NCBI GenBank assembly: GCA_012026795.1
Contig: VEPM01000026.1
Span: 1-58,409, forward strand
Source of the DNA: Candidatus Methanoperedens sp.
GTDB taxonomy: Archaea; Halobacteriota; Methanosarcinia; Methanosarcinales; Methanoperedenaceae
Reading direction: 5' to 3'
DNA: 58,409 nucleotides
Shown: in pieces, positions 1-58,409 of the stretch
How positions within the stretch are numbered: position 1 is the stretch's first letter
Layout of the letters: each line of letters begins with the position of its first letter
Notes under the pieces: model-generated
What the model saw: only the letters and a program-made list of their open reading frames with translations
Told to the model about the DNA's origin: nothing
The model's database searches: none
Made by a program: the position numbers and the translations under genes

Positions 1-1
1 A

Positions 2-88
2 GTTTTGGACAATAGCGATTTCCAATCACCTTTAGATGCAATTTATACAGTCAGTGCATTTTTTGAAAAAGAGCTTAATTCAACTTGA
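2..88 (+). CDS. C-terminal end of an unidentified protein (partial)
   Basis: An open frame enters from the left edge and ends at TGA 86-88, giving 28 residues that end in FFEKELNST. It is too short to identify. It is probably the tail of a gene that starts outside the window, but a chance open frame of this length cannot be excluded. Confidence 0.3.
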   Translation, partial: VLDNSDFQSPLDAIYTVSAFFEKELNST

Positions 89-201
89 AGGCGTAGTTAA
101 GAAACAAGCTATCAACCAGACTATAAATGGACTGGTTAGACTTTAATTTAAAACACATTTCTATTTATAGTTAAACAAATATATGGTAAAGTGAAAAAAA
201 T

Positions 202-300
202 ATGTTATCGGGGAAGAAGATCATAACAATTGTTTTGATATTGCTTTTACTTTCGGTCTCTTTCAGCGGATGCACCAGAGAAAAGGGGATATATGAATAA
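202..300 (+). pseudogene. Orphan lipoprotein signal peptide, probably a truncated gene
   Basis: ATG 202 opens a 32-residue frame that is almost entirely a lipoprotein leader: two lysines, a run of Ile/Val/Leu, then SFSGC, a lipobox-like end, followed by ten hydrophilic residues and a TAA. The frame stays open after the stop to about 516, but that part does not look like a protein I recognise. A lipoprotein cut off by a premature stop is the simplest reading. A genuine mini-lipoprotein is the alternative. Confidence 0.4.
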
Positions 301-478
301 GGGATCAGGATTTGCGTTGTTACCGATATTGTGATTGTGTTTTGGTCATGCGCTGCAGCTTCGCCCGTCAGCCCCTCTGAATCACGGTTTGCGTGGGAAC
401 CAGGGGAAAACCTGTCGTTGAACAGCTTGCCCCCGATTTACGTGTGGAATTCCCTGGGCTGGAAAGTGAGTTCAGTAT

Positions 479-865
479 TTAGTATCTCCTCGGCCTGCAC
501 TTATCCAGCAGGATGACTTTTCTTGCGGTCTCTATATCATCCGTTTTGAGCCTCATTTTGAACCACCATATGTTGCCGCCTTCATCTACGCTGCCCACAG
601 CAACCATCCAGAATTTCCCATCGATTACAGCCAGCCCGTAATCATCTCCGAACCATTCAGTTACCCGGTCTAAAGTTTTATCGGTTTCTTCCAGGGGCAG
701 ATCATAAAATGATTTTTTATCTTCATATTTATTCAGGAACTTCTCTGTTCCTTCTTTCCATGTCTCATCAAAAAAATCATCAAGAAGGTTCAGATCCCTG
801 ATGCATTTCAACCCCATCTCAATTTTCTTAAACTTATCTTTAGTTTGTTCTATATTTCTATCCAT
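479..865 (-). CDS. Hypothetical protein, 128 aa
   Basis: The reading frame of 128 residues starts at ATG 865 and is preceded by GGGGTGA (complement of 871-878), a good archaeal ribosome binding site. The protein is charged and soluble, with a helical N-terminal half rich in Lys, Glu and Asp and a C-terminal half containing WFGDDYGLAVIDGKFW and a strand-like VGSVDEGGNIWWFKM segment. No membrane segment or cysteine motif is present beyond one late cysteine. I do not recognise the family. The gene stands alone, facing away from the DUF2769 gene. Confidence 0.65.
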   Translation of the reverse strand: MDRNIEQTKDKFKKIEMGLKCIRDLNLLDDFFDETWKEGTEKFLNKYEDKKSFYDLPLEETDKTLDRVTEWFGDDYGLAVIDGKFWMVAVGSVDEGGNIWWFKMRLKTDDIETARKVILLDKCRPRRY

Positions 866-982
866 ACATATTCACCCCAAATTCCATTCAATAATATGTA
901 ATGGCAAGGGTATTAAATCTATTGAAAACAATTATATACTAATAACCAGAATTGTTAATATGCTAATTTAAGGGGGTAAAAT

Positions 983-1279
983 ATGCCGGAAGCACACAAG
1001 ACATTTGAACAAAATATGGAAGAAATGAGCAAATTGACTCCAGCACAGATGCAGGATAAAATCAAAGAACTGAATAAAATATGTATTTGTGTAAACTGTC
1101 CTACGTATATTGGAACAGGCGAGAGTAAACTTACATTTTGTGCAATCGGGAAAAGCGCAATAATCAAAAATTATAAAGGTTGTCTATGCCCTACCTGCCC
1201 TGTCCAGAAGAGCCTGTCTCTCAGATGGGACCGCTATTGCCTCAGGGGTTCTGGTAAAGAGCAGTCAGGTATGAAATAA
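983..1279 (+). CDS. DUF2769 family cysteine-rich protein
   Basis: This 98-residue protein carries the pattern of DUF2769, a family known mainly from methanogenic archaea: CICVNCPTY near residues 33-41, a single FCAIGKS near 53-59, then CLCPTCPV and a late YC. The seven or eight cysteines in CxCxxCP arrangement suggest metal or Fe-S binding, which is an inference. The function is unknown. The ATG at 983 follows a purine-rich GGGGGTAAA stretch 10 bases upstream. The gene is monocistronic here. Confidence 0.75.
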   Translation: MPEAHKTFEQNMEEMSKLTPAQMQDKIKELNKICICVNCPTYIGTGESKLTFCAIGKSAIIKNYKGCLCPTCPVQKSLSLRWDRYCLRGSGKEQSGMK

Positions 1280-1387
1280 TTTTTAAGAAAAAAAAGAAAA
1301 AGAGGGAATGCTCTTCCAATAACTCTTCTGAAATCATTCTGAAATCATATAGTATTGCAATTTCTACACCCCCCATACAGCATATAA

Positions 1388-1624
1388 CTACTCCGATGCT
1401 GATGCTTCCTCAGATGATGCTGCCATCTTAGATGTCTTTGGGTGTGCGCCTGGCATTTCCTCCTCCTCGCCGCCGGTCTCCTTTACTTTTGCCATTAGCT
1501 CCCTGTTGAAATTTCTCATTCTTTCTTTATAGTCTTCAGCGGTCTCTGATTTTGCGCCTTTTTCATGAGTTTTTCCGGCATGTTTAACTGACTCCTCCTC
1601 TTCAACATGTTTCTCTTTTGCCAT
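1388..1624 (-). CDS. Small hydrophilic Glu/Lys-rich protein
   Basis: The 78-residue frame begins at ATG 1624 and is preceded by an almost perfect Shine-Dalgarno AAAAGGAGGTGAAA (complement of 1628-1641), which strongly supports translation. The product is low in complexity, rich in Glu, Lys, Ala and Ser, and without hydrophobic segments, so it is probably largely disordered. No family is recognised. The strong ribosome binding site suggests a high translation rate. Confidence 0.6.
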   Translation of the reverse strand: MAKEKHVEEEESVKHAGKTHEKGAKSETAEDYKERMRNFNRELMAKVKETGGEEEEMPGAHPKTSKMAASSEEASASE

Positions 1625-2199
1625 ACTTTTTCACCTCCTTTTAATTTATATCTGGTCTTCAATCTCGGTTTCTATTATGCTCCCTTTCAAGAGTTAAAGG
1701 AAACTTTGAATGAGTTTTATATCCGTTAATTGTAGCTTTTAATTAGAAAGATCACTCCGGTCTTTCATTTCTTATTATAACCTACTTCCCTATAATATCA
1801 ATATGTGCCTGCCAATATTTATATTTATACTATGTCAGGAAGTTATTAAAGTCAGTTATGGCAAAAGGTGGTTGGCCATACTCTGATATAAAAAGTTCTT
1901 TTAATAAATCACAGCATCATGGGTGTGGAAATTAATCTCACCAAAATCTTATCCGGTGTGAAATTATCCGGTTTTATCAGAAAATATATGCAACATATTT
2001 AAAATCAGCTTTCACAGGAGTTAAAATATGGACGATATTTGTGATGAAGATAATTAATAACCATATAGAAGGAACTGGCTACACCTTAAAATTGTATAGA
2101 TCTTTTGATATTCTTTAGAAAATATCTCACTTTATTTTAATGTTTGTGAAGAATAATCATACTCAACCTTATGTTAATGTGTCTTCCAAGTAAAATCAT
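1625..2199. other. 575-base intergenic stretch with one possible micro-ORF
   Basis: This AT-rich stretch holds the ribosome binding site of the leftward gene and presumably its promoter. A 25-codon frame at 1858-1935 (MAKGGWPYSDIKSS...HHGCGN) is present but has no well-spaced ribosome binding site. I see no tRNA, no repeat and no longer coding sequence. Confidence 0.4.
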
Positions 2200-2832
2200 A
2201 TGACTGAAAAAAAACAGGAATCTATCCTTATTGTAAACGGTGAACCGGATACAGCTGACCTGTTTGCCGGAATGCTTCTTATGGTTGACGACACATATAT
2301 TGTTACTACGGCATTTACCGCAAAAGAGTGTCTGGCCGGAATTAAAAAAAATTCGCCTGATGTGGTTTTGATGGATATGGACCTTCCGGACATGGATGGA
2401 TGGGATCTGATAGAAAAAATAAAAAAGAATCATCCGGATATACCTATTGTAGTCAGTACTTCAAAAATTCCCGTAATCAGTGATATGTTCAGACTTTCCA
2501 TGGTCTCGGATTATCTTATAAAGCCTGTAACCCTGGATTGCCTCCACATGGCTGTAAGAGATGCTATTGAAATTCCTTCATATCTTGACCAATGTGTTAA
2601 AACAATCAAATATCACAAAGAAAAGGAGGATATATTATATTTATTATTTTTATTATTAAAACAAAACATTACCGACAGGAAACGATTTATCCTGATGCGA
2701 CAGCTTTACCCGGACCATAAACTTGAAAATGATCCGCAGGGTAAGAAACTTCTTAATAATTTGAAAGAAAAGATCAATTCAGTACAAACCGAAATAAAAA
2801 ATTTCAAAAATGACAGGTTTTTACTGGCCTGA
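2200..2832 (+). CDS. Response regulator receiver protein with degenerate acidic pocket
   Basis: Residues 7-130 form a CheY-like receiver domain: ILIVNGEPD at 9-17, the phospho-acceptor Asp59 in LMDMDLPDMDG, a Ser in the VVSTSK strand and the conserved Lys in LIKPV. The usual acidic pair (DD) after the first strand is replaced by Asn13-Gly14, which should weaken Mg2+ binding and phosphorylation. The C-terminal 80 residues are helical and charged, with no DNA-binding motif that I recognise. The gene sits directly upstream of the archaellin operon on the same strand, but a 190-base gap with its own promoter separates them. A role in motility signalling is inference from position. Confidence 0.8.
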   Translation: MTEKKQESILIVNGEPDTADLFAGMLLMVDDTYIVTTAFTAKECLAGIKKNSPDVVLMDMDLPDMDGWDLIEKIKKNHPDIPIVVSTSKIPVISDMFRLSMVSDYLIKPVTLDCLHMAVRDAIEIPSYLDQCVKTIKYHKEKEDILYLLFLLLKQNITDRKRFILMRQLYPDHKLENDPQGKKLLNNLKEKINSVQTEIKNFKNDRFLLA

Positions 2833-2897
2833 TATTTTTTAATCGTAACGGTCCCCCTATGATGAGGGAGATTCACCAGCGTATTTTGTATGTTTTA

Positions 2898-2927
2898 TCA
2901 CACCTTTTTCACAACACCGTTTATATG
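2898..2927 (+). promoter_or_regulatory. Archaellin operon promoter with tandem TCACAC sites
   Basis: TCACAC at 2898-2903 and TCACAA at 2909-2914 lie 11 bases apart (start to start) and are followed by a TATA box TTTATATG at 2920-2927. The same phased pair precedes the TATA boxes of both cheY genes. Transcription would start near 2950, leaving a leader of about 70 bases before the first archaellin. Confidence 0.6.
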
Positions 2928-2962
2928 CATGCATCATGATAATGATTATAAGATGAAAGGTC

Positions 2963-2978
2963 TGGCGTAATGACGCCA
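2963..2978 (+). promoter_or_regulatory. Palindrome in the archaellin leader
   Basis: TGGCGT-AATG-ACGCCA is a perfect inverted repeat with 6-base arms. It lies in the predicted untranslated leader, about 45 bases before the first archaellin ATG. It could be an mRNA hairpin or an operator. Confidence 0.45.
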
Positions 2979-3022
2979 CCTAACTCTATAAATTAAAAAT
3001 ATAAAATATAAACGGAGGCGTT

Positions 3023-3634
3023 ATGAAAGCTAAAGGAACAAAATTAATAATAAATGAAGACGCCGATGTCGGTATAGGCACGCTGATCATATTTATCGCC
3101 ATGGTACTTGTTGCGGCGGTAGCAGCAGCAGTGTTGATCCAGACATCAGGTGTGCTTCAGCAAAAAGCACAATCTACAGGTAAAGAAGCAACATCTGAAG
3201 TGTCTTCTAACCTGAAAGTAGTTACTGTTGTAGGCACAACAGTTGGTGTAGCCAATCCTACCCTGATTGATAAGCTGGAAGTCGGTGTTCAATTATCAGC
3301 CGGTGGAAGCGACATTGATTTCAAGCAAGTAAAGGTGAAATATATCGATGAAAACGAATCTGTAACGTTGAACGAAGTCACTACTGCACCCACTGCTTCG
3401 GCATTTAAATATTCTGAAGATAGGTCTATCTCAGGCACTTCCGATGAGGTTCTGCAAGCTGGAGATCTTGGACTTATTACCATAAATCTCACTCTAGCGA
3501 CATCGGGCCTGGAACCGCGCAAGGGCGCCAGAGTTGAAATACTCCCTGAATCGGGTACGATGGTGCTCAAGGATGTCAAAGCTCCTGCGTCTCTTGGATC
3601 AACGGCTTCTGGTAAAATACAACTATTTCCCTGA
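3023..3634 (+). CDS. flaB: Archaellin (major archaellum filament protein) 1
   Basis: The 203-residue protein has a short charged leader (about 15 residues) followed by the hydrophobic archaellin core [19 protein letters not shown], the polymerisation helix of archaellum filaments. The remainder is beta-rich and Thr/Ser-rich, as expected for the exposed domain. The processing site is atypical: DA stands where archaellin 3 has RG immediately before DVG/DIG. GGAGGCGTT precedes the ATG by a suitable distance. The gene heads the operon, and long stretches of its N-terminal half are almost identical to archaellin 2 at both DNA and protein level, so the two are a recent tandem duplication or undergo gene conversion. 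Confidence 0.93.
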
Positions 3635-3650
3635 AAATAATGGAGGCATC

Positions 3651-4235
3651 ATGAAAACAAACATATTAAAAAATAATAGCGGAGATGTCGGTATTGGCAC
3701 TCTTATTATCTTTATTGCAATGGTATTAGTCGCAGCAGTTGCGGCAGCAGTGTTGATCCAGACATCAGGCGTACTTCAGCAAAAAGCACAATCTACAGGT
3801 AAAGAAGCCACATCTGAAGTATCTTCCAATCTAAAAATAATATCTGTTGATGGCGCGAATGTGAGCGGTGCTATTGGTTTACTTAATATAACGGTAGGAC
3901 TTTCCGCAGGTGGATCTGATATTGATATTAACAAGACGACAGTGAAATATCTCGATAAAGATGGTAATATTAAATTGGCGCATTCAGGGAACTCTACGCC
4001 TGAAGCCGGTATAGCATTCGGATATACTGAAATAAGATCCATTATAGGCGGCAGCGATAATGTCCTGCAAGCTGGAGATCTTGGAATAATTAAGTTAGAC
4101 CTGACCGGTAATACATTAGCTGTACGGGAAAAGGCCACTATTCAGCTTGTTCCTGAGACCGGGACAATGGTAATAAAGGATGTTGTAATACCTTCAACCT
4201 TTAGTGGAAAGACCCAAATAGAACTATTCCCCTGA
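3651..4235 (+). CDS. flaB: Archaellin 2
   Basis: I place the start at ATG 3651, preceded by GGAGGCATC. The open frame extends further upstream but there overlaps archaellin 1 and lacks a leader. The 194-residue product begins with a charged Lys/Asn leader, SGDVGIGTL at the processing region and the same hydrophobic core as archaellin 1. It ends in the family-typical MVIKDV...IELFP. The two proteins share the [20 protein letters not shown] stretch exactly but diverge in the surface-exposed middle. The stop codon lies in the loop of a hairpin followed by a T-run (4226-4250), which may limit transcription into the downstream genes. Confidence 0.92.
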   Translation: MKTNILKNNSGDVGIGTLIIFIAMVLVAAVAAAVLIQTSGVLQQKAQSTGKEATSEVSSNLKIISVDGANVSGAIGLLNITVGLSAGGSDIDINKTTVKYLDKDGNIKLAHSGNSTPEAGIAFGYTEIRSIIGGSDNVLQAGDLGIIKLDLTGNTLAVREKATIQLVPETGTMVIKDVVIPSTFSGKTQIELFP

Positions 4236-4250
4236 AAAAGGGGAATTTTT
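4226..4250 (+). terminator. Hairpin with T-tract over the archaellin 2 stop codon
   Basis: ATTCCCC (4226-4232) pairs perfectly with GGGGAAT (4240-4246) around a 7-base loop that contains the TGA stop, and TTTT follows immediately. It resembles an intrinsic terminator or processing site. Such a signal would leave archaellin mRNA in excess over the machinery genes downstream. Confidence 0.55.
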
Positions 4251-4265
4251 CCTTTTTAAAGGAAA
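4248..4265 (+). promoter_or_regulatory. Second hairpin adjoining the archaellin 3 ribosome binding site
   Basis: TTTCCTT (4248-4254) pairs with AAGGAAA (4259-4265) over a TTTA loop. The 3' arm overlaps the first bases of AAAGGAG (4263-4269), the ribosome binding site of archaellin 3, so pairing could lower its translation. Its 5' end also shares the T-tract of the preceding hairpin. Confidence 0.4.
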
Positions 4266-4274
4266 GGAGTATAT

Positions 4275-4925
4275 ATGAAAGCAAACCAAAAATTCCTGAC
4301 AGACAATGAAAGGGGTGATATCGGAGTTGGCACTTTGATCATATTCATTGCGATGGTGCTTGTCGCCGCTGTAGCTGCCACAGTCCTGATATACACAACA
4401 GGGGCGCTTCAGCAGAAAGCTACAAAGACAAGCAAAGAGGCTACACAGCAGATATCATCAAATATCGTCGTGGAGCAGGTCCTGGGAGACAGGGGTGAAG
4501 CTATCAATGGAACTATGAATCAATCAATAAATGATTTATTAATAAGACTTAAACCGGATGTAGGTACTACTTCGATAGACTTGAGGCAAGTTATTGTAAC
4601 GATTATGGATTCAACTAAACGCTATGACCTGAATTATTCAAGTGAGATTTATAATAGTACGAACAGTACTAATGCTACTAATACAACTTATACTGCTATA
4701 GCAGTGAGGGATGAAGATTCATCATTTACTAATACAACTCCAGTACTTAACAGTGGAGATTTAATTGAAGTCCAGGTATCTGCCAACTCCATACAGGGTA
4801 TATCCTTAGCTCCGAGAAAAACATTCTGGCTATCCTTGAACCAGGAACTGGGGCAGGCTGTGAATCTCGAAATAGCAACTCCAAACTCATTCGGGGTAAA
4901 CAGGTACGTACGACTATACCCATAA
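4275..4925 (+). CDS. flaB: Archaellin 3
   Basis: The 216-residue archaellin has a leader ending in NERG, a classical basic-Gly processing site, followed by [21 protein letters not shown]. Its sequence is more divergent than archaellins 1 and 2. Residues about 125-140 contain a dense cluster of N-glycosylation sequons (NST, NST, NAT, NTT), fitting the known N-glycosylation of archaellins. AAAGGAG precedes ATG 4275. As the most divergent and last copy, it may be a minor or hook-proximal archaellin, which is inference. Confidence 0.92.
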   Translation: MKANQKFLTDNERGDIGVGTLIIFIAMVLVAAVAATVLIYTTGALQQKATKTSKEATQQISSNIVVEQVLGDRGEAINGTMNQSINDLLIRLKPDVGTTSIDLRQVIVTIMDSTKRYDLNYSSEIYNSTNSTNATNTTYTAIAVRDEDSSFTNTTPVLNSGDLIEVQVSANSIQGISLAPRKTFWLSLNQELGQAVNLEIATPNSFGVNRYVRLYP

Positions 4926-4940
4926 CAGCGGAGAGATCCC

Positions 4941-5339
4941 ATGGGCTTTTCAACCTCTGCTGTTGTAATTATATTCATTGCATCCATCCTGCAAATGGCA
5001 TCAATGTTCTATCCCATGGTGGATATGTCATATCGGCAGATCCAGGAAGCAAAAAAAAGTTCAAATGAATTATGGAATGAAAAATTAAATACTAAAGTAG
5101 TGATCACGAGCTGGGACCAGGGTAATAAAAATCTGACAGTATATAATAATGGCTCAATGACCCTTAATTCGAGTAAGATCAATGTAATATTAAATGGGGA
5201 ATTTGACTCGCTTTATATTGTAGATCCCCGGGGTGTCTGGCCGCCCGGGACATCCATAAATGTAACAATCGAATCTATAAGCGGCAGAGTGAAGATAATA
5301 ACAGAAAACGGCGCAGCTGGTTATTATTCGCTGTCCTAG
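4941..5339 (+). CDS. arlF: Archaellum stator protein ArlF (FlaF)
   Basis: The 132-residue protein has an N-terminal membrane helix (GFSTSAVVIIFIASILQMA) followed by an Ig-like beta domain, as in ArlF, the S-layer-binding part of the archaellum stator. Features such as VITSWDQGNKNLTVYNNG and IYIVDPRG-like text agree with the family. It starts 15 bases after archaellin 3 and precedes arlG by 9 bases, all on one strand. In many euryarchaea arlC, arlD and arlE stand between archaellins and arlF, and they are missing here. Confidence 0.85.
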   Translation: MGFSTSAVVIIFIASILQMASMFYPMVDMSYRQIQEAKKSSNELWNEKLNTKVVITSWDQGNKNLTVYNNGSMTLNSSKINVILNGEFDSLYIVDPRGVWPPGTSINVTIESISGRVKIITENGAAGYYSLS

Positions 5340-5348
5340 GAGATAAAA

Positions 5349-5804
5349 ATGGGAGCAGGCGCATCAGCAACTCAGATGGTCTTTTTCATTACATCTGTAA
5401 TAATTGCATTGAGCGTAGTCGGGGCAATTTTCCTGAACATCCAATCCATCTCCTCGGCAGCAATTGTCGGGAGTAAAACGTTTGCGGAACAATTGAAAAC
5501 GGATATCACCATCATAGGTGACCCTGAATTGATACCTTATAACAGTAGCAGCGGCATTTATACATTTTATGTAAAAAACACGGGGAAAGAAGAGCTTGAC
5601 ATACAATATATTACTGTTATTATAGACGGGACTATTGTTATTGACAGCAACCTTAACAAAACAAATTTAGGTAGCGATCCTATGTGGCTTTCAGGAGATG
5701 TACTGCGGATAAATGCGACAACATCGCTTCAGGATGGCAGTCATAACCTCAGGGTCATAACAGCAAATGGAATTGAAGATACTTTTTCATTCAGGACACC
5801 TTAA
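5349..5804 (+). CDS. arlG: Archaellum stator protein ArlG (FlaG)
   Basis: The 151-residue protein begins GAGASATQMVFFITSVIIALSVVGAI, a membrane helix typical of ArlG, and continues as a beta-sandwich containing FYVKNTGKEELD, the characteristic strand of this family. ArlF and ArlG form the pseudoperiplasmic stator complex that anchors the motor to the S-layer. The gene is spaced 9 bases after arlF and 2 bases before arlH, so co-translation is likely. Confidence 0.87.
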   Translation: MGAGASATQMVFFITSVIIALSVVGAIFLNIQSISSAAIVGSKTFAEQLKTDITIIGDPELIPYNSSSGIYTFYVKNTGKEELDIQYITVIIDGTIVIDSNLNKTNLGSDPMWLSGDVLRINATTSLQDGSHNLRVITANGIEDTFSFRTP

Positions 5805-5806
5805 AT

Positions 5807-6499
5807 ATGGCAGGATATAATTTTGTGCTTGACAGGGACGAATTGAACCAGATGCTTGGGGGAGGTTTTCCGAAAGGCTCCCTGATAATGATAGACGGTC
5901 CCAGCGGAAGTGGAAAAAGCGCACTGTGCCAGAGATTTGCTTATGGCCTTCTTGATAATAAAAATACGGTCACCTATATATCAACTCAATTAACCACGAA
6001 AAATTTCATCCGGCAGATGAAATCACTTGATTACCCGATAGGGATCAGGCTGCTAAAAGGCGAACTATTGTATATCCCGGTTTTTCCATTGTTAAAAGAA
6101 TCAAAGCCCAGAAGTGATTTTCTCCAGCGCCTTATGGGTGCGGAAGGACTTTATGAAAAAAATGTAATTATCATAGATACTCTTTCTGCGCTTATCAGAT
6201 ATGGGACTGATGCACAGAAAAGCCTTGAGCTAATTTCGTTTTTTAAGAAAATAACAGGTTTACAGAAAACGATTATCATTACGATGGATACTACAGAGAT
6301 GCCTGCTCATGTAGTTTCCGAATTTAAAGATGCAGCTGAGATCATGATAACAATCAAAATGCGACAGATGGGGACTGAGATGCTGCGGACTATGGTCATA
6401 AACAAATATTCGAATCCTGAAATACAGGTTGGGGCAATGATCGGATTCAAAGTAGAAGCAAGAAGTGGTGTAATGATCAATATTTCCGGAGTTTCATAA
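5807..6499 (+). CDS. arlH: Archaellum ATP-binding protein ArlH (FlaH)
   Basis: A 230-residue KaiC/RecA-fold protein. Walker A is GPSGSGKS at residues 31-38, and a Walker B-like NVIIIDTLS lies near 125. ArlH binds ATP, interacts with the hexameric motor ATPase ArlI and is needed for archaellum assembly. The length is normal for the family. It follows arlG by 2 bases and precedes arlI by 9. Confidence 0.92.
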   Translation: MAGYNFVLDRDELNQMLGGGFPKGSLIMIDGPSGSGKSALCQRFAYGLLDNKNTVTYISTQLTTKNFIRQMKSLDYPIGIRLLKGELLYIPVFPLLKESKPRSDFLQRLMGAEGLYEKNVIIIDTLSALIRYGTDAQKSLELISFFKKITGLQKTIIITMDTTEMPAHVVSEFKDAAEIMITIKMRQMGTEMLRTMVINKYSNPEIQVGAMIGFKVEARSGVMINISGVS

Positions 6500-6508
6500 G
6501 GGATTATA

Positions 6509-8140
6509 ATGGACGATAAATTCGAAGAAGCGCTGGCTCGAAATCCGCATCTGGCAGAATATGTGGATAAATGCAAGAAAGAAAGCGGGGTAGTGCCGGA
6601 TTTCATGCCTAAATTGTCCCGTGATATTGTAGACATTCCGGTACCTTCCATAATTTATCCTGTTGGCGACCCGATATTTATCCACCTGAAAGGCGACAAG
6701 GTCACAAAACAAATTTTTTATATTGCAATTGAGCCGGTTCTATCCCCGGATGAGTGGAAAAAATATAAGGCTATAATGGATACTATTCTTGAAAAGGCTG
6801 CAGATGAAATAGTCCCTGAAAATGAGGAACAATTAAGAAAGTTAATGATGAGACTTTTTAATGAATCGGTTCATATTGCGGGGAAACTTGCACCAATTGG
6901 AATACTTGATAAATTCCTTGGGGCAAAATCCATTTCTTTAACCCAGAATGAATATGATAAAATCTCTTATTTCCTTGACCGGGATGTCATCGGCCAGGGA
7001 CCGATAGAGCCTGTAATAAGGGATCCTTACCTTGAGGATATTCACAGTATCGGAGTAAGCGGCATATATATAGTCCATAAGATCATGGGCATGCTTACAA
7101 CCAATCTGACCTTTGATACCCAGGAAAACCTGAGTCACTGGCTGCATACCGTGGGTGAACGCATCGGCAGGCCAGTAAGCGATGCGCGTCCCCTGATCGA
7201 TGGTTCTCTTCCTGATGGTACAAGAATTGCAGCTATTTACAGTACTGACATCAGCCGGAAAGGTTCCAGTTTCACCATGAGAAAATTCATGGAAGTTCCG
7301 GCGAGTATTCCCCAGCTTATCAAGTGGGGAAGTATAGATGCTAACCTGTCTGCATATCTGTGGCTTTTGCTTGAGAACCAGATGAGCATTTTTTTTAGCG
7401 GTGAAACAGCAAGCGGCAAGACGACAATGCTTAACGCTGCATTGCCTTTCATCAGCAGCAAATCAAAAATGTATACAGTAGAAGATACCGCTGAAGTACT
7501 TCCGCCACAGCCGGCATGGCAGCAATTGATCACACGGCTTGATGGCCCGGTTGAATCCCAGGTAGATACATTTACTCTCTTAAAAGTTGCCCTGCGGTCA
7601 AGACCAAACTATATCATTGTTGGTGAAATCAGGGGCGCAGAGGGCGCAGTCGCATTCCAGGCAATGCAGACAGGACATGCTGTTCTTGCCACATTCCATG
7701 CTTCATCGGTCAGAAAACTTCTCCAGAGGCTTACCGGTGAACCTATAAATATCCCTCCAACATTTGCTGATAACCTCAATGCGGCTTTGATCCTCCAGGC
7801 AATATACAGAAAAGGCAAATATTTGCGGAGATGCACATCGGTTGATGAGATAGAAGGGTATCTGGAAGAAGCGGGAGGTGTAATAACCAGGGGAGTTTTT
7901 GAATGGGATTTTACAAATGACAGGCATCGTTTCAGGGGCATGAATAATAGTTTCCTTCTTGACAAAATAGCTACCAAGCAGGGTTATGATGATAAGCGCC
8001 TGATATATGATGACCTTGCCTTACGTGCCAAGATACTTACCAGGATGGTAGAAGAAAACATCCTGGATTATTATAAAGTAAGGGACATAATCTGGGCATA
8101 CCAGGCAAGAGGTCTTGAAGGTATTCCTTTTGAGGTATGA
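6509..8140 (+). CDS. arlI: Archaellum motor ATPase ArlI (FlaI)
   Basis: The 543-residue protein belongs to the type II/IV secretion ATPase superfamily. Walker A is GETASGKTT near 297-305 and the Walker B region is IIVGEIRGAEG near 368. The N-terminal 250 residues form the family's regulatory domain. ArlI is a cytoplasmic hexamer that powers assembly and rotation of the archaellum with ArlJ and ArlH. It ends in TGA 8138-8140, four bases before arlJ. Confidence 0.95.
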   Translation: MDDKFEEALARNPHLAEYVDKCKKESGVVPDFMPKLSRDIVDIPVPSIIYPVGDPIFIHLKGDKVTKQIFYIAIEPVLSPDEWKKYKAIMDTILEKAADEIVPENEEQLRKLMMRLFNESVHIAGKLAPIGILDKFLGAKSISLTQNEYDKISYFLDRDVIGQGPIEPVIRDPYLEDIHSIGVSGIYIVHKIMGMLTTNLTFDTQENLSHWLHTVGERIGRPVSDARPLIDGSLPDGTRIAAIYSTDISRKGSSFTMRKFMEVPASIPQLIKWGSIDANLSAYLWLLLENQMSIFFSGETASGKTTMLNAALPFISSKSKMYTVEDTAEVLPPQPAWQQLITRLDGPVESQVDTFTLLKVALRSRPNYIIVGEIRGAEGAVAFQAMQTGHAVLATFHASSVRKLLQRLTGEPINIPPTFADNLNAALILQAIYRKGKYLRRCTSVDEIEGYLEEAGGVITRGVFEWDFTNDRHRFRGMNNSFLLDKIATKQGYDDKRLIYDDLALRAKILTRMVEENILDYYKVRDIIWAYQARGLEGIPFEV

Positions 8141-8143
8141 AAT

Positions 8144-9796
8144 ATGGACACAAAAGTCATATTCCATTGCCTCGGGATCTCACAAAAAAACTATTTTATG
8201 AATTTTGTGATCCCGATAACCATTTTAGCGTTTTTATTTCCAGTTGTAATGCTGTTAATTGTTCCTTCAGTCATGGAAGGAGTTCTTTTCCTGGGTGTAA
8301 TGCTTGTCCCTATTGCACTATTTTCAATCGTGATAATATATCCCATATCAAGCCTGGAAGGGAAAAAAAAGGAAATTGACAATAATATCCATTACTATAT
8401 TACACATATGGGTGTTCTTGCTACATCCCAGATGACAAGGGTTGATCTTTTGCTCAAGCTTTCCCATACTGAAGCTTATGGTTATCTGGCAAAAGAGACA
8501 GGAAGGATATATGCTCTTGTTTTCTACTGGCATGTAAGTTTCCCTGTGGCATGCAGGTTCATAGCCCAGCGGACACCTTCCATTCTTTTTTCGGATTTTC
8601 TTGACAGGATGGCGCATTCTGTCCAGGCAGGACAGGATTTCAGGGAGTTCGTATTATCCGAGCAGGCTGTGGTAATGAAGGATTTTGTGACTATGTACCA
8701 GGACTGTTTAAATTCTATAGATATGATAAAAGAAATGTTCATTTCAATGTGCATGTCTCTTATATTCATAGTAGCATTCGCTATTATCATGCCAATAATT
8801 ACCGGCATGGATTCCATATTACTGCTTGGTGGCGCGATATTCTTATTCATAAGTACGGAATTTGTAATATTGTTATACGCCAGGTCAAAGGTGCCTGCTG
8901 ACAGGATATGGCATACACTTGAGATCGAGACAATTGCCGACCGCAGGATCAAATGGTCTATGCCAGTCTCTTTATCCCTCTGTATAATCGTTACCGGGAT
9001 TGTTGTCCCATTCTCCAATTTACCCACAACTATAATGTTTGCCACTTCGATAACCCCTTTATTACTTACAGGACTGATAGCGCGGACTGAGGAAAATAAA
9101 ATAAAAAGATATGATAATAATTTTGGGGCATTCATCCGTTCTCTTGGTGGGGCTGCCGGGTCAAGAAGCGGACTTATTCTTGAGTCATTGAAAGAATTAA
9201 CTACCCATGATTTCGGTCCGCTTTCAGAAAATGTAAATAACCTGTATAAGAGGCTCAGGACAAGGCTCAATACTCCGCGTTCATGGGAGCATTTCGCTGC
9301 AGGAACGGGGAGTAATCTGATCGAACGCTTTGCAACGATGTTCGTGGAAGGAACAAATGTGGGAGGGAAACCAACTTTAATCGGAGATATCATAAGCCAG
9401 AATTTTATAAGTATACTTTCAATGAGAAAATTGAGATACAGCAGCGCTTCAAGCCTCATAGGCGTGCTTTATGGCATGACCGCAGGAATTGCAGCGACTA
9501 TGTTCCTCGCTGTGTCTATAATTTCAATGCTGGCAAAAATGTTTTCAAATGTTTCGATCCCTGATATCGATATAGGGATTTCAATCGCTACGATATCGGC
9601 TACTAATATTCCACTGATGACAACAATGTTGATGATAATGATGATGTGTCATTCACTTATGTCTGCAATGTTAATAAGAATTGTTGATGGAGGGCATCAT
9701 TTTAATACCTATACTCATTTTGTGGGACTTGTCTGGATTTCTGCGCTGACTGCTGAATTGACACTCCAGGGAATGGGGCCGCTGTTGGGTATGTGA
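8144..9796 (+). CDS. arlJ: Archaellum membrane platform protein ArlJ (FlaJ)
   Basis: A 550-residue polytopic membrane protein of the T2SF/TadC family with hydrophobic clusters near residues 20-65, 205-245, 275-315 and 440-545, and two cytoplasmic helical domains between them. ArlJ is the membrane core on which ArlI acts. The start at 8144 follows GAGGT inside the end of arlI. It is the last gene of the archaellum operon, and a new promoter begins 12 bases after its stop. Confidence 0.93.
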   Translation: MDTKVIFHCLGISQKNYFMNFVIPITILAFLFPVVMLLIVPSVMEGVLFLGVMLVPIALFSIVIIYPISSLEGKKKEIDNNIHYYITHMGVLATSQMTRVDLLLKLSHTEAYGYLAKETGRIYALVFYWHVSFPVACRFIAQRTPSILFSDFLDRMAHSVQAGQDFREFVLSEQAVVMKDFVTMYQDCLNSIDMIKEMFISMCMSLIFIVAFAIIMPIITGMDSILLLGGAIFLFISTEFVILLYARSKVPADRIWHTLEIETIADRRIKWSMPVSLSLCIIVTGIVVPFSNLPTTIMFATSITPLLLTGLIARTEENKIKRYDNNFGAFIRSLGGAAGSRSGLILESLKELTTHDFGPLSENVNNLYKRLRTRLNTPRSWEHFAAGTGSNLIERFATMFVEGTNVGGKPTLIGDIISQNFISILSMRKLRYSSASSLIGVLYGMTAGIAATMFLAVSIISMLAKMFSNVSIPDIDIGISIATISATNIPLMTTMLMIMMMCHSLMSAMLIRIVDGGHHFNTYTHFVGLVWISALTAELTLQGMGPLLGM

Positions 9797-9807
9797 TGAT
9801 AATGAGA

Positions 9808-9835
9808 TCACACTAAATTTCACACTTTTATATAT
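9808..9835 (+). promoter_or_regulatory. Promoter of cheY copy 1 with tandem TCACAC sites
   Basis: TCACAC occurs at 9808-9813 and 9820-9825 (12 bases start to start), directly followed by the TATA box TTTTATATAT at 9826-9835. The arrangement matches those upstream of the archaellin operon and cheY copy 2. The leader to ATG 9907 would be about 45 bases. Confidence 0.6.
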
Positions 9836-9906
9836 ATCTATGTGATTGACCATACATTACTATTAACAGCTTTAAAATATAAAAATCTACATAATGTCGA
9901 GGAAAA

Positions 9907-10269
9907 ATGACTGGAAAAATATTGCTTGTGGATGATGCACCTTTTATGAGAATGATGCTGAAAAAAATCCTTGCTCCGAGTGGAAATGAATTAATTGAAG
10001 CTGTTGATGGATCAGATGGGGTGTCTAAATATAAGCAATATAAACCTGATCTTGTATTCCTGGATATAGTGATGCCAGATGTTGACGGCATAGAATGCCT
10101 GAAACAAATAATGGAATATGATAGTAAAGCCAGAGTCATTATTTGCGGCTCGATAGGGCAGGAGACAGTAGTAGATGAGGCAATTAAAATCGGTGCAGTG
10201 GATTATATTATCAAGCCATTTGATACAGCAAAAGTCCTGGCAGTCCTTGATAAAAATATGCCAGGCTGA
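9907..10269 (+). CDS. cheY: Chemotaxis response regulator CheY (copy 1)
   Basis: A single receiver domain of 120 residues with acidic pair Asp9-Asp10, phospho-acceptor Asp53 in FLDIVMPDVDG, a Ser in ICGSIGQ and the conserved Lys in IIKPFD. All residues needed for phosphorylation by CheA are present. It is about three-quarters identical to copy 2, and the similarity continues into the promoter and leader. It has its own promoter. Phospho-CheY normally signals through CheF to the archaellum motor, but no CheF gene is in the window. Confidence 0.9.
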   Translation: MTGKILLVDDAPFMRMMLKKILAPSGNELIEAVDGSDGVSKYKQYKPDLVFLDIVMPDVDGIECLKQIMEYDSKARVIICGSIGQETVVDEAIKIGAVDYIIKPFDTAKVLAVLDKNMPG

Positions 10270-10312
10270 TCATTCAGACTGCTGAATTGACAGGGTGTGT
10301 AATCATGTAATA

Positions 10313-10340
10313 TCACACCAATATCACACTTTTCTATATA
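10313..10340 (+). promoter_or_regulatory. Promoter of cheY copy 2 / che operon with tandem TCACAC sites
   Basis: TCACAC lies at 10313-10318 and 10324-10329 (11 bases start to start), followed by a TATA box TTTTCTATATA at 10330-10340. Downstream sequence (ATGTGGTTG, then ACTTTAAAACATAGAAATC) is similar to the copy 1 leader, so the promoter was duplicated with the gene. Confidence 0.6.
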
Positions 10341-10424
10341 CTGATGTGGTTGAAAATAGCATGTATATAAAACAATGGATTCAACTTTAAAACATAGAAA
10401 TCAAAAAATAATCTTGGAGGAATA

Positions 10425-10781
10425 ATGGCTGGAAAAATATTACTGGTGGATGATGCGGCATTCATGAGAATGATGCTTAAGAAGATCATTGCACCAACAG
10501 GACATGAATTGTTAGAAGCGGTCGATGGTTCGGATGGTGTTGCAAAATACAAGGAAAATAAACCAAATCTTGTATTCTGTGATATAGTCATGCCAAACGT
10601 TGATGGTATTGAATGCCTGAAGCAAATAATGGCTATAGACAGTAATGCAAAAGTCGTTATGTGCAGTTCGATCGGGCAGCAAACTGTAGTAAATGATGCG
10701 ATCAAGATCGGGGCAAGGGATTTTATTGTAAAACCATTTGACGCTGCAAAAGTTCTGGAAGCTGTTTCTAAAAATATGTGA
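10425..10781 (+). CDS. cheY: Chemotaxis response regulator CheY (copy 2)
   Basis: A 118-residue receiver domain with Asp9-Asp10, phospho-acceptor Asp53 in FCDIVMPNVDG, Ser in MCSSIGQ and Lys in IVKPFD. CTTGGAGGAATA gives a strong ribosome binding site for ATG 10425. It lies 12 bases before cheB, so this copy is the operon member, while copy 1 is transcribed separately. Asn and Cys replacements around the phosphorylation site (PNL, FCD) distinguish it from copy 1 and may tune its kinetics. Confidence 0.9.
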   Translation: MAGKILLVDDAAFMRMMLKKIIAPTGHELLEAVDGSDGVAKYKENKPNLVFCDIVMPNVDGIECLKQIMAIDSNAKVVMCSSIGQQTVVNDAIKIGARDFIVKPFDAAKVLEAVSKNM

Positions 10782-10793
10782 TAAGGTTTACCA

Positions 10794-11855
10794 ATGTCCA
10801 GGATAAGAGTTCTTGTCGTTGATGATTCAGCGTTCATGCGAAAAATCATAGTTAATATTCTGGGATCATCTCCTGATATAGAAATTATAGGCAAGGCAAA
10901 AAACGGACAGGAAGCAATAGAAAAGATAACTCAGCTTCGGCCTGATGTAGTCACTATGGATGTTGAAATGCCTGTTCTTGATGGGTTACAGGCACTTGGT
11001 TATATAATGAGTGAGTGTCCCACTCCCGTTATTATGCTAAGTGGTGCGGAATCGAACCAGGCCGATCTTACTTTGACAGCTTTTCAATATGGAGCAGTTG
11101 ATTTCATCCAGAAACCTTCAGGGAATATAAGCCTTGATATGGATACGAAAAAAGATGAATTGATAAAAAAAGTTAAAGCGGCTGCAAATGTGGCTGTCCA
11201 TAAGCTCGGATTCATAGAAGAAAAGAAAGTAAACGTTCACAAGAAAGAAAAGATCGAATCCGTACCAAGAGTCAGGACTAAAAAACTAATAATAATAGGT
11301 TCTTCCACAGGAGGACCCAGGGCATTACAGCAGGTCATACCCTTTTTACCTTCCAATCTTCATGCTCCTGTTCTTGTTGTACAGCACATGCCTCCCGGAT
11401 TTACCAAATCCCTCGCAGACCGTTTGAATTCCCAGTCCACGCTAAAAGTGAGAGAGGCTGCTGATGGTGATGTCCTGGAGATGGGAACTGTTTATATAGC
11501 TCCCGGGGATTTCCATATGATTGTAAGACAGCAAAATATTAATGGCGATCTCAGGGAAGTAGTCACACTCACAAAGACTGAAAAGGTACAGGGTGTACGG
11601 CCTTCTATTGATGTTCTTCTTAATTCTGTGGCGCCGATTTTTAAAGAAAATACACTTGGGGTAATACTTACAGGAATGGGTTCTGATGGTACAAATGGTA
11701 TCAGGAAACTAAAATCAGAAGGCGGCAAGGTGATAGCCGAGGATGAATCAACATGCGTGGTTTATGGCATGCCAAGGTCTATAATCGACCAGAAACTGGC
11801 AGATCACATTTTACCAATTGACAAAATTGCTCAGAGCATAACGGAAAATATATAG
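10794..11855 (+). CDS. cheB: Chemotaxis methylesterase/glutamine deamidase CheB
   Basis: The 353-residue protein has an N-terminal receiver domain (Asp10-Asp11, phospho-acceptor Asp56 in TMDVEMPVLDG), a linker of about 50 charged residues and a C-terminal methylesterase domain. The catalytic triad motifs are visible: IIGSSTGGPRA (Ser), VQHMPPGFT (His) and GMGSDGTNG (Asp). CheB removes methyl groups from chemoreceptors for adaptation. It sits 12 bases after cheY and 11 bases before cheA. Confidence 0.95.
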   Translation: MSRIRVLVVDDSAFMRKIIVNILGSSPDIEIIGKAKNGQEAIEKITQLRPDVVTMDVEMPVLDGLQALGYIMSECPTPVIMLSGAESNQADLTLTAFQYGAVDFIQKPSGNISLDMDTKKDELIKKVKAAANVAVHKLGFIEEKKVNVHKKEKIESVPRVRTKKLIIIGSSTGGPRALQQVIPFLPSNLHAPVLVVQHMPPGFTKSLADRLNSQSTLKVREAADGDVLEMGTVYIAPGDFHMIVRQQNINGDLREVVTLTKTEKVQGVRPSIDVLLNSVAPIFKENTLGVILTGMGSDGTNGIRKLKSEGGKVIAEDESTCVVYGMPRSIIDQKLADHILPIDKIAQSITENI

Positions 11856-11866
11856 AGGAAATAATT

Positions 11867-13783
11867 ATGGATGACATGGATGAATATAAGGAAATGTTCG
11901 CAGTCGAATCCGAGGAACATCTCCAATCAATGAATGATGCACTTCTCAGTCTTGAAAAAGATCCGGCGAACAGTGAAACAATAAATGTGATGTTCAGGGC
12001 AGCCCATACCCTAAAAGGCATGTCTGCAACAATGGGTTATGTAAATATTAAAGAACTTACCCATAACATGGAAAACCTGATGGACAGGGTCAGGAAGAAT
12101 GAAATAGAGCTTGATTCATCTGCAATAGATGTCCTTTTCGAGTGTCTTGATACACTTGAAAAAATGGTGGAAACACCGGAGAAATCCTCAGAGATTGATA
12201 TTGCTTCTCTAGTTGATAAATTATCAAAAAATAATTCAGGGTCTGTTCCATTAAAGGATGAGCAACCAGTTGTAGCTAATAATGCATCTAATAATCCCGG
12301 GGAAAAACCCGAAACAGGCAATATTTATGAAATAACCGTGACACTTCATGAATCCTGCATGCTTAAATCTGCCAGGTCAACCGTAGTGATGAGAAATCTA
12401 TCTGAGATTGGCGAAATCATTGAAACGGTTCCTTCGATAAAGGATCTGGAAGATGAAAAATTCGATCGGGAATTCAAGGTCATAATTTCGACAACAGAAG
12501 ATGCCAAAAAATTAGAAGATGCAGCAAAAAAAGTATCCGAGATATCAAAAGTGGAAGTTAAACCTCACACAGGCTCTAAACCCAGGGAAAAAGCAGAAGA
12601 TAAAACGAATGTTACTGAGGGAAGTAAGACCTCTATAAAAAGCGTACAAAGTGTGCGGGTAAGTATAGAACGCCTGGATTCGTTGATGAACCTCGTAGGG
12701 GAACTTATTATAAACAAAATCCGGTTAATGCAGCTTGCCAGTGTGCATAAACTGGATGATCTTGAGGAGACGCTTGCCAGTCTTAACCGTCTTACAAATG
12801 ACCTCCAGGAAGAGATCATGGCATCGAGGATGGTGCCTATTGAACAGATATTTAACCGGTTCCCGAGAATGGTAAGGGATCTTGCTAAAAATCAGGGGAA
12901 AGAGATCGATCTGGTCATGGAAGGCGGGGATATTGAACTTGACCGTACAGTACTTGATGAAATTGGAGACCCGCTTGTGCATATCCTGAGGAATTGCATT
13001 GACCACGGTATTGAATCTCCTGAAGTAAGGAAGCAGAATGGCAAGAACGAGAAAGGAACGATCAAATTGACTGCAAGGCGGGAAAAAAATCATGTTGCTA
13101 TTGAGGCAGTTGATGATGGCAAAGGGATGGACCCGCAAAAGATGAGAGAAACTGCTGTAAAGAAAGGATTGATGACACAGGAAGAAGCAGCAAAACTTTC
13201 TGATATTGAGGCGATAAACCTGTCATTTATGGCCGGATTCAGTACTGCTGAGAAGGTAACGGAAATCTCCGGAAGAGGAGTAGGGATGGATGTGGTGCGG
13301 ACAAAGATCGGAGGAATGGGCGGGTCGATCAAACTTGAATCTGTCCTGGGGAAAGGAACATTGATGAGACTCAAGCTTCCTTTGACTGTTGCGATCATTC
13401 ATTCACTGATGGTTAAGGTTGGTTCTGATATCTATGCCATACCTATTACCAATGTTATAAGGGACCTGTCAATTAAGAAAGAAGAAATAAAGACGATCAA
13501 GGGTGAAGAAGTAGTTCTGATACGGGGAGATGTCCTGCCTCTGATCCGGTTACATAATATCTTCGATATTAAAAGCAATGGCTCTCAAGAACTTCTTGTG
13601 GTTGTAGTAGAACGTGCAGGCAGTAATGTAGGGCTGGTAGTAGACCAGGTTATCGGCCAGCAGGAGGTAATAATCAAGAACCTTGATAATAATATATTAA
13701 AGGGAGTTAAAGGATTTGCAGGAGCCACGATCCTCGGGGATGGCAATGTTGCTTTGATCCTTGATGTGGGGACATTATTATGA
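11867..13783 (+). CDS. cheA: Chemotaxis histidine kinase CheA
   Basis: A 638-residue CheA with the standard order: P1 phosphotransfer domain with His47 in AAHTLKG, a P2-like region at about 150-235, the P3 dimerisation helices at about 255-320, an HATPase domain at about 360-505 (N box RNCIDHGIE, G1 DDGKGMD, G2 GRGVGMDVV) and a CheW-like P5 domain at the end. No cheW gene is nearby, so the adaptor must come from elsewhere. The cheR start overlaps its stop. Confidence 0.96.
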   Translation: MDDMDEYKEMFAVESEEHLQSMNDALLSLEKDPANSETINVMFRAAHTLKGMSATMGYVNIKELTHNMENLMDRVRKNEIELDSSAIDVLFECLDTLEKMVETPEKSSEIDIASLVDKLSKNNSGSVPLKDEQPVVANNASNNPGEKPETGNIYEITVTLHESCMLKSARSTVVMRNLSEIGEIIETVPSIKDLEDEKFDREFKVIISTTEDAKKLEDAAKKVSEISKVEVKPHTGSKPREKAEDKTNVTEGSKTSIKSVQSVRVSIERLDSLMNLVGELIINKIRLMQLASVHKLDDLEETLASLNRLTNDLQEEIMASRMVPIEQIFNRFPRMVRDLAKNQGKEIDLVMEGGDIELDRTVLDEIGDPLVHILRNCIDHGIESPEVRKQNGKNEKGTIKLTARREKNHVAIEAVDDGKGMDPQKMRETAVKKGLMTQEEAAKLSDIEAINLSFMAGFSTAEKVTEISGRGVGMDVVRTKIGGMGGSIKLESVLGKGTLMRLKLPLTVAIIHSLMVKVGSDIYAIPITNVIRDLSIKKEEIKTIKGEEVVLIRGDVLPLIRLHNIFDIKSNGSQELLVVVVERAGSNVGLVVDQVIGQQEVIIKNLDNNILKGVKGFAGATILGDGNVALILDVGTLL

Positions 13784-14625
13784 TGAATTTACTATCAGAC
13801 ATCATACATGAAGATGAGAAGGAATTTTCAGAATTAAAGTTGATCATTAAAAGAAAAATCGGGTTTAACTGTGAAGACTATAAACAGCCCCATCTGAAGA
13901 GAAGGCTTGCTGTAAGGCTTCGTGCGACCGAGTCAAAATCTTATAAGGATTATGCACAGATGCTTTCAAAAAGTGAGGACGAGGTAAATAAGCTTAAAGA
14001 AACATTAACTGTAAACGTCACGGAATTATTCAGGAACCCGGAAACATTTGACTCTGTCCGGAATAATGTTCTCCCGGAATTGATCAAACAGAAGGGAATT
14101 AATAATAAAGTTATCAAAATATGGAGTGCAGGGTGCTCAAATGGTGAAGAACCTTATTCGATCGCAATTATGTTGAATGAATTCCTTGGACATTCAATCA
14201 AAAGATATAATATTTCGATCCAGGCTACGGATATTGATGATGACTCCATTGCAAAAGCAGAAATGGCAATATTCCAGCCAAAACAGCTTGAAAAGATAGG
14301 CCAGGAAAGGATCAACCGGTTTTTCATAAAGAAAGACAATAATTACCAGGTCATTGATGAAGTAAAAAAACTTGTGAAAGTCAAACGCCATGACCTTATT
14401 TCGGGACCGAAATTATCAGGTTTTGATATTATATTTTGCAGGAATGTTACGATTTATTTTGAACAAAGTTTACAGGAGGTATTGTATATGAATTTTTATA
14501 ATGCCCTGAATGAAGGGGGATATTTTGTCATGGGAAAGACTGAGACTCTGGTCGGGCCTTCAACCCAGCTTTTCAAACGTTTTGATTTGAAAGAAAGAAT
14601 ATTTCAAAAGAAGGAAAAATTATGA
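13780..14625 (+). CDS. cheR: Chemoreceptor methyltransferase CheR
   Basis: The 281-residue protein shows the CheR N-terminal helical domain, then the SAM-binding motif KIWSAGCSNGEEP at about 112-124 and the family FDIIFCRNVTIYF motif near 215. It methylates chemoreceptor glutamates opposite to CheB. Its ATG overlaps the cheA stop by four bases, and its end overlaps cheC by four bases, so the genes are translationally coupled. Confidence 0.95.
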   Translation: MMNLLSDIIHEDEKEFSELKLIIKRKIGFNCEDYKQPHLKRRLAVRLRATESKSYKDYAQMLSKSEDEVNKLKETLTVNVTELFRNPETFDSVRNNVLPELIKQKGINNKVIKIWSAGCSNGEEPYSIAIMLNEFLGHSIKRYNISIQATDIDDDSIAKAEMAIFQPKQLEKIGQERINRFFIKKDNNYQVIDEVKKLVKVKRHDLISGPKLSGFDIIFCRNVTIYFEQSLQEVLYMNFYNALNEGGYFVMGKTETLVGPSTQLFKRFDLKERIFQKKEKL

Positions 14626-15239
14626 ATGATATAAAAACTCTCACGGATTTCCAGAGCGATGCATTAAAGGAAGTTGGAAACATCGGGATCGGACATGCGA
14701 CAACTTCTCTTTCACAGATGGTAAATAAACAGGTGGGGATATCGCTTCCCGAACTTAAACTGATACCTTTGCTCACGGTGCCAGCGCTTGTAAAGAATGA
14801 AGATCCTGTTGTCGGGATAATACTTGAACTCAACGGGGATGCAAAAGGTTTTGTGCTCCTTTTATTATCAAAACCAACTGCAAAGTTTTTGATAAGGCTT
14901 GTAATTGGTGAAGCCGATGTGACAAAAGGATTCGATGAAATGGAAACATCTGTCCTGAAGGAACTGGGTAATATTATGGGAGGTACATATATCTCTGCCC
15001 TTTCAAATTTCCTGTCAATAGCGATCGGTTTGTCCCCGCCATCGGATGTGTACGATATATCGGACGCGATAATTAACCAGGTTGTATGCCTGATGAGCCC
15101 GGATGTTGAAGATGTTTTATTCCTCAAGACCCAATTTGATATTAATTCTGAAAAAATCGACGGGAAGATATTGATATTTACTGATTCCCACTCACTTACA
15201 AAGATGCTTGAGGCTATCAACAAGCTGGTTGGGCGATAA
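14622..15239 (+). CDS. cheC: CheY-P phosphatase CheC
   Basis: The 205-residue protein contains both CheC catalytic motifs of the E-x2-N type: DALKEVGNIGIGHA near residues 12-25 and SVLKELGNIMGGTY near 110-123. CheC dephosphorylates CheY-P and is stimulated by CheD, whose gene follows after a gap. It is four-base overlapped with cheR. The length and dual active sites fit a class I CheC. Confidence 0.93.
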   Translation: MNDIKTLTDFQSDALKEVGNIGIGHATTSLSQMVNKQVGISLPELKLIPLLTVPALVKNEDPVVGIILELNGDAKGFVLLLLSKPTAKFLIRLVIGEADVTKGFDEMETSVLKELGNIMGGTYISALSNFLSIAIGLSPPSDVYDISDAIINQVVCLMSPDVEDVLFLKTQFDINSEKIDGKILIFTDSHSLTKMLEAINKLVGR

Positions 15240-15338
15240 TTAAATACCGCCAGGTGGGTATATTAATCAGGAATCGACTAGGCTATTTGTTAAATTACAC
15301 CTGGGCATGGATCGGTTGGCTGGAGGGCATAAACCTTA

Positions 15339-15511
15339 GAGCTTGTCTGAAAATTTGACCCACATTTGGTTTTCACACCGATTCGATGCACATAATAGGC
15401 TATAAGTGAGTATCCAGAGGCATTTTTGGACAGGATTACAGGATTTACAGGATGGAAATTAATCCAGTTCATCCTGTAAATCCTGTCCAAAATAAATATT
15501 CAGACAAGCTC
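15339..15511. mobile_element. MITE-like element with TTA target duplication
   Basis: A 173-base element is bounded by inverted termini GAGCTTGTCTGAA (15339-15351) and TTCAGACAAGCTC (15499-15511), extendable to 17 of 18 matching bases, and flanked by TTA on both sides (15336-15338 and 15512-15514). Inside lies a second inverted repeat (15424-15454 and 15470-15492). It has no coding capacity, so it would need a transposase in trans. It lies between cheC and cheD. Confidence 0.65.
15424..15492. repeat. ACAGGATT-type internal inverted repeat
   Basis: TTTTGGACAGGATT and further ACAGGATT units on the left face CATCCTGTAAATCCTGTCC on the right, separated by about 15 bases. The left arm has one more 8-base ACAGGATT unit than the right arm, indicating repeat slippage. 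RNA from either strand would fold into a long hairpin. Confidence 0.7.
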
Positions 15512-15834
15512 TTAGCAAAATCACTTGTATATAATATCAAATATTTAAAATTCAAAAAGATATCTGTACACTATTCTCTCCAGAATGGTTAAGCGGTTTT
15601 CAATAATTTCATTTTTCTGAAGCTCAGTCGACCGAATGGGATCGCCTCGATTTGAACATTTTTGTTGTTGCATTTCATGACCTGCTCAGATGCAGTGGTC
15701 GTCTCATGCAATCCTGAAAATCAAGTGAATAGTTTAAAAACCAGTGTTTTTATAACTATAATACCAATCACATCATAATAATAAGCATTATTATACTGCT
15801 TAGTTATATCTGAATATAGACGAATAATATAATT
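15512..15834. other. Gap between MITE and cheD
   Basis: This stretch has no convincing gene. A 44-codon open frame on the minus strand at about 15593-15724 reads LHETTTASEQVM... and could be a decayed gene end, but I cannot identify it. The cheD promoter is probably the TTTTTATAACTATA box near 15747-15760. It lacks the TCACAC pair seen at the other motility promoters. Confidence 0.4.
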
Positions 15835-16323
15835 ATGGATCCAAAATCTGAAAAGATAGTTATTGGAATTGCAGAACTTGTAGTTGTTCATAATCCTGCG
15901 GTACTTGTTACCATCGGTCTTGGGTCTTGTGTGGCCATCTCAATTCGTGACCCGATAGCCCGGTATGGAGGACTTTCCCATATACTTCTTCCCACTATAA
16001 CTGAGGCAAATAATAAGAGTAATCCTATGAAATTTGCAGATTCGGCCATCGAAATGGTAGTGGAAATGCTACTTGAGAAGGGCTGTCTGAAAAGCAGGTT
16101 AGAAGCAAAGATAGCTGGTGGTGCCAAAATGTTCAATATCGGAAATAATTCCATCAATATAGGGGAAAGAAATGTCGAAGCAGTTAAGAAAAAACTCAGT
16201 GAATTCAAGATTCCTATTATTGCCAGTGATACCGGTTCGAATTATGGAAGGACTGTCGAATTCAATATTGCTACAGGCATCATGACTGTAAAAAGTGCTT
16301 TTCATGAAACTAAGGAAATTTAG
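15835..16323 (+). CDS. cheD: Chemoreceptor deamidase / CheC activator CheD
   Basis: The 162-residue protein carries the CheD signature GLGSCVAISIRDP near residues 26-38 with the catalytic Cys, and the His in GGLSHILLP. The conserved Thr/Ser region IIASDTGSNYGRTVEFN is near the end. CheD deamidates receptor glutamines and stimulates CheC. The gene is separated from the che operon by the MITE-containing gap and must be transcribed from its own promoter. Confidence 0.93.
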   Translation: MDPKSEKIVIGIAELVVVHNPAVLVTIGLGSCVAISIRDPIARYGGLSHILLPTITEANNKSNPMKFADSAIEMVVEMLLEKGCLKSRLEAKIAGGAKMFNIGNNSINIGERNVEAVKKKLSEFKIPIIASDTGSNYGRTVEFNIATGIMTVKSAFHETKEI

Positions 16324-16330
16324 CTATTTA

Positions 16331-17206
16331 TTAATGCCCGGTCTGGTGGCCGAGTTCGGGCAGGACGCACTCGGCACATTCGAATTGCAGCGTGGTATGG
16401 ACTATCTGGAATCTTTCCCTGAGTATCCTGTTTATTTCATTAATTAATATTTCTGTCTGCTGGACATGGATACTGTCCACAAGCACATGTGCGCTCATGG
16501 CATGGATATTTGAACAAATGCTCCAGATGTGGATATCATGTATCCCTTTTATGCCTTCTATTTCCATCATTACCTTTGAAAGAATATCCGCATCTACGTG
16601 CTCTGGCGCAAATTCAAGAAGGATATGGATTGAACCTAAAACGAGCCTGGCTGCCCCGTAAAGAAGCATGAGGCCTATTATAATACTTAAGATGGGGTCA
16701 ACAATATTATTCCCGGTGAAAATAATAACTACTGCGCCTGCTATTACGGCTATTGATGCAAGAGCATCACTGATAACATGGAGATAGGCACCTTTGATAT
16801 TGAGGTCATGATGCCCGTGCAGTTTTAAAGCCGCCCAGGTATTGGCCAGAAGCCCGACCGTTGCGATAATCAGCACTTCAAAGCCTTTTACGGGAGGGGG
16901 GTCTAAAATCCTCTCATATGCCTCATAAAAGATGAGAACCGAAATCCCTATTATTGTCAATCCATTGATGAGGGCGGCAAATATTTCAAACCTGTGATAA
17001 CCGAAGGTCACATTCCTGCTGGATGGGCGCGCTGAGATCCTGATTGCCCCATAAGTGAGCAATAAGGCGATAACATCCATGAAAACATGAGCCGCATCCG
17101 AGAGCAGTGCAAGGCTGTTCGATATTATCCCGCCTGCAAATTCAAGGAAAAAGATGAACGTGGTCAGGATTATTGCGATTTTCAGGTTTTTATTGATATC
17201 TTCCAT
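16331..17206 (-). CDS. Cation diffusion facilitator (CzcD-type metal efflux)
   Basis: I choose ATG 17206, because an in-frame ATG at 17287 would add 27 polar residues unlike the family and overlap a decayed gene. The protein of about 291 residues has six membrane segments and the paired CDF metal motifs: SDAAHVFMD in segment 2 and HVISDALAS in segment 5, plus a His-rich HGHHD loop. A cytoplasmic domain with HDIHIW and a terminal ECAECVLPELGHQTGH follows. Zn2+ or Fe2+/Cd2+ export by H+ antiport is expected for the family. It is convergent with cheD, 7 bases apart. Confidence 0.88.
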   Translation of the reverse strand: MEDINKNLKIAIILTTFIFFLEFAGGIISNSLALLSDAAHVFMDVIALLLTYGAIRISARPSSRNVTFGYHRFEIFAALINGLTIIGISVLIFYEAYERILDPPPVKGFEVLIIATVGLLANTWAALKLHGHHDLNIKGAYLHVISDALASIAVIAGAVVIIFTGNNIVDPILSIIIGLMLLYGAARLVLGSIHILLEFAPEHVDADILSKVMMEIEGIKGIHDIHIWSICSNIHAMSAHVLVDSIHVQQTEILINEINRILRERFQIVHTTLQFECAECVLPELGHQTGH

Positions 17207-17283
17207 TTGTAGTTCTTTATTGGGGTTATTGGGGTAAATATTTTGTTTGTCCTGTCTATTCCATCCGTCTAACCCTGCATTAA

Positions 17284-17490
17284 TCAAAAATACAATATTT
17301 CATTAAAGTTGAAAAAAAAGAACTTGAGAATTCCATCATCAAATTCACTTATGACACCAACAGGATAGAAGGCTCAAAACTAAGTTTAAGGGATACGTCG
17401 CTTCTCCTTGAAAATTGCGAGAAAGGAGAAATTCTATATTCTGCTCTTTATGGCGCTGCATATCATTACTTACAAGTTCTACAAACTTGA
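17284..17490 (+). pseudogene. Fic-family protein fragment
   Basis: An open frame without its own start codon reads FIKVEKKELENSIIKFTY, then DTNRIEGSKLSLRDTSLLLE, which resembles the N-terminal helix region of Fic/DOC AMP-transferase proteins (usual form: YxxxxIEGNxLTLxET). It ends at TGA 17488, before the catalytic HPFxxGNGR motif of a full protein. Only about 60 of the usual 250-350 residues remain, so this is a decayed gene. Confidence 0.5.
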
Positions 17491-17673
17491 TTCAGCGGTT
17501 GCTTCCTGGTTAATGGCGATATCCTTACTTTTCTCAGTATTAATTTCAACCAGCTTATAAACAGGATTGCCCATTATTATAAAATGGTTATATTTTATAT
17601 AAAGCCTTTCTATTGTCTTTCCAAAAATACCCGCTTTTAATAATTCCACTCTTTCTTGTCGCGTTCTTAACAT
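17479..17673 (-). CDS. Small hypothetical protein
   Basis: ATG 17673 opens about 64 residues (MLRTRQERVELLKAGIFGKTIERLYIKYN...). A GTG at 17691 would add six residues. The text contains a plausible amphipathic helix and a strand-like HFIIMGNPVYKLVEIN, but no family is recognised and no strong ribosome binding site is visible. Its end overlaps the Fic remnant by a few bases. Confidence 0.4.
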   Translation of the reverse strand: MLRTRQERVELLKAGIFGKTIERLYIKYNHFIIMGNPVYKLVEINTEKSKDIAINQEATAESSL

Positions 17674-17880
17674 AACCCATTTCCTACCCACTAATATAAT
17701 CTTATTTCTAACCCGTTTTTTTATATTTTGTTATTTAGTAGCACTGATAAATAGTATTGTGTGATTAAAGTAGTACTAATAAATGGAAAAGGTTGATGAG
17801 CTGACCTTCCAGTGTGCGACATTACGGGTTCATCTATGGTTCAGCTTAATTCATCGCATTTCATTATACCTTAAATCACT

Positions 17881-19794
17881 CTAAGCAAGCCGTATCGTTT
17901 CCAGATTCATTGGCGCCTTGGTCTCAATCTTGAATTTCCGATATATCGAACTGGCAAGGTCCATACAGTTCTTTTCGTCTCCATGCTGGGTCAGGACATG
18001 TTCGGGTCTTGGTCTCATTTTTCGGATATACTCCATAAGCTGCATCCTGTCAGAATGGCCTGAGAATCCATCAACTGTATCAATATTCATGTTAATCTTT
18101 ACTGTCTCTGTTCTTCCTCCGGCTGCATGCATGGGTATTTCTTTCCAGCCTTTCTGGATACGCCTGCCAAGTGTACCTTCAGCCTGGTAACCTACGAAAA
18201 CAAGCGTATTCTTTTCCTCAGGCCCGAATGCCTTTAAATATTCCATAACAGGGCCGCCGTTCATCATGCCTGATGTGGCAAGAACTATACAGGATTCACG
18301 GTCATCCAGGATTTTCTGCCGCTTTTCTTTTGAATCGACCTGGACAAAACATTTTGCAAGGAATGGGTTCATACCTTTATGGAAAATCTGGTTTCTCAGT
18401 TCATTGTTCAAATATTCCGGGTGGGTTGTATGAATTGCCGTAGCTTCATAGATCATGCCGTCAAGATAAACCGGTACTTCCGGGATTACTCCTTTGCGTA
18501 TTGCTTCTTCAAGCACTATCATGACTTCCTGGCTTCTTCCAACAGCGAATGTCGGTATCAGGAGATTTCCGCCGTTATCAAGGGTTTCCCTGGCTATTTC
18601 CTGCAAATGCCGTTCAGCATCTTTTCTTGAAGGCTGCATATCCCTTGATCCGCCGTAAGTCGCTTCCGTGACAATTGTTTCCACCCGGGGGAAATCATTA
18701 ATGGCAGGATCGAACAGGCGTGTCTTCTCATATTTGAAATCGCCTGTAAAAGCTATATTATACAGGCCATCCCCGACATGGAAATGAGCGACAGAAGAAC
18801 CAAGGATATGACCTGCATTATGGAATGTCAGTTTCATATCCGGACCGATATCCGTAACATCCCCATAATTCAATGTTATAGTATGTTTGAGAACTTCACG
18901 GATCATAACCGATTCATATGGGCTTTTCTTGCCTTCACGGGCGGCAACATCGATATAATCCAGCTGAAGTAAGGCCATCAGGTCTCTCGTGGGAGGCGTG
19001 CAATAAACCGGCCCTTCAAATCCATATTTATACAATAACGGAACAAGCCCGATATGGTCAAGATGCGCATGAGTAAGAACTATTGCATCGATCTGGCTTA
19101 TAGGGTGCACCTCAGGCACATACAGGTAGGGTGAGCCATTATCATCACCGCCAACGTTTACACCACAGTCAATTAAGATCCTTGTTTCAGGAGTCGATAG
19201 CAAAAAACAACTGCGTCCGACTTCACGGCAGGCACCCAGAGTGGTCAGCCGTACCCATTTATCCTTGGATGAAATACCGCGGTGTATCTTTCGGCCTATG
19301 GTTTTAAGAAGAGTTTTCCTCTCTTCCTTGTTAGCGCGCATGAACTGGCGGATATTGTTTACGGTCGTGGATTTCATAGGAGGTGTGCGGACCACCTTTG
19401 GTGTCCATCCGATCTCTTTTGTGATCTCGCGAAGTGTTTCGCCATGCCTTCCTATGACAAGCCCGGGTTTCTCCGCTTCAATTACAACTTCACCGGTATC
19501 CACATCAAAAAAATGATTTGAAATTCCGGATTCTGTTGAAACAATCTTTGCAATTGCACTGATCGCTTCTTCGGGCTGTGCAAGAACTTTCGGATCAGGC
19601 CTTACAACAAGGCGTTTTCTCAGTTCCTTGGCAAGACCCTTGATAAGATCCCCGTCATCAGCGAATTTTCTTGGCTCTTCGGTATAAATAACAAGTTCAG
19701 GCCCCTCAAAATCCACATCAGAGATCGTGATATCCTTGGGAAGCTGCGCTTTTATTTTCTTTTTCAAATCATTTAATACTTCTTCAACTGTCAT
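17881..19794 (-). CDS. fttA: Transcription termination factor aCPSF1/FttA (KH-beta-CASP ribonuclease)
   Basis: The 637-residue protein has the aCPSF1 layout: two N-terminal KH-type domains ([10 protein letters not shown] near 113), a metallo-beta-lactamase domain with THAHLDHIG at about 241-249, a beta-CASP insert and a C-terminal SGHSDR motif near 578 with a final TQHGDE. Zinc-ligand residues are intact. The protein is known to terminate transcription and cleave RNA at U-rich sites in archaea. AGAAGGAA precedes the ATG. It lies 52 bases downstream of psmB, a neighbourhood I recall as conserved in euryarchaea. Confidence 0.95.
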
Positions 19795-19846
19795 TATTTT
19801 TTTCCTTCTAAAAAAAACTTAAATATCCTAAAAATAAAATATGAAT

Positions 19847-20476
19847 TTATGCAAGTGTGTCACGTATTTTCTTAACTACGCCATCTGCCACTTGCATAAA
19901 TCCATCTTTGGTGATCTTTACGACATTAATGCCATCACCAGATGCTGAATCACGCTTCATGGCACTATGCAGCGCGCGCACTGCGAGTTCAACTCCATCA
20001 TCAATGGGCATATTGTCTACATACCTGTCTTCAAGAACACCGTATGCCATCGGTGAACCTGAGCCTGTTGAAACAGCTTTTCTCTCATCAATAATTCCGC
20101 CTACAGCGTCAAGGGAATAAATACTGGGGCCATTTTTATCGACCCCGCCAACAAGAAGCTGGACATAATAAGGGTAATATCTATTACTGCTCAAAATATT
20201 TGCCAGTAGACTTACTATACCCTTTACAGTCATGGGTTCTTCTCTTCGCATTTTGTAAAGTTTTGACTCAACCTGCATCCACTTTACAAGTCTTTGGGCG
20301 TCACCTACGGAGCCTGCTGTGGTCATTGCCACGAGATCATCAATCTGATAGACTTTCTTTGCATCCTTACTTGCAATAAAATGTCCCATCGTAGCTCTTT
20401 TCTCAGTGGCAAATACTACACCCTCATCGCAAACCAACCCTATTGTGGTAGTTCCTTTATATTCCATATTATCCAT
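19847..20476 (-). CDS. psmB: 20S proteasome beta subunit
   Basis: The 209-residue precursor has an eight-residue propeptide MDNMEYKG before the catalytic Thr (TTTIG). The mature numbering gives Glu17 (ATEKR) and Lys33 (AKKVYQID), as in archaeal beta subunits, so it should be active. It assembles with alpha subunits into the 20S core particle. The ribosome binding site is AAGAGGTAT. A TATA box TTTTTATACC (complement of 20541-20550) gives a promoter shared with fttA. Confidence 0.96.
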
Positions 20477-20540
20477 TTTAAATACCTCTTAAACCTCATC
20501 ACAGAAAATGAGAAAATTAGCATTATATAATCTGTTTAGG

Positions 20541-20550
20541 GGTATAAAAA
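20541..20550 (-). promoter_or_regulatory. psmB-fttA promoter TATA box
   Basis: On the minus strand TTTTTATACC lies 65-75 bases upstream of the psmB ATG, the only good TATA element in the 146-base gap. It would drive psmB and fttA. Confidence 0.5.
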
Positions 20551-20622
20551 GGTTATTGCCAGAATGAGCCAAATCCAGTTGAAAAATTAAATTAATCATA
20601 CTTAGGAAACCGGGTCAATTGT

Positions 20623-22059
20623 TTATTCCAGCCCCATATGTCCCAGGATATGATGATAATGTTCCGGAGGCACCAATGAATAAAAGGCTTTCTGGACAAC
20701 CTCGCTTAATGCGGGATGGATATGCATTCCCTGATATACAGGCTCCGGATTTTCTTCTTTTGTATACATGAGATTCACTATTTCCTGTATAAGGATAGAT
20801 GCATAAGGGCCTATAATATGAGCGCCTAATATCCGTTTGGTACTTTTCTCCAATATGATCTTTACAAAATAATCTTTTGCGTCCATGGCTGTTCCTTTTG
20901 CCGTATTTTCATAATTCCAGAAACCAATCAGCAGGTTTGCCTGTCCGTATTTTTCAATGGCTTCTTTTTCTGCCATTCCAACGCCTGCTATCTCAGGATA
21001 TGAGAAAACAGCATAAGGGACTGCATGATAATCCATTTTGATCTTCTGTTTCATGATAGCATTATAGAAAACTACCCTTGATTCATAATTTGCCACGTGC
21101 TTGAAGAGATATTTTCCATTAGCATCCCCAAAAGCCCAGACACCAGGCTGTGTTGTCTCAAGAAACTCATTTACAACAATCCATCCTCTTGCATCTGTAT
21201 TTATTCCCCCTTTCTCAGGATGCAGGATGTCATGGGTGGGGCCCCGCCCTGAAGCAACTAAAATCTCATCAACAATAATATCAACCTGTTTCCCTTCTCT
21301 CCGGGCAATGACTTTTTTCTTCCCGTTTTCTGTTGTTTGCACTTCTTCGACTTCATGACCTGTGATGATGTCCATGAATCCTGACATATCTCTTTTTGCC
21401 AGCATTGAAATCTCCGGCTCTTCTCCAGGGATGTACTGCCTGTTTCTTCCGATAATGGTTACCTTAGAACCCATCGAAGAGAAAAAATGGCCGTACTCTG
21501 CTGCTATGTATCCACCGCCGATTATGGCAACACTTGCTGGAAGCTTTGTCATTTCCAGTACAGTATCACTCGTGAGATAACCTGCTTCCTCCAGCCCTTT
21601 TATTTGTGGTATGATCGTTTTTGAGCCTGTACAGAGAAATATCATTTTTGAAGTAATGGTCGTGGCACCAACTTTCATAGTATATGGTGACACGAATTCT
21701 GCAATATCGTGATAATAATCAATATTGGGGTCGCTGGAAAGTCCTTCACGTATGGATTCAATGTCTTCTGAAATTATTGACCTCATTCTATCCATAATAT
21801 GATTGAAATCAATATTTTTCAATTCCACATCTATGCCGAATTTTCCTGCTGTTCCTATTGTCCTTATAAGTTCAGCAGGATATAGCAGGAGTTTGGAAGG
21901 TATGCATCCGCGGGTAAGGCATATTCCGCCCGGTTCATCTTTATCAATTACAGCAATTTTGAAACCAGGGTTCTTTTCAAGTATTGGGCCAACATAATTC
22001 ATTCCCGAACCTGTTCCGATCACGATCAGGTCATAATTTTTTATATCAATCTTTTCCAA
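20623..22059 (-). CDS. Dihydrolipoamide dehydrogenase-like flavoprotein disulfide reductase
   Basis: The 478-residue protein has the class I pyridine nucleotide-disulfide oxidoreductase layout: FAD motif IVIGTGSGMNYVG at 12-24, redox-active Cys47 and Cys52 in CLTRGC, NAD(P) motif IIGGGYIAAEYG near 180, and the C-terminal catalytic His-Glu pair in HPALSE (448-453). Both cysteines and the His-Glu dyad are present, so reduction of a disulfide substrate by NAD(P)H is expected. The GxGxGxNxxG deviation in the FAD motif (GTGSGMNYVG) is unusual. No 2-oxoacid dehydrogenase subunits are nearby, so the true substrate is open. Confidence 0.85.
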   Translation of the reverse strand: MEKIDIKNYDLIVIGTGSGMNYVGPILEKNPGFKIAVIDKDEPGGICLTRGCIPSKLLLYPAELIRTIGTAGKFGIDVELKNIDFNHIMDRMRSIISEDIESIREGLSSDPNIDYYHDIAEFVSPYTMKVGATTITSKMIFLCTGSKTIIPQIKGLEEAGYLTSDTVLEMTKLPASVAIIGGGYIAAEYGHFFSSMGSKVTIIGRNRQYIPGEEPEISMLAKRDMSGFMDIITGHEVEEVQTTENGKKKVIARREGKQVDIIVDEILVASGRGPTHDILHPEKGGINTDARGWIVVNEFLETTQPGVWAFGDANGKYLFKHVANYESRVVFYNAIMKQKIKMDYHAVPYAVFSYPEIAGVGMAEKEAIEKYGQANLLIGFWNYENTAKGTAMDAKDYFVKIILEKSTKRILGAHIIGPYASILIQEIVNLMYTKEENPEPVYQGMHIHPALSEVVQKAFYSLVPPEHYHHILGHMGLE

Positions 22060-22148
22060 TAAAATTCCCCTTTAATTGAAAATATTCACTTATTTGTTTA
22101 AATCCTTTTTCAAATGGTTAAAATGTTTTCTAATAGTCATAATGGCAT

Positions 22149-22481
22149 ATGATTAATACCAATCCCATCATTTTAGAACCAATGAAAGATGCCATCAAAG
22201 CCGCCCGGGAAGGGGTGATCCTTGATCTTGAGATAACGGCAGGAGCAAAAGAAACTGCAATCCAGGGTTATAATCCATGGCGCAAGCGTATTGAAGTAAG
22301 GATCGCAGAAAGGGCGCAAAAAGGCAAAGCCAATGGAGAGCTTATTTCGTTTTTATCAAAATTATTTAATACTAATTCTAAAAATATAGAGATAGTATCC
22401 GGTCTGGCAAGCAGTAAGAAATCAGTAATGATCTTCCAGGGAAACCCGGAAGAAATTTTAGAAATACTGGGCTCGAAATGA
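22149..22481 (+). CDS. YggU/DUF167 family protein
   Basis: The 110-residue protein matches the DUF167 family (YggU): ITAGAKETAIQGYN, then KRIEVRIAERAQKGKANGELISFLSKLF and VSGLASSKKSVMI. Its biochemical role is unknown. ATG 22149 gives an 11-residue extension. ATG 22182 is an alternative start closer to the family norm. The last four bases overlap the next gene. Confidence 0.85.
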   Translation: MINTNPIILEPMKDAIKAAREGVILDLEITAGAKETAIQGYNPWRKRIEVRIAERAQKGKANGELISFLSKLFNTNSKNIEIVSGLASSKKSVMIFQGNPEEILEILGSK

Positions 22482-22903
22482 TGCAAAGTGATCTTGAAGA
22501 TATAGAACGTCTTGAAAAACTCGAAGAGATTATCCTGGAACTTAAGGAATTTGCACAGGCCGGAGCAATTATCATTGTCGAAGGCAGGAAGGATGAAGGG
22601 TCTTTGCGATATCTTGGCATCAATGGTGATTTCCAGTTTGCTTCGCAGCAGCCATTGCTTGATTTTACGGATTCGCTCTCAAGGGCCGGAAAAGAAATCG
22701 TGCTATTGACCGACTGGGATAAAAGAGGAAGCATAGTTGCACGCAAAATAATTAAACATCTCTCTGCTTATGGTATTGTGCCCAATACCGAAATCAGGTT
22801 AAGGTTAAGATCCCTTTCAAAAAAAAGAATAAAAGACATAGAAAGTCTCAATAATTATATAAATAATTTAAGATATGAAATTCATGGGATTATGAAATTT
22901 TAG
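22478..22903 (+). CDS. Toprim domain protein (small primase-like, UPF0292-type)
   Basis: The 141-residue protein is essentially one Toprim domain: the Glu motif IIVEGRKDEGSL at about 32-43 and the DxD motif LLTDWDKRGS near 75-84. Archaeal proteins of this size are related to RNase M5 and the Toprim part of primases. The substrate is unknown. It is translationally coupled to the YggU gene by a four-base overlap, and it ends three bases from the convergent nitroreductase gene. Confidence 0.85.
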   Translation: MMQSDLEDIERLEKLEEIILELKEFAQAGAIIIVEGRKDEGSLRYLGINGDFQFASQQPLLDFTDSLSRAGKEIVLLTDWDKRGSIVARKIIKHLSAYGIVPNTEIRLRLRSLSKKRIKDIESLNNYINNLRYEIHGIMKF

Positions 22904-22906
22904 AAG

Positions 22907-23482
22907 CTACCTTAACCATTTCACATCGGGCTCATTTTTCTCAGGCATTTCAGTCCTACCCTTCGGGTATCCGAATATCAATGGAGCAACTGCTTTATAG
23001 CCATCAGGTGCGCCAAGCTCTTTTAATAATTTTTCATCCATGAGAGCCGGGAGTAAACCGCCAATCCAGCAGCTTCCGATACCTTTTGAATGAGCAGCCA
23101 GCATCATATTCTGCGCAGCCATCGGACAATCGAAATCAACCGTGGGAGAGTTTTTATTTCCCAGTACTATGACAAGCACAGGAGCACCATAGAACATGTT
23201 TGTTCCCTTTGTTTTGAGAAAAACAAGAAAATCCGAAGCTTTCCTGGAACTGTTTTTCACTGGTTCAAGAATCGGAATCATTGACTTCTTACCGCTTTCG
23301 GATAACTTCTGTAATAAGTCTTTGTTTTTAATCACGAGAAAGCTCCATGGCTGCATATTAAAGCCTGTTGGAGCATATCTTGCGCAATCAATCAGGAATT
23401 GTATATCTTCATCCGATACGGCATCTTCTTTATATTCGCGGACACACCGCCTTGTTTTGATTATTTCAATTATGTCTTTCAA
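22907..23482 (-). CDS. Nitroreductase-family flavoprotein
   Basis: The 191-residue protein has the FMN-binding nitroreductase pattern: IIKTRRCVREYKED at the N-terminus, CARYAPTGFNMQPWSF, and AHSKGIGSCWIGGL in the C-terminal half. It would use NAD(P)H and FMN, but the substrate cannot be read from sequence. The start is TTG 23482, supported by GGGTGAG five bases upstream (complement of 23488-23494). A GC-rich structured region lies in its upstream DNA. Confidence 0.88.
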   Translation of the reverse strand: MKDIIEIIKTRRCVREYKEDAVSDEDIQFLIDCARYAPTGFNMQPWSFLVIKNKDLLQKLSESGKKSMIPILEPVKNSSRKASDFLVFLKTKGTNMFYGAPVLVIVLGNKNSPTVDFDCPMAAQNMMLAAHSKGIGSCWIGGLLPALMDEKLLKELGAPDGYKAVAPLIFGYPKGRTEMPEKNEPDVKWLR

Positions 23483-23554
23483 AATAACTCACCCGATATT
23501 CAAATGGGTCTGATTCAAGTTATATTTTACTCAAATCTCTATTTCTCGAATTCC

Positions 23555-23666
23555 GAAGTTTCTCCTGATCCCAATCCACCGGGCGCGCCGTCAGGGATGC
23601 GGTTGGAAACTGTACTAAGGCGCGGGTAGGAAATCCTCCTTTATTCCCTGACAGCACATATAAAGG
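23555..23666 (-). ncRNA. Candidate structured leader RNA upstream of the nitroreductase gene
   Basis: A GC-rich island stands out in AT-rich surroundings. GTCAGGGA (23590-23597) and TCCCTGAC (23645-23652) pair perfectly, with two further G-C pairs outside after one mismatch, and enclose smaller helices. On the minus strand a TATA-like CCTTTATATG (23657-23666) precedes it, so it could be the 5' leader of the nitroreductase mRNA. GGGAA, GG-N3-A-N2-TCC, CCCGC and TCAGGAGA occur in the order seen in cobalamin riboswitches, but the element is shorter and the match loose. The strand is uncertain, as the TATA also fits the plus-strand gene. Confidence 0.35.
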
Positions 23667-23691
23667 ATAATGATCATTTTATATCAAAATC

Positions 23692-25488
23692 ATGAAATCC
23701 CAACCCCCAATCCTCCCGATGTCATTCCGGGAAGCTAAAAAACTCGGCATCCGGGAATTCGACATAATCCTTGTTACGGGAGATGCCTATGTTGATCATC
23801 CTTTTTTTGGGACAGCATTGATCGGGCGCGTTCTCTGGGATGCAGGATTTACTGTTGGTATCATAGCACAACCTGACTGGAAGAGCAATGATGATTTTAA
23901 AAAGTTAGGAAAACCGCGGTTCTTCTTCGGTGTCAGTTCGGGAAATGTTGATTCCATGGTAAATAATTACACTGCGAACCTCAAAATCAGGAGCGATGAT
24001 GTCTATTCACCCGGCGGAAAAGGGGGACTGCGGCCAAACCGCGCATCAATTGTATATTCTGATAAACTTCATTCGATTTTCCCTGATACACCGATAATTC
24101 TAGGTGGAATTGAAGCAAGCCTGCGGCGGTTTGCCCATTATGATTACTGGTCTGATTCGGTGCGCCAGTCCGTTCTTGCGGATGCGCCTGCGGATATGAT
24201 CGTCTTCGGAATGGGAGAAAGACAGGTTGTGGAGATCGCAAATTGCCTTTCAAAAGGCGGGAACATTAAAGAGATCACAAACATCGCAGGAACAACTGTT
24301 AAAATGGAAATAAACAAATGGCGCTCCACCACGCATGATGGGTATATGGAGATTCCCGGATTTCCTGACGTAGCGCGCGATAAAGAGCTCTATGCAAAAG
24401 CATTCAACCTCCATTACCAGGAACAGGACCCTGTCAGGGGAAGACCTGTTGTCCAACCGCACCCGAAAACCATAATAATCCAGAATAAACCTGCAATGCC
24501 TCTGAGTACCCAGGAACTCGACCATATATATGAACTTCCTTTTTCTAGAAAAGCGCATCCCTCTTATAATAAGCCCATACCAGCGCTTGCCCCTGTCAAA
24601 TTTTCGGTCGTGAGCCACCGCGGGTGTTTTGCATCGTGTTCTTTTTGCGCCCTCACCCATCACCAGGGAAGGATAATCCAGAGCAGGAGCATAGAATCAA
24701 TTGTACGGGAAATAAAAAGAATGGTGAACATGCCTGATTTTAAGGGCATCGTGCAGGATGTGGGAGGGCCAACTGCAAATATGTATTCGATGCAATGCAA
24801 GCGGTGGGAAGGAGAGGGCGCATGCGCTGATAAAATATGTATGGACTGCAAAAGCCTTGACCCAAGCCATAAAAACCAGGTAGAACTCCTCAGGCGCCTC
24901 CTTGAAATAGAAGGAGTTAAAAAAGTGTTCATAGGTTCGGGGATTCGCTATGACCTTGTGCTTAGAGATACATCTGATTATCTTTGCGAACTCTGTGAGC
25001 ATCATGTGAGCGGCCACCTCAAAATTGCGCCTGAACACATAGTAAAACATGTCACGGATATCATGAATAAACCTGGAAAAGAAGTGTTCGAGGAATTCAG
25101 GAAGCGATTTGACGCAGAAAATAAAAGATTCGGGAAACGGCAATATATCCTTCCTTATTTCATGTCAGGGCATCCCGGATGTACAGTGGAAGACATGGTT
25201 GGGCTTGCCGAATATATCCGCAATAATAACCTTTACACTGAGCAGGTGCAGGATTTCACCCCAACACCCATGACGGCTTCCACATGTATGTACTATACGG
25301 GTGTTGATCCTTTTACAATGGAAAAAGTGCATGTGGCTAAAGGACGGGAAAAAAGGATCCAGCGGGCGCTTCTGCAATACAGGGATGAACGGAATTACAG
25401 GCTTGTGGTTGAGGGGCTGAAGATGGCAGGGAGGGAGGATCTGGTCGGGAGTGATATGAAATGCCTGGTCAAGAAAAGAGAAAGGTAA
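23692..25488 (+). CDS. YgiQ family radical SAM protein
   Basis: The 598-residue protein begins with the UPF0313 N-terminal domain (FDIILVTGDAYVDHPFFG) and has the radical SAM cluster motif CFASCSFC near residues 313-320 preceded by SHRGC. A further CADKICMDC stretch near 383-391 and APEH, typical of YgiQ, follow. The reaction is unknown. A TATA-like CATATAAA (23657-23664) about 30 bases upstream suggests a very short leader. Confidence 0.93.
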   Translation: MKSQPPILPMSFREAKKLGIREFDIILVTGDAYVDHPFFGTALIGRVLWDAGFTVGIIAQPDWKSNDDFKKLGKPRFFFGVSSGNVDSMVNNYTANLKIRSDDVYSPGGKGGLRPNRASIVYSDKLHSIFPDTPIILGGIEASLRRFAHYDYWSDSVRQSVLADAPADMIVFGMGERQVVEIANCLSKGGNIKEITNIAGTTVKMEINKWRSTTHDGYMEIPGFPDVARDKELYAKAFNLHYQEQDPVRGRPVVQPHPKTIIIQNKPAMPLSTQELDHIYELPFSRKAHPSYNKPIPALAPVKFSVVSHRGCFASCSFCALTHHQGRIIQSRSIESIVREIKRMVNMPDFKGIVQDVGGPTANMYSMQCKRWEGEGACADKICMDCKSLDPSHKNQVELLRRLLEIEGVKKVFIGSGIRYDLVLRDTSDYLCELCEHHVSGHLKIAPEHIVKHVTDIMNKPGKEVFEEFRKRFDAENKRFGKRQYILPYFMSGHPGCTVEDMVGLAEYIRNNNLYTEQVQDFTPTPMTASTCMYYTGVDPFTMEKVHVAKGREKRIQRALLQYRDERNYRLVVEGLKMAGREDLVGSDMKCLVKKRER

Positions 25489-25599
25489 CATCTTAATTTC
25501 ATTTTGGCCTTAATTTATAAGAACATGCATTATTATAATTAATCTGACCAGTCTATTAATCGTAAGGATTAAATATGAAGTAGATAGCTACCATATACT

Positions 25600-28209
25600 A
25601 TGATTTCCAGAAAATATAAAACATCTCTTATTATTCTATTGATACTGTTGGTATCCATTGGCCAATCAGGCGCAGCTCTGCCTGAGGAGGAATGGAACAG
25701 GAGTTACAGGGGAATCAGCTATTTGCATTACGTCCAGGAGACATCGGATGGTGGTTTTATACTTGCAGGAAGTGGAGATTCTAATTTTGTCCTCTTAAAG
25801 ACGGATCGGGAAGGAAACGAACAATGGGAAAATAGCTATTCTAAGGCAGAAAAAACAATTTATTCCGATATAATGTGGACCAGTAAAAATTCCGTCCATC
25901 AAACCCTTGATAAAGGCTACCTTTTCTCAGGCACATTATATATCGGAGATTCCTGGCATGAGAACTGGATCATAAAAACAGATACCGAAGGCAGGGAAGA
26001 ATGGAGCAGGAAAATCCATGATGGCAATCCTTTCCATGAGACTTCAGACGGCGGATTCATTATTGCAGAATGGTCTGGAATAAAATTTTCGGATATCTAC
26101 CTTACTAAAACCGATTCCTATGGAAAAGAGCAATGGAGAAAAACCATTGAAAGAAGACAGTATGAGGGAAGAATAGAATCAGTCCTGGAAACATCAGATG
26201 GTGGCTACATTGCTGTCTGGAAAACTTACATCTGTTGCGATAGCTGGGATCATGACCTATCTCTTATAAAAACCGATCCGGATGGAAATAAACAATGGAA
26301 CATGACTTTCCAGGAATTCAACAGGATACAGATAATATTTACCTTCAATTCCCCTGATGGCGGTATTATTATCTGGGGGAGAAATATGCAGGATTTATGG
26401 GTGGGTAAATTCGGTACGGATGGGAAAAACCAATGGAACAGGACATATTCAGGATTTTTCAGCGTGAATATCCGGCAGGTATCAGATGGTTTTATGATAT
26501 TTGGTAGTGACAGGATATTGAAAATTGATCCTGAAGGGGATTACCAGTGGGTGAATAAATTCAATGCAAGCGAAGTCATTCCAGTTCTTATGACAGCAGA
26601 TGGTGGTTATCTCTTTTCCGGAACTAACAGACTTATAAAAATAAAAAAAATAACTCCGGCCCCACTGGTTTTATACAGACCGAAATATCCTGCCGTAAAT
26701 CAAACAATAACATTCAACGTTTCATGGAACAGTAATAATGTGACCAATATATCTTATAACTGGGATTTCGGGGATAATACCGAAGAAAGAACGATAAGCA
26801 AAATAATGGCCCATTCTTATTCATTTGAAGGTGATTACACAGTAAATTTATCGATAATGGATGGAAATACTGCGATAAGTTCAAAAAGCATAGCTGTCCA
26901 TGTGCAAAAGTCAATACCTCCGGAAGAGTTGTGGCACAGGACATTTGGAGTATCGGGTGACGATTATGAAAAAAGCGCTGTTCAGACCGCAGATAATGGG
27001 TATATCATAGCAGGTGATGCGAAAATCCAATATGGGATAGGTGTTCTGCTTGTAAAAACCGATCAGGGGGGAAATGAACAGTGGAACGTGAGCTTTGGAG
27101 GACCGGATGCCCAGAGAGGTGTGAATTCAATCCTGCAAACAAAAGATGAAGGTTATATATTTACAGGATCTAAACGTTTTTTTAATAGTTCGGGGCAATT
27201 ATTATGGCTGGTTAAGACCGACCCTGAAGGGAATATGGAATGGGAAAAAACGTTCGGGGGACCCGGATATAATGATGCGATTTCAGTGCAGGAAACAAAG
27301 GACGGCGGGTATATTGTCGCTGGAATTAAGGAATTGACCGGAGGAGGATCAATATTTGGGCTCTTGCTCATAAAAACAGACTCAAAAGGGAACGAGCAAT
27401 GGAATATTTCTTATAGGGAAGGAGGCAGCAATGAAGTGCGTTCTGTCCAGCAAACCCCTGACGGGGGTTATATCGTAGCAGGAACGAAATATATACTTCC
27501 AAATACCAATGCCTGGATTTTGAAAACAGATTTTATGGGAAATAAGCAGTGGCTTAAGACATTCGGGGGAACCGGCTGGAATTTCATAACCGAATCTGTC
27601 CAACTGGCCTCCGATGGGGGGCTTATTGTTGGTGGGAAGGCATGGCATTCAGTAGTAGAAAATACAGGGTATAATGAGATATCCAATGGCTGGGTCATGA
27701 AAACAGATAAAGAGGGAAATAAACAGTGGGAAAAGATGTTGGGACAGGGTAATGATGACAGGACAAAATCTGTATATGAGACTTATGATGGCGGTTATGT
27801 TTTTCTGGTAGAGACCCATCCCCAAATTACAGAATTTCCAGATGTAAATTTCCAGTTAATAAAAACCGACAATAATGGGAATATTCAGTGGCACAATACA
27901 TTCGGGACAATATATGATGTCCCAAATTCAATCCAGCAAACAAAAGACGGAGGCTATATCCTGTCAGGAACTAAGGATTCAACAGGACCGCAGGGCGCGG
28001 ATTTTTTCCTGCTAAAAGTCGCACCTATTGACCCGGGAAATTATTCAACTGATCAAGAAAAACCGGATATGCAAATCCCGTCAACTTCAGATTCAGATGA
28101 AAAACAAGAACCATCCCCTAACGTTGCTGGTTTAGGTATGTTGCTGGCAGCCATAAGCCTGATTACTGTGTATGTTATCCGGATGAAGAAGAAAAAATTG
28201 GACAGTTAA
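25600..28209 (+). CDS. Surface protein with two seven-repeat propeller-like domains and a PKD domain
   Basis: The 869-residue protein has an N-terminal signal peptide (ending about GQSGA), a C-terminal membrane anchor (VAGLGMLLAAISLITVYVI followed by basic residues) and, between them, 14 repeats of the form QTxDGGYIxAG...KTDxxGNxQW. Seven precede and seven follow a PKD domain at about 355-440 (YNWDFGDN, HSYSFEGDYTVNLSI). The last repeat of each set lacks its GNxQW strand, while EEEWNRSY and EELWHRTF open each set, as in propeller closure. Attachment or S-layer-associated function is inference. It is monocistronic. Part of the set is typical of large Methanosarcinales exoproteins. Confidence 0.85.
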   Translation: MISRKYKTSLIILLILLVSIGQSGAALPEEEWNRSYRGISYLHYVQETSDGGFILAGSGDSNFVLLKTDREGNEQWENSYSKAEKTIYSDIMWTSKNSVHQTLDKGYLFSGTLYIGDSWHENWIIKTDTEGREEWSRKIHDGNPFHETSDGGFIIAEWSGIKFSDIYLTKTDSYGKEQWRKTIERRQYEGRIESVLETSDGGYIAVWKTYICCDSWDHDLSLIKTDPDGNKQWNMTFQEFNRIQIIFTFNSPDGGIIIWGRNMQDLWVGKFGTDGKNQWNRTYSGFFSVNIRQVSDGFMIFGSDRILKIDPEGDYQWVNKFNASEVIPVLMTADGGYLFSGTNRLIKIKKITPAPLVLYRPKYPAVNQTITFNVSWNSNNVTNISYNWDFGDNTEERTISKIMAHSYSFEGDYTVNLSIMDGNTAISSKSIAVHVQKSIPPEELWHRTFGVSGDDYEKSAVQTADNGYIIAGDAKIQYGIGVLLVKTDQGGNEQWNVSFGGPDAQRGVNSILQTKDEGYIFTGSKRFFNSSGQLLWLVKTDPEGNMEWEKTFGGPGYNDAISVQETKDGGYIVAGIKELTGGGSIFGLLLIKTDSKGNEQWNISYREGGSNEVRSVQQTPDGGYIVAGTKYILPNTNAWILKTDFMGNKQWLKTFGGTGWNFITESVQLASDGGLIVGGKAWHSVVENTGYNEISNGWVMKTDKEGNKQWEKMLGQGNDDRTKSVYETYDGGYVFLVETHPQITEFPDVNFQLIKTDNNGNIQWHNTFGTIYDVPNSIQQTKDGGYILSGTKDSTGPQGADFFLLKVAPIDPGNYSTDQEKPDMQIPSTSDSDEKQEPSPNVAGLGMLLAAISLITVYVIRMKKKKLDS

Positions 28210-28256
28210 CTATTTATAATACTTAGAATCTTATATAAACAATAAGAGGTCGAATT

Positions 28257-28418
28257 ATGGAGTTCAATGAAAAAACAGTTGGTTACATATTGTATGCAAT
28301 AGGAATTATCGGCGGCGTGGAAGGCGCTACTGGCGCGCGTCCGGGATTAAGCCTTGTGATAAGTATTGTATCTTTGGTCGTTATCATAATCGCCAGCTAT
28401 CTATTAGCTAAAAAATAA
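28257..28418 (+). CDS. Small two-helix membrane protein
   Basis: ATG 28257 follows AGAGGTCG, a good ribosome binding site, and opens 53 residues: a charged MEFNEKT start, a first hydrophobic helix (YILYAIGIIGG), a Gly/Arg loop (GATGARPG) and a second helix (LVISIVSLVVIIIASYLL) ending in AKK. The length and pattern suggest a genuine small membrane protein. No family is recognised. T-runs at 28420-28441 could terminate the transcript. Confidence 0.55.
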   Translation: MEFNEKTVGYILYAIGIIGGVEGATGARPGLSLVISIVSLVVIIIASYLLAKK

Positions 28419-28419
28419 T

Positions 28420-28441
28420 ATTTTTAATTTTTTGTCTTTTT
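28420..28441 (+). terminator. T-rich termination region
   Basis: Two T-runs (ATTTTTAATTTTTT and CTTTTTTT) follow the small membrane protein gene. Archaeal termination occurs at such U-tracts, assisted by FttA, whose gene is in this window. Confidence 0.4.
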
Positions 28442-28456
28442 TTATGCATAGGCTAT

Positions 28457-28945
28457 CTAAGCTGATACTCTCTCAGAGTTACTTTCTTTCCCGGCTTGTT
28501 CTTTAATATTTTCAAAACTAACTAAACTTATTATCACCCCTATTCCTCCATAGTAAATATATCCCCCTAATCCAGATTCATTGATAATTGTCGATGCAGT
28601 CGCGATATCAAACCCAGCAAAAATTATAAATTCGAACATAGCCAGAGATATTCCAGAAAATAATCCAACAATTATACCAATAATCTTATTATAGTCGGTC
28701 AATTTATTTATTGTTACTAAAATGATTCCTAAAATGGCTCCTGTGAAAAATCCAACAAATATGCCAGAGATTACCCCAAAGAACATTCCAAGAAATCCTC
28801 CAGCGAATTCAGTTATAGGTCTGAGAATGCCAAAACCGGTAGCTCCAAGAAGCTGTCCATCGAGTATTCCTACCATTAGTGTCCATATGCCCGCATATTT
28901 CCAAATGACTTTATAAGATTTTATAAAATATTTAAAATTTCGCAT
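28457..28945 (-). CDS. Glycine-rich integral membrane protein
   Basis: The 162-residue protein has a basic N-terminus (MRNFKYFIKSYKVIWK) and about four or five hydrophobic segments rich in Gly and Ile, including GGFLGMFFGVISGIFVGFFTGAILG. I do not recognise a family. The Gly-zipper texture suggests tightly packed helices. It is convergent with the small membrane protein at 28257, which it does not resemble. Confidence 0.6.
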   Translation of the reverse strand: MRNFKYFIKSYKVIWKYAGIWTLMVGILDGQLLGATGFGILRPITEFAGGFLGMFFGVISGIFVGFFTGAILGIILVTINKLTDYNKIIGIIVGLFSGISLAMFEFIIFAGFDIATASTIINESGLGGYIYYGGIGVIISLVSFENIKEQAGKESNSERVSA

Positions 28946-29108
28946 ATTTCACTTTTACCGCTTTTTCATTATTCAATCTCATTATTGTTTATTGTCTTTT
29001 TTCTCTGCTTGTCTCTAATATGAACATTTTAATAAAATAATTTTTCCCATAATATGCGCCTTTTTTTCAGCATTTCAGGATTTTGTTCTGGCGTTCTATT
29101 GGCTTACA

Positions 29109-29141
29109 GGAGCATCAGGGTTCTATCGCCTTCAGTCACGG
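29109..29141. repeat. Direct repeat flanking the toxin-antitoxin module, left copy
   Basis: GGAGCATCAGGGTTCTATCG and the following 13 bases match the right copy at 29853-29885 in 26 of 33 positions, same orientation. The pair brackets the antitoxin and toxin genes. Confidence 0.5.
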
Positions 29142-29236
29142 ACGCCGGATTGGAAATTCGGGGCATCCTGTAGACTCATTGTTGCTCGATTTCAGTATTC
29201 AAATCAGGCGCTTATCTCACATTATAAAATGGGTTG

Positions 29237-29252
29237 CTATAATATATTATAG
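29237..29252 (+). promoter_or_regulatory. 16-base perfect palindrome at the antitoxin promoter
   Basis: CTATAATATATTATAG is perfectly palindromic and includes the only strong TATA-like sequence about 50 bases before the antitoxin ATG. RelB-type antitoxins repress their own promoter, so an operator is plausible. Confidence 0.45.
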
Positions 29253-29298
29253 GGCTCTATGATAACCTATAAATGTATTGAAATGAAAAGGAAGTATC

Positions 29299-29517
29299 AT
29301 GGTTACAACGATCCAAGTAAAAGAAGATGTCAAATCTATATTAACTCAAATGAAGCTCTTTGAACGGGAAACCTATAACGATGTTTTGGAGAGGCTCATT
29401 GAGGACGTTCAAGAACTCAATAAAGAAACAAAAAAAGAGATCGAATCTGCAATAAAAGAGATCAAGAGCGGTAAATACATTACACATGAAGAGCTTGCTA
29501 AAGAAATGGGATTCTGA
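29299..29517 (+). CDS. Antitoxin of a RelE-type module
   Basis: The 72-residue protein starts with a ribbon-helix-helix-like segment (MVTTIQVKEDVKSILTQMKLFERETYNDVLERLIED) and continues as a charged helix that would wrap the toxin. It overlaps the toxin start by one base. AAAAGGAAGTATC precedes the ATG. The context and size identify it as the antitoxin. Confidence 0.8.
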   Translation: MVTTIQVKEDVKSILTQMKLFERETYNDVLERLIEDVQELNKETKKEIESAIKEIKSGKYITHEELAKEMGF

Positions 29518-29774
29518 TGAAATTTCAAATAATCTGGTCAGAATCAGCAGCAAAAGAACTTAAAAAATTGGAAAGAACAGTTGCAAATCGAATTTATAAA
29601 AAAGTTTCACAACTAGGTGAAAATCCCTACCATTTTGATGTGATAAAAATGGTTGGTGATCCATATTTTCGACTCCGAGTTGGCGATTATCGCGTCATTT
29701 TTGATATACAGAATGATACGCTTCGAATTCTTGTTCTCAAAGTGGGTCATCGAAAGAATGTATATAAGAAATAA
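29517..29774 (+). CDS. RelE/ParE family toxin
   Basis: The 85-residue protein has the RelE fold pattern: FQIIWSESAAKELKKLE, then LGENPYHF, a central YFRLRVGDYRVIFDI and a terminal VLKVGHRKNVYKK. RelE toxins cleave mRNA in the ribosome. The Arg-rich centre and late HRKxVY residues of active RelE/archaeal aRelE toxins are present. It is coupled to the antitoxin gene. Confidence 0.88.
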   Translation: MKFQIIWSESAAKELKKLERTVANRIYKKVSQLGENPYHFDVIKMVGDPYFRLRVGDYRVIFDIQNDTLRILVLKVGHRKNVYKK

Positions 29775-29852
29775 TTGAATCGGCACTTTTGGAGAAATTT
29801 GCGCTTGATTTTTAATTTGAAGAAAATTATTTTAGTTTTCCATTACTTTTTG

Positions 29853-29885
29853 GGAGCATGAGAGTCCTATCGTTTGCAGTCACCG
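29853..29885. repeat. Direct repeat flanking the toxin-antitoxin module, right copy
   Basis: GGAGCATGAGAGTCCTATCG and following bases correspond to the left copy at 29109-29141 (26 of 33 identical). It lies about 80 bases after the toxin stop. Confidence 0.5.
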
Positions 29886-30057
29886 GTATACCCCGTACGA
29901 TGTACAAGGCCTGTATAAGTGCATCAACCCCCTATTAGACCCTAATTCTCCACTACATACTATTTGAAGTAAATGGCTTTGTGTTGCACACTGGGGCACC
30001 AACACGTTCCCAATAATTTAATTACATCAGCATACAATTAGAACCGGAGTGAAATTT

Positions 30058-31107
30058 ATGTTTGACAGAAAAGCGCTTTTAGAGAGATTATCGAATGCAC
30101 ATGGTGTTTCGGGATACGAAGGAAATATAAGGCAAATAATTGAAGAAGAAGTAAAGCCCTATGTTGATCAAATTTCAACTGATAAGATGGGTAACCTCAT
30201 TGCTACAAAAAAAGGAAAAAAACCTGTTGTCATGCTTGCCGCCCACATGGACGAGATCGGGCTAATGGTAAAATACGTTGACGATAAAGGCTTTGCCCGG
30301 TTCACAAAAACCGGGGGATGGTTCGACCAGACCCTTCTTAACCAGAGAATGATCATGCATACGGAGAACGGCCCTGTTTATGGCGTTCTTGGCTCCAAAC
30401 CCCCTCATGTAATAAAAGAAGAGGAAAGGAATAAAGTAATAAAAGCCGATGATATGTTTATTGATATCGGGGCAACAAGCAAGGAAGATGCAGATAAAAT
30501 AGGTGTAAAAACTGGAACTCCTGTCACTTCTGATATTGATTTCAAATCCCTGGGGAATGACTTTGTCACAGGGAAGGCGTTTGATAACAGGGCAGGCTGC
30601 GTGATGCTGATCGAGGCGCTTAGCATGATGAAAGACGTCAAAGCAACGGTCCATGCAGTGTTTACCGTCCAGGAAGAAGTAGGATTAAAAGGAGCAAGGA
30701 CATCTGCTTTCAGATTGAGTCCTGATGTGGCTCTTGCTACTGATGTAACCATAACAGGAGACCATCCGGGAATTGATAAAAAAGATTCTTCTATCGAGAT
30801 GGGAAAAGGCCCGTCTGTAACTGTAAGTGATGCTGACGGACGCGGGATAATCGTTCCTGAATCGGTGTTAGCGTGGCTAAAAGAGGCAGCCGGGGCAAAC
30901 AATATCCCGTACCAGCTTGAAGTGGGAAGCGGCGGCACTACTGATGCAACAGCGATACACCTTACAAAGGAAGGAATACCCACAGGCGTTATCAGTATGC
31001 CGACACGTTATATCCATACTCCGGTATCGGTACTGAACATGACAGACCTTGAAAAGAGCGCGGAATTGATCGCAAGGGCGGTTGAAATCGTGGATAAGTT
31101 TTTCTGA
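30058..31107 (+). CDS. M42 family metallo-aminopeptidase
   Basis: I place the start at ATG 30058, because GGAGTGA at 30046-30052 is the ribosome binding site and overlaps the upstream GTG. The protein of 349 residues has the dinuclear-metal motifs of M42/PET peptidases: AAHMDEIG, KAFDNRAG, TVQEEVGLKGA, DVTITGDHPG and a late YIHTPVS. All ligands appear intact. These tetrahedral aminopeptidases trim peptides released by proteases such as the proteasome. Older annotation calls them endoglucanase CelM. The gene stands alone. Confidence 0.93.
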   Translation: MFDRKALLERLSNAHGVSGYEGNIRQIIEEEVKPYVDQISTDKMGNLIATKKGKKPVVMLAAHMDEIGLMVKYVDDKGFARFTKTGGWFDQTLLNQRMIMHTENGPVYGVLGSKPPHVIKEEERNKVIKADDMFIDIGATSKEDADKIGVKTGTPVTSDIDFKSLGNDFVTGKAFDNRAGCVMLIEALSMMKDVKATVHAVFTVQEEVGLKGARTSAFRLSPDVALATDVTITGDHPGIDKKDSSIEMGKGPSVTVSDADGRGIIVPESVLAWLKEAAGANNIPYQLEVGSGGTTDATAIHLTKEGIPTGVISMPTRYIHTPVSVLNMTDLEKSAELIARAVEIVDKFF

Positions 31108-31198
31108 TTACGGTGTGCAGTCTAACAGAAAAAGTAATATACAACTCAAGACCGTTATACTCGATTCATAATCAATCAAATAATAGAAGGGATTTCCT

Positions 31199-32683
31199 TT
31201 ATTTAAAAATATAAAAATTCTAGATACCACCCTCAGGGATGGAGAACAGACACCCGGAGTTTCACTCACAACAGAGAACAAGCTGTTGATCGCAAGGAAG
31301 ATAGACAGTCTTGGCGTTGATATCCTGGAAGCAGGTTCTGCTATCACTTCCGAGGGTGAGCGTGCCTCGATAAAAGAAATAGCAAAAGCAGGATTAAATG
31401 CCGAGATATGCAGCTACTGCCGTATTAAGAAAGAAGATATTGATGCAGCCATTAGCTGTGATGTTGACTCAATCCACCTTGTTGTTCCTGTATCTGATCT
31501 CCATATCCAGCAGAAATTGAAAAAAGACAGGGATTCTGTCCGTGAACTGGCTGCACAAATGACAGAGTACGCAAAATCTCATGGATTAATTGTAGAATTA
31601 AGCGGGGAAGATGCATCAAGGGCAGACCTTGAATATCTTAAATCAGTTTATAATGCAGGGATCGATGCAGGAGCTGACAGGCTGTGTTTCTGCGATACTG
31701 TGGGCATCCTTCTTCCTGAAAAAACCTACGATATATTCACTGACCTGTCCCGGCTTCATGCTCCTGTAAGCATTCACTGCCACAATGATTTCGGGATGGC
31801 TACAGCCAATACTGTTAGCGCTCTCCGCGCAGGCGCAAATGAGGCACATGTTACAATAAATGGCATCGGGGAACGCGCCGGGAACACCTCGCTTGAAGAA
31901 GTGGTAATGGTTCTTTATTCACTGTATAAACACAAAACAGCGATCGATATAAAAGGTCTATACACCACTTCACGCATGGTGAGCAGGTTAAGCGGCGTCC
32001 CTGTTGCCCCCAATAAGTCAATAGTAGGTGGGAATGCATTCACCCATGAAGCAGGCATCCATGTCCACGGACTCCTGGCAAATACCGCCACATACGAACC
32101 AATAACACCTGAGCTTGTGGGGCGTGAGCGAAATATCGTACTCGGAAAACACGCAGGAAGAAGTTCAGTAGTTCTTGCATTAAAGGAGCTGGGGCTTGAA
32201 GCAAGCGAAAAACAGATCGATGATATCGTTATCCGGATGAAAGAACTTGGAGATAAAGGAAAACGGGTCACGGATGCAGATCTCCAGACAATAGCAGAGA
32301 CAGTCCTTGGAATATACCAGGAAGCAAATATCAAGCTTGAAGAACTTACGGTCGTGGCCGGAAATACTGTGATGCCTACTGCTTCTGTCAGGTTGAAAGT
32401 AAACGGGAATCATGTCGTTGAAGCAGGCGTGGGAACAGGACCTGTGGATGCCGCAATAAACGCATTAAAAAAAGCCCTTTCAGGGGTAGCGGATATCCAT
32501 CTTGATGAATACCATGTTGATGCCATCACAGGCGGAACCGATGCCCTGGTTGAAGTCTGGATAAAACTCAGCAAAGGCGGAAAAACAATAACCGCAAGAG
32601 GAGCAAGGACAGACATCATAATGGCATCAGTTGAGGCAGTTCTTGAAGGCATAAACAGACTAATACAACAGGAAAAAAAATAG
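31199..32683 (+). CDS. cimA: (R)-citramalate synthase
   Basis: The protein condenses pyruvate and acetyl-CoA for isoleucine synthesis. The conserved text LDTTLRDGEQTPGVSLT, GLNAEICSYCR, DSIHLVVPVSDLHI, SIHCHNDFGMATANT and a C-terminal LeuA-dimer domain match archaeal CimA more closely than LeuA. The catalytic N-terminus begins at about 31202, but the frame has no ATG, GTG or TTG between the stop at 31184 and TTG 31286, which would delete the active-site DTTLRDGE. TTA 31199 lies five bases after a GAAGGGAT sequence and is the likeliest, non-canonical, start. LeuA is the alternative identity. It is followed by ilvB. Confidence 0.85.
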   Translation, partial: LFKNIKILDTTLRDGEQTPGVSLTTENKLLIARKIDSLGVDILEAGSAITSEGERASIKEIAKAGLNAEICSYCRIKKEDIDAAISCDVDSIHLVVPVSDLHIQQKLKKDRDSVRELAAQMTEYAKSHGLIVELSGEDASRADLEYLKSVYNAGIDAGADRLCFCDTVGILLPEKTYDIFTDLSRLHAPVSIHCHNDFGMATANTVSALRAGANEAHVTINGIGERAGNTSLEEVVMVLYSLYKHKTAIDIKGLYTTSRMVSRLSGVPVAPNKSIVGGNAFTHEAGIHVHGLLANTATYEPITPELVGRERNIVLGKHAGRSSVVLALKELGLEASEKQIDDIVIRMKELGDKGKRVTDADLQTIAETVLGIYQEANIKLEELTVVAGNTVMPTASVRLKVNGNHVVEAGVGTGPVDAAINALKKALSGVADIHLDEYHVDAITGGTDALVEVWIKLSKGGKTITARGARTDIIMASVEAVLEGINRLIQQEKK

Positions 32684-32734
32684 ATCGAAAAGAAATATTT
32701 ATACAATATCAGTCAGTGTTAAAGGTTGATAAAA

Positions 32735-34414
32735 ATGACAAAACAGAAAATGTCTGGTGCACGTGCAGTAATTGAATCGCTCCACTGCGAAAATGTCGAA
32801 GTTATCTTTGGATATCCGGGAGGACAGGTTCTTCCGCTTTACGATGAGTTATACGATGCAGATGTAAGGCATATTCTTGTAAGACATGAGCAGGCTGCAG
32901 CCCATGCTGCGGATGGTTATGCAAGAGCTACCGGTAAAGCGGGTGTATGTCTTGCCACCTCAGGACCGGGGGCTACAAATCTTGTAACAGGCATTGCAAC
33001 CGCATATATGGATTCTGTTCCCATGATAGCAATTACAGGCCAGGTGCCCAGGCCGCTTATAGGTTATGACGCATTCCAGGAAGCAAACATCACAGGCATA
33101 ACTCTTCCGATCACAAAACACAATTATTTGGTCCAGGATGCAAAAGACATACCCAGGATTTTCAAGGAAGCGTTCTATATTGCCCAGACAGGCCGCCCCG
33201 GACCTGTACTGATCGATATACCCAAGGATACTCAAATAGAGGTAATAGACTTTGAATATCCGCAGGAAGTAAGATTGCGCGGGTATAAACCAACATATGC
33301 AGGAAATGAACAGCAGATAAAAAAGGCTGCGTCTTTAATCGCAAAATCTGAAAAGCCTATATTCTATGTAGGTGGAGGTATTATTTTCTCAAAGGCATCC
33401 GAGGAATTGAGAACCCTTGCTGAAACCATACTTGCTCCTGTTACCACGACCCTTATGGGAATGAGCGCTTTTCCCTCAGCTCATCCGTTGTCTGTTGGTA
33501 TGCTGGGGATGCATGGTACAAGGTATGCAAATTATGCTGTCCAGGAATCTGACCTGATAATCGCAGTTGGAGTACGCTTTGATGACAGGGTTACAGGTAA
33601 GATATCTGCATTTGCACCAAATGCAAAGATAATCCATATCGACATCGACCCGGCTGAGATAAGTAAAAATGTTCGCGTAGATATCCCTATAGTCGGGGAT
33701 GCCAGGAATGTTCTCAGGAGCCTTATTAAATATGTAAAGATTGAACAGGCAAAGACGGATGGATGGATAAAAAAGATAGGAGCGTGGAAAAAAGAATATC
33801 CCCTAACCTATAAGAAGGATAAATTGCTTCGGCCCCAGTATGTGGTCGAGCAGATAAGCGAGATATGCCCTGATGCTATAATTGTTACTGAAGTCGGACA
33901 AAACCAGATGTGGGCAGCACAATTCTTCAATTATAAGACTCCCGGGACATTCATATCGAGCGGAGGCCTTGGCACTATGGGTTACGGCTTCCCTGCGGCC
34001 ATAGGCGCAAAGGTTGGAAAACCCGATTCTACGGTTATTGATATCTCGGGTGATGGATCTTTCCAGATGAACTCGCAGGAGCTTGCAACAGTCGTCCAGG
34101 AGGACATTCCTGTTATAGTTGCGATATTGAACAATGGATTCCTTGGAATGGTCAGGCAATGGCAGGAATTGTTCTTTGACAGGCGGTATTCATCAACATG
34201 CCTTGAAAACAGCGTGGATTTCGTGAAACTTGCAGAGGCTTATGGGGCTCTTGGATTGCGTGCAACCAGGAAGAGTGAAGTGAAGGATGTTATTCAAGAA
34301 GCTGTTGCATCTAAGAGGCCAACAGTTATTGACTTTGTAGTTGAGCGGGAAGAAAATGTATCCCCGATGGTTCCAGCCGGAGCAGCCATCAATGAGATAC
34401 TGGACCTGGAGTGA
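32735..34414 (+). CDS. ilvB: Acetolactate synthase large subunit
   Basis: The 559-residue ThDP enzyme starts at ATG 32735 after AAAGGTTGAT. Catalytic Glu51 lies in [15 protein letters not shown], and the ThDP/Mg2+ motif is [12 protein letters not shown] near 439-450 with [11 protein letters not shown] after it. It forms acetolactate or acetohydroxybutyrate for valine, leucine and isoleucine. The gene follows cimA by 51 bases and is coupled to ilvN by overlap with its ribosome binding site. No ilvC follows. Confidence 0.96.
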
Positions 34415-34419
34415 CAAGA

Positions 34420-34920
34420 ATGAAACATACGCTTGCCATACTTGTGGAAAATAAACCAGGAGTTTTAACAAGAGTCGCTGGTTTATTCTCAAGAAGAGGT
34501 TTCAATATAGAAAGCCTTGCTGTTGGTGTTACGGAAAACAAGGATATTTCGCGTATTACAATTCTTGTAAGCGGAGATGACAATGTACTTGAACAGGTTG
34601 AAAAACAGCTGAATAAGCTTATTGATGTTATCAGGGTAAGTGACATCCCGGCAGAAGAATCTGTAAACAGGGAACTTGCACTCATTAAGGTCGGTGTAGA
34701 TACAACAACCCGCGCTGAAGTAATGCAGATCGTAGATATCTTCAGGGCCAAAATTGTTGACGTGGGAATAAAATCGCTTGTTATTGAAGTAACAGGGGAT
34801 GAGAGCAAAATCAATGCCATAGAGCAATTGCTTCGACAGTTCGGGATAAAAGAAATGGTCAGGACAGGTAAGATCGCGATGAACCGCGGGGCAAAACTTG
34901 TCCAGAGTGAGAAACGGTAA
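34420..34920 (+). CDS. ilvN: Acetolactate synthase small (regulatory) subunit
   Basis: I choose ATG 34420, since GGAGTGA at 34408-34414 sits six bases upstream and covers the GTG at 34411. The 166-residue protein has the N-terminal ACT domain ([31 protein letters not shown]) and the ALS small-subunit C-terminal domain. It mediates feedback inhibition by valine in characterised enzymes. Confidence 0.95.
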
Positions 34921-34960
34921 TCTCTTATAGCAAGATTATTAAATTTCCGTAATATATTAG

Positions 34961-35028
34961 CCGCAGATGAACGCTGATAAACGCAGATACGTAGCTATAA
35001 ATCCGCGTTCATCTGCGTTTATCTGCGG
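34961..35028. repeat. CCGCAGAT-AACGC inverted repeat
   Basis: The arm 34961-34988 (CCGCAGATGAACGCTGATAA...) is complementary to 35001-35028 in 24 of 28 positions around a 12-base loop. Sequences of this CCGCAGATAAACGCAGAT type recur between genes in many environmental genomes. Here it follows ilvN and could form a stable RNA hairpin. Confidence 0.75.
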
Positions 35029-35165
35029 TTTCATTTCTATTGGATATTACGGCTATTTTCGAACTCAACTATAGAACACGGATTTCACTTATGCGCAAGG
35101 ATTGGATTATCTGTGAAAATCTGTATGATTGCGTTATACACGTTCCGTTCAAACTAAATTACTGC

Positions 35166-35681
35166 TTAGCTCCTCCATGTCTCCCACATTACAACCTCAT
35201 CGAGATTTTTTCTTGGTGTGGGGTGCGGGATATCTGAGGGATATCCAAGAGGCAGAAGCGTAACTACCCGGATCTCATCCGGAATTTTTAATATTTCTTT
35301 GACCTTTTTTTCATCGAATGCACCAATCCAGCATGTGCCAAGTCCTTCTTCAACTGCCGAAAGTGTCATATGATCCACGGCAATCGCAGTGTCAATGGGA
35401 TAAGCAAGCTGGCCGCATGCCATTACATAATCTTTTTGGACAGAACAGGCTGCAATAACCACAGGTGCTTCTGCTAAGAATTTCTGGTTTCTTGCAGCTT
35501 CTGAAAGCGCTTTTCGCTTCCCTGCATCTCTTACTACGATAAACCTGCGCTCCTGGCGGTTTGAAGCTGAAGGTGAAAGTCTTCCTGATTCAAGTATTCT
35601 CACCAATTTTTCCTCTTCCACTTCACGGGGATCATATGCCCGGATGCTTCTTCTTGCTCGGATTGCTGTTTTCACATCCAT
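35166..35681 (-). CDS. Nitroreductase-family protein
   Basis: The 171-residue protein shows the short nitroreductase pattern: AIRARRSIRAYDPREV, SGRLSPSASNRQERRFIVV, HMTLSAVEEGLGTCWIGAFDE and a final LPLGYP. It should bind FMN. GAGTGAAG precedes ATG 35681. It is distinct from the nitroreductase at 22907, and both are stand-alone. The substrate is unknown. Confidence 0.88.
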   Translation of the reverse strand: MDVKTAIRARRSIRAYDPREVEEEKLVRILESGRLSPSASNRQERRFIVVRDAGKRKALSEAARNQKFLAEAPVVIAACSVQKDYVMACGQLAYPIDTAIAVDHMTLSAVEEGLGTCWIGAFDEKKVKEILKIPDEIRVVTLLPLGYPSDIPHPTPRKNLDEVVMWETWRS

Positions 35682-35721
35682 AAATCTTCACTCATTCAAA
35701 TAATGAATCCAAATGATAAAC

Positions 35722-35928
35722 TCAAATGCCAATTAACAGGAGTTCCAACCCTGATTTTGTAATTCTTACTGTATCCTCATTTAATTCGATCAGTCCGGAT
35801 TCATCCATAAATTTGAAAATAGCTGTGTCTGAAAGCAGTAGCTGATCCCTGATATATTTAATATCCACTGTATCACCGTTTTTCAGCATTTCAAGAATCG
35901 AATCTATTTTTTCTCCGAAATTTGACAT
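35722..35928 (-). CDS. Small winged-helix-like protein
   Basis: The 68-residue protein reads like a single winged-helix unit: MLKNGDTVDIKYIRDQLLLSDTAIFKFMDESGLIEL followed by a wing EDTVRITKSGLELLL. Such proteins are common archaeal transcription-related factors. It is transcribed towards the nitroreductase 40 bases away, so the two may form an operon and the regulator may control it. That is inference. Confidence 0.65.
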   Translation of the reverse strand: MSNFGEKIDSILEMLKNGDTVDIKYIRDQLLLSDTAIFKFMDESGLIELNEDTVRITKSGLELLLIGI

Positions 35929-36091
35929 CAGTATTAGATTATATGAAGTTTCTTAAATAATATGACGGAACAAAGATTCTTAACTATTTTTCTTAATATA
36001 ATTTATAAACTATATTTAGTATTGTCTTATATTAATTCCAGTCATTGGATAATTGCCCTACCAGGGTCAAAATAAAGGAGACTGAAATAAA

Positions 36092-36190
36092 ATGGAAAAC
36101 AAGAAAAGTCAGACAAACCAAAAACAGAGAAAAGATGAAGAAAAAGTAGCAGAAGAAATGTTTAAGGCAACACGTCTATGGTTTATGTAA
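36092..36190 (+). CDS. Short lysine/glutamine-rich peptide (possible small ORF)
   Basis: ATG 36092 follows AAAGGAGACTG (11 bases upstream of the ATG) and opens 32 residues rich in Lys, Gln and Glu ending in KATRLWFM. The good ribosome binding site and its position 13 bases before the prenyltransferase gene suggest that it could be a leader peptide or small protein. No family can be assigned. Confidence 0.4.
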   Translation: MENKKSQTNQKQRKDEEKVAEEMFKATRLWFM

Positions 36191-36203
36191 AATTAATATA
36201 GAA

Positions 36204-37112
36204 ATGTTCTGGAGACAAAACCTAGATTTACTAAAGTTGTGTAACACTCCAGTCTCAATATATTCCCCATTTCCTCTCTTTGCCATATCACTTTTTTTAA
36301 TATCGCGAAATGGGTCGTCATTCTATGATTTTCCAATTCTGGCGGTTGGAATATTTGTTTCATTGGTTTTGATATTCCCCTCTAATTTATGGAACCACTG
36401 CAATGACTTAAGGGAAGATATCGCATCGGGAAAAGAAACGATTTTAACCCGGGATATCTCGATGCAAAAAAAAGCTATTATTATTTCAGTTATGCTTTTT
36501 GCCTTCTCTATGCTATTTGTTTATTATTTATCTAATGAATTTAAACGACCAATTTATCTGTACGTTCTTATCGGTTTTATAGTTACATGGTGGTATTCAG
36601 ACAATCTTATTCTTAAAAAAGTTCTTGGTTTCAGGTTAAAAGACCATTACCTGGGTGAGTTGATTGCTTATAGCATCGCAATACCCTGTTACACGTTAAG
36701 TATCTGGCTTTTGTATTCGGATTTAAATTTAAAAGGAATAATATTGACTATAGCGATCCTTTTCTTTAATATATCAGGACTGCTATTAAAAGATTTAAAA
36801 GATATATCCGGAGATAAGAAAGCAGATCTAAAAACCTTTGGTGTTGTTTTCCTTCCATCCCAACTTATAAGATACTCCTGCTACCTGATGGTATTATTTT
36901 ATTTGGTTTTATTGAATCCATTTACTTTAAAAACATTTGGTCCGGGTATGTTGATTATAATAATTCCTTTTATTTATTTTTTACAAAATACATTTATTCA
37001 TATGCATAAAAAAGATTGGACTTTAGATATAGGGGATTTTCAAGCAATTAAGTGTATGGGTAATTCAATATATGGATCTTTTATTTTTATCGGATTGAGT
37101 GCATTTTTTTAA
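36204..37112 (+). CDS. UbiA-family prenyltransferase
   Basis: The 302-residue membrane protein has about eight hydrophobic segments and both Asp-rich motifs of UbiA enzymes: NLWNHCNDLREDIASGKE near 61-78 and KDLKDISGDKKADLKTFG near 196-213. These bind Mg2+-prenyl diphosphate. The acceptor (quinone precursor, glycerol phosphate lipid or other) cannot be read from the sequence. It overlaps the convergent FIST gene by four bases. Confidence 0.85.
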   Translation: MFWRQNLDLLKLCNTPVSIYSPFPLFAISLFLISRNGSSFYDFPILAVGIFVSLVLIFPSNLWNHCNDLREDIASGKETILTRDISMQKKAIIISVMLFAFSMLFVYYLSNEFKRPIYLYVLIGFIVTWWYSDNLILKKVLGFRLKDHYLGELIAYSIAIPCYTLSIWLLYSDLNLKGIILTIAILFFNISGLLLKDLKDISGDKKADLKTFGVVFLPSQLIRYSCYLMVLFYLVLLNPFTLKTFGPGMLIIIIPFIYFLQNTFIHMHKKDWTLDIGDFQAIKCMGNSIYGSFIFIGLSAFF

Positions 37113-38509
37113 ATCTCCAGGCATGTACTTGTTCCACCGCTATTGAAAAAAGAATTGTGGTGGGTTTCAGACAGATAATTTCTCAATCTGAATTCTGTTG
37201 GAATATATGCTGACGTTGGCGCTGTGATAATTCCAAAATAATTATCACCCAATAATTTATTTATTTTATCTTCATATTCAAGAGTTTTCTTCCCGAATGC
37301 TGCGATAGTTCCAAAATCAATAGAGAAAAAAACAAATCTTTTATCATTATATTTCAAATTATTTAAACAGGACAAAAATGAATCAAATTTGTCTTCAATT
37401 AATTCGTATACAAGTGCAACTTCTTCGGAATAATCAGAAATATCCATATAAAAAGGAAACAAATCAAAAGGAAGATATGATCCCATCCCCAGAAGAAATG
37501 CACCATTTGTTTTTTTATTAAGGAATAAAAGGGCGTAGGGCATCTGGACTTTGAAATCACCTTTGTCAAGATGCTCACTTATTTGTTTTTCTTTTTCTTC
37601 TGATATATATATCAGGTTTTTTACGGCCTCGGTGGGTGACTTGTCATCCAAGGATATCAATACATTTTTTTCAGACCTTGCTTTAAACTCCTTGATAATT
37701 TTAAATTCATTGCTCACTATAAGCTTCGTTTCATCTAGAGTTTTCCCTTTATCAGGAAAGATATCATCATAAATGGCACTGACATTATTTTTCTCTATGG
37801 TCAGTGCGGCAATACCGCCATCAATATCTTCAAAATTACAGAATATATTAGGAGAGTTGAACCTGACATGTGTATGCAGTACATTTATACCTATAATTGG
37901 GACTTTGTAATTTGTTTGTCTGGCAAACAGGTTTAATATTGCTGATGGTTGGTTGATAATGCTTTCTTTATCACAGTAGTCAGAGAATTTTCTCACCGAC
38001 TCTTTCTGTTTTTCTAAAGTCTCTATTTTAATTTTATTACTATAATAAAAACCGTTTGCTGCAAATTGGGCGGATTTTATAGCTCCTGGTACGTGTACTA
38101 CTGGAAAATGCAGCGCAACAACCCCATTTTCACATTTTACCTTTGCTGCAAGTTTTTTTGCCGACCCAATTGCAGAATTACCTTTAATCCCATCCACCCG
38201 TATCCTGGCATCGCTATCCTCGCACAGTACAAGTGCCGCACCGTCCGTCCTCATGTCATGGGGATAGATCATACCATCCACTGAGGCTCCTGTTTGGGGT
38301 ATGTCGCCAAATTCATTATGAAATATATCAAGCATTGCCTGATATTTACCATGATATTTTAGAGTAGCGTAGAACAAAACAAGATCAGGCTTAAAATCAA
38401 GCCTCTCACGGGCCTGATTTATTATATCAATAGCAGCCTCCCTGTGATCTTTCTTATTGCTAAATAAAGTAATAGATCGCGTCTTCTCACCCGTGGTTGA
38501 ATTATACAG
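37109..38509 (-). CDS. FIST domain sensory protein
   Basis: The protein has the FIST N-domain (RSITLFSNKKDHREAAIDI, KPDLVLFYATLKYHGKYQ, GASVDGMIYP) and FIST C-domain (VPYALLF-like MPYALLFLNKK, FDSFLSCLNNL, FFSIDFGTIAAFG). FIST domains are proposed to sense small ligands such as amino acids. The domain begins upstream of TTG 38377, the first canonical start, and the open frame reaches 38542. CTG 38507-38509 or TTA 38537-38539 are possible non-canonical starts, so the 5' end given is provisional. It is the third gene after a KaiC-like ATPase and a Roadblock protein. Confidence 0.72.
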   Translation of the reverse strand: MYNSTTGEKTRSITLFSNKKDHREAAIDIINQARERLDFKPDLVLFYATLKYHGKYQAMLDIFHNEFGDIPQTGASVDGMIYPHDMRTDGAALVLCEDSDARIRVDGIKGNSAIGSAKKLAAKVKCENGVVALHFPVVHVPGAIKSAQFAANGFYYSNKIKIETLEKQKESVRKFSDYCDKESIINQPSAILNLFARQTNYKVPIIGINVLHTHVRFNSPNIFCNFEDIDGGIAALTIEKNNVSAIYDDIFPDKGKTLDETKLIVSNEFKIIKEFKARSEKNVLISLDDKSPTEAVKNLIYISEEKEKQISEHLDKGDFKVQMPYALLFLNKKTNGAFLLGMGSYLPFDLFPFYMDISDYSEEVALVYELIEDKFDSFLSCLNNLKYNDKRFVFFSIDFGTIAAFGKKTLEYEDKINKLLGDNYFGIITAPTSAYIPTEFRLRNYLSETHHNSFFNSGGTSTCLEI

Positions 38510-38548
38510 TTCAACCTGCTTATATTTCTTTCTATTTAATGATTATAA

Positions 38549-38902
38549 TTATGTCACACATGCTTCTATGAGTTTTGTCGCACGCAGTGTCTCAAGCGAT
38601 ATAAGCTGCTGGTTGGCCTCAGCTTTAGTAACAGTAACAAGTACTGTAGATCTTGAAGAAGGAGCAATCAGGATGCGGTTGTTCCTGAAATAAAAAATGG
38701 TTTCCTTTAAACCGTCCCTGTTCATCTCCCCGAGCACCCGGCTTATATGTTTCTCAAGCCAGAACATAGTTTCCAGAAGGTGTTCCCTGTAACCAGGGAC
38801 CCTTATGGTTATGGGCACCCCATCTATCCTGTATAACATACAGGCTTCGATCCCTTCAATATCATAGAGTTGGTCAAGAGTGTCTTCAAGTTCGATTTTC
38901 AT
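38549..38902 (-). CDS. Roadblock/LC7 domain protein
   Basis: The 117-residue protein has the MglB/Roadblock pattern: LDQLYDIEGIEACMLYRIDGVPI, a central helix ETMFWLEKHISRVL, and strands TIFYFRNNRILIAP and STVLVTVTK. Proteins of this type regulate small GTPases or form signalling platforms. The start overlaps the end of the KaiC-like gene by 17 bases, so co-translation is expected. No Ras-like GTPase gene is in the window. Confidence 0.82.
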   Translation of the reverse strand: MKIELEDTLDQLYDIEGIEACMLYRIDGVPITIRVPGYREHLLETMFWLEKHISRVLGEMNRDGLKETIFYFRNNRILIAPSSRSTVLVTVTKAEANQQLISLETLRATKLIEACVT

Positions 38903-39812
38903 AACTTTTTATCTCTTCCCCCAGGACAAGTTCAAGAATTTGTTGCGGGTCTTCATCATGTACCCAGTTTTTCCGCACAGATTCAATTTTTACCTTTAAT
39001 TTTTGACCCAGTTTTCCCATGGCTTTTGTTTTTTCAATAGCCTGCACAAACCTGTCATCGAATTTGGTTTTTGGCATTACCCGGTCAATTTGTCTCTTCG
39101 AAGCTCTCAGCACGATTCCTAATCCAGTTTCTATAGAATAAGGATATATCCCTTCACCATGTTTGGATCCCCTATGTTTCATAATCCTGATTGTCCTGTC
39201 ATACATTTCCCCAAAACCAAGATTCTGCATGAATAGAACCGTATCAGATAAATATAGCGGTGTAGATAATAGCCTGTTCATATGCTGGAAATCTCCTGTA
39301 GTTCCGTAGTTGGTAGCAGTTGCACCATCGGCAGGTTCTTCCAGAACTACAACAGTGGTTCCAAATGCTCGCATATCCTGGAATATTGTACTGATTGATT
39401 TTCTTTTCTCTTTATCGGAATAAAATGTAGGATATGTGAAGGGATCAATTACTATTCGCGGATTTGGTCCGGGACTTGATTTCTTTATGATTTCTGTAAT
39501 ATCAAGGCTCGGAAACTCCAGGTCTTCTCCAAAAATATGGACTATTTTCAGATCCCCTGTCTCTATATAATCTTTAATGACCCCCCATCCTATGTCTGTG
39601 CAATCACGAATAATCTGCTGCTGTGACATCTCAAAGGAAACGTAAATTACTTTTTCACCGTGATTCAGGCCGAAAAGTGAGTATTGCAATGCAAAAGTGG
39701 TTTTACCTACACCCGGCCCTCCATAAATTGAAGTGACACTATTTTTTCTGAACCCTCCATCCATCAGTTCATCAAGACCATATATCCCTGTTAAAATCCT
39801 ACCCGTTTTCAT
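38886..39812 (-). CDS. KaiC/RadA-like ATPase
   Basis: The 308-residue protein is a single-domain KaiC-family ATPase. LTGIYGLDELMDGGF opens the domain, Walker A is GGPGVGKTT at 31-39, the glutamate region is YVSFEMS, and a Walker B-like RIVIDPFTY lies near 120. A C-terminal extension of about 75 charged residues follows the core. Archaeal KaiC homologues act in signalling, and ArlH in this window is a distant paralogue. It heads the unit with the Roadblock and FIST genes. Confidence 0.85.
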   Translation of the reverse strand: MKTGRILTGIYGLDELMDGGFRKNSVTSIYGGPGVGKTTFALQYSLFGLNHGEKVIYVSFEMSQQQIIRDCTDIGWGVIKDYIETGDLKIVHIFGEDLEFPSLDITEIIKKSSPGPNPRIVIDPFTYPTFYSDKEKRKSISTIFQDMRAFGTTVVVLEEPADGATATNYGTTGDFQHMNRLLSTPLYLSDTVLFMQNLGFGEMYDRTIRIMKHRGSKHGEGIYPYSIETGLGIVLRASKRQIDRVMPKTKFDDRFVQAIEKTKAMGKLGQKLKVKIESVRKNWVHDEDPQQILELVLGEEIKSYENRT

Positions 39813-39864
39813 GATACTTCAACCTCATCATTATAATGTTATCGTAGTATGATTTGAACAATAT

Positions 39865-41829
39865 TTATAGTTTAGTATTGGAAAAAAATTTATACAGTAA
39901 ATCGGGCAATATCCTGTCAAAATATTTGACGACTACGCATGATCCGGTGCATTTACCGCATCCAGTGCAAATTTTTCCGATTTTAAGATCCGGCTCAAGA
40001 ATAATGGCATTGACAGGGCAAACCTTCAAACATACCCCGCATTTTGTACACTTTTTTACTCGTATCAGTTGTTTTGCAGCATTTTCAAAAACAGATCGTG
40101 CATCTTCATTTGTCTGCGCATTAACAGAAATGTGCCCGGATGAGAATATCCTGACATTTCCACCTTTTGTATGGATCAGCAACACACCGAGTTCTTCTGA
40201 ATAAACATTTTCACCCAGGATATTTGCGATATTTTGCGCTTCCCGGGGCAAAAGTCCTGTGATATTTCCTTCCATTGTATATCCGCCTGTCCTGCATGGC
40301 GAAGCGCCTCCTGTCACTGTTATACCGAACTCTTCTTTTTTGGGCCCCAATTTCGTATTTATCTTGAGTTCTTCAGCAAGGCGGATCATCTTTGGAGGAA
40401 GTGTTTTCCAGCGCCAGAACCCGTGCCTGACAAACGTCTCATCCAGCCCATAGTCCTTTGCCCAGTTCAAAAGATATTCGTTCCACCGCATGAAAAGCTC
40501 AGGATGCAGCTGGCTGAACCTGTAGTATTCCGCGCTCAGTTCTGCAGGGCAAAGCCAGCATCCCACGCGCTCGAAACCCTCGTCATAAAGAGGATTATAT
40601 TCAAGCTTGCGATAAAAAATGTAAAGCCACACCTCGATGGCGCGCCAGTTGCGGATCGGGAACACGCTGACCTGGCCCGGGATGAATGGATTCTCTTCTT
40701 TCGGATTGATCCGTGAGCGCGTAAATGATTCATATCTCCGTTTCCCATCAATGGTAAGGCACTTTTTACCTGTGCGCGTGCACTCTTCTATTACTGAATT
40801 AATAGGTCCCAGCTTGCAGACCTTGCAGCACCACCTGAAATCCTTCGCAGGAGGGCCGAAACTCGGGAGATTCTCCCGGAATGCATCATTTACATTGACT
40901 TCAATTAGTTCGATATCGTTTTCCTTGCAGAACCTGCGTGCAAATTCAACTGTTTCCGGGAACTCGATGCCAGTATTTGCAAAAAACACTTTTATTGTTT
41001 TTTTCACCGCGCTGCGGGTAAGATCAAGCGTGGTCAGGCTATCTTTGCCTCCTGAAAATGAAACATAGACCGGCAAATCCCTGAATTCTTCCTGGTTTGA
41101 AATTCCCCTGATGGTGTTGACCGCATCTTTCACAAGCCGTTTCATATGTGGCGCATTTGCCCGGATGACATCTTCAAGCCCTGGTTTTCCTGGCAAAAAA
41201 GTTACTTTCCCTGATCCGATTTTTTTTATCTTTAATGATTGTCCCGCGTTTTTTAGCTCTTTGCTGTCTCTATATGCTATCCCGAACCCGCAAAGATTCT
41301 TACCTGTTACAAGTACGGTGTCCCCTTTTATGATATCATCGGAACATTCAATTACTTCAGTCCCATCTATGTTCTTCCCGCTAAGATGCCTTCCGCCGGA
41401 TGAGATATTCACGAGTTTTTTACTTATTCCTGATGCGATAAGCGCGCATGCACCTCCCATCATCAGGTCGAGCTTGAAAACAAGCTCTTTCATATCGAAT
41501 CTCAATATCCCGAAATGAAGCCCGTCCACGATTATTTCATCGGTTTTATCTTCACCGGGGATTTTATTCAAAATGATAAGTTTTTCCGAAATGGGATTTT
41601 CGCCGGAAAATTTTGAGATCAGGTCATTGATTATATTTTTTTCATATGGTGAAGCAAAACGAACATCTCCGGGCGGGGATAGGTTGACACTTCCACCTTT
41701 TTCCCTGCATATCCCGCACTGGGCTTCTAGTAAGGGGATATTGCATTTATGGCACCAGAAAAGGTTACTTTCGTCGAGTTCGAACGATACATTTTGATCT
41801 GGACTTTGTTTTTGTTTGGTAATTTTAAT
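39865..41829 (-). CDS. Zinc-ribbon / PAPS reductase-like / 4Fe-4S ferredoxin fusion protein
   Basis: From N to C: zinc ribbon (LFWCHKCN, CGICREKG), a PUA-like domain containing IISSGGRHLSG-type text, an adenine-nucleotide alpha-hydrolase domain with the PP-loop SFSGGKDSLTT, cysteines in FRWCCKVCK and VGCWLCPAE, and a C-terminal two-cluster ferredoxin (CTKCGVCLKVCPV, CTGCGKCTGSC). Such proteins are known in methanogens, and thiolation or sulfur transfer is a guess. The zinc ribbon lies before TTG 41571, the first canonical start. ATT 41829, five bases after GAGGCGAT, gives 654 residues and overlaps the upstream stop. Confidence 0.8.
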   Translation of the reverse strand: MKITKQKQSPDQNVSFELDESNLFWCHKCNIPLLEAQCGICREKGGSVNLSPPGDVRFASPYEKNIINDLISKFSGENPISEKLIILNKIPGEDKTDEIIVDGLHFGILRFDMKELVFKLDLMMGGACALIASGISKKLVNISSGGRHLSGKNIDGTEVIECSDDIIKGDTVLVTGKNLCGFGIAYRDSKELKNAGQSLKIKKIGSGKVTFLPGKPGLEDVIRANAPHMKRLVKDAVNTIRGISNQEEFRDLPVYVSFSGGKDSLTTLDLTRSAVKKTIKVFFANTGIEFPETVEFARRFCKENDIELIEVNVNDAFRENLPSFGPPAKDFRWCCKVCKLGPINSVIEECTRTGKKCLTIDGKRRYESFTRSRINPKEENPFIPGQVSVFPIRNWRAIEVWLYIFYRKLEYNPLYDEGFERVGCWLCPAELSAEYYRFSQLHPELFMRWNEYLLNWAKDYGLDETFVRHGFWRWKTLPPKMIRLAEELKINTKLGPKKEEFGITVTGGASPCRTGGYTMEGNITGLLPREAQNIANILGENVYSEELGVLLIHTKGGNVRIFSSGHISVNAQTNEDARSVFENAAKQLIRVKKCTKCGVCLKVCPVNAIILEPDLKIGKICTGCGKCTGSCVVVKYFDRILPDLLYKFFSNTKL

Positions 41830-44026
41830 CTGCTATCGCCTCTTTGAAATTCGTCCCAAAAATTTGCCCGATTGCGCAGGCAGCCCACACATTCATTGTC
41901 CAGCCCATGATCAAAAATACTGGCAGCGGTTCGGAATAATAATAACTCCACAGGCCTGAAGAAGAGCCCAGAAGCTCCAGCATCCCGCCTATCCCAACAG
42001 TAACAGACGCTATAGCCAGGTTCCAATCAAGGGTTTGTTTATTATTATAGTAAAACCCTGATATCGCGAATGCTGAATAAATAGCGATAACTTCATTTGA
42101 AATGATCGTTAAATACCCTTCAAATTGCATAAATGCCACAAACCCGACCAGCATCAGGATAAATGGAACATTCCTGAGTTTTGATCCGCTCAATTCAACA
42201 TAAGCAAATACTTTTCTTAAGAAATCAGAAATACCAATGATCGAGATTACCAGCAATGGCGTTGAAAACAGGGCAAAAACCGGGGGCGATGCACCATCTA
42301 AATATCGCCACATCCCGGCAAGCGGTGCGTAACGCTCTATCAGGAACGAAATAAGGACCGATGTTAAAGAAATGGCCGCAAAATGCTTTGTTTTCATTCT
42401 TGTGGCAAACCATCCTGCAGAAATAATTGAAAATAAAAATCCAAGACTGAAATACAGCGAGGATTTCATCAGATAGCCGCCGGAAACGAAACCAAAAAGC
42501 GATAACAACACAAAGATCGAAAAAATCCCCAGGTTTATACCCATTCTCTTTTTATTTTCAGGCGAATCCGGCTTCTTTCCCAGTGACCATCTGGCGACAT
42601 CGTTAACTATCTGCAATAAGGCAGGCGTGAAATATTTAAGGATTGGCAATCTTGCCGCATCATATAAAAAGAAATCTGAACAAATGCTAAATACGGAATC
42701 CCAGCCCGGTAACCTCAGCAATGCATGAGTGCCCCATACATAGAATTTTGCAACATCGGGGTCCGGCCGTTTCCATTTCATATCCGAACTGTGCTGATAC
42801 GGAAGTATTGACGGATCGAATACTGGCGATGCATCACCTACTTTATTTTCATGGGCAAGCTGGATGTGCCTGATATCCGCTACCGGGTCTGCAAAACCCA
42901 TCATTTGTGCGGCTATTGAGTCGGCTGTCACCACATCGCTGGAGGCGATAATAGTATGATACTCCACAGAATCGCACGACAGGGGCCCTACGGTTTCACC
43001 GCCAATACTGCCATCGATTATTGTCAGGTTTGGAGTGAAGGCTTTGTTGATATAATAAATAACTTCGTCGATCCCGATCTTATGATATCGCGCCTTATCG
43101 ATCTCAGGTAAAGTCCCATACATGTTTTTCATCCCGAGCGTTACTCCTGTCATCATGTGGGTTTTCATTGCAGGTATGGAGATTATCACATCGGAATCCA
43201 GGATCTCTTTTGAGACTTTTTCTACCGGCATCTTGCTATCTTTGCCAAAGTCAAAATTCACGATTTTCGTATCAGAAAGATTGACAATTTTTACGTTTTT
43301 TTGCTTTGCCCACTCCAGCCAGCCCTCTGCTTTTGCATTGGGCCAGAATTTTGTCCATACCATGTCAGCATCGCAGATGAAAGGTTCACCACCTGCTTCG
43401 CGGACCATATCCACGACAACACCTGCGACCTCCTTTGTTGTATAGGTACCTTTTAATTCCGGCACACCTCCGCATACATTCACTTTGATAAGGACTTTAT
43501 CCCCGGTTTTAACGAAATTATTCATTCCCCCAAGGGAATCAACAGCAGCTCTTGTGGCATTTTGCGGGTCGTTTATTCCCTGTTTTATATCGGGATATCG
43601 TACAATGGAGTATTTTGAGATTACGTGTTTTTTCCTTTTACCGCTTTTCACATCATCATACGAATAAGTCTCTTTAGAATGTCTCCTTCGCTTTGTAAAT
43701 AAAAGCGCGCTTGCATATCCAAGATATATCCAGACAGGATACAATGCAAATAGCACGATGACCACAAGCAGTGGAACATCCTTCTTGTAGATGCCTGTAA
43801 TATCTGAATGGAACATGAATTCTGATCCGCTCATGTTATTGCAGACGAAAGGGAATACGCAGCGGAAAATATCTGCATAAAGCAAGAGACTGAACAGGAT
43901 AAATGCCGCAACGACAAGAAAGCCGATTGTAATTTTTGCAAGCCTTTCAAATCCAAGTTTATTGCCTAAAAAATACAGCAAAACACCTATTACGAACAGC
44001 ATTGGTGGGTCTAACAGGAAACTCAT
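41825..44026 (-). CDS. DUF362 domain membrane protein
   Basis: The 733-residue protein has two or three N-terminal membrane segments, a central DUF362 domain at about 140-400 (VSKYSIVRYPDI-like start, KVLIKVNVCGG, FICDADMVW, ISIPAMKTHMMTGVTLGMKNMYGTLP, IDGSIGGE) and about seven C-terminal membrane segments. DUF362 proteins are often linked to Fe-S proteins, but no ferredoxin motif is present in this one. The downstream fusion protein carries one and is translationally coupled. The function is unknown. Confidence 0.82.
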   Translation of the reverse strand: MSFLLDPPMLFVIGVLLYFLGNKLGFERLAKITIGFLVVAAFILFSLLLYADIFRCVFPFVCNNMSGSEFMFHSDITGIYKKDVPLLVVIVLFALYPVWIYLGYASALLFTKRRRHSKETYSYDDVKSGKRKKHVISKYSIVRYPDIKQGINDPQNATRAAVDSLGGMNNFVKTGDKVLIKVNVCGGVPELKGTYTTKEVAGVVVDMVREAGGEPFICDADMVWTKFWPNAKAEGWLEWAKQKNVKIVNLSDTKIVNFDFGKDSKMPVEKVSKEILDSDVIISIPAMKTHMMTGVTLGMKNMYGTLPEIDKARYHKIGIDEVIYYINKAFTPNLTIIDGSIGGETVGPLSCDSVEYHTIIASSDVVTADSIAAQMMGFADPVADIRHIQLAHENKVGDASPVFDPSILPYQHSSDMKWKRPDPDVAKFYVWGTHALLRLPGWDSVFSICSDFFLYDAARLPILKYFTPALLQIVNDVARWSLGKKPDSPENKKRMGINLGIFSIFVLLSLFGFVSGGYLMKSSLYFSLGFLFSIISAGWFATRMKTKHFAAISLTSVLISFLIERYAPLAGMWRYLDGASPPVFALFSTPLLVISIIGISDFLRKVFAYVELSGSKLRNVPFILMLVGFVAFMQFEGYLTIISNEVIAIYSAFAISGFYYNNKQTLDWNLAIASVTVGIGGMLELLGSSSGLWSYYYSEPLPVFLIMGWTMNVWAACAIGQIFGTNFKEAIAD

Positions 44027-44065
44027 TTTTATACCCTCTTTCCGATGAAAAGGTTATACTCATAT

Positions 44066-44866
44066 TTATAAATATCTTCTGTTCCTTCTCCTTCGCGTTA
44101 TCCCCAGCTTCCTGATATTTCCTATCGTTCCGAGGTCTGTCCCATCAAGCAAAAACACCCTTGCATTTTCAAGATCGATCGCATGGCTGGCAAAGACAGG
44201 CCCCAGCAAATCCTCGCTTATTGATTCATTGAATGGTATCCCGCCGCACAACTCGTTAAATGCGGGCATAATTATTACTTCAGGACTTGTCCACTCAATA
44301 TCCCCATAATGATCCCGTATTGATTTCTCAATAAAATGCGTCCTTATCCATACCTTCTCAGAAACAGCATGTCCCAGTGAATCCGTGAGCCTTACAGCGG
44401 GATGGTTATGGGACATCAGCACGTATTTTGCAGATAGCAACTCGGCACCAGGCCACGTATGGCCGTGAAAATAACCTGCTCCGTCAAGCACAAAACCCCT
44501 CATATCGTGCATTGTAACATTCCCGGTAATTAGCTCCTCAATATCCCCATCATGGTTCCCCGGCACGATATCAACAGGTGCATAAGCTGCTATTGTTCCA
44601 AGAAAACCGGGTATCTCTTTTTTTTCCTGCCATGAAGTCCTGGGCACATTGTGTTTTATGTCGCCAAGAAGCACGATCCGGTCCGGCTTCATATTTTCAA
44701 GATACTCACATATGCGTTTCTTTCTTTTTTCCACCTGGCTGGGGATTGAGAATCCTTTATGATAAAGCTCCCATTCGATGCCAAGATGAACATCCGCGAT
44801 CACAAGAACTTTTATAGTGTTCTTGACCACAAGTGCGGGTTCGTTCAAAATAGGGGTTACGGTCAT
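44066..44866 (-). CDS. ICC-like metallophosphoesterase
   Basis: The metal-binding motifs of the calcineurin-like family are visible: VIADVHLG, LLGDIKHN, IVPGNHDGDIEE and YVLMSHNHPA. I choose ATG 44866 (266 residues). An ATG at 44899 would add 11 residues. A TATA-like CTATATATGC (complement of 44897-44906) lies about 30 bases upstream, so the mRNA is probably nearly leaderless. The family (COG1407) has no settled substrate in archaea. Confidence 0.85.
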   Translation of the reverse strand: MTVTPILNEPALVVKNTIKVLVIADVHLGIEWELYHKGFSIPSQVEKRKKRICEYLENMKPDRIVLLGDIKHNVPRTSWQEKKEIPGFLGTIAAYAPVDIVPGNHDGDIEELITGNVTMHDMRGFVLDGAGYFHGHTWPGAELLSAKYVLMSHNHPAVRLTDSLGHAVSEKVWIRTHFIEKSIRDHYGDIEWTSPEVIIMPAFNELCGGIPFNESISEDLLGPVFASHAIDLENARVFLLDGTDLGTIGNIRKLGITRRRRNRRYL

Positions 44867-45006
44867 TATTGATACATGACATACATTATTGTAGTGCATA
44901 TATAGTTTTCAGCTTAATTTTTGAGGTTTTTCAAAATTCTTCCAGAATATGTATAGTCGCTCAGCGTTAAATAACCCGATAGCAATTCAAGATTAATTAA
45001 ACGCTC

Positions 45007-45064
45007 ACCGCAAAGAACGCAAAGGGCGCAAAGATTTACTGCTATGCTTTGCGTTCTTTGCGGT
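45007..45064. repeat. CCGCAAAGAACGCAAAG inverted repeat
   Basis: ACCGCAAAGAACGCAAAG at 45007-45024 is perfectly complementary to 45047-45064. The left arm continues as GGCGCAAAG. It lies between the phosphoesterase and vapBC genes and belongs to the same class of palindromic intergenic repeats as the one at 34961. Confidence 0.8.
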
Positions 45065-45110
45065 TTATTGTATCGTTTTCTTTCGGGTGAAATATGCATG
45101 ATTCACTATA

Positions 45111-45134
45111 TATTACTCATGCTATTACTCATGC
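45111..45134 (+). promoter_or_regulatory. Tandem 12-base repeat upstream of vapBC
   Basis: TATTACTCATGC occurs twice head to tail (45111-45122, 45123-45134), about 50 bases before the antitoxin start. VapB proteins commonly autorepress through repeated half-sites, so it may be the operator. Confidence 0.5.
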
Positions 45135-45185
45135 ACCACAAATCTTATGCGGATGTAGATGATATCATATATACAGGTGTTGATG

Positions 45186-45383
45186 ATGACAGGATACGTT
45201 CGAACAACAATAAAATTAAGAGAAGATGTTTATCAAACGCTGAAAGAAGGCGGAGCCAAAAATATATCTGAAAAAATAAACGAGATTTTAATTAAAATGC
45301 TTTTTAAAGACAAAAAAAGCCTTTTTGGGACAATGAAAAAAACGGATCTATCAGACCTGAGAGACCATGAGGATCGATTATAA
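45186..45383 (+). CDS. vapB: VapB-type antitoxin
   Basis: The 65-residue protein begins MTGYVRTTIKLREDVYQTLKEGGAKNISEKINEIL, a ribbon-helix-helix/AbrB-like DNA-binding start, and ends in a charged toxin-binding tail. AGGTGTTG precedes two ATGs, of which 45186 has better spacing than 45183. It overlaps vapC by one base. Confidence 0.75.
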   Translation: MTGYVRTTIKLREDVYQTLKEGGAKNISEKINEILIKMLFKDKKSLFGTMKKTDLSDLRDHEDRL

Positions 45384-45757
45384 TGATGCTGGATTCTTTT
45401 GCATGGATGGAATATTTTATGGGGAGTCAGAAAGGTGAAGAAGTCAAAAAATTAGTAGATGACGACTCGCAATTATATACATCTCCTATAGTAATAGCAG
45501 AAATATACTCCAAATCTCTCAGGACAGATGGAAACGCAGACGAAAGAAAGGATTTCATAATGAAAAGATGTGCGATAGTCGCACTGGATGTTAACACTGC
45601 AATTGAAGCTGCAAAAATACATGCACATAATAAAATCAAAATCCCGGATTTCGGTCTTGCTGATGCAATAATACTTGCATCAGCCCGGAGCAGAAAAATA
45701 AAGGTATTGACCGGAGACCCCCATTTTAAAAATTTTAACGATGCTGTAATTTTGTGA
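45383..45757 (+). CDS. vapC: VapC-type PIN domain toxin
   Basis: The 124-residue PIN domain has its acidic residues in place: Asp4 (MLDSFAW), Glu in VIAEIY near 40, Asp in GLADAIILA near 93 and Asp in LTGDPHF near 111. VapC toxins are Mg2+-dependent ribonucleases. The coupling to vapB by a one-base overlap is typical. Confidence 0.9.
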   Translation: MMLDSFAWMEYFMGSQKGEEVKKLVDDDSQLYTSPIVIAEIYSKSLRTDGNADERKDFIMKRCAIVALDVNTAIEAAKIHAHNKIKIPDFGLADAIILASARSRKIKVLTGDPHFKNFNDAVIL

Positions 45758-45827
45758 TTTTTCATTGGTACAATATTATGTTAATCATCGATAGTTTCTT
45801 TTAACCACATGACTAATAGGAGTCCCA

Positions 45828-47165
45828 ATGGCAATCCATCCTATCGAATACCGCTACGGTCACGCTGAAATGAAAGCTGTATGGAATGAAGAGACACGAC
45901 TTTTAAAAATGCTCTCTGTTGAAGCGGCCCTGGCAAAAGCCCAGGCGCATCTGAATTATATCCCCAAAGGAATGGATGAGAAAATATCCATCGGGGTAAA
46001 GAAAGTAACTCTTGACCGTGTCAAGGAAATAGAAGATGAGATACATCATGATGTCATGGCTGTTGTGCTTGCACTTGCCGAGCAATCCGGTGATGCAGGA
46101 AAATGGGTACATTTCGGAGCAACTTCCAATGATATTTTAGATACTGCAACTGCTCTTCAGGTAAAAGATGCACTCCTTATATTACGAAAAGAAACTGTGA
46201 AATTGCGCCAGGTTCTGATCGAAAGCGCACTATCCCATAAAAATACTGTATGCGCAGGTCGCACTCACGGCCAGATCGGAGTTCCCACCACTTACGGCAT
46301 GAAGTTTGCGATATGGGCATCAGAAATTGACAGGCATATTGAAAGGCTTGACCAGTTGACACCGCGCGCCACTGTTGGAAAAATGAGCGGTGCAGTAGGC
46401 ACGCAGGCTGCTTTCGGGAAAAAAGGCATCGAGATACAGGAAAAAACCATGGAATATCTTGGCATCGAGGCAGCAGATGTTTCAAACCAGGTGATACAGC
46501 GCGACAGGCATGCAGAATTCGTGATGTGGATGGCAAATACCGTTACTACCCTTGATAAAATATGTATTGAAATACGAAGTCTTGCAAGAAGCGAAATTGC
46601 GGAAGTGGAAGAAAGCTTTGGCAAAAAACAGGTGGGTTCATCCACAATGCCACACAAACGCAACCCCATAAAATCAGAGCAGGTTTGCGGACTTGCAAGA
46701 ATTGTAAGGGCAATGGTTGAGCCTGAACTCCGTAACAATACACTGTGGGATGAGCGCGACCTAACAAACTCATCGTGCGAACGCATTGTATTCCCTGAAT
46801 CCTGTGTATTGACCGACCATTGTATACGCCTTACAACAACAATTATCCAGAACCTGCGCTTTTACCCGGAGAACATCAGGAAAAACCTGAACCTTCTCAA
46901 TGGGCTGAATATGGGCGAAGCTATCATGATCGAACTCAGTAAGAAAGGGGTTGGCAGGCAGGAAGCACATGAGATCGTGCGCCAGTGTGCCATGTCTGCC
47001 CGGGAATCCGGTATCCACATGAAGGACGCTCTTCTTTCAAACGAAACCATATCAAAATACCTGGCAGAGAGCGAAATAATCCAATTAATGGACCCGGATA
47101 ATTATATAGGTACAGCCGTAGAACAGGTTGATTCCCTTGCTGCCAAACTAAAAAAACGAAAATAA
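45828..47165 (+). CDS. purB: Adenylosuccinate lyase
   Basis: The 445-residue protein has the fumarase/aspartase signature GSSTMPHKRNP at about 270-280, preceded by GRTHGQIG near 144 and HDVMAVVLAL near 68. It acts twice in purine synthesis, cleaving SAICAR and adenylosuccinate. TAGGAGTCCCA precedes the ATG. A GNAT acetyltransferase follows 13 bases later. Confidence 0.96.
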   Translation: MAIHPIEYRYGHAEMKAVWNEETRLLKMLSVEAALAKAQAHLNYIPKGMDEKISIGVKKVTLDRVKEIEDEIHHDVMAVVLALAEQSGDAGKWVHFGATSNDILDTATALQVKDALLILRKETVKLRQVLIESALSHKNTVCAGRTHGQIGVPTTYGMKFAIWASEIDRHIERLDQLTPRATVGKMSGAVGTQAAFGKKGIEIQEKTMEYLGIEAADVSNQVIQRDRHAEFVMWMANTVTTLDKICIEIRSLARSEIAEVEESFGKKQVGSSTMPHKRNPIKSEQVCGLARIVRAMVEPELRNNTLWDERDLTNSSCERIVFPESCVLTDHCIRLTTTIIQNLRFYPENIRKNLNLLNGLNMGEAIMIELSKKGVGRQEAHEIVRQCAMSARESGIHMKDALLSNETISKYLAESEIIQLMDPDNYIGTAVEQVDSLAAKLKKRK

Positions 47166-47178
47166 AGAGGATACGCAA

Positions 47179-47631
47179 TTGTTAAGAAAAGCAACCATCA
47201 AAGATGTGGAAAAGATATGGAAACTTGTGAACAGTTATGCAGATAAACGTATTATGCTTCCGCGTTCATTGAGCGAATTATACGAGAATCTCAGGGATTT
47301 TTATGTAATAACAGAGAATGATAAACTTGTGGGCTGCGGCGCGCTTCATATTACCTGGGAAGATTACGGGGAAATACTGTCTCTTGCAGTCGAACCTGAT
47401 ATGGTAAGGAGGGGGATAGGTTCACAGATACTTAAAGCATGTGAAGAAGAGGCAGTAACACTCGGTTTAAATAAACTTATTACGCTTACTTATGTGCCTG
47501 AATTTTTTGAGTCGCATGGATTTGTGAGAGTGAAAAAGAGCACGCTTCCGCATAAGATATGGAGTATGTGCATTAAATGCCCCAAGTTCCCTGAGTGCGA
47601 TGAGATCCCGCTGGTGAAGAAGATAATTTGA
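47179..47631 (+). CDS. GNAT N-acetyltransferase, probably N-acetylglutamate synthase type
   Basis: The 150-residue protein begins at TTG 47179, 14 bases after purB, following AGAGGATACG. It has the GNAT acetyl-CoA motif VRRGIGSQIL near 78-87 and an ArgA-like LRKATIKDVEKIWKLVN start and EFFESHGFVRV. A C-terminal CIKCPKFPECDE cysteine segment is typical of archaeal members. argC and argJ lie 0.8-2.3 kb downstream, which supports a role in arginine synthesis. Confidence 0.8.
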   Translation: MLRKATIKDVEKIWKLVNSYADKRIMLPRSLSELYENLRDFYVITENDKLVGCGALHITWEDYGEILSLAVEPDMVRRGIGSQILKACEEEAVTLGLNKLITLTYVPEFFESHGFVRVKKSTLPHKIWSMCIKCPKFPECDEIPLVKKII

Positions 47632-47647
47632 GGATTCACATTATGAT

Positions 47648-47944
47648 TCACTTTATATTCGCCAGCAGCTCCTGTAATCCCTTTGAATTAAGCCTGTATT
47701 TATCCCCATCCACTTCTGCATAGCACTCTTTAATGAGAAAATCGAGCTGGAATTTTAACTGTGATTCGGATATCTTAAGTTCGTTCATGATTTCATTTTT
47801 CGTTTTTCCGAACGCTCCGATGGATCTTATTATCTTTCTCCTCTGCGGATTCTCAAGCGCCCTGAACATGATCCTGTGATCATAAGGCGTTTTCATTTCG
47901 CAAGCATCGGGTTCTTGCGGAATTGATTCAATTTCATCTGTCAT
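47648..47944 (-). CDS. Winged-helix transcriptional regulator
   Basis: I choose ATG 47944 because GGGGT just upstream is a likely ribosome binding site. TTG 47959 is the alternative. The product of about 98 residues has an ArsR-like HTH (RALENPQRRKIIRSIGAFGKTKNEIMNELKISESQLKFQLDFLIKE) after an acidic start. Target genes are unknown. It is divergent from the DUF123 gene, 49 bases away. Confidence 0.75.
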   Translation of the reverse strand: MTDEIESIPQEPDACEMKTPYDHRIMFRALENPQRRKIIRSIGAFGKTKNEIMNELKISESQLKFQLDFLIKECYAEVDGDKYRLNSKGLQELLANIK

Positions 47945-47993
47945 AAATCCTGACCCCAATTATTAAATTGTCAGTTAATGTATTAATTATATC

Positions 47994-48431
47994 ATGAAAG
48001 GCATATATGTTCTTATCCTCAGGTTGAATAACAACACCGACCTGACCATAGGAAAACTTGGGGATTTCCATTTCAAAGCCGGATATTACTATTACATCGG
48101 CTCAGCTCTTGGAACCGGAGGATTCAGGCGAGTCACAAGACATTTCAATGTGGCTTCGGGTTCAAACAGCACGAGAAAATGGCACATAGACCACCTTCTT
48201 CCCCATTCGGAAGTGATATGCGCCGTACTGCTGCCGACCGGTGAAGCTCTTGAATGCAAAACTGCACGAACACTTATGGAATTTTCGCAATTCATACCCG
48301 GCTTTGGGTGCAGCGACTGCACCTGCAAATCGCATCTTTTTTTCCATGAATCGGATATCAGGAACGATCTAACCAGGATTGCCAATAAGCTGGCAGGAAA
48401 CGAAAGTATAATTATTTATCCCGGCATGTAG
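47994..48431 (+). CDS. DUF123 (GIY-YIG-like) protein
   Basis: The 145-residue protein matches DUF123: GIYVLILRL, YYYYIGSALGTGG, RKWHIDHLLPHSE and GFGCSDCTCKSHLFF. The family is related to GIY-YIG nucleases, and its function is not settled. It ends eight bases before argC, so it may be transcribed with the arginine genes. Confidence 0.85.
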   Translation: MKGIYVLILRLNNNTDLTIGKLGDFHFKAGYYYYIGSALGTGGFRRVTRHFNVASGSNSTRKWHIDHLLPHSEVICAVLLPTGEALECKTARTLMEFSQFIPGFGCSDCTCKSHLFFHESDIRNDLTRIANKLAGNESIIIYPGM

Positions 48432-48438
48432 GGATTAC

Positions 48439-49449
48439 ATGGACATCGGAATAATCGGAGGCTCCGGATATACAGGCGGGGAATTGATGCGGCTTCTTTC
48501 CCGGCATCCTGAAGCAAACATCAAAGCAGTTACTTCACGCAGCAAGAAAGGACAAAATATCAGCGATACACATGCCCATCTTCGAAAAATTGTTGATATT
48601 GAATTTGAAGACCTGACTCCAACAGAAGTTGCCTCACGCAGCGACATCGTTTTTACAGCCGTTCCCCATGGCACAGCTATGCAGGTTGTTCCCGCACTTA
48701 TTATGGCAGGTGTTAAAGTCGTAGATCTGAGCGCAGATTATCGCCTGAAAACAGATGTTTTTGAAAAAACCTATAAGCTCAAACACATAGACCCGCGCGA
48801 AGCGGTATACGGAATACCTGAACTCCATCCTGAAGTGTCGTCACAGCAATTTATCGCAAATCCTGGTTGCTACCCGACAGGCGCCTCGCTTGCTGCTGCG
48901 CCTCTTGCCAGTGCTGGACTGATCGAGCGCGTAGTATTTGATTCAAAAAGCGGTATATCAGGGGCTGGAGCAGAGCCAAGTCCGGTTTCCCATTATCCGA
49001 ACATGGCCGAGAATATCCAGGCATATAAGCTCACAACACATCGCCACCGCGCCGAAATAGTGCAGGAATTAACACGGCTTGACAGCCACCTGAAAAGCAT
49101 CAGCTTTACGCCGCATGTTATTCCTTCTGTGCGGGGGATTCTCACAACGGCGCATATTTTCGTTAAGAAACAGTTAAGCCAGGAAGATGTCAGCGCGATA
49201 TACAATGATTTTTACAGTGATAAACCATTCATCAGGCTGATAAAAGGAATACCCATGCTGGGAAATGTCCGGGGTTCCAATTTCTGCGACATAGGTTTTG
49301 AGGTAGAAAAGGGAAGCGACAGGATAGTTGTGATATCTGCAATAGACAACCTGGTAAAAGGAGCATCAGGCCAGGCTATCCAGAACATGAACCTGATGTC
49401 TGGCCTTCCTGAGACAACAGGTCTCTGGTCGCCAGGTTTTGCCCCGTGA
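48439..49449 (+). CDS. argC: N-acetyl-gamma-glutamyl-phosphate reductase
   Basis: The 336-residue protein has the NADP motif IIGGSGYTGGELMRLL at the N-terminus, the catalytic Cys144 in NPGCYPTG and the His in HRHRAEI. It reduces N-acetylglutamyl phosphate in arginine synthesis. A CBS protein gene follows 9 bases later and argJ after that. Confidence 0.96.
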   Translation: MDIGIIGGSGYTGGELMRLLSRHPEANIKAVTSRSKKGQNISDTHAHLRKIVDIEFEDLTPTEVASRSDIVFTAVPHGTAMQVVPALIMAGVKVVDLSADYRLKTDVFEKTYKLKHIDPREAVYGIPELHPEVSSQQFIANPGCYPTGASLAAAPLASAGLIERVVFDSKSGISGAGAEPSPVSHYPNMAENIQAYKLTTHRHRAEIVQELTRLDSHLKSISFTPHVIPSVRGILTTAHIFVKKQLSQEDVSAIYNDFYSDKPFIRLIKGIPMLGNVRGSNFCDIGFEVEKGSDRIVVISAIDNLVKGASGQAIQNMNLMSGLPETTGLWSPGFAP

Positions 49450-49458
49450 GGTGTTATT

Positions 49459-49935
49459 ATGAAAATAAAAGATGTTATGAATAAAGACGTAATCACATGT
49501 GCGCCTGGTGACTCATTAAGCTATATTTCCAACCTGTTAAAAGAAAATCATATCAGCGGATTACCAGTTGTTGATAAAGGAAAAGTAGTAGGGCTTGTTT
49601 CCGAAACTGATCTCTTAAAATTATTCAAGATTCCGGAATTTTCAAATGAATTGTGGCTTCCAAGCCCATTTGAAATAATTGAGATACCCATAAGGAATCT
49701 TGTCAGGATCGAAGAGACCAGGAATGCCCTTGAAAACCTCAAGCTTCGGCCTGTAGAGGATATAATGACAAAGGATGTCCATGCAATTTCCCCGGAGGAT
49801 GAACTGGAAGATGCTTCAGGTATTATGGTAAAATATAAAGTTAACCGGCTGCCAGTCATCGATGATAATGGAAAGCTTGTCGGAATAGTTGCCAGGAGTG
49901 ATATATTAAGAGGCCTGGCAGGATCGGGGAAATGA
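49459..49935 (+). CDS. CBS domain pair protein
   Basis: The 158-residue protein is a stand-alone pair of CBS motifs: MKIKDVMNKDVITCAPGDSLSYISNLL to GLVSETDLL, and VEDIMTKDVHAISPEDELEDASGIM to GIVARSDIL. Such pairs bind AMP, ATP or SAM. It overlaps argJ by four bases and follows argC by nine, so it is embedded in the arginine operon. Confidence 0.9.
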   Translation: MKIKDVMNKDVITCAPGDSLSYISNLLKENHISGLPVVDKGKVVGLVSETDLLKLFKIPEFSNELWLPSPFEIIEIPIRNLVRIEETRNALENLKLRPVEDIMTKDVHAISPEDELEDASGIMVKYKVNRLPVIDDNGKLVGIVARSDILRGLAGSGK

Positions 49936-51125
49936 CAACGACAACTAAGATGAAAATGATCACAGGCGGGATATGCGCTGTAAAAGGTGTAAGAGCTAAT
50001 GGGATCAAGCAGGGAAAAAACGGGCTTACGATCATGGTTGCAGATGCCAGGGAACTTGAAACCGCCGGAGTTTTCACGAGAAACAAAGTGATAGCTGCAC
50101 CGCTTATTATAACAAAATCACATCTTGAAAATGGAAATTTAAAAGCGATAATTGCGAACAGTGGGTGTGCAAATGCATTTACAGGTGAAAAAGGCATAAT
50201 CGATGCGAAATGGATGACCGAAATACTTTCAAAAAAATTGAAATGCAAACCTTATGATATAGGAGTGGCTTCAACAGGCGTTATCGGGCGAAATCTTGAC
50301 AGGACATGGATCGGGGGGCATCTGGATGAGGTTTTTAACAAGCTTTCAGATACGGAAGAATCAGCTAAAGCCGCCGCAAGAGCAATCATGACAACCGATC
50401 TTTCCATGAAAGAGATAGCCATGGAGCTTGATAATGGCGTGAGAATTGCGGGTATCGCGAAAGGTTCAGGGATGATCGAACCGAATATGGGTACGATGCT
50501 TGCTTTTATATTTACGGATGCCACGTTATCAAAAGTTACTCTTGATGCTGCCTTGAGAAGGGCAGTTGATAAGAGTTTTAACATGCTGGTGGTTGATGGT
50601 GATACAAGCACAAATGATATGGCGCTGTTAACTTCAACGGGATTTAATGAATGCGAAGAAGATGTTTTCCAGGAAGGTCTTGACCATGTGTGCATCAGCC
50701 TTGCAAAAATGATAGCAAAAGATGGAGAGGGAGCAAGCAGGTTGATCGAGACAAGAGTTACAGGAGCAAAAAGTGAAAAAGATGCGCGTAAAGCTGCTAA
50801 GGCGATAGTGCGCTCACCGCTTGTGAAAACTGCGATATTCGGAAAAGATCCCAACTGGGGAAGAGTGGTTGCAGCCGCTGGATATTCAGGCGCTGATATC
50901 GACCAGGATAAGATATCGCTTAAATTCTCTGATACCAAAAATGAGGTCATGCTTGTTGATTCGGGAAAAATCGTAGAGGGAAAGCTCGATGAGCTAAAGG
51001 GAATTATGGAAAGCAAGGAGATCATCATTGAAGTGGATATCGGTCTTGGAAATTTCGGCGCGATTGCCTGGGGCTGCGATCTGACATATGATTATGTAAA
51101 GATCAATGCGATGTATACGACTTGA
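49932..51125 (+). CDS. argJ: Ornithine acetyltransferase / N-acetylglutamate synthase
   Basis: The 397-residue protein has the autocleavage and nucleophile site in KGSGMIEPNMGTMLAF with Thr188 as the new N-terminal nucleophile, and GKDPNWGRV near the C-terminus. ArgJ transfers acetyl from N-acetylornithine to glutamate. It overlaps the CBS gene. It ends 19 bases from the convergent binding-protein gene. Confidence 0.96.
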   Translation: MTTTTKMKMITGGICAVKGVRANGIKQGKNGLTIMVADARELETAGVFTRNKVIAAPLIITKSHLENGNLKAIIANSGCANAFTGEKGIIDAKWMTEILSKKLKCKPYDIGVASTGVIGRNLDRTWIGGHLDEVFNKLSDTEESAKAAARAIMTTDLSMKEIAMELDNGVRIAGIAKGSGMIEPNMGTMLAFIFTDATLSKVTLDAALRRAVDKSFNMLVVDGDTSTNDMALLTSTGFNECEEDVFQEGLDHVCISLAKMIAKDGEGASRLIETRVTGAKSEKDARKAAKAIVRSPLVKTAIFGKDPNWGRVVAAAGYSGADIDQDKISLKFSDTKNEVMLVDSGKIVEGKLDELKGIMESKEIIIEVDIGLGNFGAIAWGCDLTYDYVKINAMYTT

Positions 51126-51144
51126 GGATTTCAGAACCTGCCGT

Positions 51145-52194
51145 TCACACCGTCTTTATCTCAAATCCTTCAAACATCTTCCGCATAATCAGATCCTGTA
51201 TCGAGCCAAAACCGGGAGTTGCAATTGTCTGTCCTTCAAGGTCGTCGATAGATCTTATATCTGAATCAGCTCTTACTATAAGCGAAGTGCCCCCGGTATT
51301 TACTCCGCTGATAATATGGATCTTCCCGTTATCGTTAATTACGTACCTTAGAACCGGAGTCGCCCCAAAAACTGCCACATCTACTTCACGCAAAGAGAAT
51401 GAATTTGTTATTGCCATCCCATTCCTGAATTTCAAGAAAAAAATATTTTTATCCGGAATAAGACCTACCTTTTCAAAATAACCTTCTTTTTGTGCTATAT
51501 ATACCCCCAGGCTGTGGATATCGTTATGAATAAGCCCGAATCTAAGGCTCTCATTTACAGCTGCCGGAGTCCAGTTCGGATCAGCATCCAATCTGTTCCT
51601 GATTTCATTGTAATATTTGTCCCGGATTATACTGGAAAGAAATTCGTCCAGGTTATTATAGCCCATTGAGGCCGGACTCTTCTTGAAACCCCCGGCTTTG
51701 CTTAATATTTCGAATCCCTTTTTCATTTCGTTCATATCAGGGATTTCAATATATACAGTATTATCGATCGCAGCCGAGGCAGCCGTTCTATCAACTCCTG
51801 TAAATTCGGAGGCGTATTTTAAGACCTTTTCACGGTTTGCAGGGTCATTAATGAACCTTGTACTTTTTATATGCGCCCAGACAAGAGCTTTTATCGTATC
51901 TTCATCTTTAAGATATTCTGATGATGCCATAACACATTCCGGATGGTTGGCCCATATATCTTTTGAATTTACCAGATACCTGCCGTAACCACCAGCTTGC
52001 GCGATTGCAGGATACGGTTCCCAGGAAATGAAACCTGCTATTGTTCTGTCCTTTAAAGCTGAGCTCATCTCATCAGGAGTCATTGAAACGACATTGATAG
52101 TCCTGGGTACAGGGGATTTTTCATAAATACCGAACCCATTGTATAACAGTACGAGCACAATTATTATAATTAAAATAGAAATATATTTTTTCAT
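51145..52194 (-). CDS. Membrane-anchored NMT1/SsuA-like binding protein with reversed halves
   Basis: After an N-terminal membrane helix (1-21), residues about 33-190 resemble the second half of SsuA/NMT1-type substrate-binding proteins (MTPDEMSSALKDRTIAGFISWEPYPAIA, GYGRYLVNS, ALVWAHIKSTRFI). Residues about 205-349 resemble the first half (LRFGLIHNDIHSLGVYIAQKEGYF, NSFSLREVDVAVFGATP, DLEGQTIATPGFGSIQDLI). The order is therefore reversed relative to the family. The ATG overlaps the stop of a histidine kinase gene, and no ABC permease or ATPase is adjacent, so a ligand sensor for the kinase is more likely than a transporter part. Confidence 0.75.
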   Translation of the reverse strand: MKKYISILIIIIVLVLLYNGFGIYEKSPVPRTINVVSMTPDEMSSALKDRTIAGFISWEPYPAIAQAGGYGRYLVNSKDIWANHPECVMASSEYLKDEDTIKALVWAHIKSTRFINDPANREKVLKYASEFTGVDRTAASAAIDNTVYIEIPDMNEMKKGFEILSKAGGFKKSPASMGYNNLDEFLSSIIRDKYYNEIRNRLDADPNWTPAAVNESLRFGLIHNDIHSLGVYIAQKEGYFEKVGLIPDKNIFFLKFRNGMAITNSFSLREVDVAVFGATPVLRYVINDNGKIHIISGVNTGGTSLIVRADSDIRSIDDLEGQTIATPGFGSIQDLIMRKMFEGFEIKTV

Positions 52195-53999
52195 TTCTGA
52201 TCAAACTTCTTCAGCTTGAAATAAAATATACTTCCTTTTTGCGGTTCGCTTTCCACACAGATCTCACTGCCATGCGCCCTGATAATCCCGCTTGATATTG
52301 TAAGCCCAAGCCCGCTTCCGCCTGTTTTTCTTTTTGATGTGCTATCGGCCTGGTAAAATTTGTCAAATATTTTCATTACTTTATCCTTATCTATCCCGAT
52401 ACCTGTATCTTCAACCATGATTTTCACATCATCTCTTTCTTCTTTTGCTGAGATGATCAAGCGACCACCATTATTAGTGAATTTCAATGAATTACTGAGG
52501 AGATTATTCAATACTATAATAAGCTTATCCCTGTCTGCAAGTACAGGTGAGAGATATTCGGGGATCTCCGTTGATATCTCAATATTTTTTTTCAGGGCGA
52601 GATACCTGATATTTTCAATTGACACCTTTGCTATTTCCCGGACATTCACTTTTTCGTAATGAAATTCCATCTTCCCGGCTTCGATTTTTGAAAGGTCAAG
52701 GATATCATTGATCAACCTTGTCAGCCTGTCAACGTTACTAATTATATTAATTAGCATTTCTTTCTTGATCTCAAGTTCTACGGTCTCTTCTGAATCCAGG
52801 AATTCGGCTGAAGTTCTTATTGCCGAAAGAGGTGTTTTCAGTTCATGCGATACAAGAGAGATAAAATCCGATTTCAGGTTGTCCAGTTTTTTTAACTCTT
52901 CATTGGCGCGAATAAGCTCTGTGTTCTTTTCTTCCAGGTCTTTATTTGCCAGTTCAATTTTGGTCTCAAGCTTTTTCCTTATTTCCAGCAATTCTTGTGC
53001 TGTTTGATTGAAAATCCCTGTCAGTTCACCGATTTCATTTTTTGAGGTCACGGATATAGGTTTGAATTGCCCTTTTACAAGACCATGAGCGCCATTTTTG
53101 AGTGATTCGATGGGTTCGGTCATTCTTTTGGATATTACGATCGCAACAAGAACCACACAAAAAACTGCAAAAAGAGAAATAATCGTAGTTTCCATTCCAA
53201 GGTTCATAACATCAGCATACGCCTCTTCCTTGTTCTGTTCAACAACAAGTCCCCATCGATAAAGAGGCAGCCAGTAATATGATCCCAGTACATTCTCACC
53301 TTTATAATTTATATAGTCACCTATGCCTCTTTTTTCGTAAATCACTTCTTTTACGGCAAAATTATTATTGACATTTTCATGAAGGATTTTGGACATGTTC
53401 TTATGAAAAATAAGTTCTCCTTTATTGTTAACTAAGAATATTTCCCCCGATCTTCCAAGATCAATTCCCCCAATAAGAAAATACAGGTTCTCGATACTGA
53501 CCCTTGCACCCATTATTCCTGTAATCGTATCATCCTTTTTTATAGGATTGGTAATTATTATTCCAGGCAAACCAGTAATACCGGACATGGATACATCAGA
53601 TATGAACAATCTACCCCCAAGCGCTTCCTTAAGAAAAGGGTCACCAGGCGCATTGCCGGGATTATCAAGCGTAGAGAATGTAATATTTCCACTAAGGTCA
53701 ATTATAAAGAACTCTTCATATACACCTTCGTGTTCATTTTGAAATGCATGCAGGTATTTTCGAAAATTATCTTTTTCCGGATTTTCAGCAATAACTGAAA
53801 TAATACGTATATCATCCTTTCTTGTATCCATCCAGTTATCTATTGCGCGACCGGTATTTTCAGTCACTACAAGGAGATTCGTATTGATTGAATTACGTAT
53901 TGCCTCCTGACTGCGCTCATATGATACATACACAACAGCAGATAGCGGTATTATGGATATGATCAGGAAAAATATGATCTGTTCAGACCGTATTCTCAC
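52191..53999 (-). CDS. Cache-domain histidine kinase
   Basis: The 602-residue protein has a membrane segment at 8-27, an extracellular dCache sensor at about 30-265, a second membrane segment near 270-290, a HAMP domain with a coiled-coil of about 60 residues, a HisKA domain with phospho-acceptor His near 385 in SHELKTPL, and an HATPase domain at about 490-600 (N box NNLLSNSLKFT, G1 DTGIGID, G2 GGSGLGL). It precedes the binding-protein gene by an overlap and follows the HTH-receiver gene by 21 bases. Confidence 0.94.
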   Translation of the reverse strand: MRIRSEQIIFFLIISIIPLSAVVYVSYERSQEAIRNSINTNLLVVTENTGRAIDNWMDTRKDDIRIISVIAENPEKDNFRKYLHAFQNEHEGVYEEFFIIDLSGNITFSTLDNPGNAPGDPFLKEALGGRLFISDVSMSGITGLPGIIITNPIKKDDTITGIMGARVSIENLYFLIGGIDLGRSGEIFLVNNKGELIFHKNMSKILHENVNNNFAVKEVIYEKRGIGDYINYKGENVLGSYYWLPLYRWGLVVEQNKEEAYADVMNLGMETTIISLFAVFCVVLVAIVISKRMTEPIESLKNGAHGLVKGQFKPISVTSKNEIGELTGIFNQTAQELLEIRKKLETKIELANKDLEEKNTELIRANEELKKLDNLKSDFISLVSHELKTPLSAIRTSAEFLDSEETVELEIKKEMLINIISNVDRLTRLINDILDLSKIEAGKMEFHYEKVNVREIAKVSIENIRYLALKKNIEISTEIPEYLSPVLADRDKLIIVLNNLLSNSLKFTNNGGRLIISAKEERDDVKIMVEDTGIGIDKDKVMKIFDKFYQADSTSKRKTGGSGLGLTISSGIIRAHGSEICVESEPQKGSIFYFKLKKFDQK

Positions 54000-54020
54000 A
54001 TATTTGCCCCCTGTTCTGGA

Positions 54021-54533
54021 TCAGGATTCCCTTGATCTTTTAAGTATGTTCCTGATGCGGACTTTAAGTTCATTCAGGTTGAATGGTTTTGTTACATAAT
54101 CATCTGCGCCGATCTCAAGACCATCTACTTTATCTCGCACGTCATCTCTGGCGGTCAACATTATTACAGGGATCTTTTCTGTAAGTGCATCCTTTTTAAG
54201 CTTAGTGCATACTTCAAAACCATTAATTCCGGGCAACATGAGATCAAGGACGATCAAATCAGGCAATTCTGCCTTTGATTTCTCGATAGCTTCATAACCA
54301 TTAACTGCTTCGATAACTGCGTAACCTTCTGCTTCCAGGGATCTTTTTAATGGAAGAAGAGTAGAAATCTCATCGTCCACTATCATTATCTTTTGTCTTG
54401 TATCAGAAAAATTTTTGATCCTTCTTTCAACTTCTTTTTCAGGTATTCCAAGTATCCCGGATATTTCTTTATGAGAAATATTTTCATTCTTTTCAATTAA
54501 CTCTACGATTTTATCATCAATATTCTTATTCAT
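54021..54533 (-). CDS. Response regulator with N-terminal HTH
   Basis: The 170-residue protein starts with an HTH-like segment of about 42 residues (DDKIVELIEKNENISHKEISGILGIPEKEVERRIKN) resembling AsnC/Lrp helices. A receiver domain follows, with Asp53-Asp54, phospho-acceptor Asp97 in VLDLMLPG, Thr in MLTARDD and Lys in VTKPFN. The order HTH then receiver is the reverse of most response regulators. It overlaps the upstream winged-helix gene by eight bases. Confidence 0.88.
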   Translation of the reverse strand: MNKNIDDKIVELIEKNENISHKEISGILGIPEKEVERRIKNFSDTRQKIMIVDDEISTLLPLKRSLEAEGYAVIEAVNGYEAIEKSKAELPDLIVLDLMLPGINGFEVCTKLKKDALTEKIPVIMLTARDDVRDKVDGLEIGADDYVTKPFNLNELKVRIRNILKRSRES

Positions 54534-54855
54534 GATTTACCACCGGCTTTTTCAGATCAGGCAAAGGCATTTTGTCGTCCAATACTATCCTTAATTCATT
54601 ATAGAATTTTATTAGAAGTTTTGCTGCTTCGTTTTCTTCGTTAAGATGAAATGATCGGATCGTTTTTCCGATCTTTTTCTCAATTATTATATTATTTTCT
54701 AAAAGAGGGCCAATTACCCGTGCAACACTGGAATGGTACAATCCGGTCCCCTGTGCTATTCCGGAAAGATAATTGATCTCTCCTTTGTTTTTCATGAGAT
54801 ATTCCAGTACAGTTAATTGGGCAGTTTTCCCAAATAACTTTTCAAGTGGGCTCAT
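54526..54855 (-). CDS. Winged-helix regulator (MarR-like)
   Basis: The 109-residue protein has a winged-helix domain: KTAQLTVLEYLMKNKGEINYLSGIAQGTGLYHSSVARVIGPLLENNIIIEKKIGKTIRSFHLN, followed by a helix. AAAAGGAGGACAA precedes the ATG. It is the first gene of the operon with the HTH-receiver, kinase and binding protein, so it likely regulates this unit or the divergent operon. Confidence 0.83.
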   Translation of the reverse strand: MSPLEKLFGKTAQLTVLEYLMKNKGEINYLSGIAQGTGLYHSSVARVIGPLLENNIIIEKKIGKTIRSFHLNEENEAAKLLIKFYNELRIVLDDKMPLPDLKKPVVNHE

Positions 54856-55007
54856 AATTTGTCCTCCTTTTTTTTGATGACTTCCTGGTTCTATTTAACC
54901 ATATTTGAGTATATATTCATATAGTTATGCGTTTACAATCATATTATTTATGTAAAAATATAGTATCTTTATAGTTTACAACAATAAATATATCCAATTC
55001 AAACACT

Positions 55008-55031
55008 AACTTGACTACAAATAGACAAGTT
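55008..55031. promoter_or_regulatory. 24-base palindrome between divergent operons
   Basis: AACTTGACTA-CAAA-TAGACAAGTT is palindromic in 9 of 10 arm positions. It lies just upstream of the TATA-like GTTATATTA near 55045 that would serve the surface protein and ABC operon, and on the other side faces the winged-helix operon 150 bases away. It is a candidate operator. Confidence 0.5.
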
Positions 55032-55106
55032 TAAGTATTTTGACGTTATATTATTGATTAAGGCGAATCTCAATCGATGAGCCTGAAAAAATCAGGAGTG
55101 ATGTTA

Positions 55107-56213
55107 ATGAAAATCATATTAAAAAAGTGTAATTGTAATATAAAGTGGTATAGATTTGTGTTGCTGGCAGTATGCATGTCACTTCTTGCTGGTACAGCAG
55201 GCGCCAATCTTGAGATCACAGACTTCTTTTCAGATTTCACAAGCAGCGAGGTCACTATTAAAGCCACCCAATATCACCAGGGAAAAGCAGTTTTTGAACT
55301 CCTGGATGGTACAAATGTAGTAGAATCACAGATCGTGCCTTTTAAAGCAGGTGCGGGAGAAGAAGTTCCCAAAGTAATATTATGGCAGAATAAACATCAG
55401 CGTGATTATTACACCGCAAAAGTGAGTATATATAATGACACCAAGCTTCATGACAATAAAACATATCCGGTATCATACGGAACCGTTGCCATGCCCAGTT
55501 TCCAGGTAGTGGATTTCTCACCTTCGAACAAAGGTGTGCAGTTGCTGCTGCGCCCTTTTAATCCAAGCGCTGTTGATATCAAAATAGAACTGCTCGACGG
55601 CAATGACATTGTATATACAAAGACAAAAGAAGACGTTTCGCTGACGTCAAATGTAGAGCTGAAAATAGAATGGCCTTTTCTTTTGAATAATAAAGAGAAA
55701 TATACTGTCCGGGTAAAAATACTCACTCACAGGCTGTATTCGGAGCCTCTTATCAATACATACATTGCAACTTTTACTGCAAATGATGATGTCGATATCC
55801 TGCCGGATGATGTTGAGGTTGATGAATACGGCGCCAGTGTAACACTTCGCGGTGAGTCACAGGTTCCATTTGACGGATTCGTCGATATATCTGCGATAAA
55901 CAGGGCGACAAAAGAAACTAAAACATACCGACAGCAGGTCGAAGAGATACTAATCTCCGGAAAAGAAGACACAGCAGGAGTTGTATGGAAAGAACTTGGA
56001 TCAGGAACATATGATGTCAGGATCCAGGCTGTAAATAAAGAAAGTATCTCACTTGATAAGTATGATACTGTGCTTCGCATCCCGGAAGTTGAAACGGTTT
56101 CCGAAACACCCTCAACAAACGGCACCCCGGCATTAACAGGATACACCGGTTTTGCAGCAATTGCTATCGTGATAGTTGTACTTGTGGCAATAAGGAGAAA
56201 GAGAGGTGGGTAG
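55107..56213 (+). CDS. Surface-exposed protein of an ABC exporter operon
   Basis: I choose ATG 55107, because GGAGTGA at 55095-55101 is the ribosome binding site. ATG 55077 would add ten residues. The 368-residue protein has a signal peptide (LLAVCMSLLAGTAGA), an ectodomain of beta-sandwich repeats (DIKIELLDGND, YTVRVKI, GTYDVRIQAVN) and a C-terminal membrane anchor (GFAAIAIVIVVLVAI with RRKRGG). It resembles COG1361-type archaeal surface proteins found next to MacB-like permeases. It overlaps the permease's ribosome binding site. Confidence 0.82.
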   Translation: MKIILKKCNCNIKWYRFVLLAVCMSLLAGTAGANLEITDFFSDFTSSEVTIKATQYHQGKAVFELLDGTNVVESQIVPFKAGAGEEVPKVILWQNKHQRDYYTAKVSIYNDTKLHDNKTYPVSYGTVAMPSFQVVDFSPSNKGVQLLLRPFNPSAVDIKIELLDGNDIVYTKTKEDVSLTSNVELKIEWPFLLNNKEKYTVRVKILTHRLYSEPLINTYIATFTANDDVDILPDDVEVDEYGASVTLRGESQVPFDGFVDISAINRATKETKTYRQQVEEILISGKEDTAGVVWKELGSGTYDVRIQAVNKESISLDKYDTVLRIPEVETVSETPSTNGTPALTGYTGFAAIAIVIVVLVAIRRKRGG

Positions 56214-56214
56214 T

Positions 56215-57369
56215 ATGTTCGACCTTATTATCCGAAGCATGGCTCAGAGAAAAATGAGGACCGGGCTTACCATATTCGGGATAGCACTGGGCATTTTTGC
56301 GGTTGTAGTGATGGGGGGTATGTCTGAACATATGAACCTCGTTGTGGATAAGTCATTGAAACTCTTAGCAAATAATATCCAGGTAGAACCAGATGGAACA
56401 TTTGGCGGTGTCGGAACTCTTGATGAATCAAAAATCCGGCAGGTGAAGAGAGTGCCGGGGGTAAAAGATGCTTATGGAGTATTAATGACCGCTCTTGATC
56501 CGGAGGGAGGAGGTGGAGGATTCACGATGGAAGATATGGTTTTTGGTGTCCTTCCTGAAAAACAGATGACAGATGCAAAGCTTACCTCAGGCCGATACCT
56601 GGTCCCTGGAGATGGTTATAAAGTAGTTGTGGGAAGCAGCATTGCCCGGAAGTTCAATCTTAAGGTTGGAGATGAACTTGAGATAAAAAGTAAAAGTTTG
56701 CAGCGCTCATCATCCATAACTCATACAAGAAATGTAAGCGTCGTGGGCATACTGGAATACACAGGTTCCTTTTTTGATTCTTCAGTTCAGATGCCACTTG
56801 AGAGGGCACAGAAGTTCTATAAAATGGAAAACACCGTCTCATTCATTTACGCTGAACCTGCTTCCAATGCAGATCCTTCTGAAGTTGCAAAAAGAATTGA
56901 ATTGAGTATAGATAAAATAAAAAGCAAATCCCCTGAACAACTTAGAAAAGATATCGAGGGAGGCCTCGTCATTTTCGGTTTGATCACTATAAGCGCGGCA
57001 GTCCTTGCAGCACTCATCGGTGGGTTGAGTGTCATGAATACCATGCTGATGTCTGTTTCAGAGAGGACAAAGGAATTCGGGCTTCTAAAAGCGCTTGGTG
57101 CTGAGAGGAAAAGTATTCTGCTTATGACCATGGGTGAAGCTGCGATCATGGGGATAATTGGAGGAATTTCCGGAATAGCTATTGGCGGAATACTTACGCA
57201 CTTTTTGAACAAATCATTTGAAGCACAGGGTTCGGCGCTTTTTGCCATTACTCCCAGGCTTATCGTGATCGGATTACTGTTTGCAACAATTCTTGGAATT
57301 ATCTGTGGTACTTACCCTGCTTATCGTGCCACGAAATTGAGTCCAATGGAGGCACTGCGATATGAATAA
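56215..57369 (+). CDS. MacB/FtsX-type ABC transporter permease
   Basis: ATG 56215 is supported by GAGGTG at 56203-56208, while GTG 56206 lies within that site. The 384-residue protein has one N-terminal membrane helix, a large external MacB-like domain (about 45-240) and an FtsX domain with three C-terminal helices (GGLSVMNTMLMSVSERTKEFGLLKALGAERKSILL). It overlaps the ATPase gene by eight bases. The operon suggests export or envelope remodelling. Confidence 0.92.
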   Translation: MFDLIIRSMAQRKMRTGLTIFGIALGIFAVVVMGGMSEHMNLVVDKSLKLLANNIQVEPDGTFGGVGTLDESKIRQVKRVPGVKDAYGVLMTALDPEGGGGGFTMEDMVFGVLPEKQMTDAKLTSGRYLVPGDGYKVVVGSSIARKFNLKVGDELEIKSKSLQRSSSITHTRNVSVVGILEYTGSFFDSSVQMPLERAQKFYKMENTVSFIYAEPASNADPSEVAKRIELSIDKIKSKSPEQLRKDIEGGLVIFGLITISAAVLAALIGGLSVMNTMLMSVSERTKEFGLLKALGAERKSILLMTMGEAAIMGIIGGISGIAIGGILTHFLNKSFEAQGSALFAITPRLIVIGLLFATILGIICGTYPAYRATKLSPMEALRYE

Positions 57370-58144
57370 CAATGGGAATAACGGAAATAATGGGAACCAT
57401 GCTGCAAAGGGTGAACCCGTCCTTCACATAAAGAATCTCACGAAGACCTATATGCAGGGCAAAATACCGGTTCATGCCCTGAATGATGTCAGTTTTGATG
57501 TAAACAAAGGAGAGTTACTGAGCATAGTTGGACCTTCTGGAAGCGGAAAATCAACGCTTCTTTCAATGATCGGACTGCTTGACAGGCCAACAGGTGGCAG
57601 CGTCTTTATAGATAATGTAGAGATAACAAAAGCAAAAGAGAGCGAAGCTCCAAAGATCCGTAGAGAAAAGATAGGATTTGTTTTCCAGCATTTCAATTTG
57701 CTTTCCACACTCAACGCAATGGAAAACGTGGATATTGCAATGAGATTTAGCGGAGTTCAAAAAAAAAAGCGAAAAGGACGGGCGCTCGAATTGCTCACCC
57801 AGGTAGGGCTTGGTGACAGGGTAACACATAAGCCGTCGGAATTATCCGGAGGACAGCAGCAGCGCGTTGCGATTGCAAGAGCGATGGCAAATGAACCCGC
57901 GATATTGCTGGCCGATGAACCTACAGGAGCGGTCGATACAAAGACAAGGGAGGTAATTGTTGAACTCCTGAAAGGGCTCAGTAAAAAAGGCCAGACTATC
58001 ATTGTGGTGACACACGATATGGAGGTCGCGAAACAAACGAACCGAATAATCACTATGCGTGATGGGAAAATTGCGAGTGACGAATATCTAAAAGGGGCAA
58101 CAGAAAATGAACAATATAAATTCAAATTGTCGGAACAGGTATAA
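57362..58144 (+). CDS. ABC transporter ATPase (MacB/LolD type)
   Basis: The 260-residue ATPase has Walker A GPSGSGKS at 57-64, Q-loop VFQHFNLL, signature LSGGQQQR, Walker B ILLADEPTGAVD and H-loop VVTHD. The N-terminus is a low-complexity Asn/Gly stretch (NNNGNNGNNG) before the domain begins at about residue 18, which is unusual. It pairs with the permease upstream. Confidence 0.95.
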   Translation: MNNNGNNGNNGNHAAKGEPVLHIKNLTKTYMQGKIPVHALNDVSFDVNKGELLSIVGPSGSGKSTLLSMIGLLDRPTGGSVFIDNVEITKAKESEAPKIRREKIGFVFQHFNLLSTLNAMENVDIAMRFSGVQKKKRKGRALELLTQVGLGDRVTHKPSELSGGQQQRVAIARAMANEPAILLADEPTGAVDTKTREVIVELLKGLSKKGQTIIVVTHDMEVAKQTNRIITMRDGKIASDEYLKGATENEQYKFKLSEQV

Positions 58145-58191
58145 CCTGGCGAATGCAGTTGCAGGGGCAGCATCTTTTTTCCTTCCTATCC

Positions 58192-58218
58192 ATAACCTAA
58201 CTGCCGCTTTTAGGTTAT
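58192..58218. terminator. Inverted repeat downstream of the ABC operon
   Basis: ATAACCTAA (58192-58200) and TTAGGTTAT (58210-58218) pair perfectly over a 9-base loop. A T-run (58174-58179) precedes it. It may end the ABC operon transcript. It may alternatively belong to the end of the insertion sequence that follows. Confidence 0.4.
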
Positions 58219-58370
58219 ACCGCATATCATGTTTTGATGATAACAAACAATTGTAGCAGGTCATACAAGAGGTAGCTGAAAATGAATAAAATAAGAAAAA
58301 TAGTCTTAATTCCCACATTCCGCACATGGTGCCCGTTGATTTTATATAATCAAAATAAGAATCAACCGGC

Positions 58371-58409
58371 ATGGAATATTCGAGTAAAAACATTGATCAC
58401 CTTGGTATA
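58371..58409 (+). mobile_element. Start of a probable IS1634/DUF4277-type transposase (cut by window end)
   Basis: ATG 58371 opens 13 codons, MEYSSKNIDHLGI, before the window ends. The KNIDHLGI text resembles the N-terminal DUF4277 region of IS1634-family transposases abundant in Methanosarcinales. The evidence is short, so the call is tentative. A different frame from ATG 58282 after GAGGT is also open to the edge. Confidence 0.4.

Follow-up and report, generated by a model that had tools for sequence, protein, structure and literature searches.

The window analysed here, a 58,409-nucleotide stretch of a Ca. Methanoperedens-type genome, encodes a KaiC-like ATPase, a Roadblock protein and a FIST protein on the minus strand and a UbiA-family prenyltransferase on the plus strand. 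That these four genes form one real conserved unit is practically certain. Because they are kept together across archaeal families, they probably represent a signalling system that has not been described before and is linked with an isoprenoid compound. In the reading we prefer, to which a probability of about 0.45 is given, FIST would sense a compound that UbiA produces or uses, and would signal via Roadblock to KaiC. The original prediction had described a KaiC-type ATPase overlapping a Roadblock gene with FIST following next, and all three genes were confirmed at their place. As a unit this is a real and conserved set, but it was one gene short: the fourth is the convergent UbiA gene, an invariant prenyltransferase whose presence alters the reading of the unit. 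The features of the locus are as follows.

38886..39812, minus strand: KaiC-like single-domain RecA-type ATPase, 308 aa (PF06745, E=4e-34)
38549..38902, minus strand: Roadblock/LC7 (MglB-like) protein, 117 aa, assigned from its predicted fold; 17-nt overlap with KaiC
37109..38482, minus strand: FIST-domain protein of about 457 aa without output domain (PF08495); predicted ACG start at 38480-38482
38487..38491, minus strand: GGTGA, Shine-Dalgarno-like motif ahead of the FIST ACG, from the start regions of homologues
36204..37112, plus strand: UbiA-superfamily membrane prenyltransferase, 302 aa (PF01040, E=2e-14), convergent with FIST
37109..37112, no strand assigned: TTAA, 4 nt in which the stop codons of FIST and UbiA overlap, read from the sequence
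36052..38499, no strand assigned: exchanged cassette of FIST, UbiA and their upstream edges, from identity to G018:C81 and from trees
35722..35928, minus strand: accessory winged-helix-like ORF, 68 aa, divergent from UbiA, at genus level only

Conservation of the four-gene unit

The occurrence of the genes was followed in a sample of 60 relatives and a phylum sample of 393 genomes. Among the relatives, FIST was found in 24 genomes, Roadblock in 25 and both in 23. The set of genomes with UbiA is exactly the set with FIST (24 genomes), and a KaiC orthologue is present in 24, with 23 shared. The corresponding numbers in the phylum sample were 49 for FIST, 59 for Roadblock and 47 for both. A lack of conserved co-occurrence had been named beforehand as what would refute the prediction, and the prediction passed this test strongly, Roadblock accompanying FIST in 47 of the 49 genomes and lying directly upstream of it in 42. 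The order KaiC>Roadblock>FIST><UbiA is kept in 18 of 20 phylum regions and in several families of the phylum; the lineages that have the unit include Methanoperedens, ANME-2, GoM-Arc1 and Archaeoglobi. In all 46 loci examined FIST and UbiA converge, with overlapping 3' ends in 43 of them, while KaiC is always paired with Roadblock, on the same strand (41/41 loci).

The samples share ancestry, and the co-occurrence p-values are therefore inflated. Shared ancestry would also fit a chance or merely inherited neighbourhood with no functional meaning. Such an explanation is hardly credible, since the four-gene arrangement is the most conserved adjacency among the regions compared, the four genes remain constant beside upstream neighbours that vary (PAPS-reductase-like, exonuclease VII, RadA), and both gene pairs are kept even in split loci.

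The view that no described system combines these genes agreed with the literature searched, in which no description of the set was found; this literature did not include the key paper of Makarova, Galperin and Koonin (2017), which according to PMC5847659 proposed KaiC-like ATPases as central signalling hubs of archaea. The likeness to those hubs is that in archaea an ATPase of the KaiC superfamily adjoins domains of signalling type. Two later papers citing that work make no mention of FIST, and the one that was searched for UbiA does not name it either. Reading the locus as a defence system with PADLOC gave weak generic ATPase matches only, and no relatives of FIST were found on viral contigs and plasmids.

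Properties of the encoded proteins

The KaiC-like protein scored 118 bits against PF06745 (cut-off 26.6), which places it in the KaiC superfamily with its RecA-type core. Its ATPase motifs are intact: the Walker A sequence GGPGVGKTT at position 31, the Walker B residue D123, the K212/R214 finger and H218 are invariant in 41 homologues. Circadian KaiC has two tandem ATPase domains and could be ruled out, as only one domain is present in the 308 aa and the circ_KaiC score is 60 bits against a cut-off of 546.

For Roadblock, the match of the window protein to PF03259 (E=0.021) falls below the cut-off, and 11 of 14 relatives match the family (best E=4e-4). In its predicted structure (pLDDT 89) the alpha-beta-beta-alpha-beta-beta-beta-alpha arrangement of the Roadblock/LC7 fold could be recognised, and Foldseek matched the model to an Asgard Roadblock (E=9e-8) and to MglB (E=2e-6). 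R25, D27 and G28 are invariant in 43 homologues. Roadblock proteins regulate MglA-type GTPases, as in MglA/MglB. The locus resembles this and the Ragulator-type systems in that a Roadblock-fold protein adjoins a P-loop NTPase, whereas the NTPase is a small GTPase there and a RecA-type KaiC here. No GTPase was found within the four-gene unit. A KaiC-GTPase fusion, encoded separately in the host genome on contig C21, was considered as the missing GTPase and rejected, occurring in just 17 of the 49 FIST genomes.

The FIST protein matches PF08495 with E=1.6e-5, over the cut-off, as do all 15 members compared; a FIST_C domain was not detected by sequence. The best fold match of its model (pLDDT 88.9) is the FIST domain of human FBXO22 (E=3e-8, probability 1.00), and the predicted structures thus confirm the FIST as well as the Roadblock fold. 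The window protein differs from FBXO22 in having no F-box, in its sequence (8-9% identity) and in its partners.

UbiA reached 53.8 bits against PF01040 (cut-off 34.2). Its prenyltransferase motifs are intact, with NxxxDxxxD (64-72) and DxxDxxxD (197-204) conserved and N64, D68, D72, D197, D200 and D204 invariant in 45 homologues. Together with several hydrophobic segments found in a simple scan, the two Asp-rich motifs point to a polytopic membrane prenyltransferase. By sequence profile, chlorophyll a synthase is the closest protein of solved structure (E=2e-5). The catalytic aspartate motifs are common to the window protein, chlorophyll synthase and other UbiA prenyltransferases, but the window protein reaches no NCBIfam equivalog cut-off.

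Sub-units of the locus and their proposed function

Within the locus, KaiC-Roadblock and FIST-UbiA each behave as a sub-unit. A split locus in G208 divides between these pairs, and the same split was seen in G015, G016 and G024. G038 retains fragments of KaiC and Roadblock only, without FIST or UbiA, an instance of joint decay. Some FIST-UbiA pairs are distant from every KaiC-Roadblock, and in G004, which has FIST-UbiA, no KaiC-Roadblock was found; the FIST-UbiA pair can therefore have a function of its own. In the window, FIST-UbiA has been replaced by a paralogous pair, as a single 2.45-kb block (36052..38499). Exactly this span is 80% identical to an unlinked FIST-UbiA pair (G018:C81), while its flanks share 85-94% identity with the syntenic loci in G021, G018 and G003. 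Compared with the same locus, identity is 93/97% for KaiC/Roadblock and 62/58% for FIST/UbiA. In the trees, the FIST and UbiA of the window fall into the same 6-member clade (support 100 and 99), and its KaiC groups with a different set. FIST-UbiA also diverges faster than KaiC-Roadblock in the same five loci.

The preferred reading treats the locus as one signalling module, with FIST-UbiA as the input and KaiC-Roadblock as the output. UbiA, in the membrane, would make a prenylated compound, and this compound or its precursor would be bound by the cytoplasmic FIST protein acting as the sensor. FIST, either ligand-bound or free, would act on the KaiC ATPase via Roadblock, which would bridge the two, and the ATP/ADP or oligomeric state of KaiC would be the signal passed to downstream partners. 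That the genes are neighbours is no proof that FIST binds the product of UbiA. With this locus, one KaiC subfamily has a fixed set of partners, among them a candidate sensor and an enzyme that is a candidate for the sensed compound. What an archaeal KaiC listens to becomes a question that can be tested directly, and archaeal signal transduction would be linked with isoprenoid chemistry. A more far-reaching version, in which UbiA makes a private isoprenoid signal received by FIST, Roadblock-KaiC is an ATP-dependent switch and FIST-UbiA types are swapped as specificity cassettes of a new archaeal system, is considered tentative.

FIST could also be an enzyme, since its fold is distantly similar to those of cyclic amide hydrolases and chorismatases. 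The module might then be biosynthetic, with FIST as an enzyme or carrier making or delivering the acceptor that UbiA prenylates, and KaiC-Roadblock regulating the synthesis. The tighter FIST-UbiA pair, which can stand alone, the flavoenzyme and mevalonate-pathway genes among the neighbours, the aromatic acids produced by chorismatases and the strongly conserved polar FIST residues N200, D240, E251 and D389 all speak for it. We regard it as possible but doubtful: the resemblance to chorismatases is weak (probability at most 0.25), the FIST domain of FBXO22, the top fold match, recognises a protein partner, and known solo FIST proteins such as NosP are described as sensors regulating a partner kinase (PMC8846402). 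Signalling between cells is unlikely, with UbiA as the synthase of a diffusible prenylated signal, FIST as its receptor, and FIST-UbiA types setting specificity and being swapped as cassettes. The exchange of the block beside a nearly unchanged KaiC-Roadblock and the faster divergence of FIST-UbiA are consistent with it, but it is based on a single exchange event, and no exporter or secretion signal lies within the unit. Some LuxI/LuxR pairs are convergently arranged as well, a likeness that serves as a lead only.

Explanations by the archaellum, heme/nitric oxide or menaquinone are disfavoured. The original prediction had suggested an action of the KaiC-like protein on ArlH-like partners of the archaellum motor or on cell polarity, to which an archaellum/chemotaxis cluster that the window carries at a distance of about 20 kb and the regulation of MglA by Roadblock proteins would lend some weight. 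The link to ArlH or the archaellum was not borne out, and the suggestion as a whole is very unlikely: ArlH occurs in 20 of 24 genomes with the module and in 23 of 36 others (p=0.15), two near-complete genomes with the module, G034 and G050, have no ArlH above the cut-off, and an ArlH identity of the KaiC-like protein itself was rejected at 38.9 bits against the NCBIfam equivalog cut-off of 215. A heme/nitric-oxide sensor like NosP is likewise highly improbable, although bacterial FIST proteins have been linked to NO or heme (PMC8846402) and both the solo FIST architecture and the nitrate-reducing lifestyle of Methanoperedens would fit. No His or Cys position reaches 85% conservation among 48 FIST homologues, the module also occurs in lineages not known for denitrification, and UbiA would be left unexplained. 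The likeness to NosP-NahK and related solo sensors is that of a stand-alone FIST associated with a switch that it possibly regulates; the partner is a histidine kinase there, and here it is KaiC-Roadblock, with a prenyltransferase linked and the conserved heme His/Cys missing. As to UbiA being the menaquinone prenyltransferase, with the module tuning quinone synthesis, MqnA/D (PF02621) is positively associated with FIST in the phylum sample (40 of 49 FIST genomes), but the correlation follows lineage and is not strict. Nine FIST genomes have no MqnA/D, including the near-complete G034, G077, G203, G246 and G310, while 63 genomes with MqnA/D have no FIST. The window UbiA does not qualify as MqnP/MenA, and five more UbiA-family matches were found in the host. 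The menaquinone rule, taken strictly, is largely refuted, and this role of UbiA is extremely unlikely.

Flanking genes and the start of the FIST gene

The predicted absence of a DNA-binding gene holds for the core of the unit, but a 68-aa winged-helix-like ORF (35722-35928) is divergent from UbiA in the window as well as in 8 other Methanoperedens-type loci. In the window, its match to Pfam stays below the threshold. This family (c4) is present in 12 loci, directly divergent from UbiA in 9, and a neighbouring family, c7, clearly belongs to HTH_45. In the phylum regions, no winged-helix-like ORF was seen next to UbiA. Five loci have a lycopene-cyclase-like flavoenzyme near FIST-UbiA, and its versions from different families are homologous (32% over 362 aa). 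It was rejected as a fifth member and assigned as accessory, because close orthologues were found in two relatives and three phylum regions only.

The mechanically called FIST start, TTG at 38377, is too late. The frame is open to 38542. The start position conserved in 29 homologues corresponds to the ACG at 38480-38482, behind GGTGA, and GGTG stands 5-6 nt upstream of the ACG in 9 of the 11 FIST homologues with ACG. A GTG start combined with a frameshift was rejected: the GTG of GGTG lies in frame in part of the homologues but not in the rest, and is therefore better read as part of a Shine-Dalgarno motif. With the ACG as the predicted start, FIST still comes next after Roadblock as originally described, but the gap is about 66 nt and not about 40. 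For the FIST gene, ACG is conserved where ATG would be expected.

Anatomy of the four-gene group

The group spans positions 36204-39812 of the window and consists of the following genes:

38886-39812, minus strand, single-domain KaiC-like ATPase
38549-38902, minus strand, Roadblock gene, overlapping the KaiC gene by 17 nt
37109-38482, minus strand, FIST gene, next after Roadblock
36204-37112, plus strand, UbiA-family prenyltransferase, convergent on the FIST gene

The stop codons of FIST and UbiA have the TTAA at 37109-37112 in common. Among named records, Methanoperedens sp. BLZ2 and others like it hold the nearest relatives of the FIST gene. The KaiC-like protein scored 118 bits to PF06745, with the Walker motifs and a K-x-R finger conserved. 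Identity as a circadian KaiC or as ArlH, the archaellum KaiC-like protein, was excluded by the NCBIfam cut-offs. The Roadblock sequence alone fell under the Pfam cut-off; its predicted structure (pLDDT 89) adopts a Roadblock fold, matching an Asgard Roadblock and MglB, the Roadblock partner of MglA. FIST and UbiA both scored above their Pfam cut-offs. For FIST, the structural model (pLDDT 88.9) matched the human FIST-domain protein FBXO22 with a probability of 1.00, while UbiA keeps both aspartate-rich motifs across 45 homologues and has chlorophyll a synthase as its nearest solved structure.

Upstream of KaiC, a PAPS-reductase-like gene has lost its ATG via a small deletion relative to compared locus L069 (at 41780-41835, minus strand). 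Its frame remains open with ATT/ATA codons at the start, and translation may begin at a different codon or the gene may be truncated. About 20 kb from the module, an archaellum and chemotaxis cluster (2200-16323) carries several archaellin-like ORFs together with ArlH, ArlI/J-like, CheB, CheA, CheR, CheC and CheD-like ORFs.

Conservation and gene order

Among 60 related genomes, FIST and UbiA were found in the identical 24. KaiC orthologues occurred in 24 genomes and Roadblock in 25, each having 23 genomes in common with FIST; the two Roadblock matches outside this overlap are a fragment that has decayed (G038) and a weak match (G047). The G038 locus (L095) retains KaiC and Roadblock remnants without FIST or UbiA, consistent with the genes of the module having been lost together. 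In G009 the FIST gene (L089:10925-12303) is split into two overlapping frames with a FIST fragment ahead of it, and this copy is decaying or mis-assembled.

In a sample of 393 genomes of the phylum, FIST was present in 49 (leaving out a borderline match, G091), Roadblock in 59 and both in 47; in 42 of these 47, Roadblock immediately preceded FIST on the same strand. Fisher tests of the co-occurrence gave tiny p-values, which take no account of shared ancestry. The order KaiC>Roadblock>FIST><UbiA was found in 18 of 20 phylum regions that were fetched and gene-called, counting a tandem second FIST (G246), two small ORFs that separate Roadblock from FIST (G068) and a KaiC split as two ORFs (G097). 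The other two regions are the FIST-UbiA and KaiC-Roadblock halves from G208. All 46 FIST/UbiA pairs examined were convergent, with overlapping 3' ends in 43, and all 41 KaiC/Roadblock pairs were co-directional. Named carriers include Methanoperedens, ANME-2 cluster archaeon HR1, GoM-Arc1 archaeon GB37, Mnemosynella biddleae and Archaeoglobi archaeon JdFR-42; group f9 holds many of the phylum matches.

Probable exchange of FIST-UbiA and a candidate FIST start codon

The module divides into two sub-units. KaiC-Roadblock is divergent from FIST-UbiA in three f2-family genomes, and the two lie apart in the assemblies of G015, G016, G024 and G208. In several Methanoperedens-type genomes, that of the window among them, there is a second FIST-UbiA pair, which lacks an adjacent KaiC-Roadblock. 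The window KaiC and Roadblock are 93% and 97% identical to the proteins of the syntenic locus in a relative (G018:C63), whereas for FIST and UbiA the identity to this locus drops to 62% and 58%; with the unlinked pair of the same relative (G018:C81) it reaches 82% and 76%. DNA similarity to this unlinked pair spans 36052-38499, covering FIST and UbiA and little else. One six-member clade contains the window copy in both the FIST and the UbiA tree (support 100 and 99); in the KaiC tree the window copy has a different position. Judged from these sequence comparisons, FIST-UbiA was therefore most likely exchanged as one block.

ACG aligns with the start ATG in 11 FIST homologues, comprising the window copy (38480-38482, minus strand), L065-L072, L078 and L080; the other 18 have ATG. 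In nine of the 11, the ACG is preceded by a GGTG motif at a distance of 5-6 nt. In G018:C63 and G021:C75, three sense codons separate the upstream stop from the ACG, none a usual start. The region after the ACG is very likely translated, since the FIST model opens with a predicted strand from residue 2 (block pLDDT 94-98) and dN/dS over codons 2-46 is about 0.16 (computable pairs only). By parsimony, the ACG/ATG distribution takes three changes; a single clade of ACG-type genes was disfavoured (AU p=0.02, for a group named after the tree was seen). The ACG-type copies derive from several independent assemblies, and the ACG is a candidate non-canonical archaeal start codon.

Possible function

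UbiD/UbiX-type genes belong to the archaeal modified mevalonate pathway. Aconitase-X-type genes also serve this pathway (PMC10040528). In G000, G018 and G021 (L065, L066 and L068), the second FIST-UbiA pair is flanked by aconitase-X and by UbiD/UbiX-family genes, and a lycopene-cyclase-like flavoenzyme is found near FIST-UbiA at five loci in two families. Because of these neighbours, the gene context of FIST-UbiA points to isoprenoid chemistry.

Beyond the observed anatomy and evolution of the module, we infer every functional step of a mechanism in which UbiA would form a prenylated compound, FIST would sense that compound or its precursor, and Roadblock would couple FIST to the KaiC ATPase. 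A more daring variant would have the compound act as a cell-to-cell signal. The main rival to such sensing would make FIST an enzyme that works with UbiA, and KaiC-Roadblock the regulator of synthesis. Sensing of heme or NO by FIST is opposed by its lack of a conserved His or Cys, and links of the module to menaquinone or to the archaellum do not hold up as strict associations.

A separate module combines a fusion of a KaiC domain and an Arf/Ras-like GTPase with a KaiC-like protein, to which some loci add a Roadblock gene (L081:4833-6705, L082, L083 and L085, and G000:C21:44203-45366 on another contig of the host genome). It lies near UbiA-FIST in four genomes and has a broader phylum distribution.
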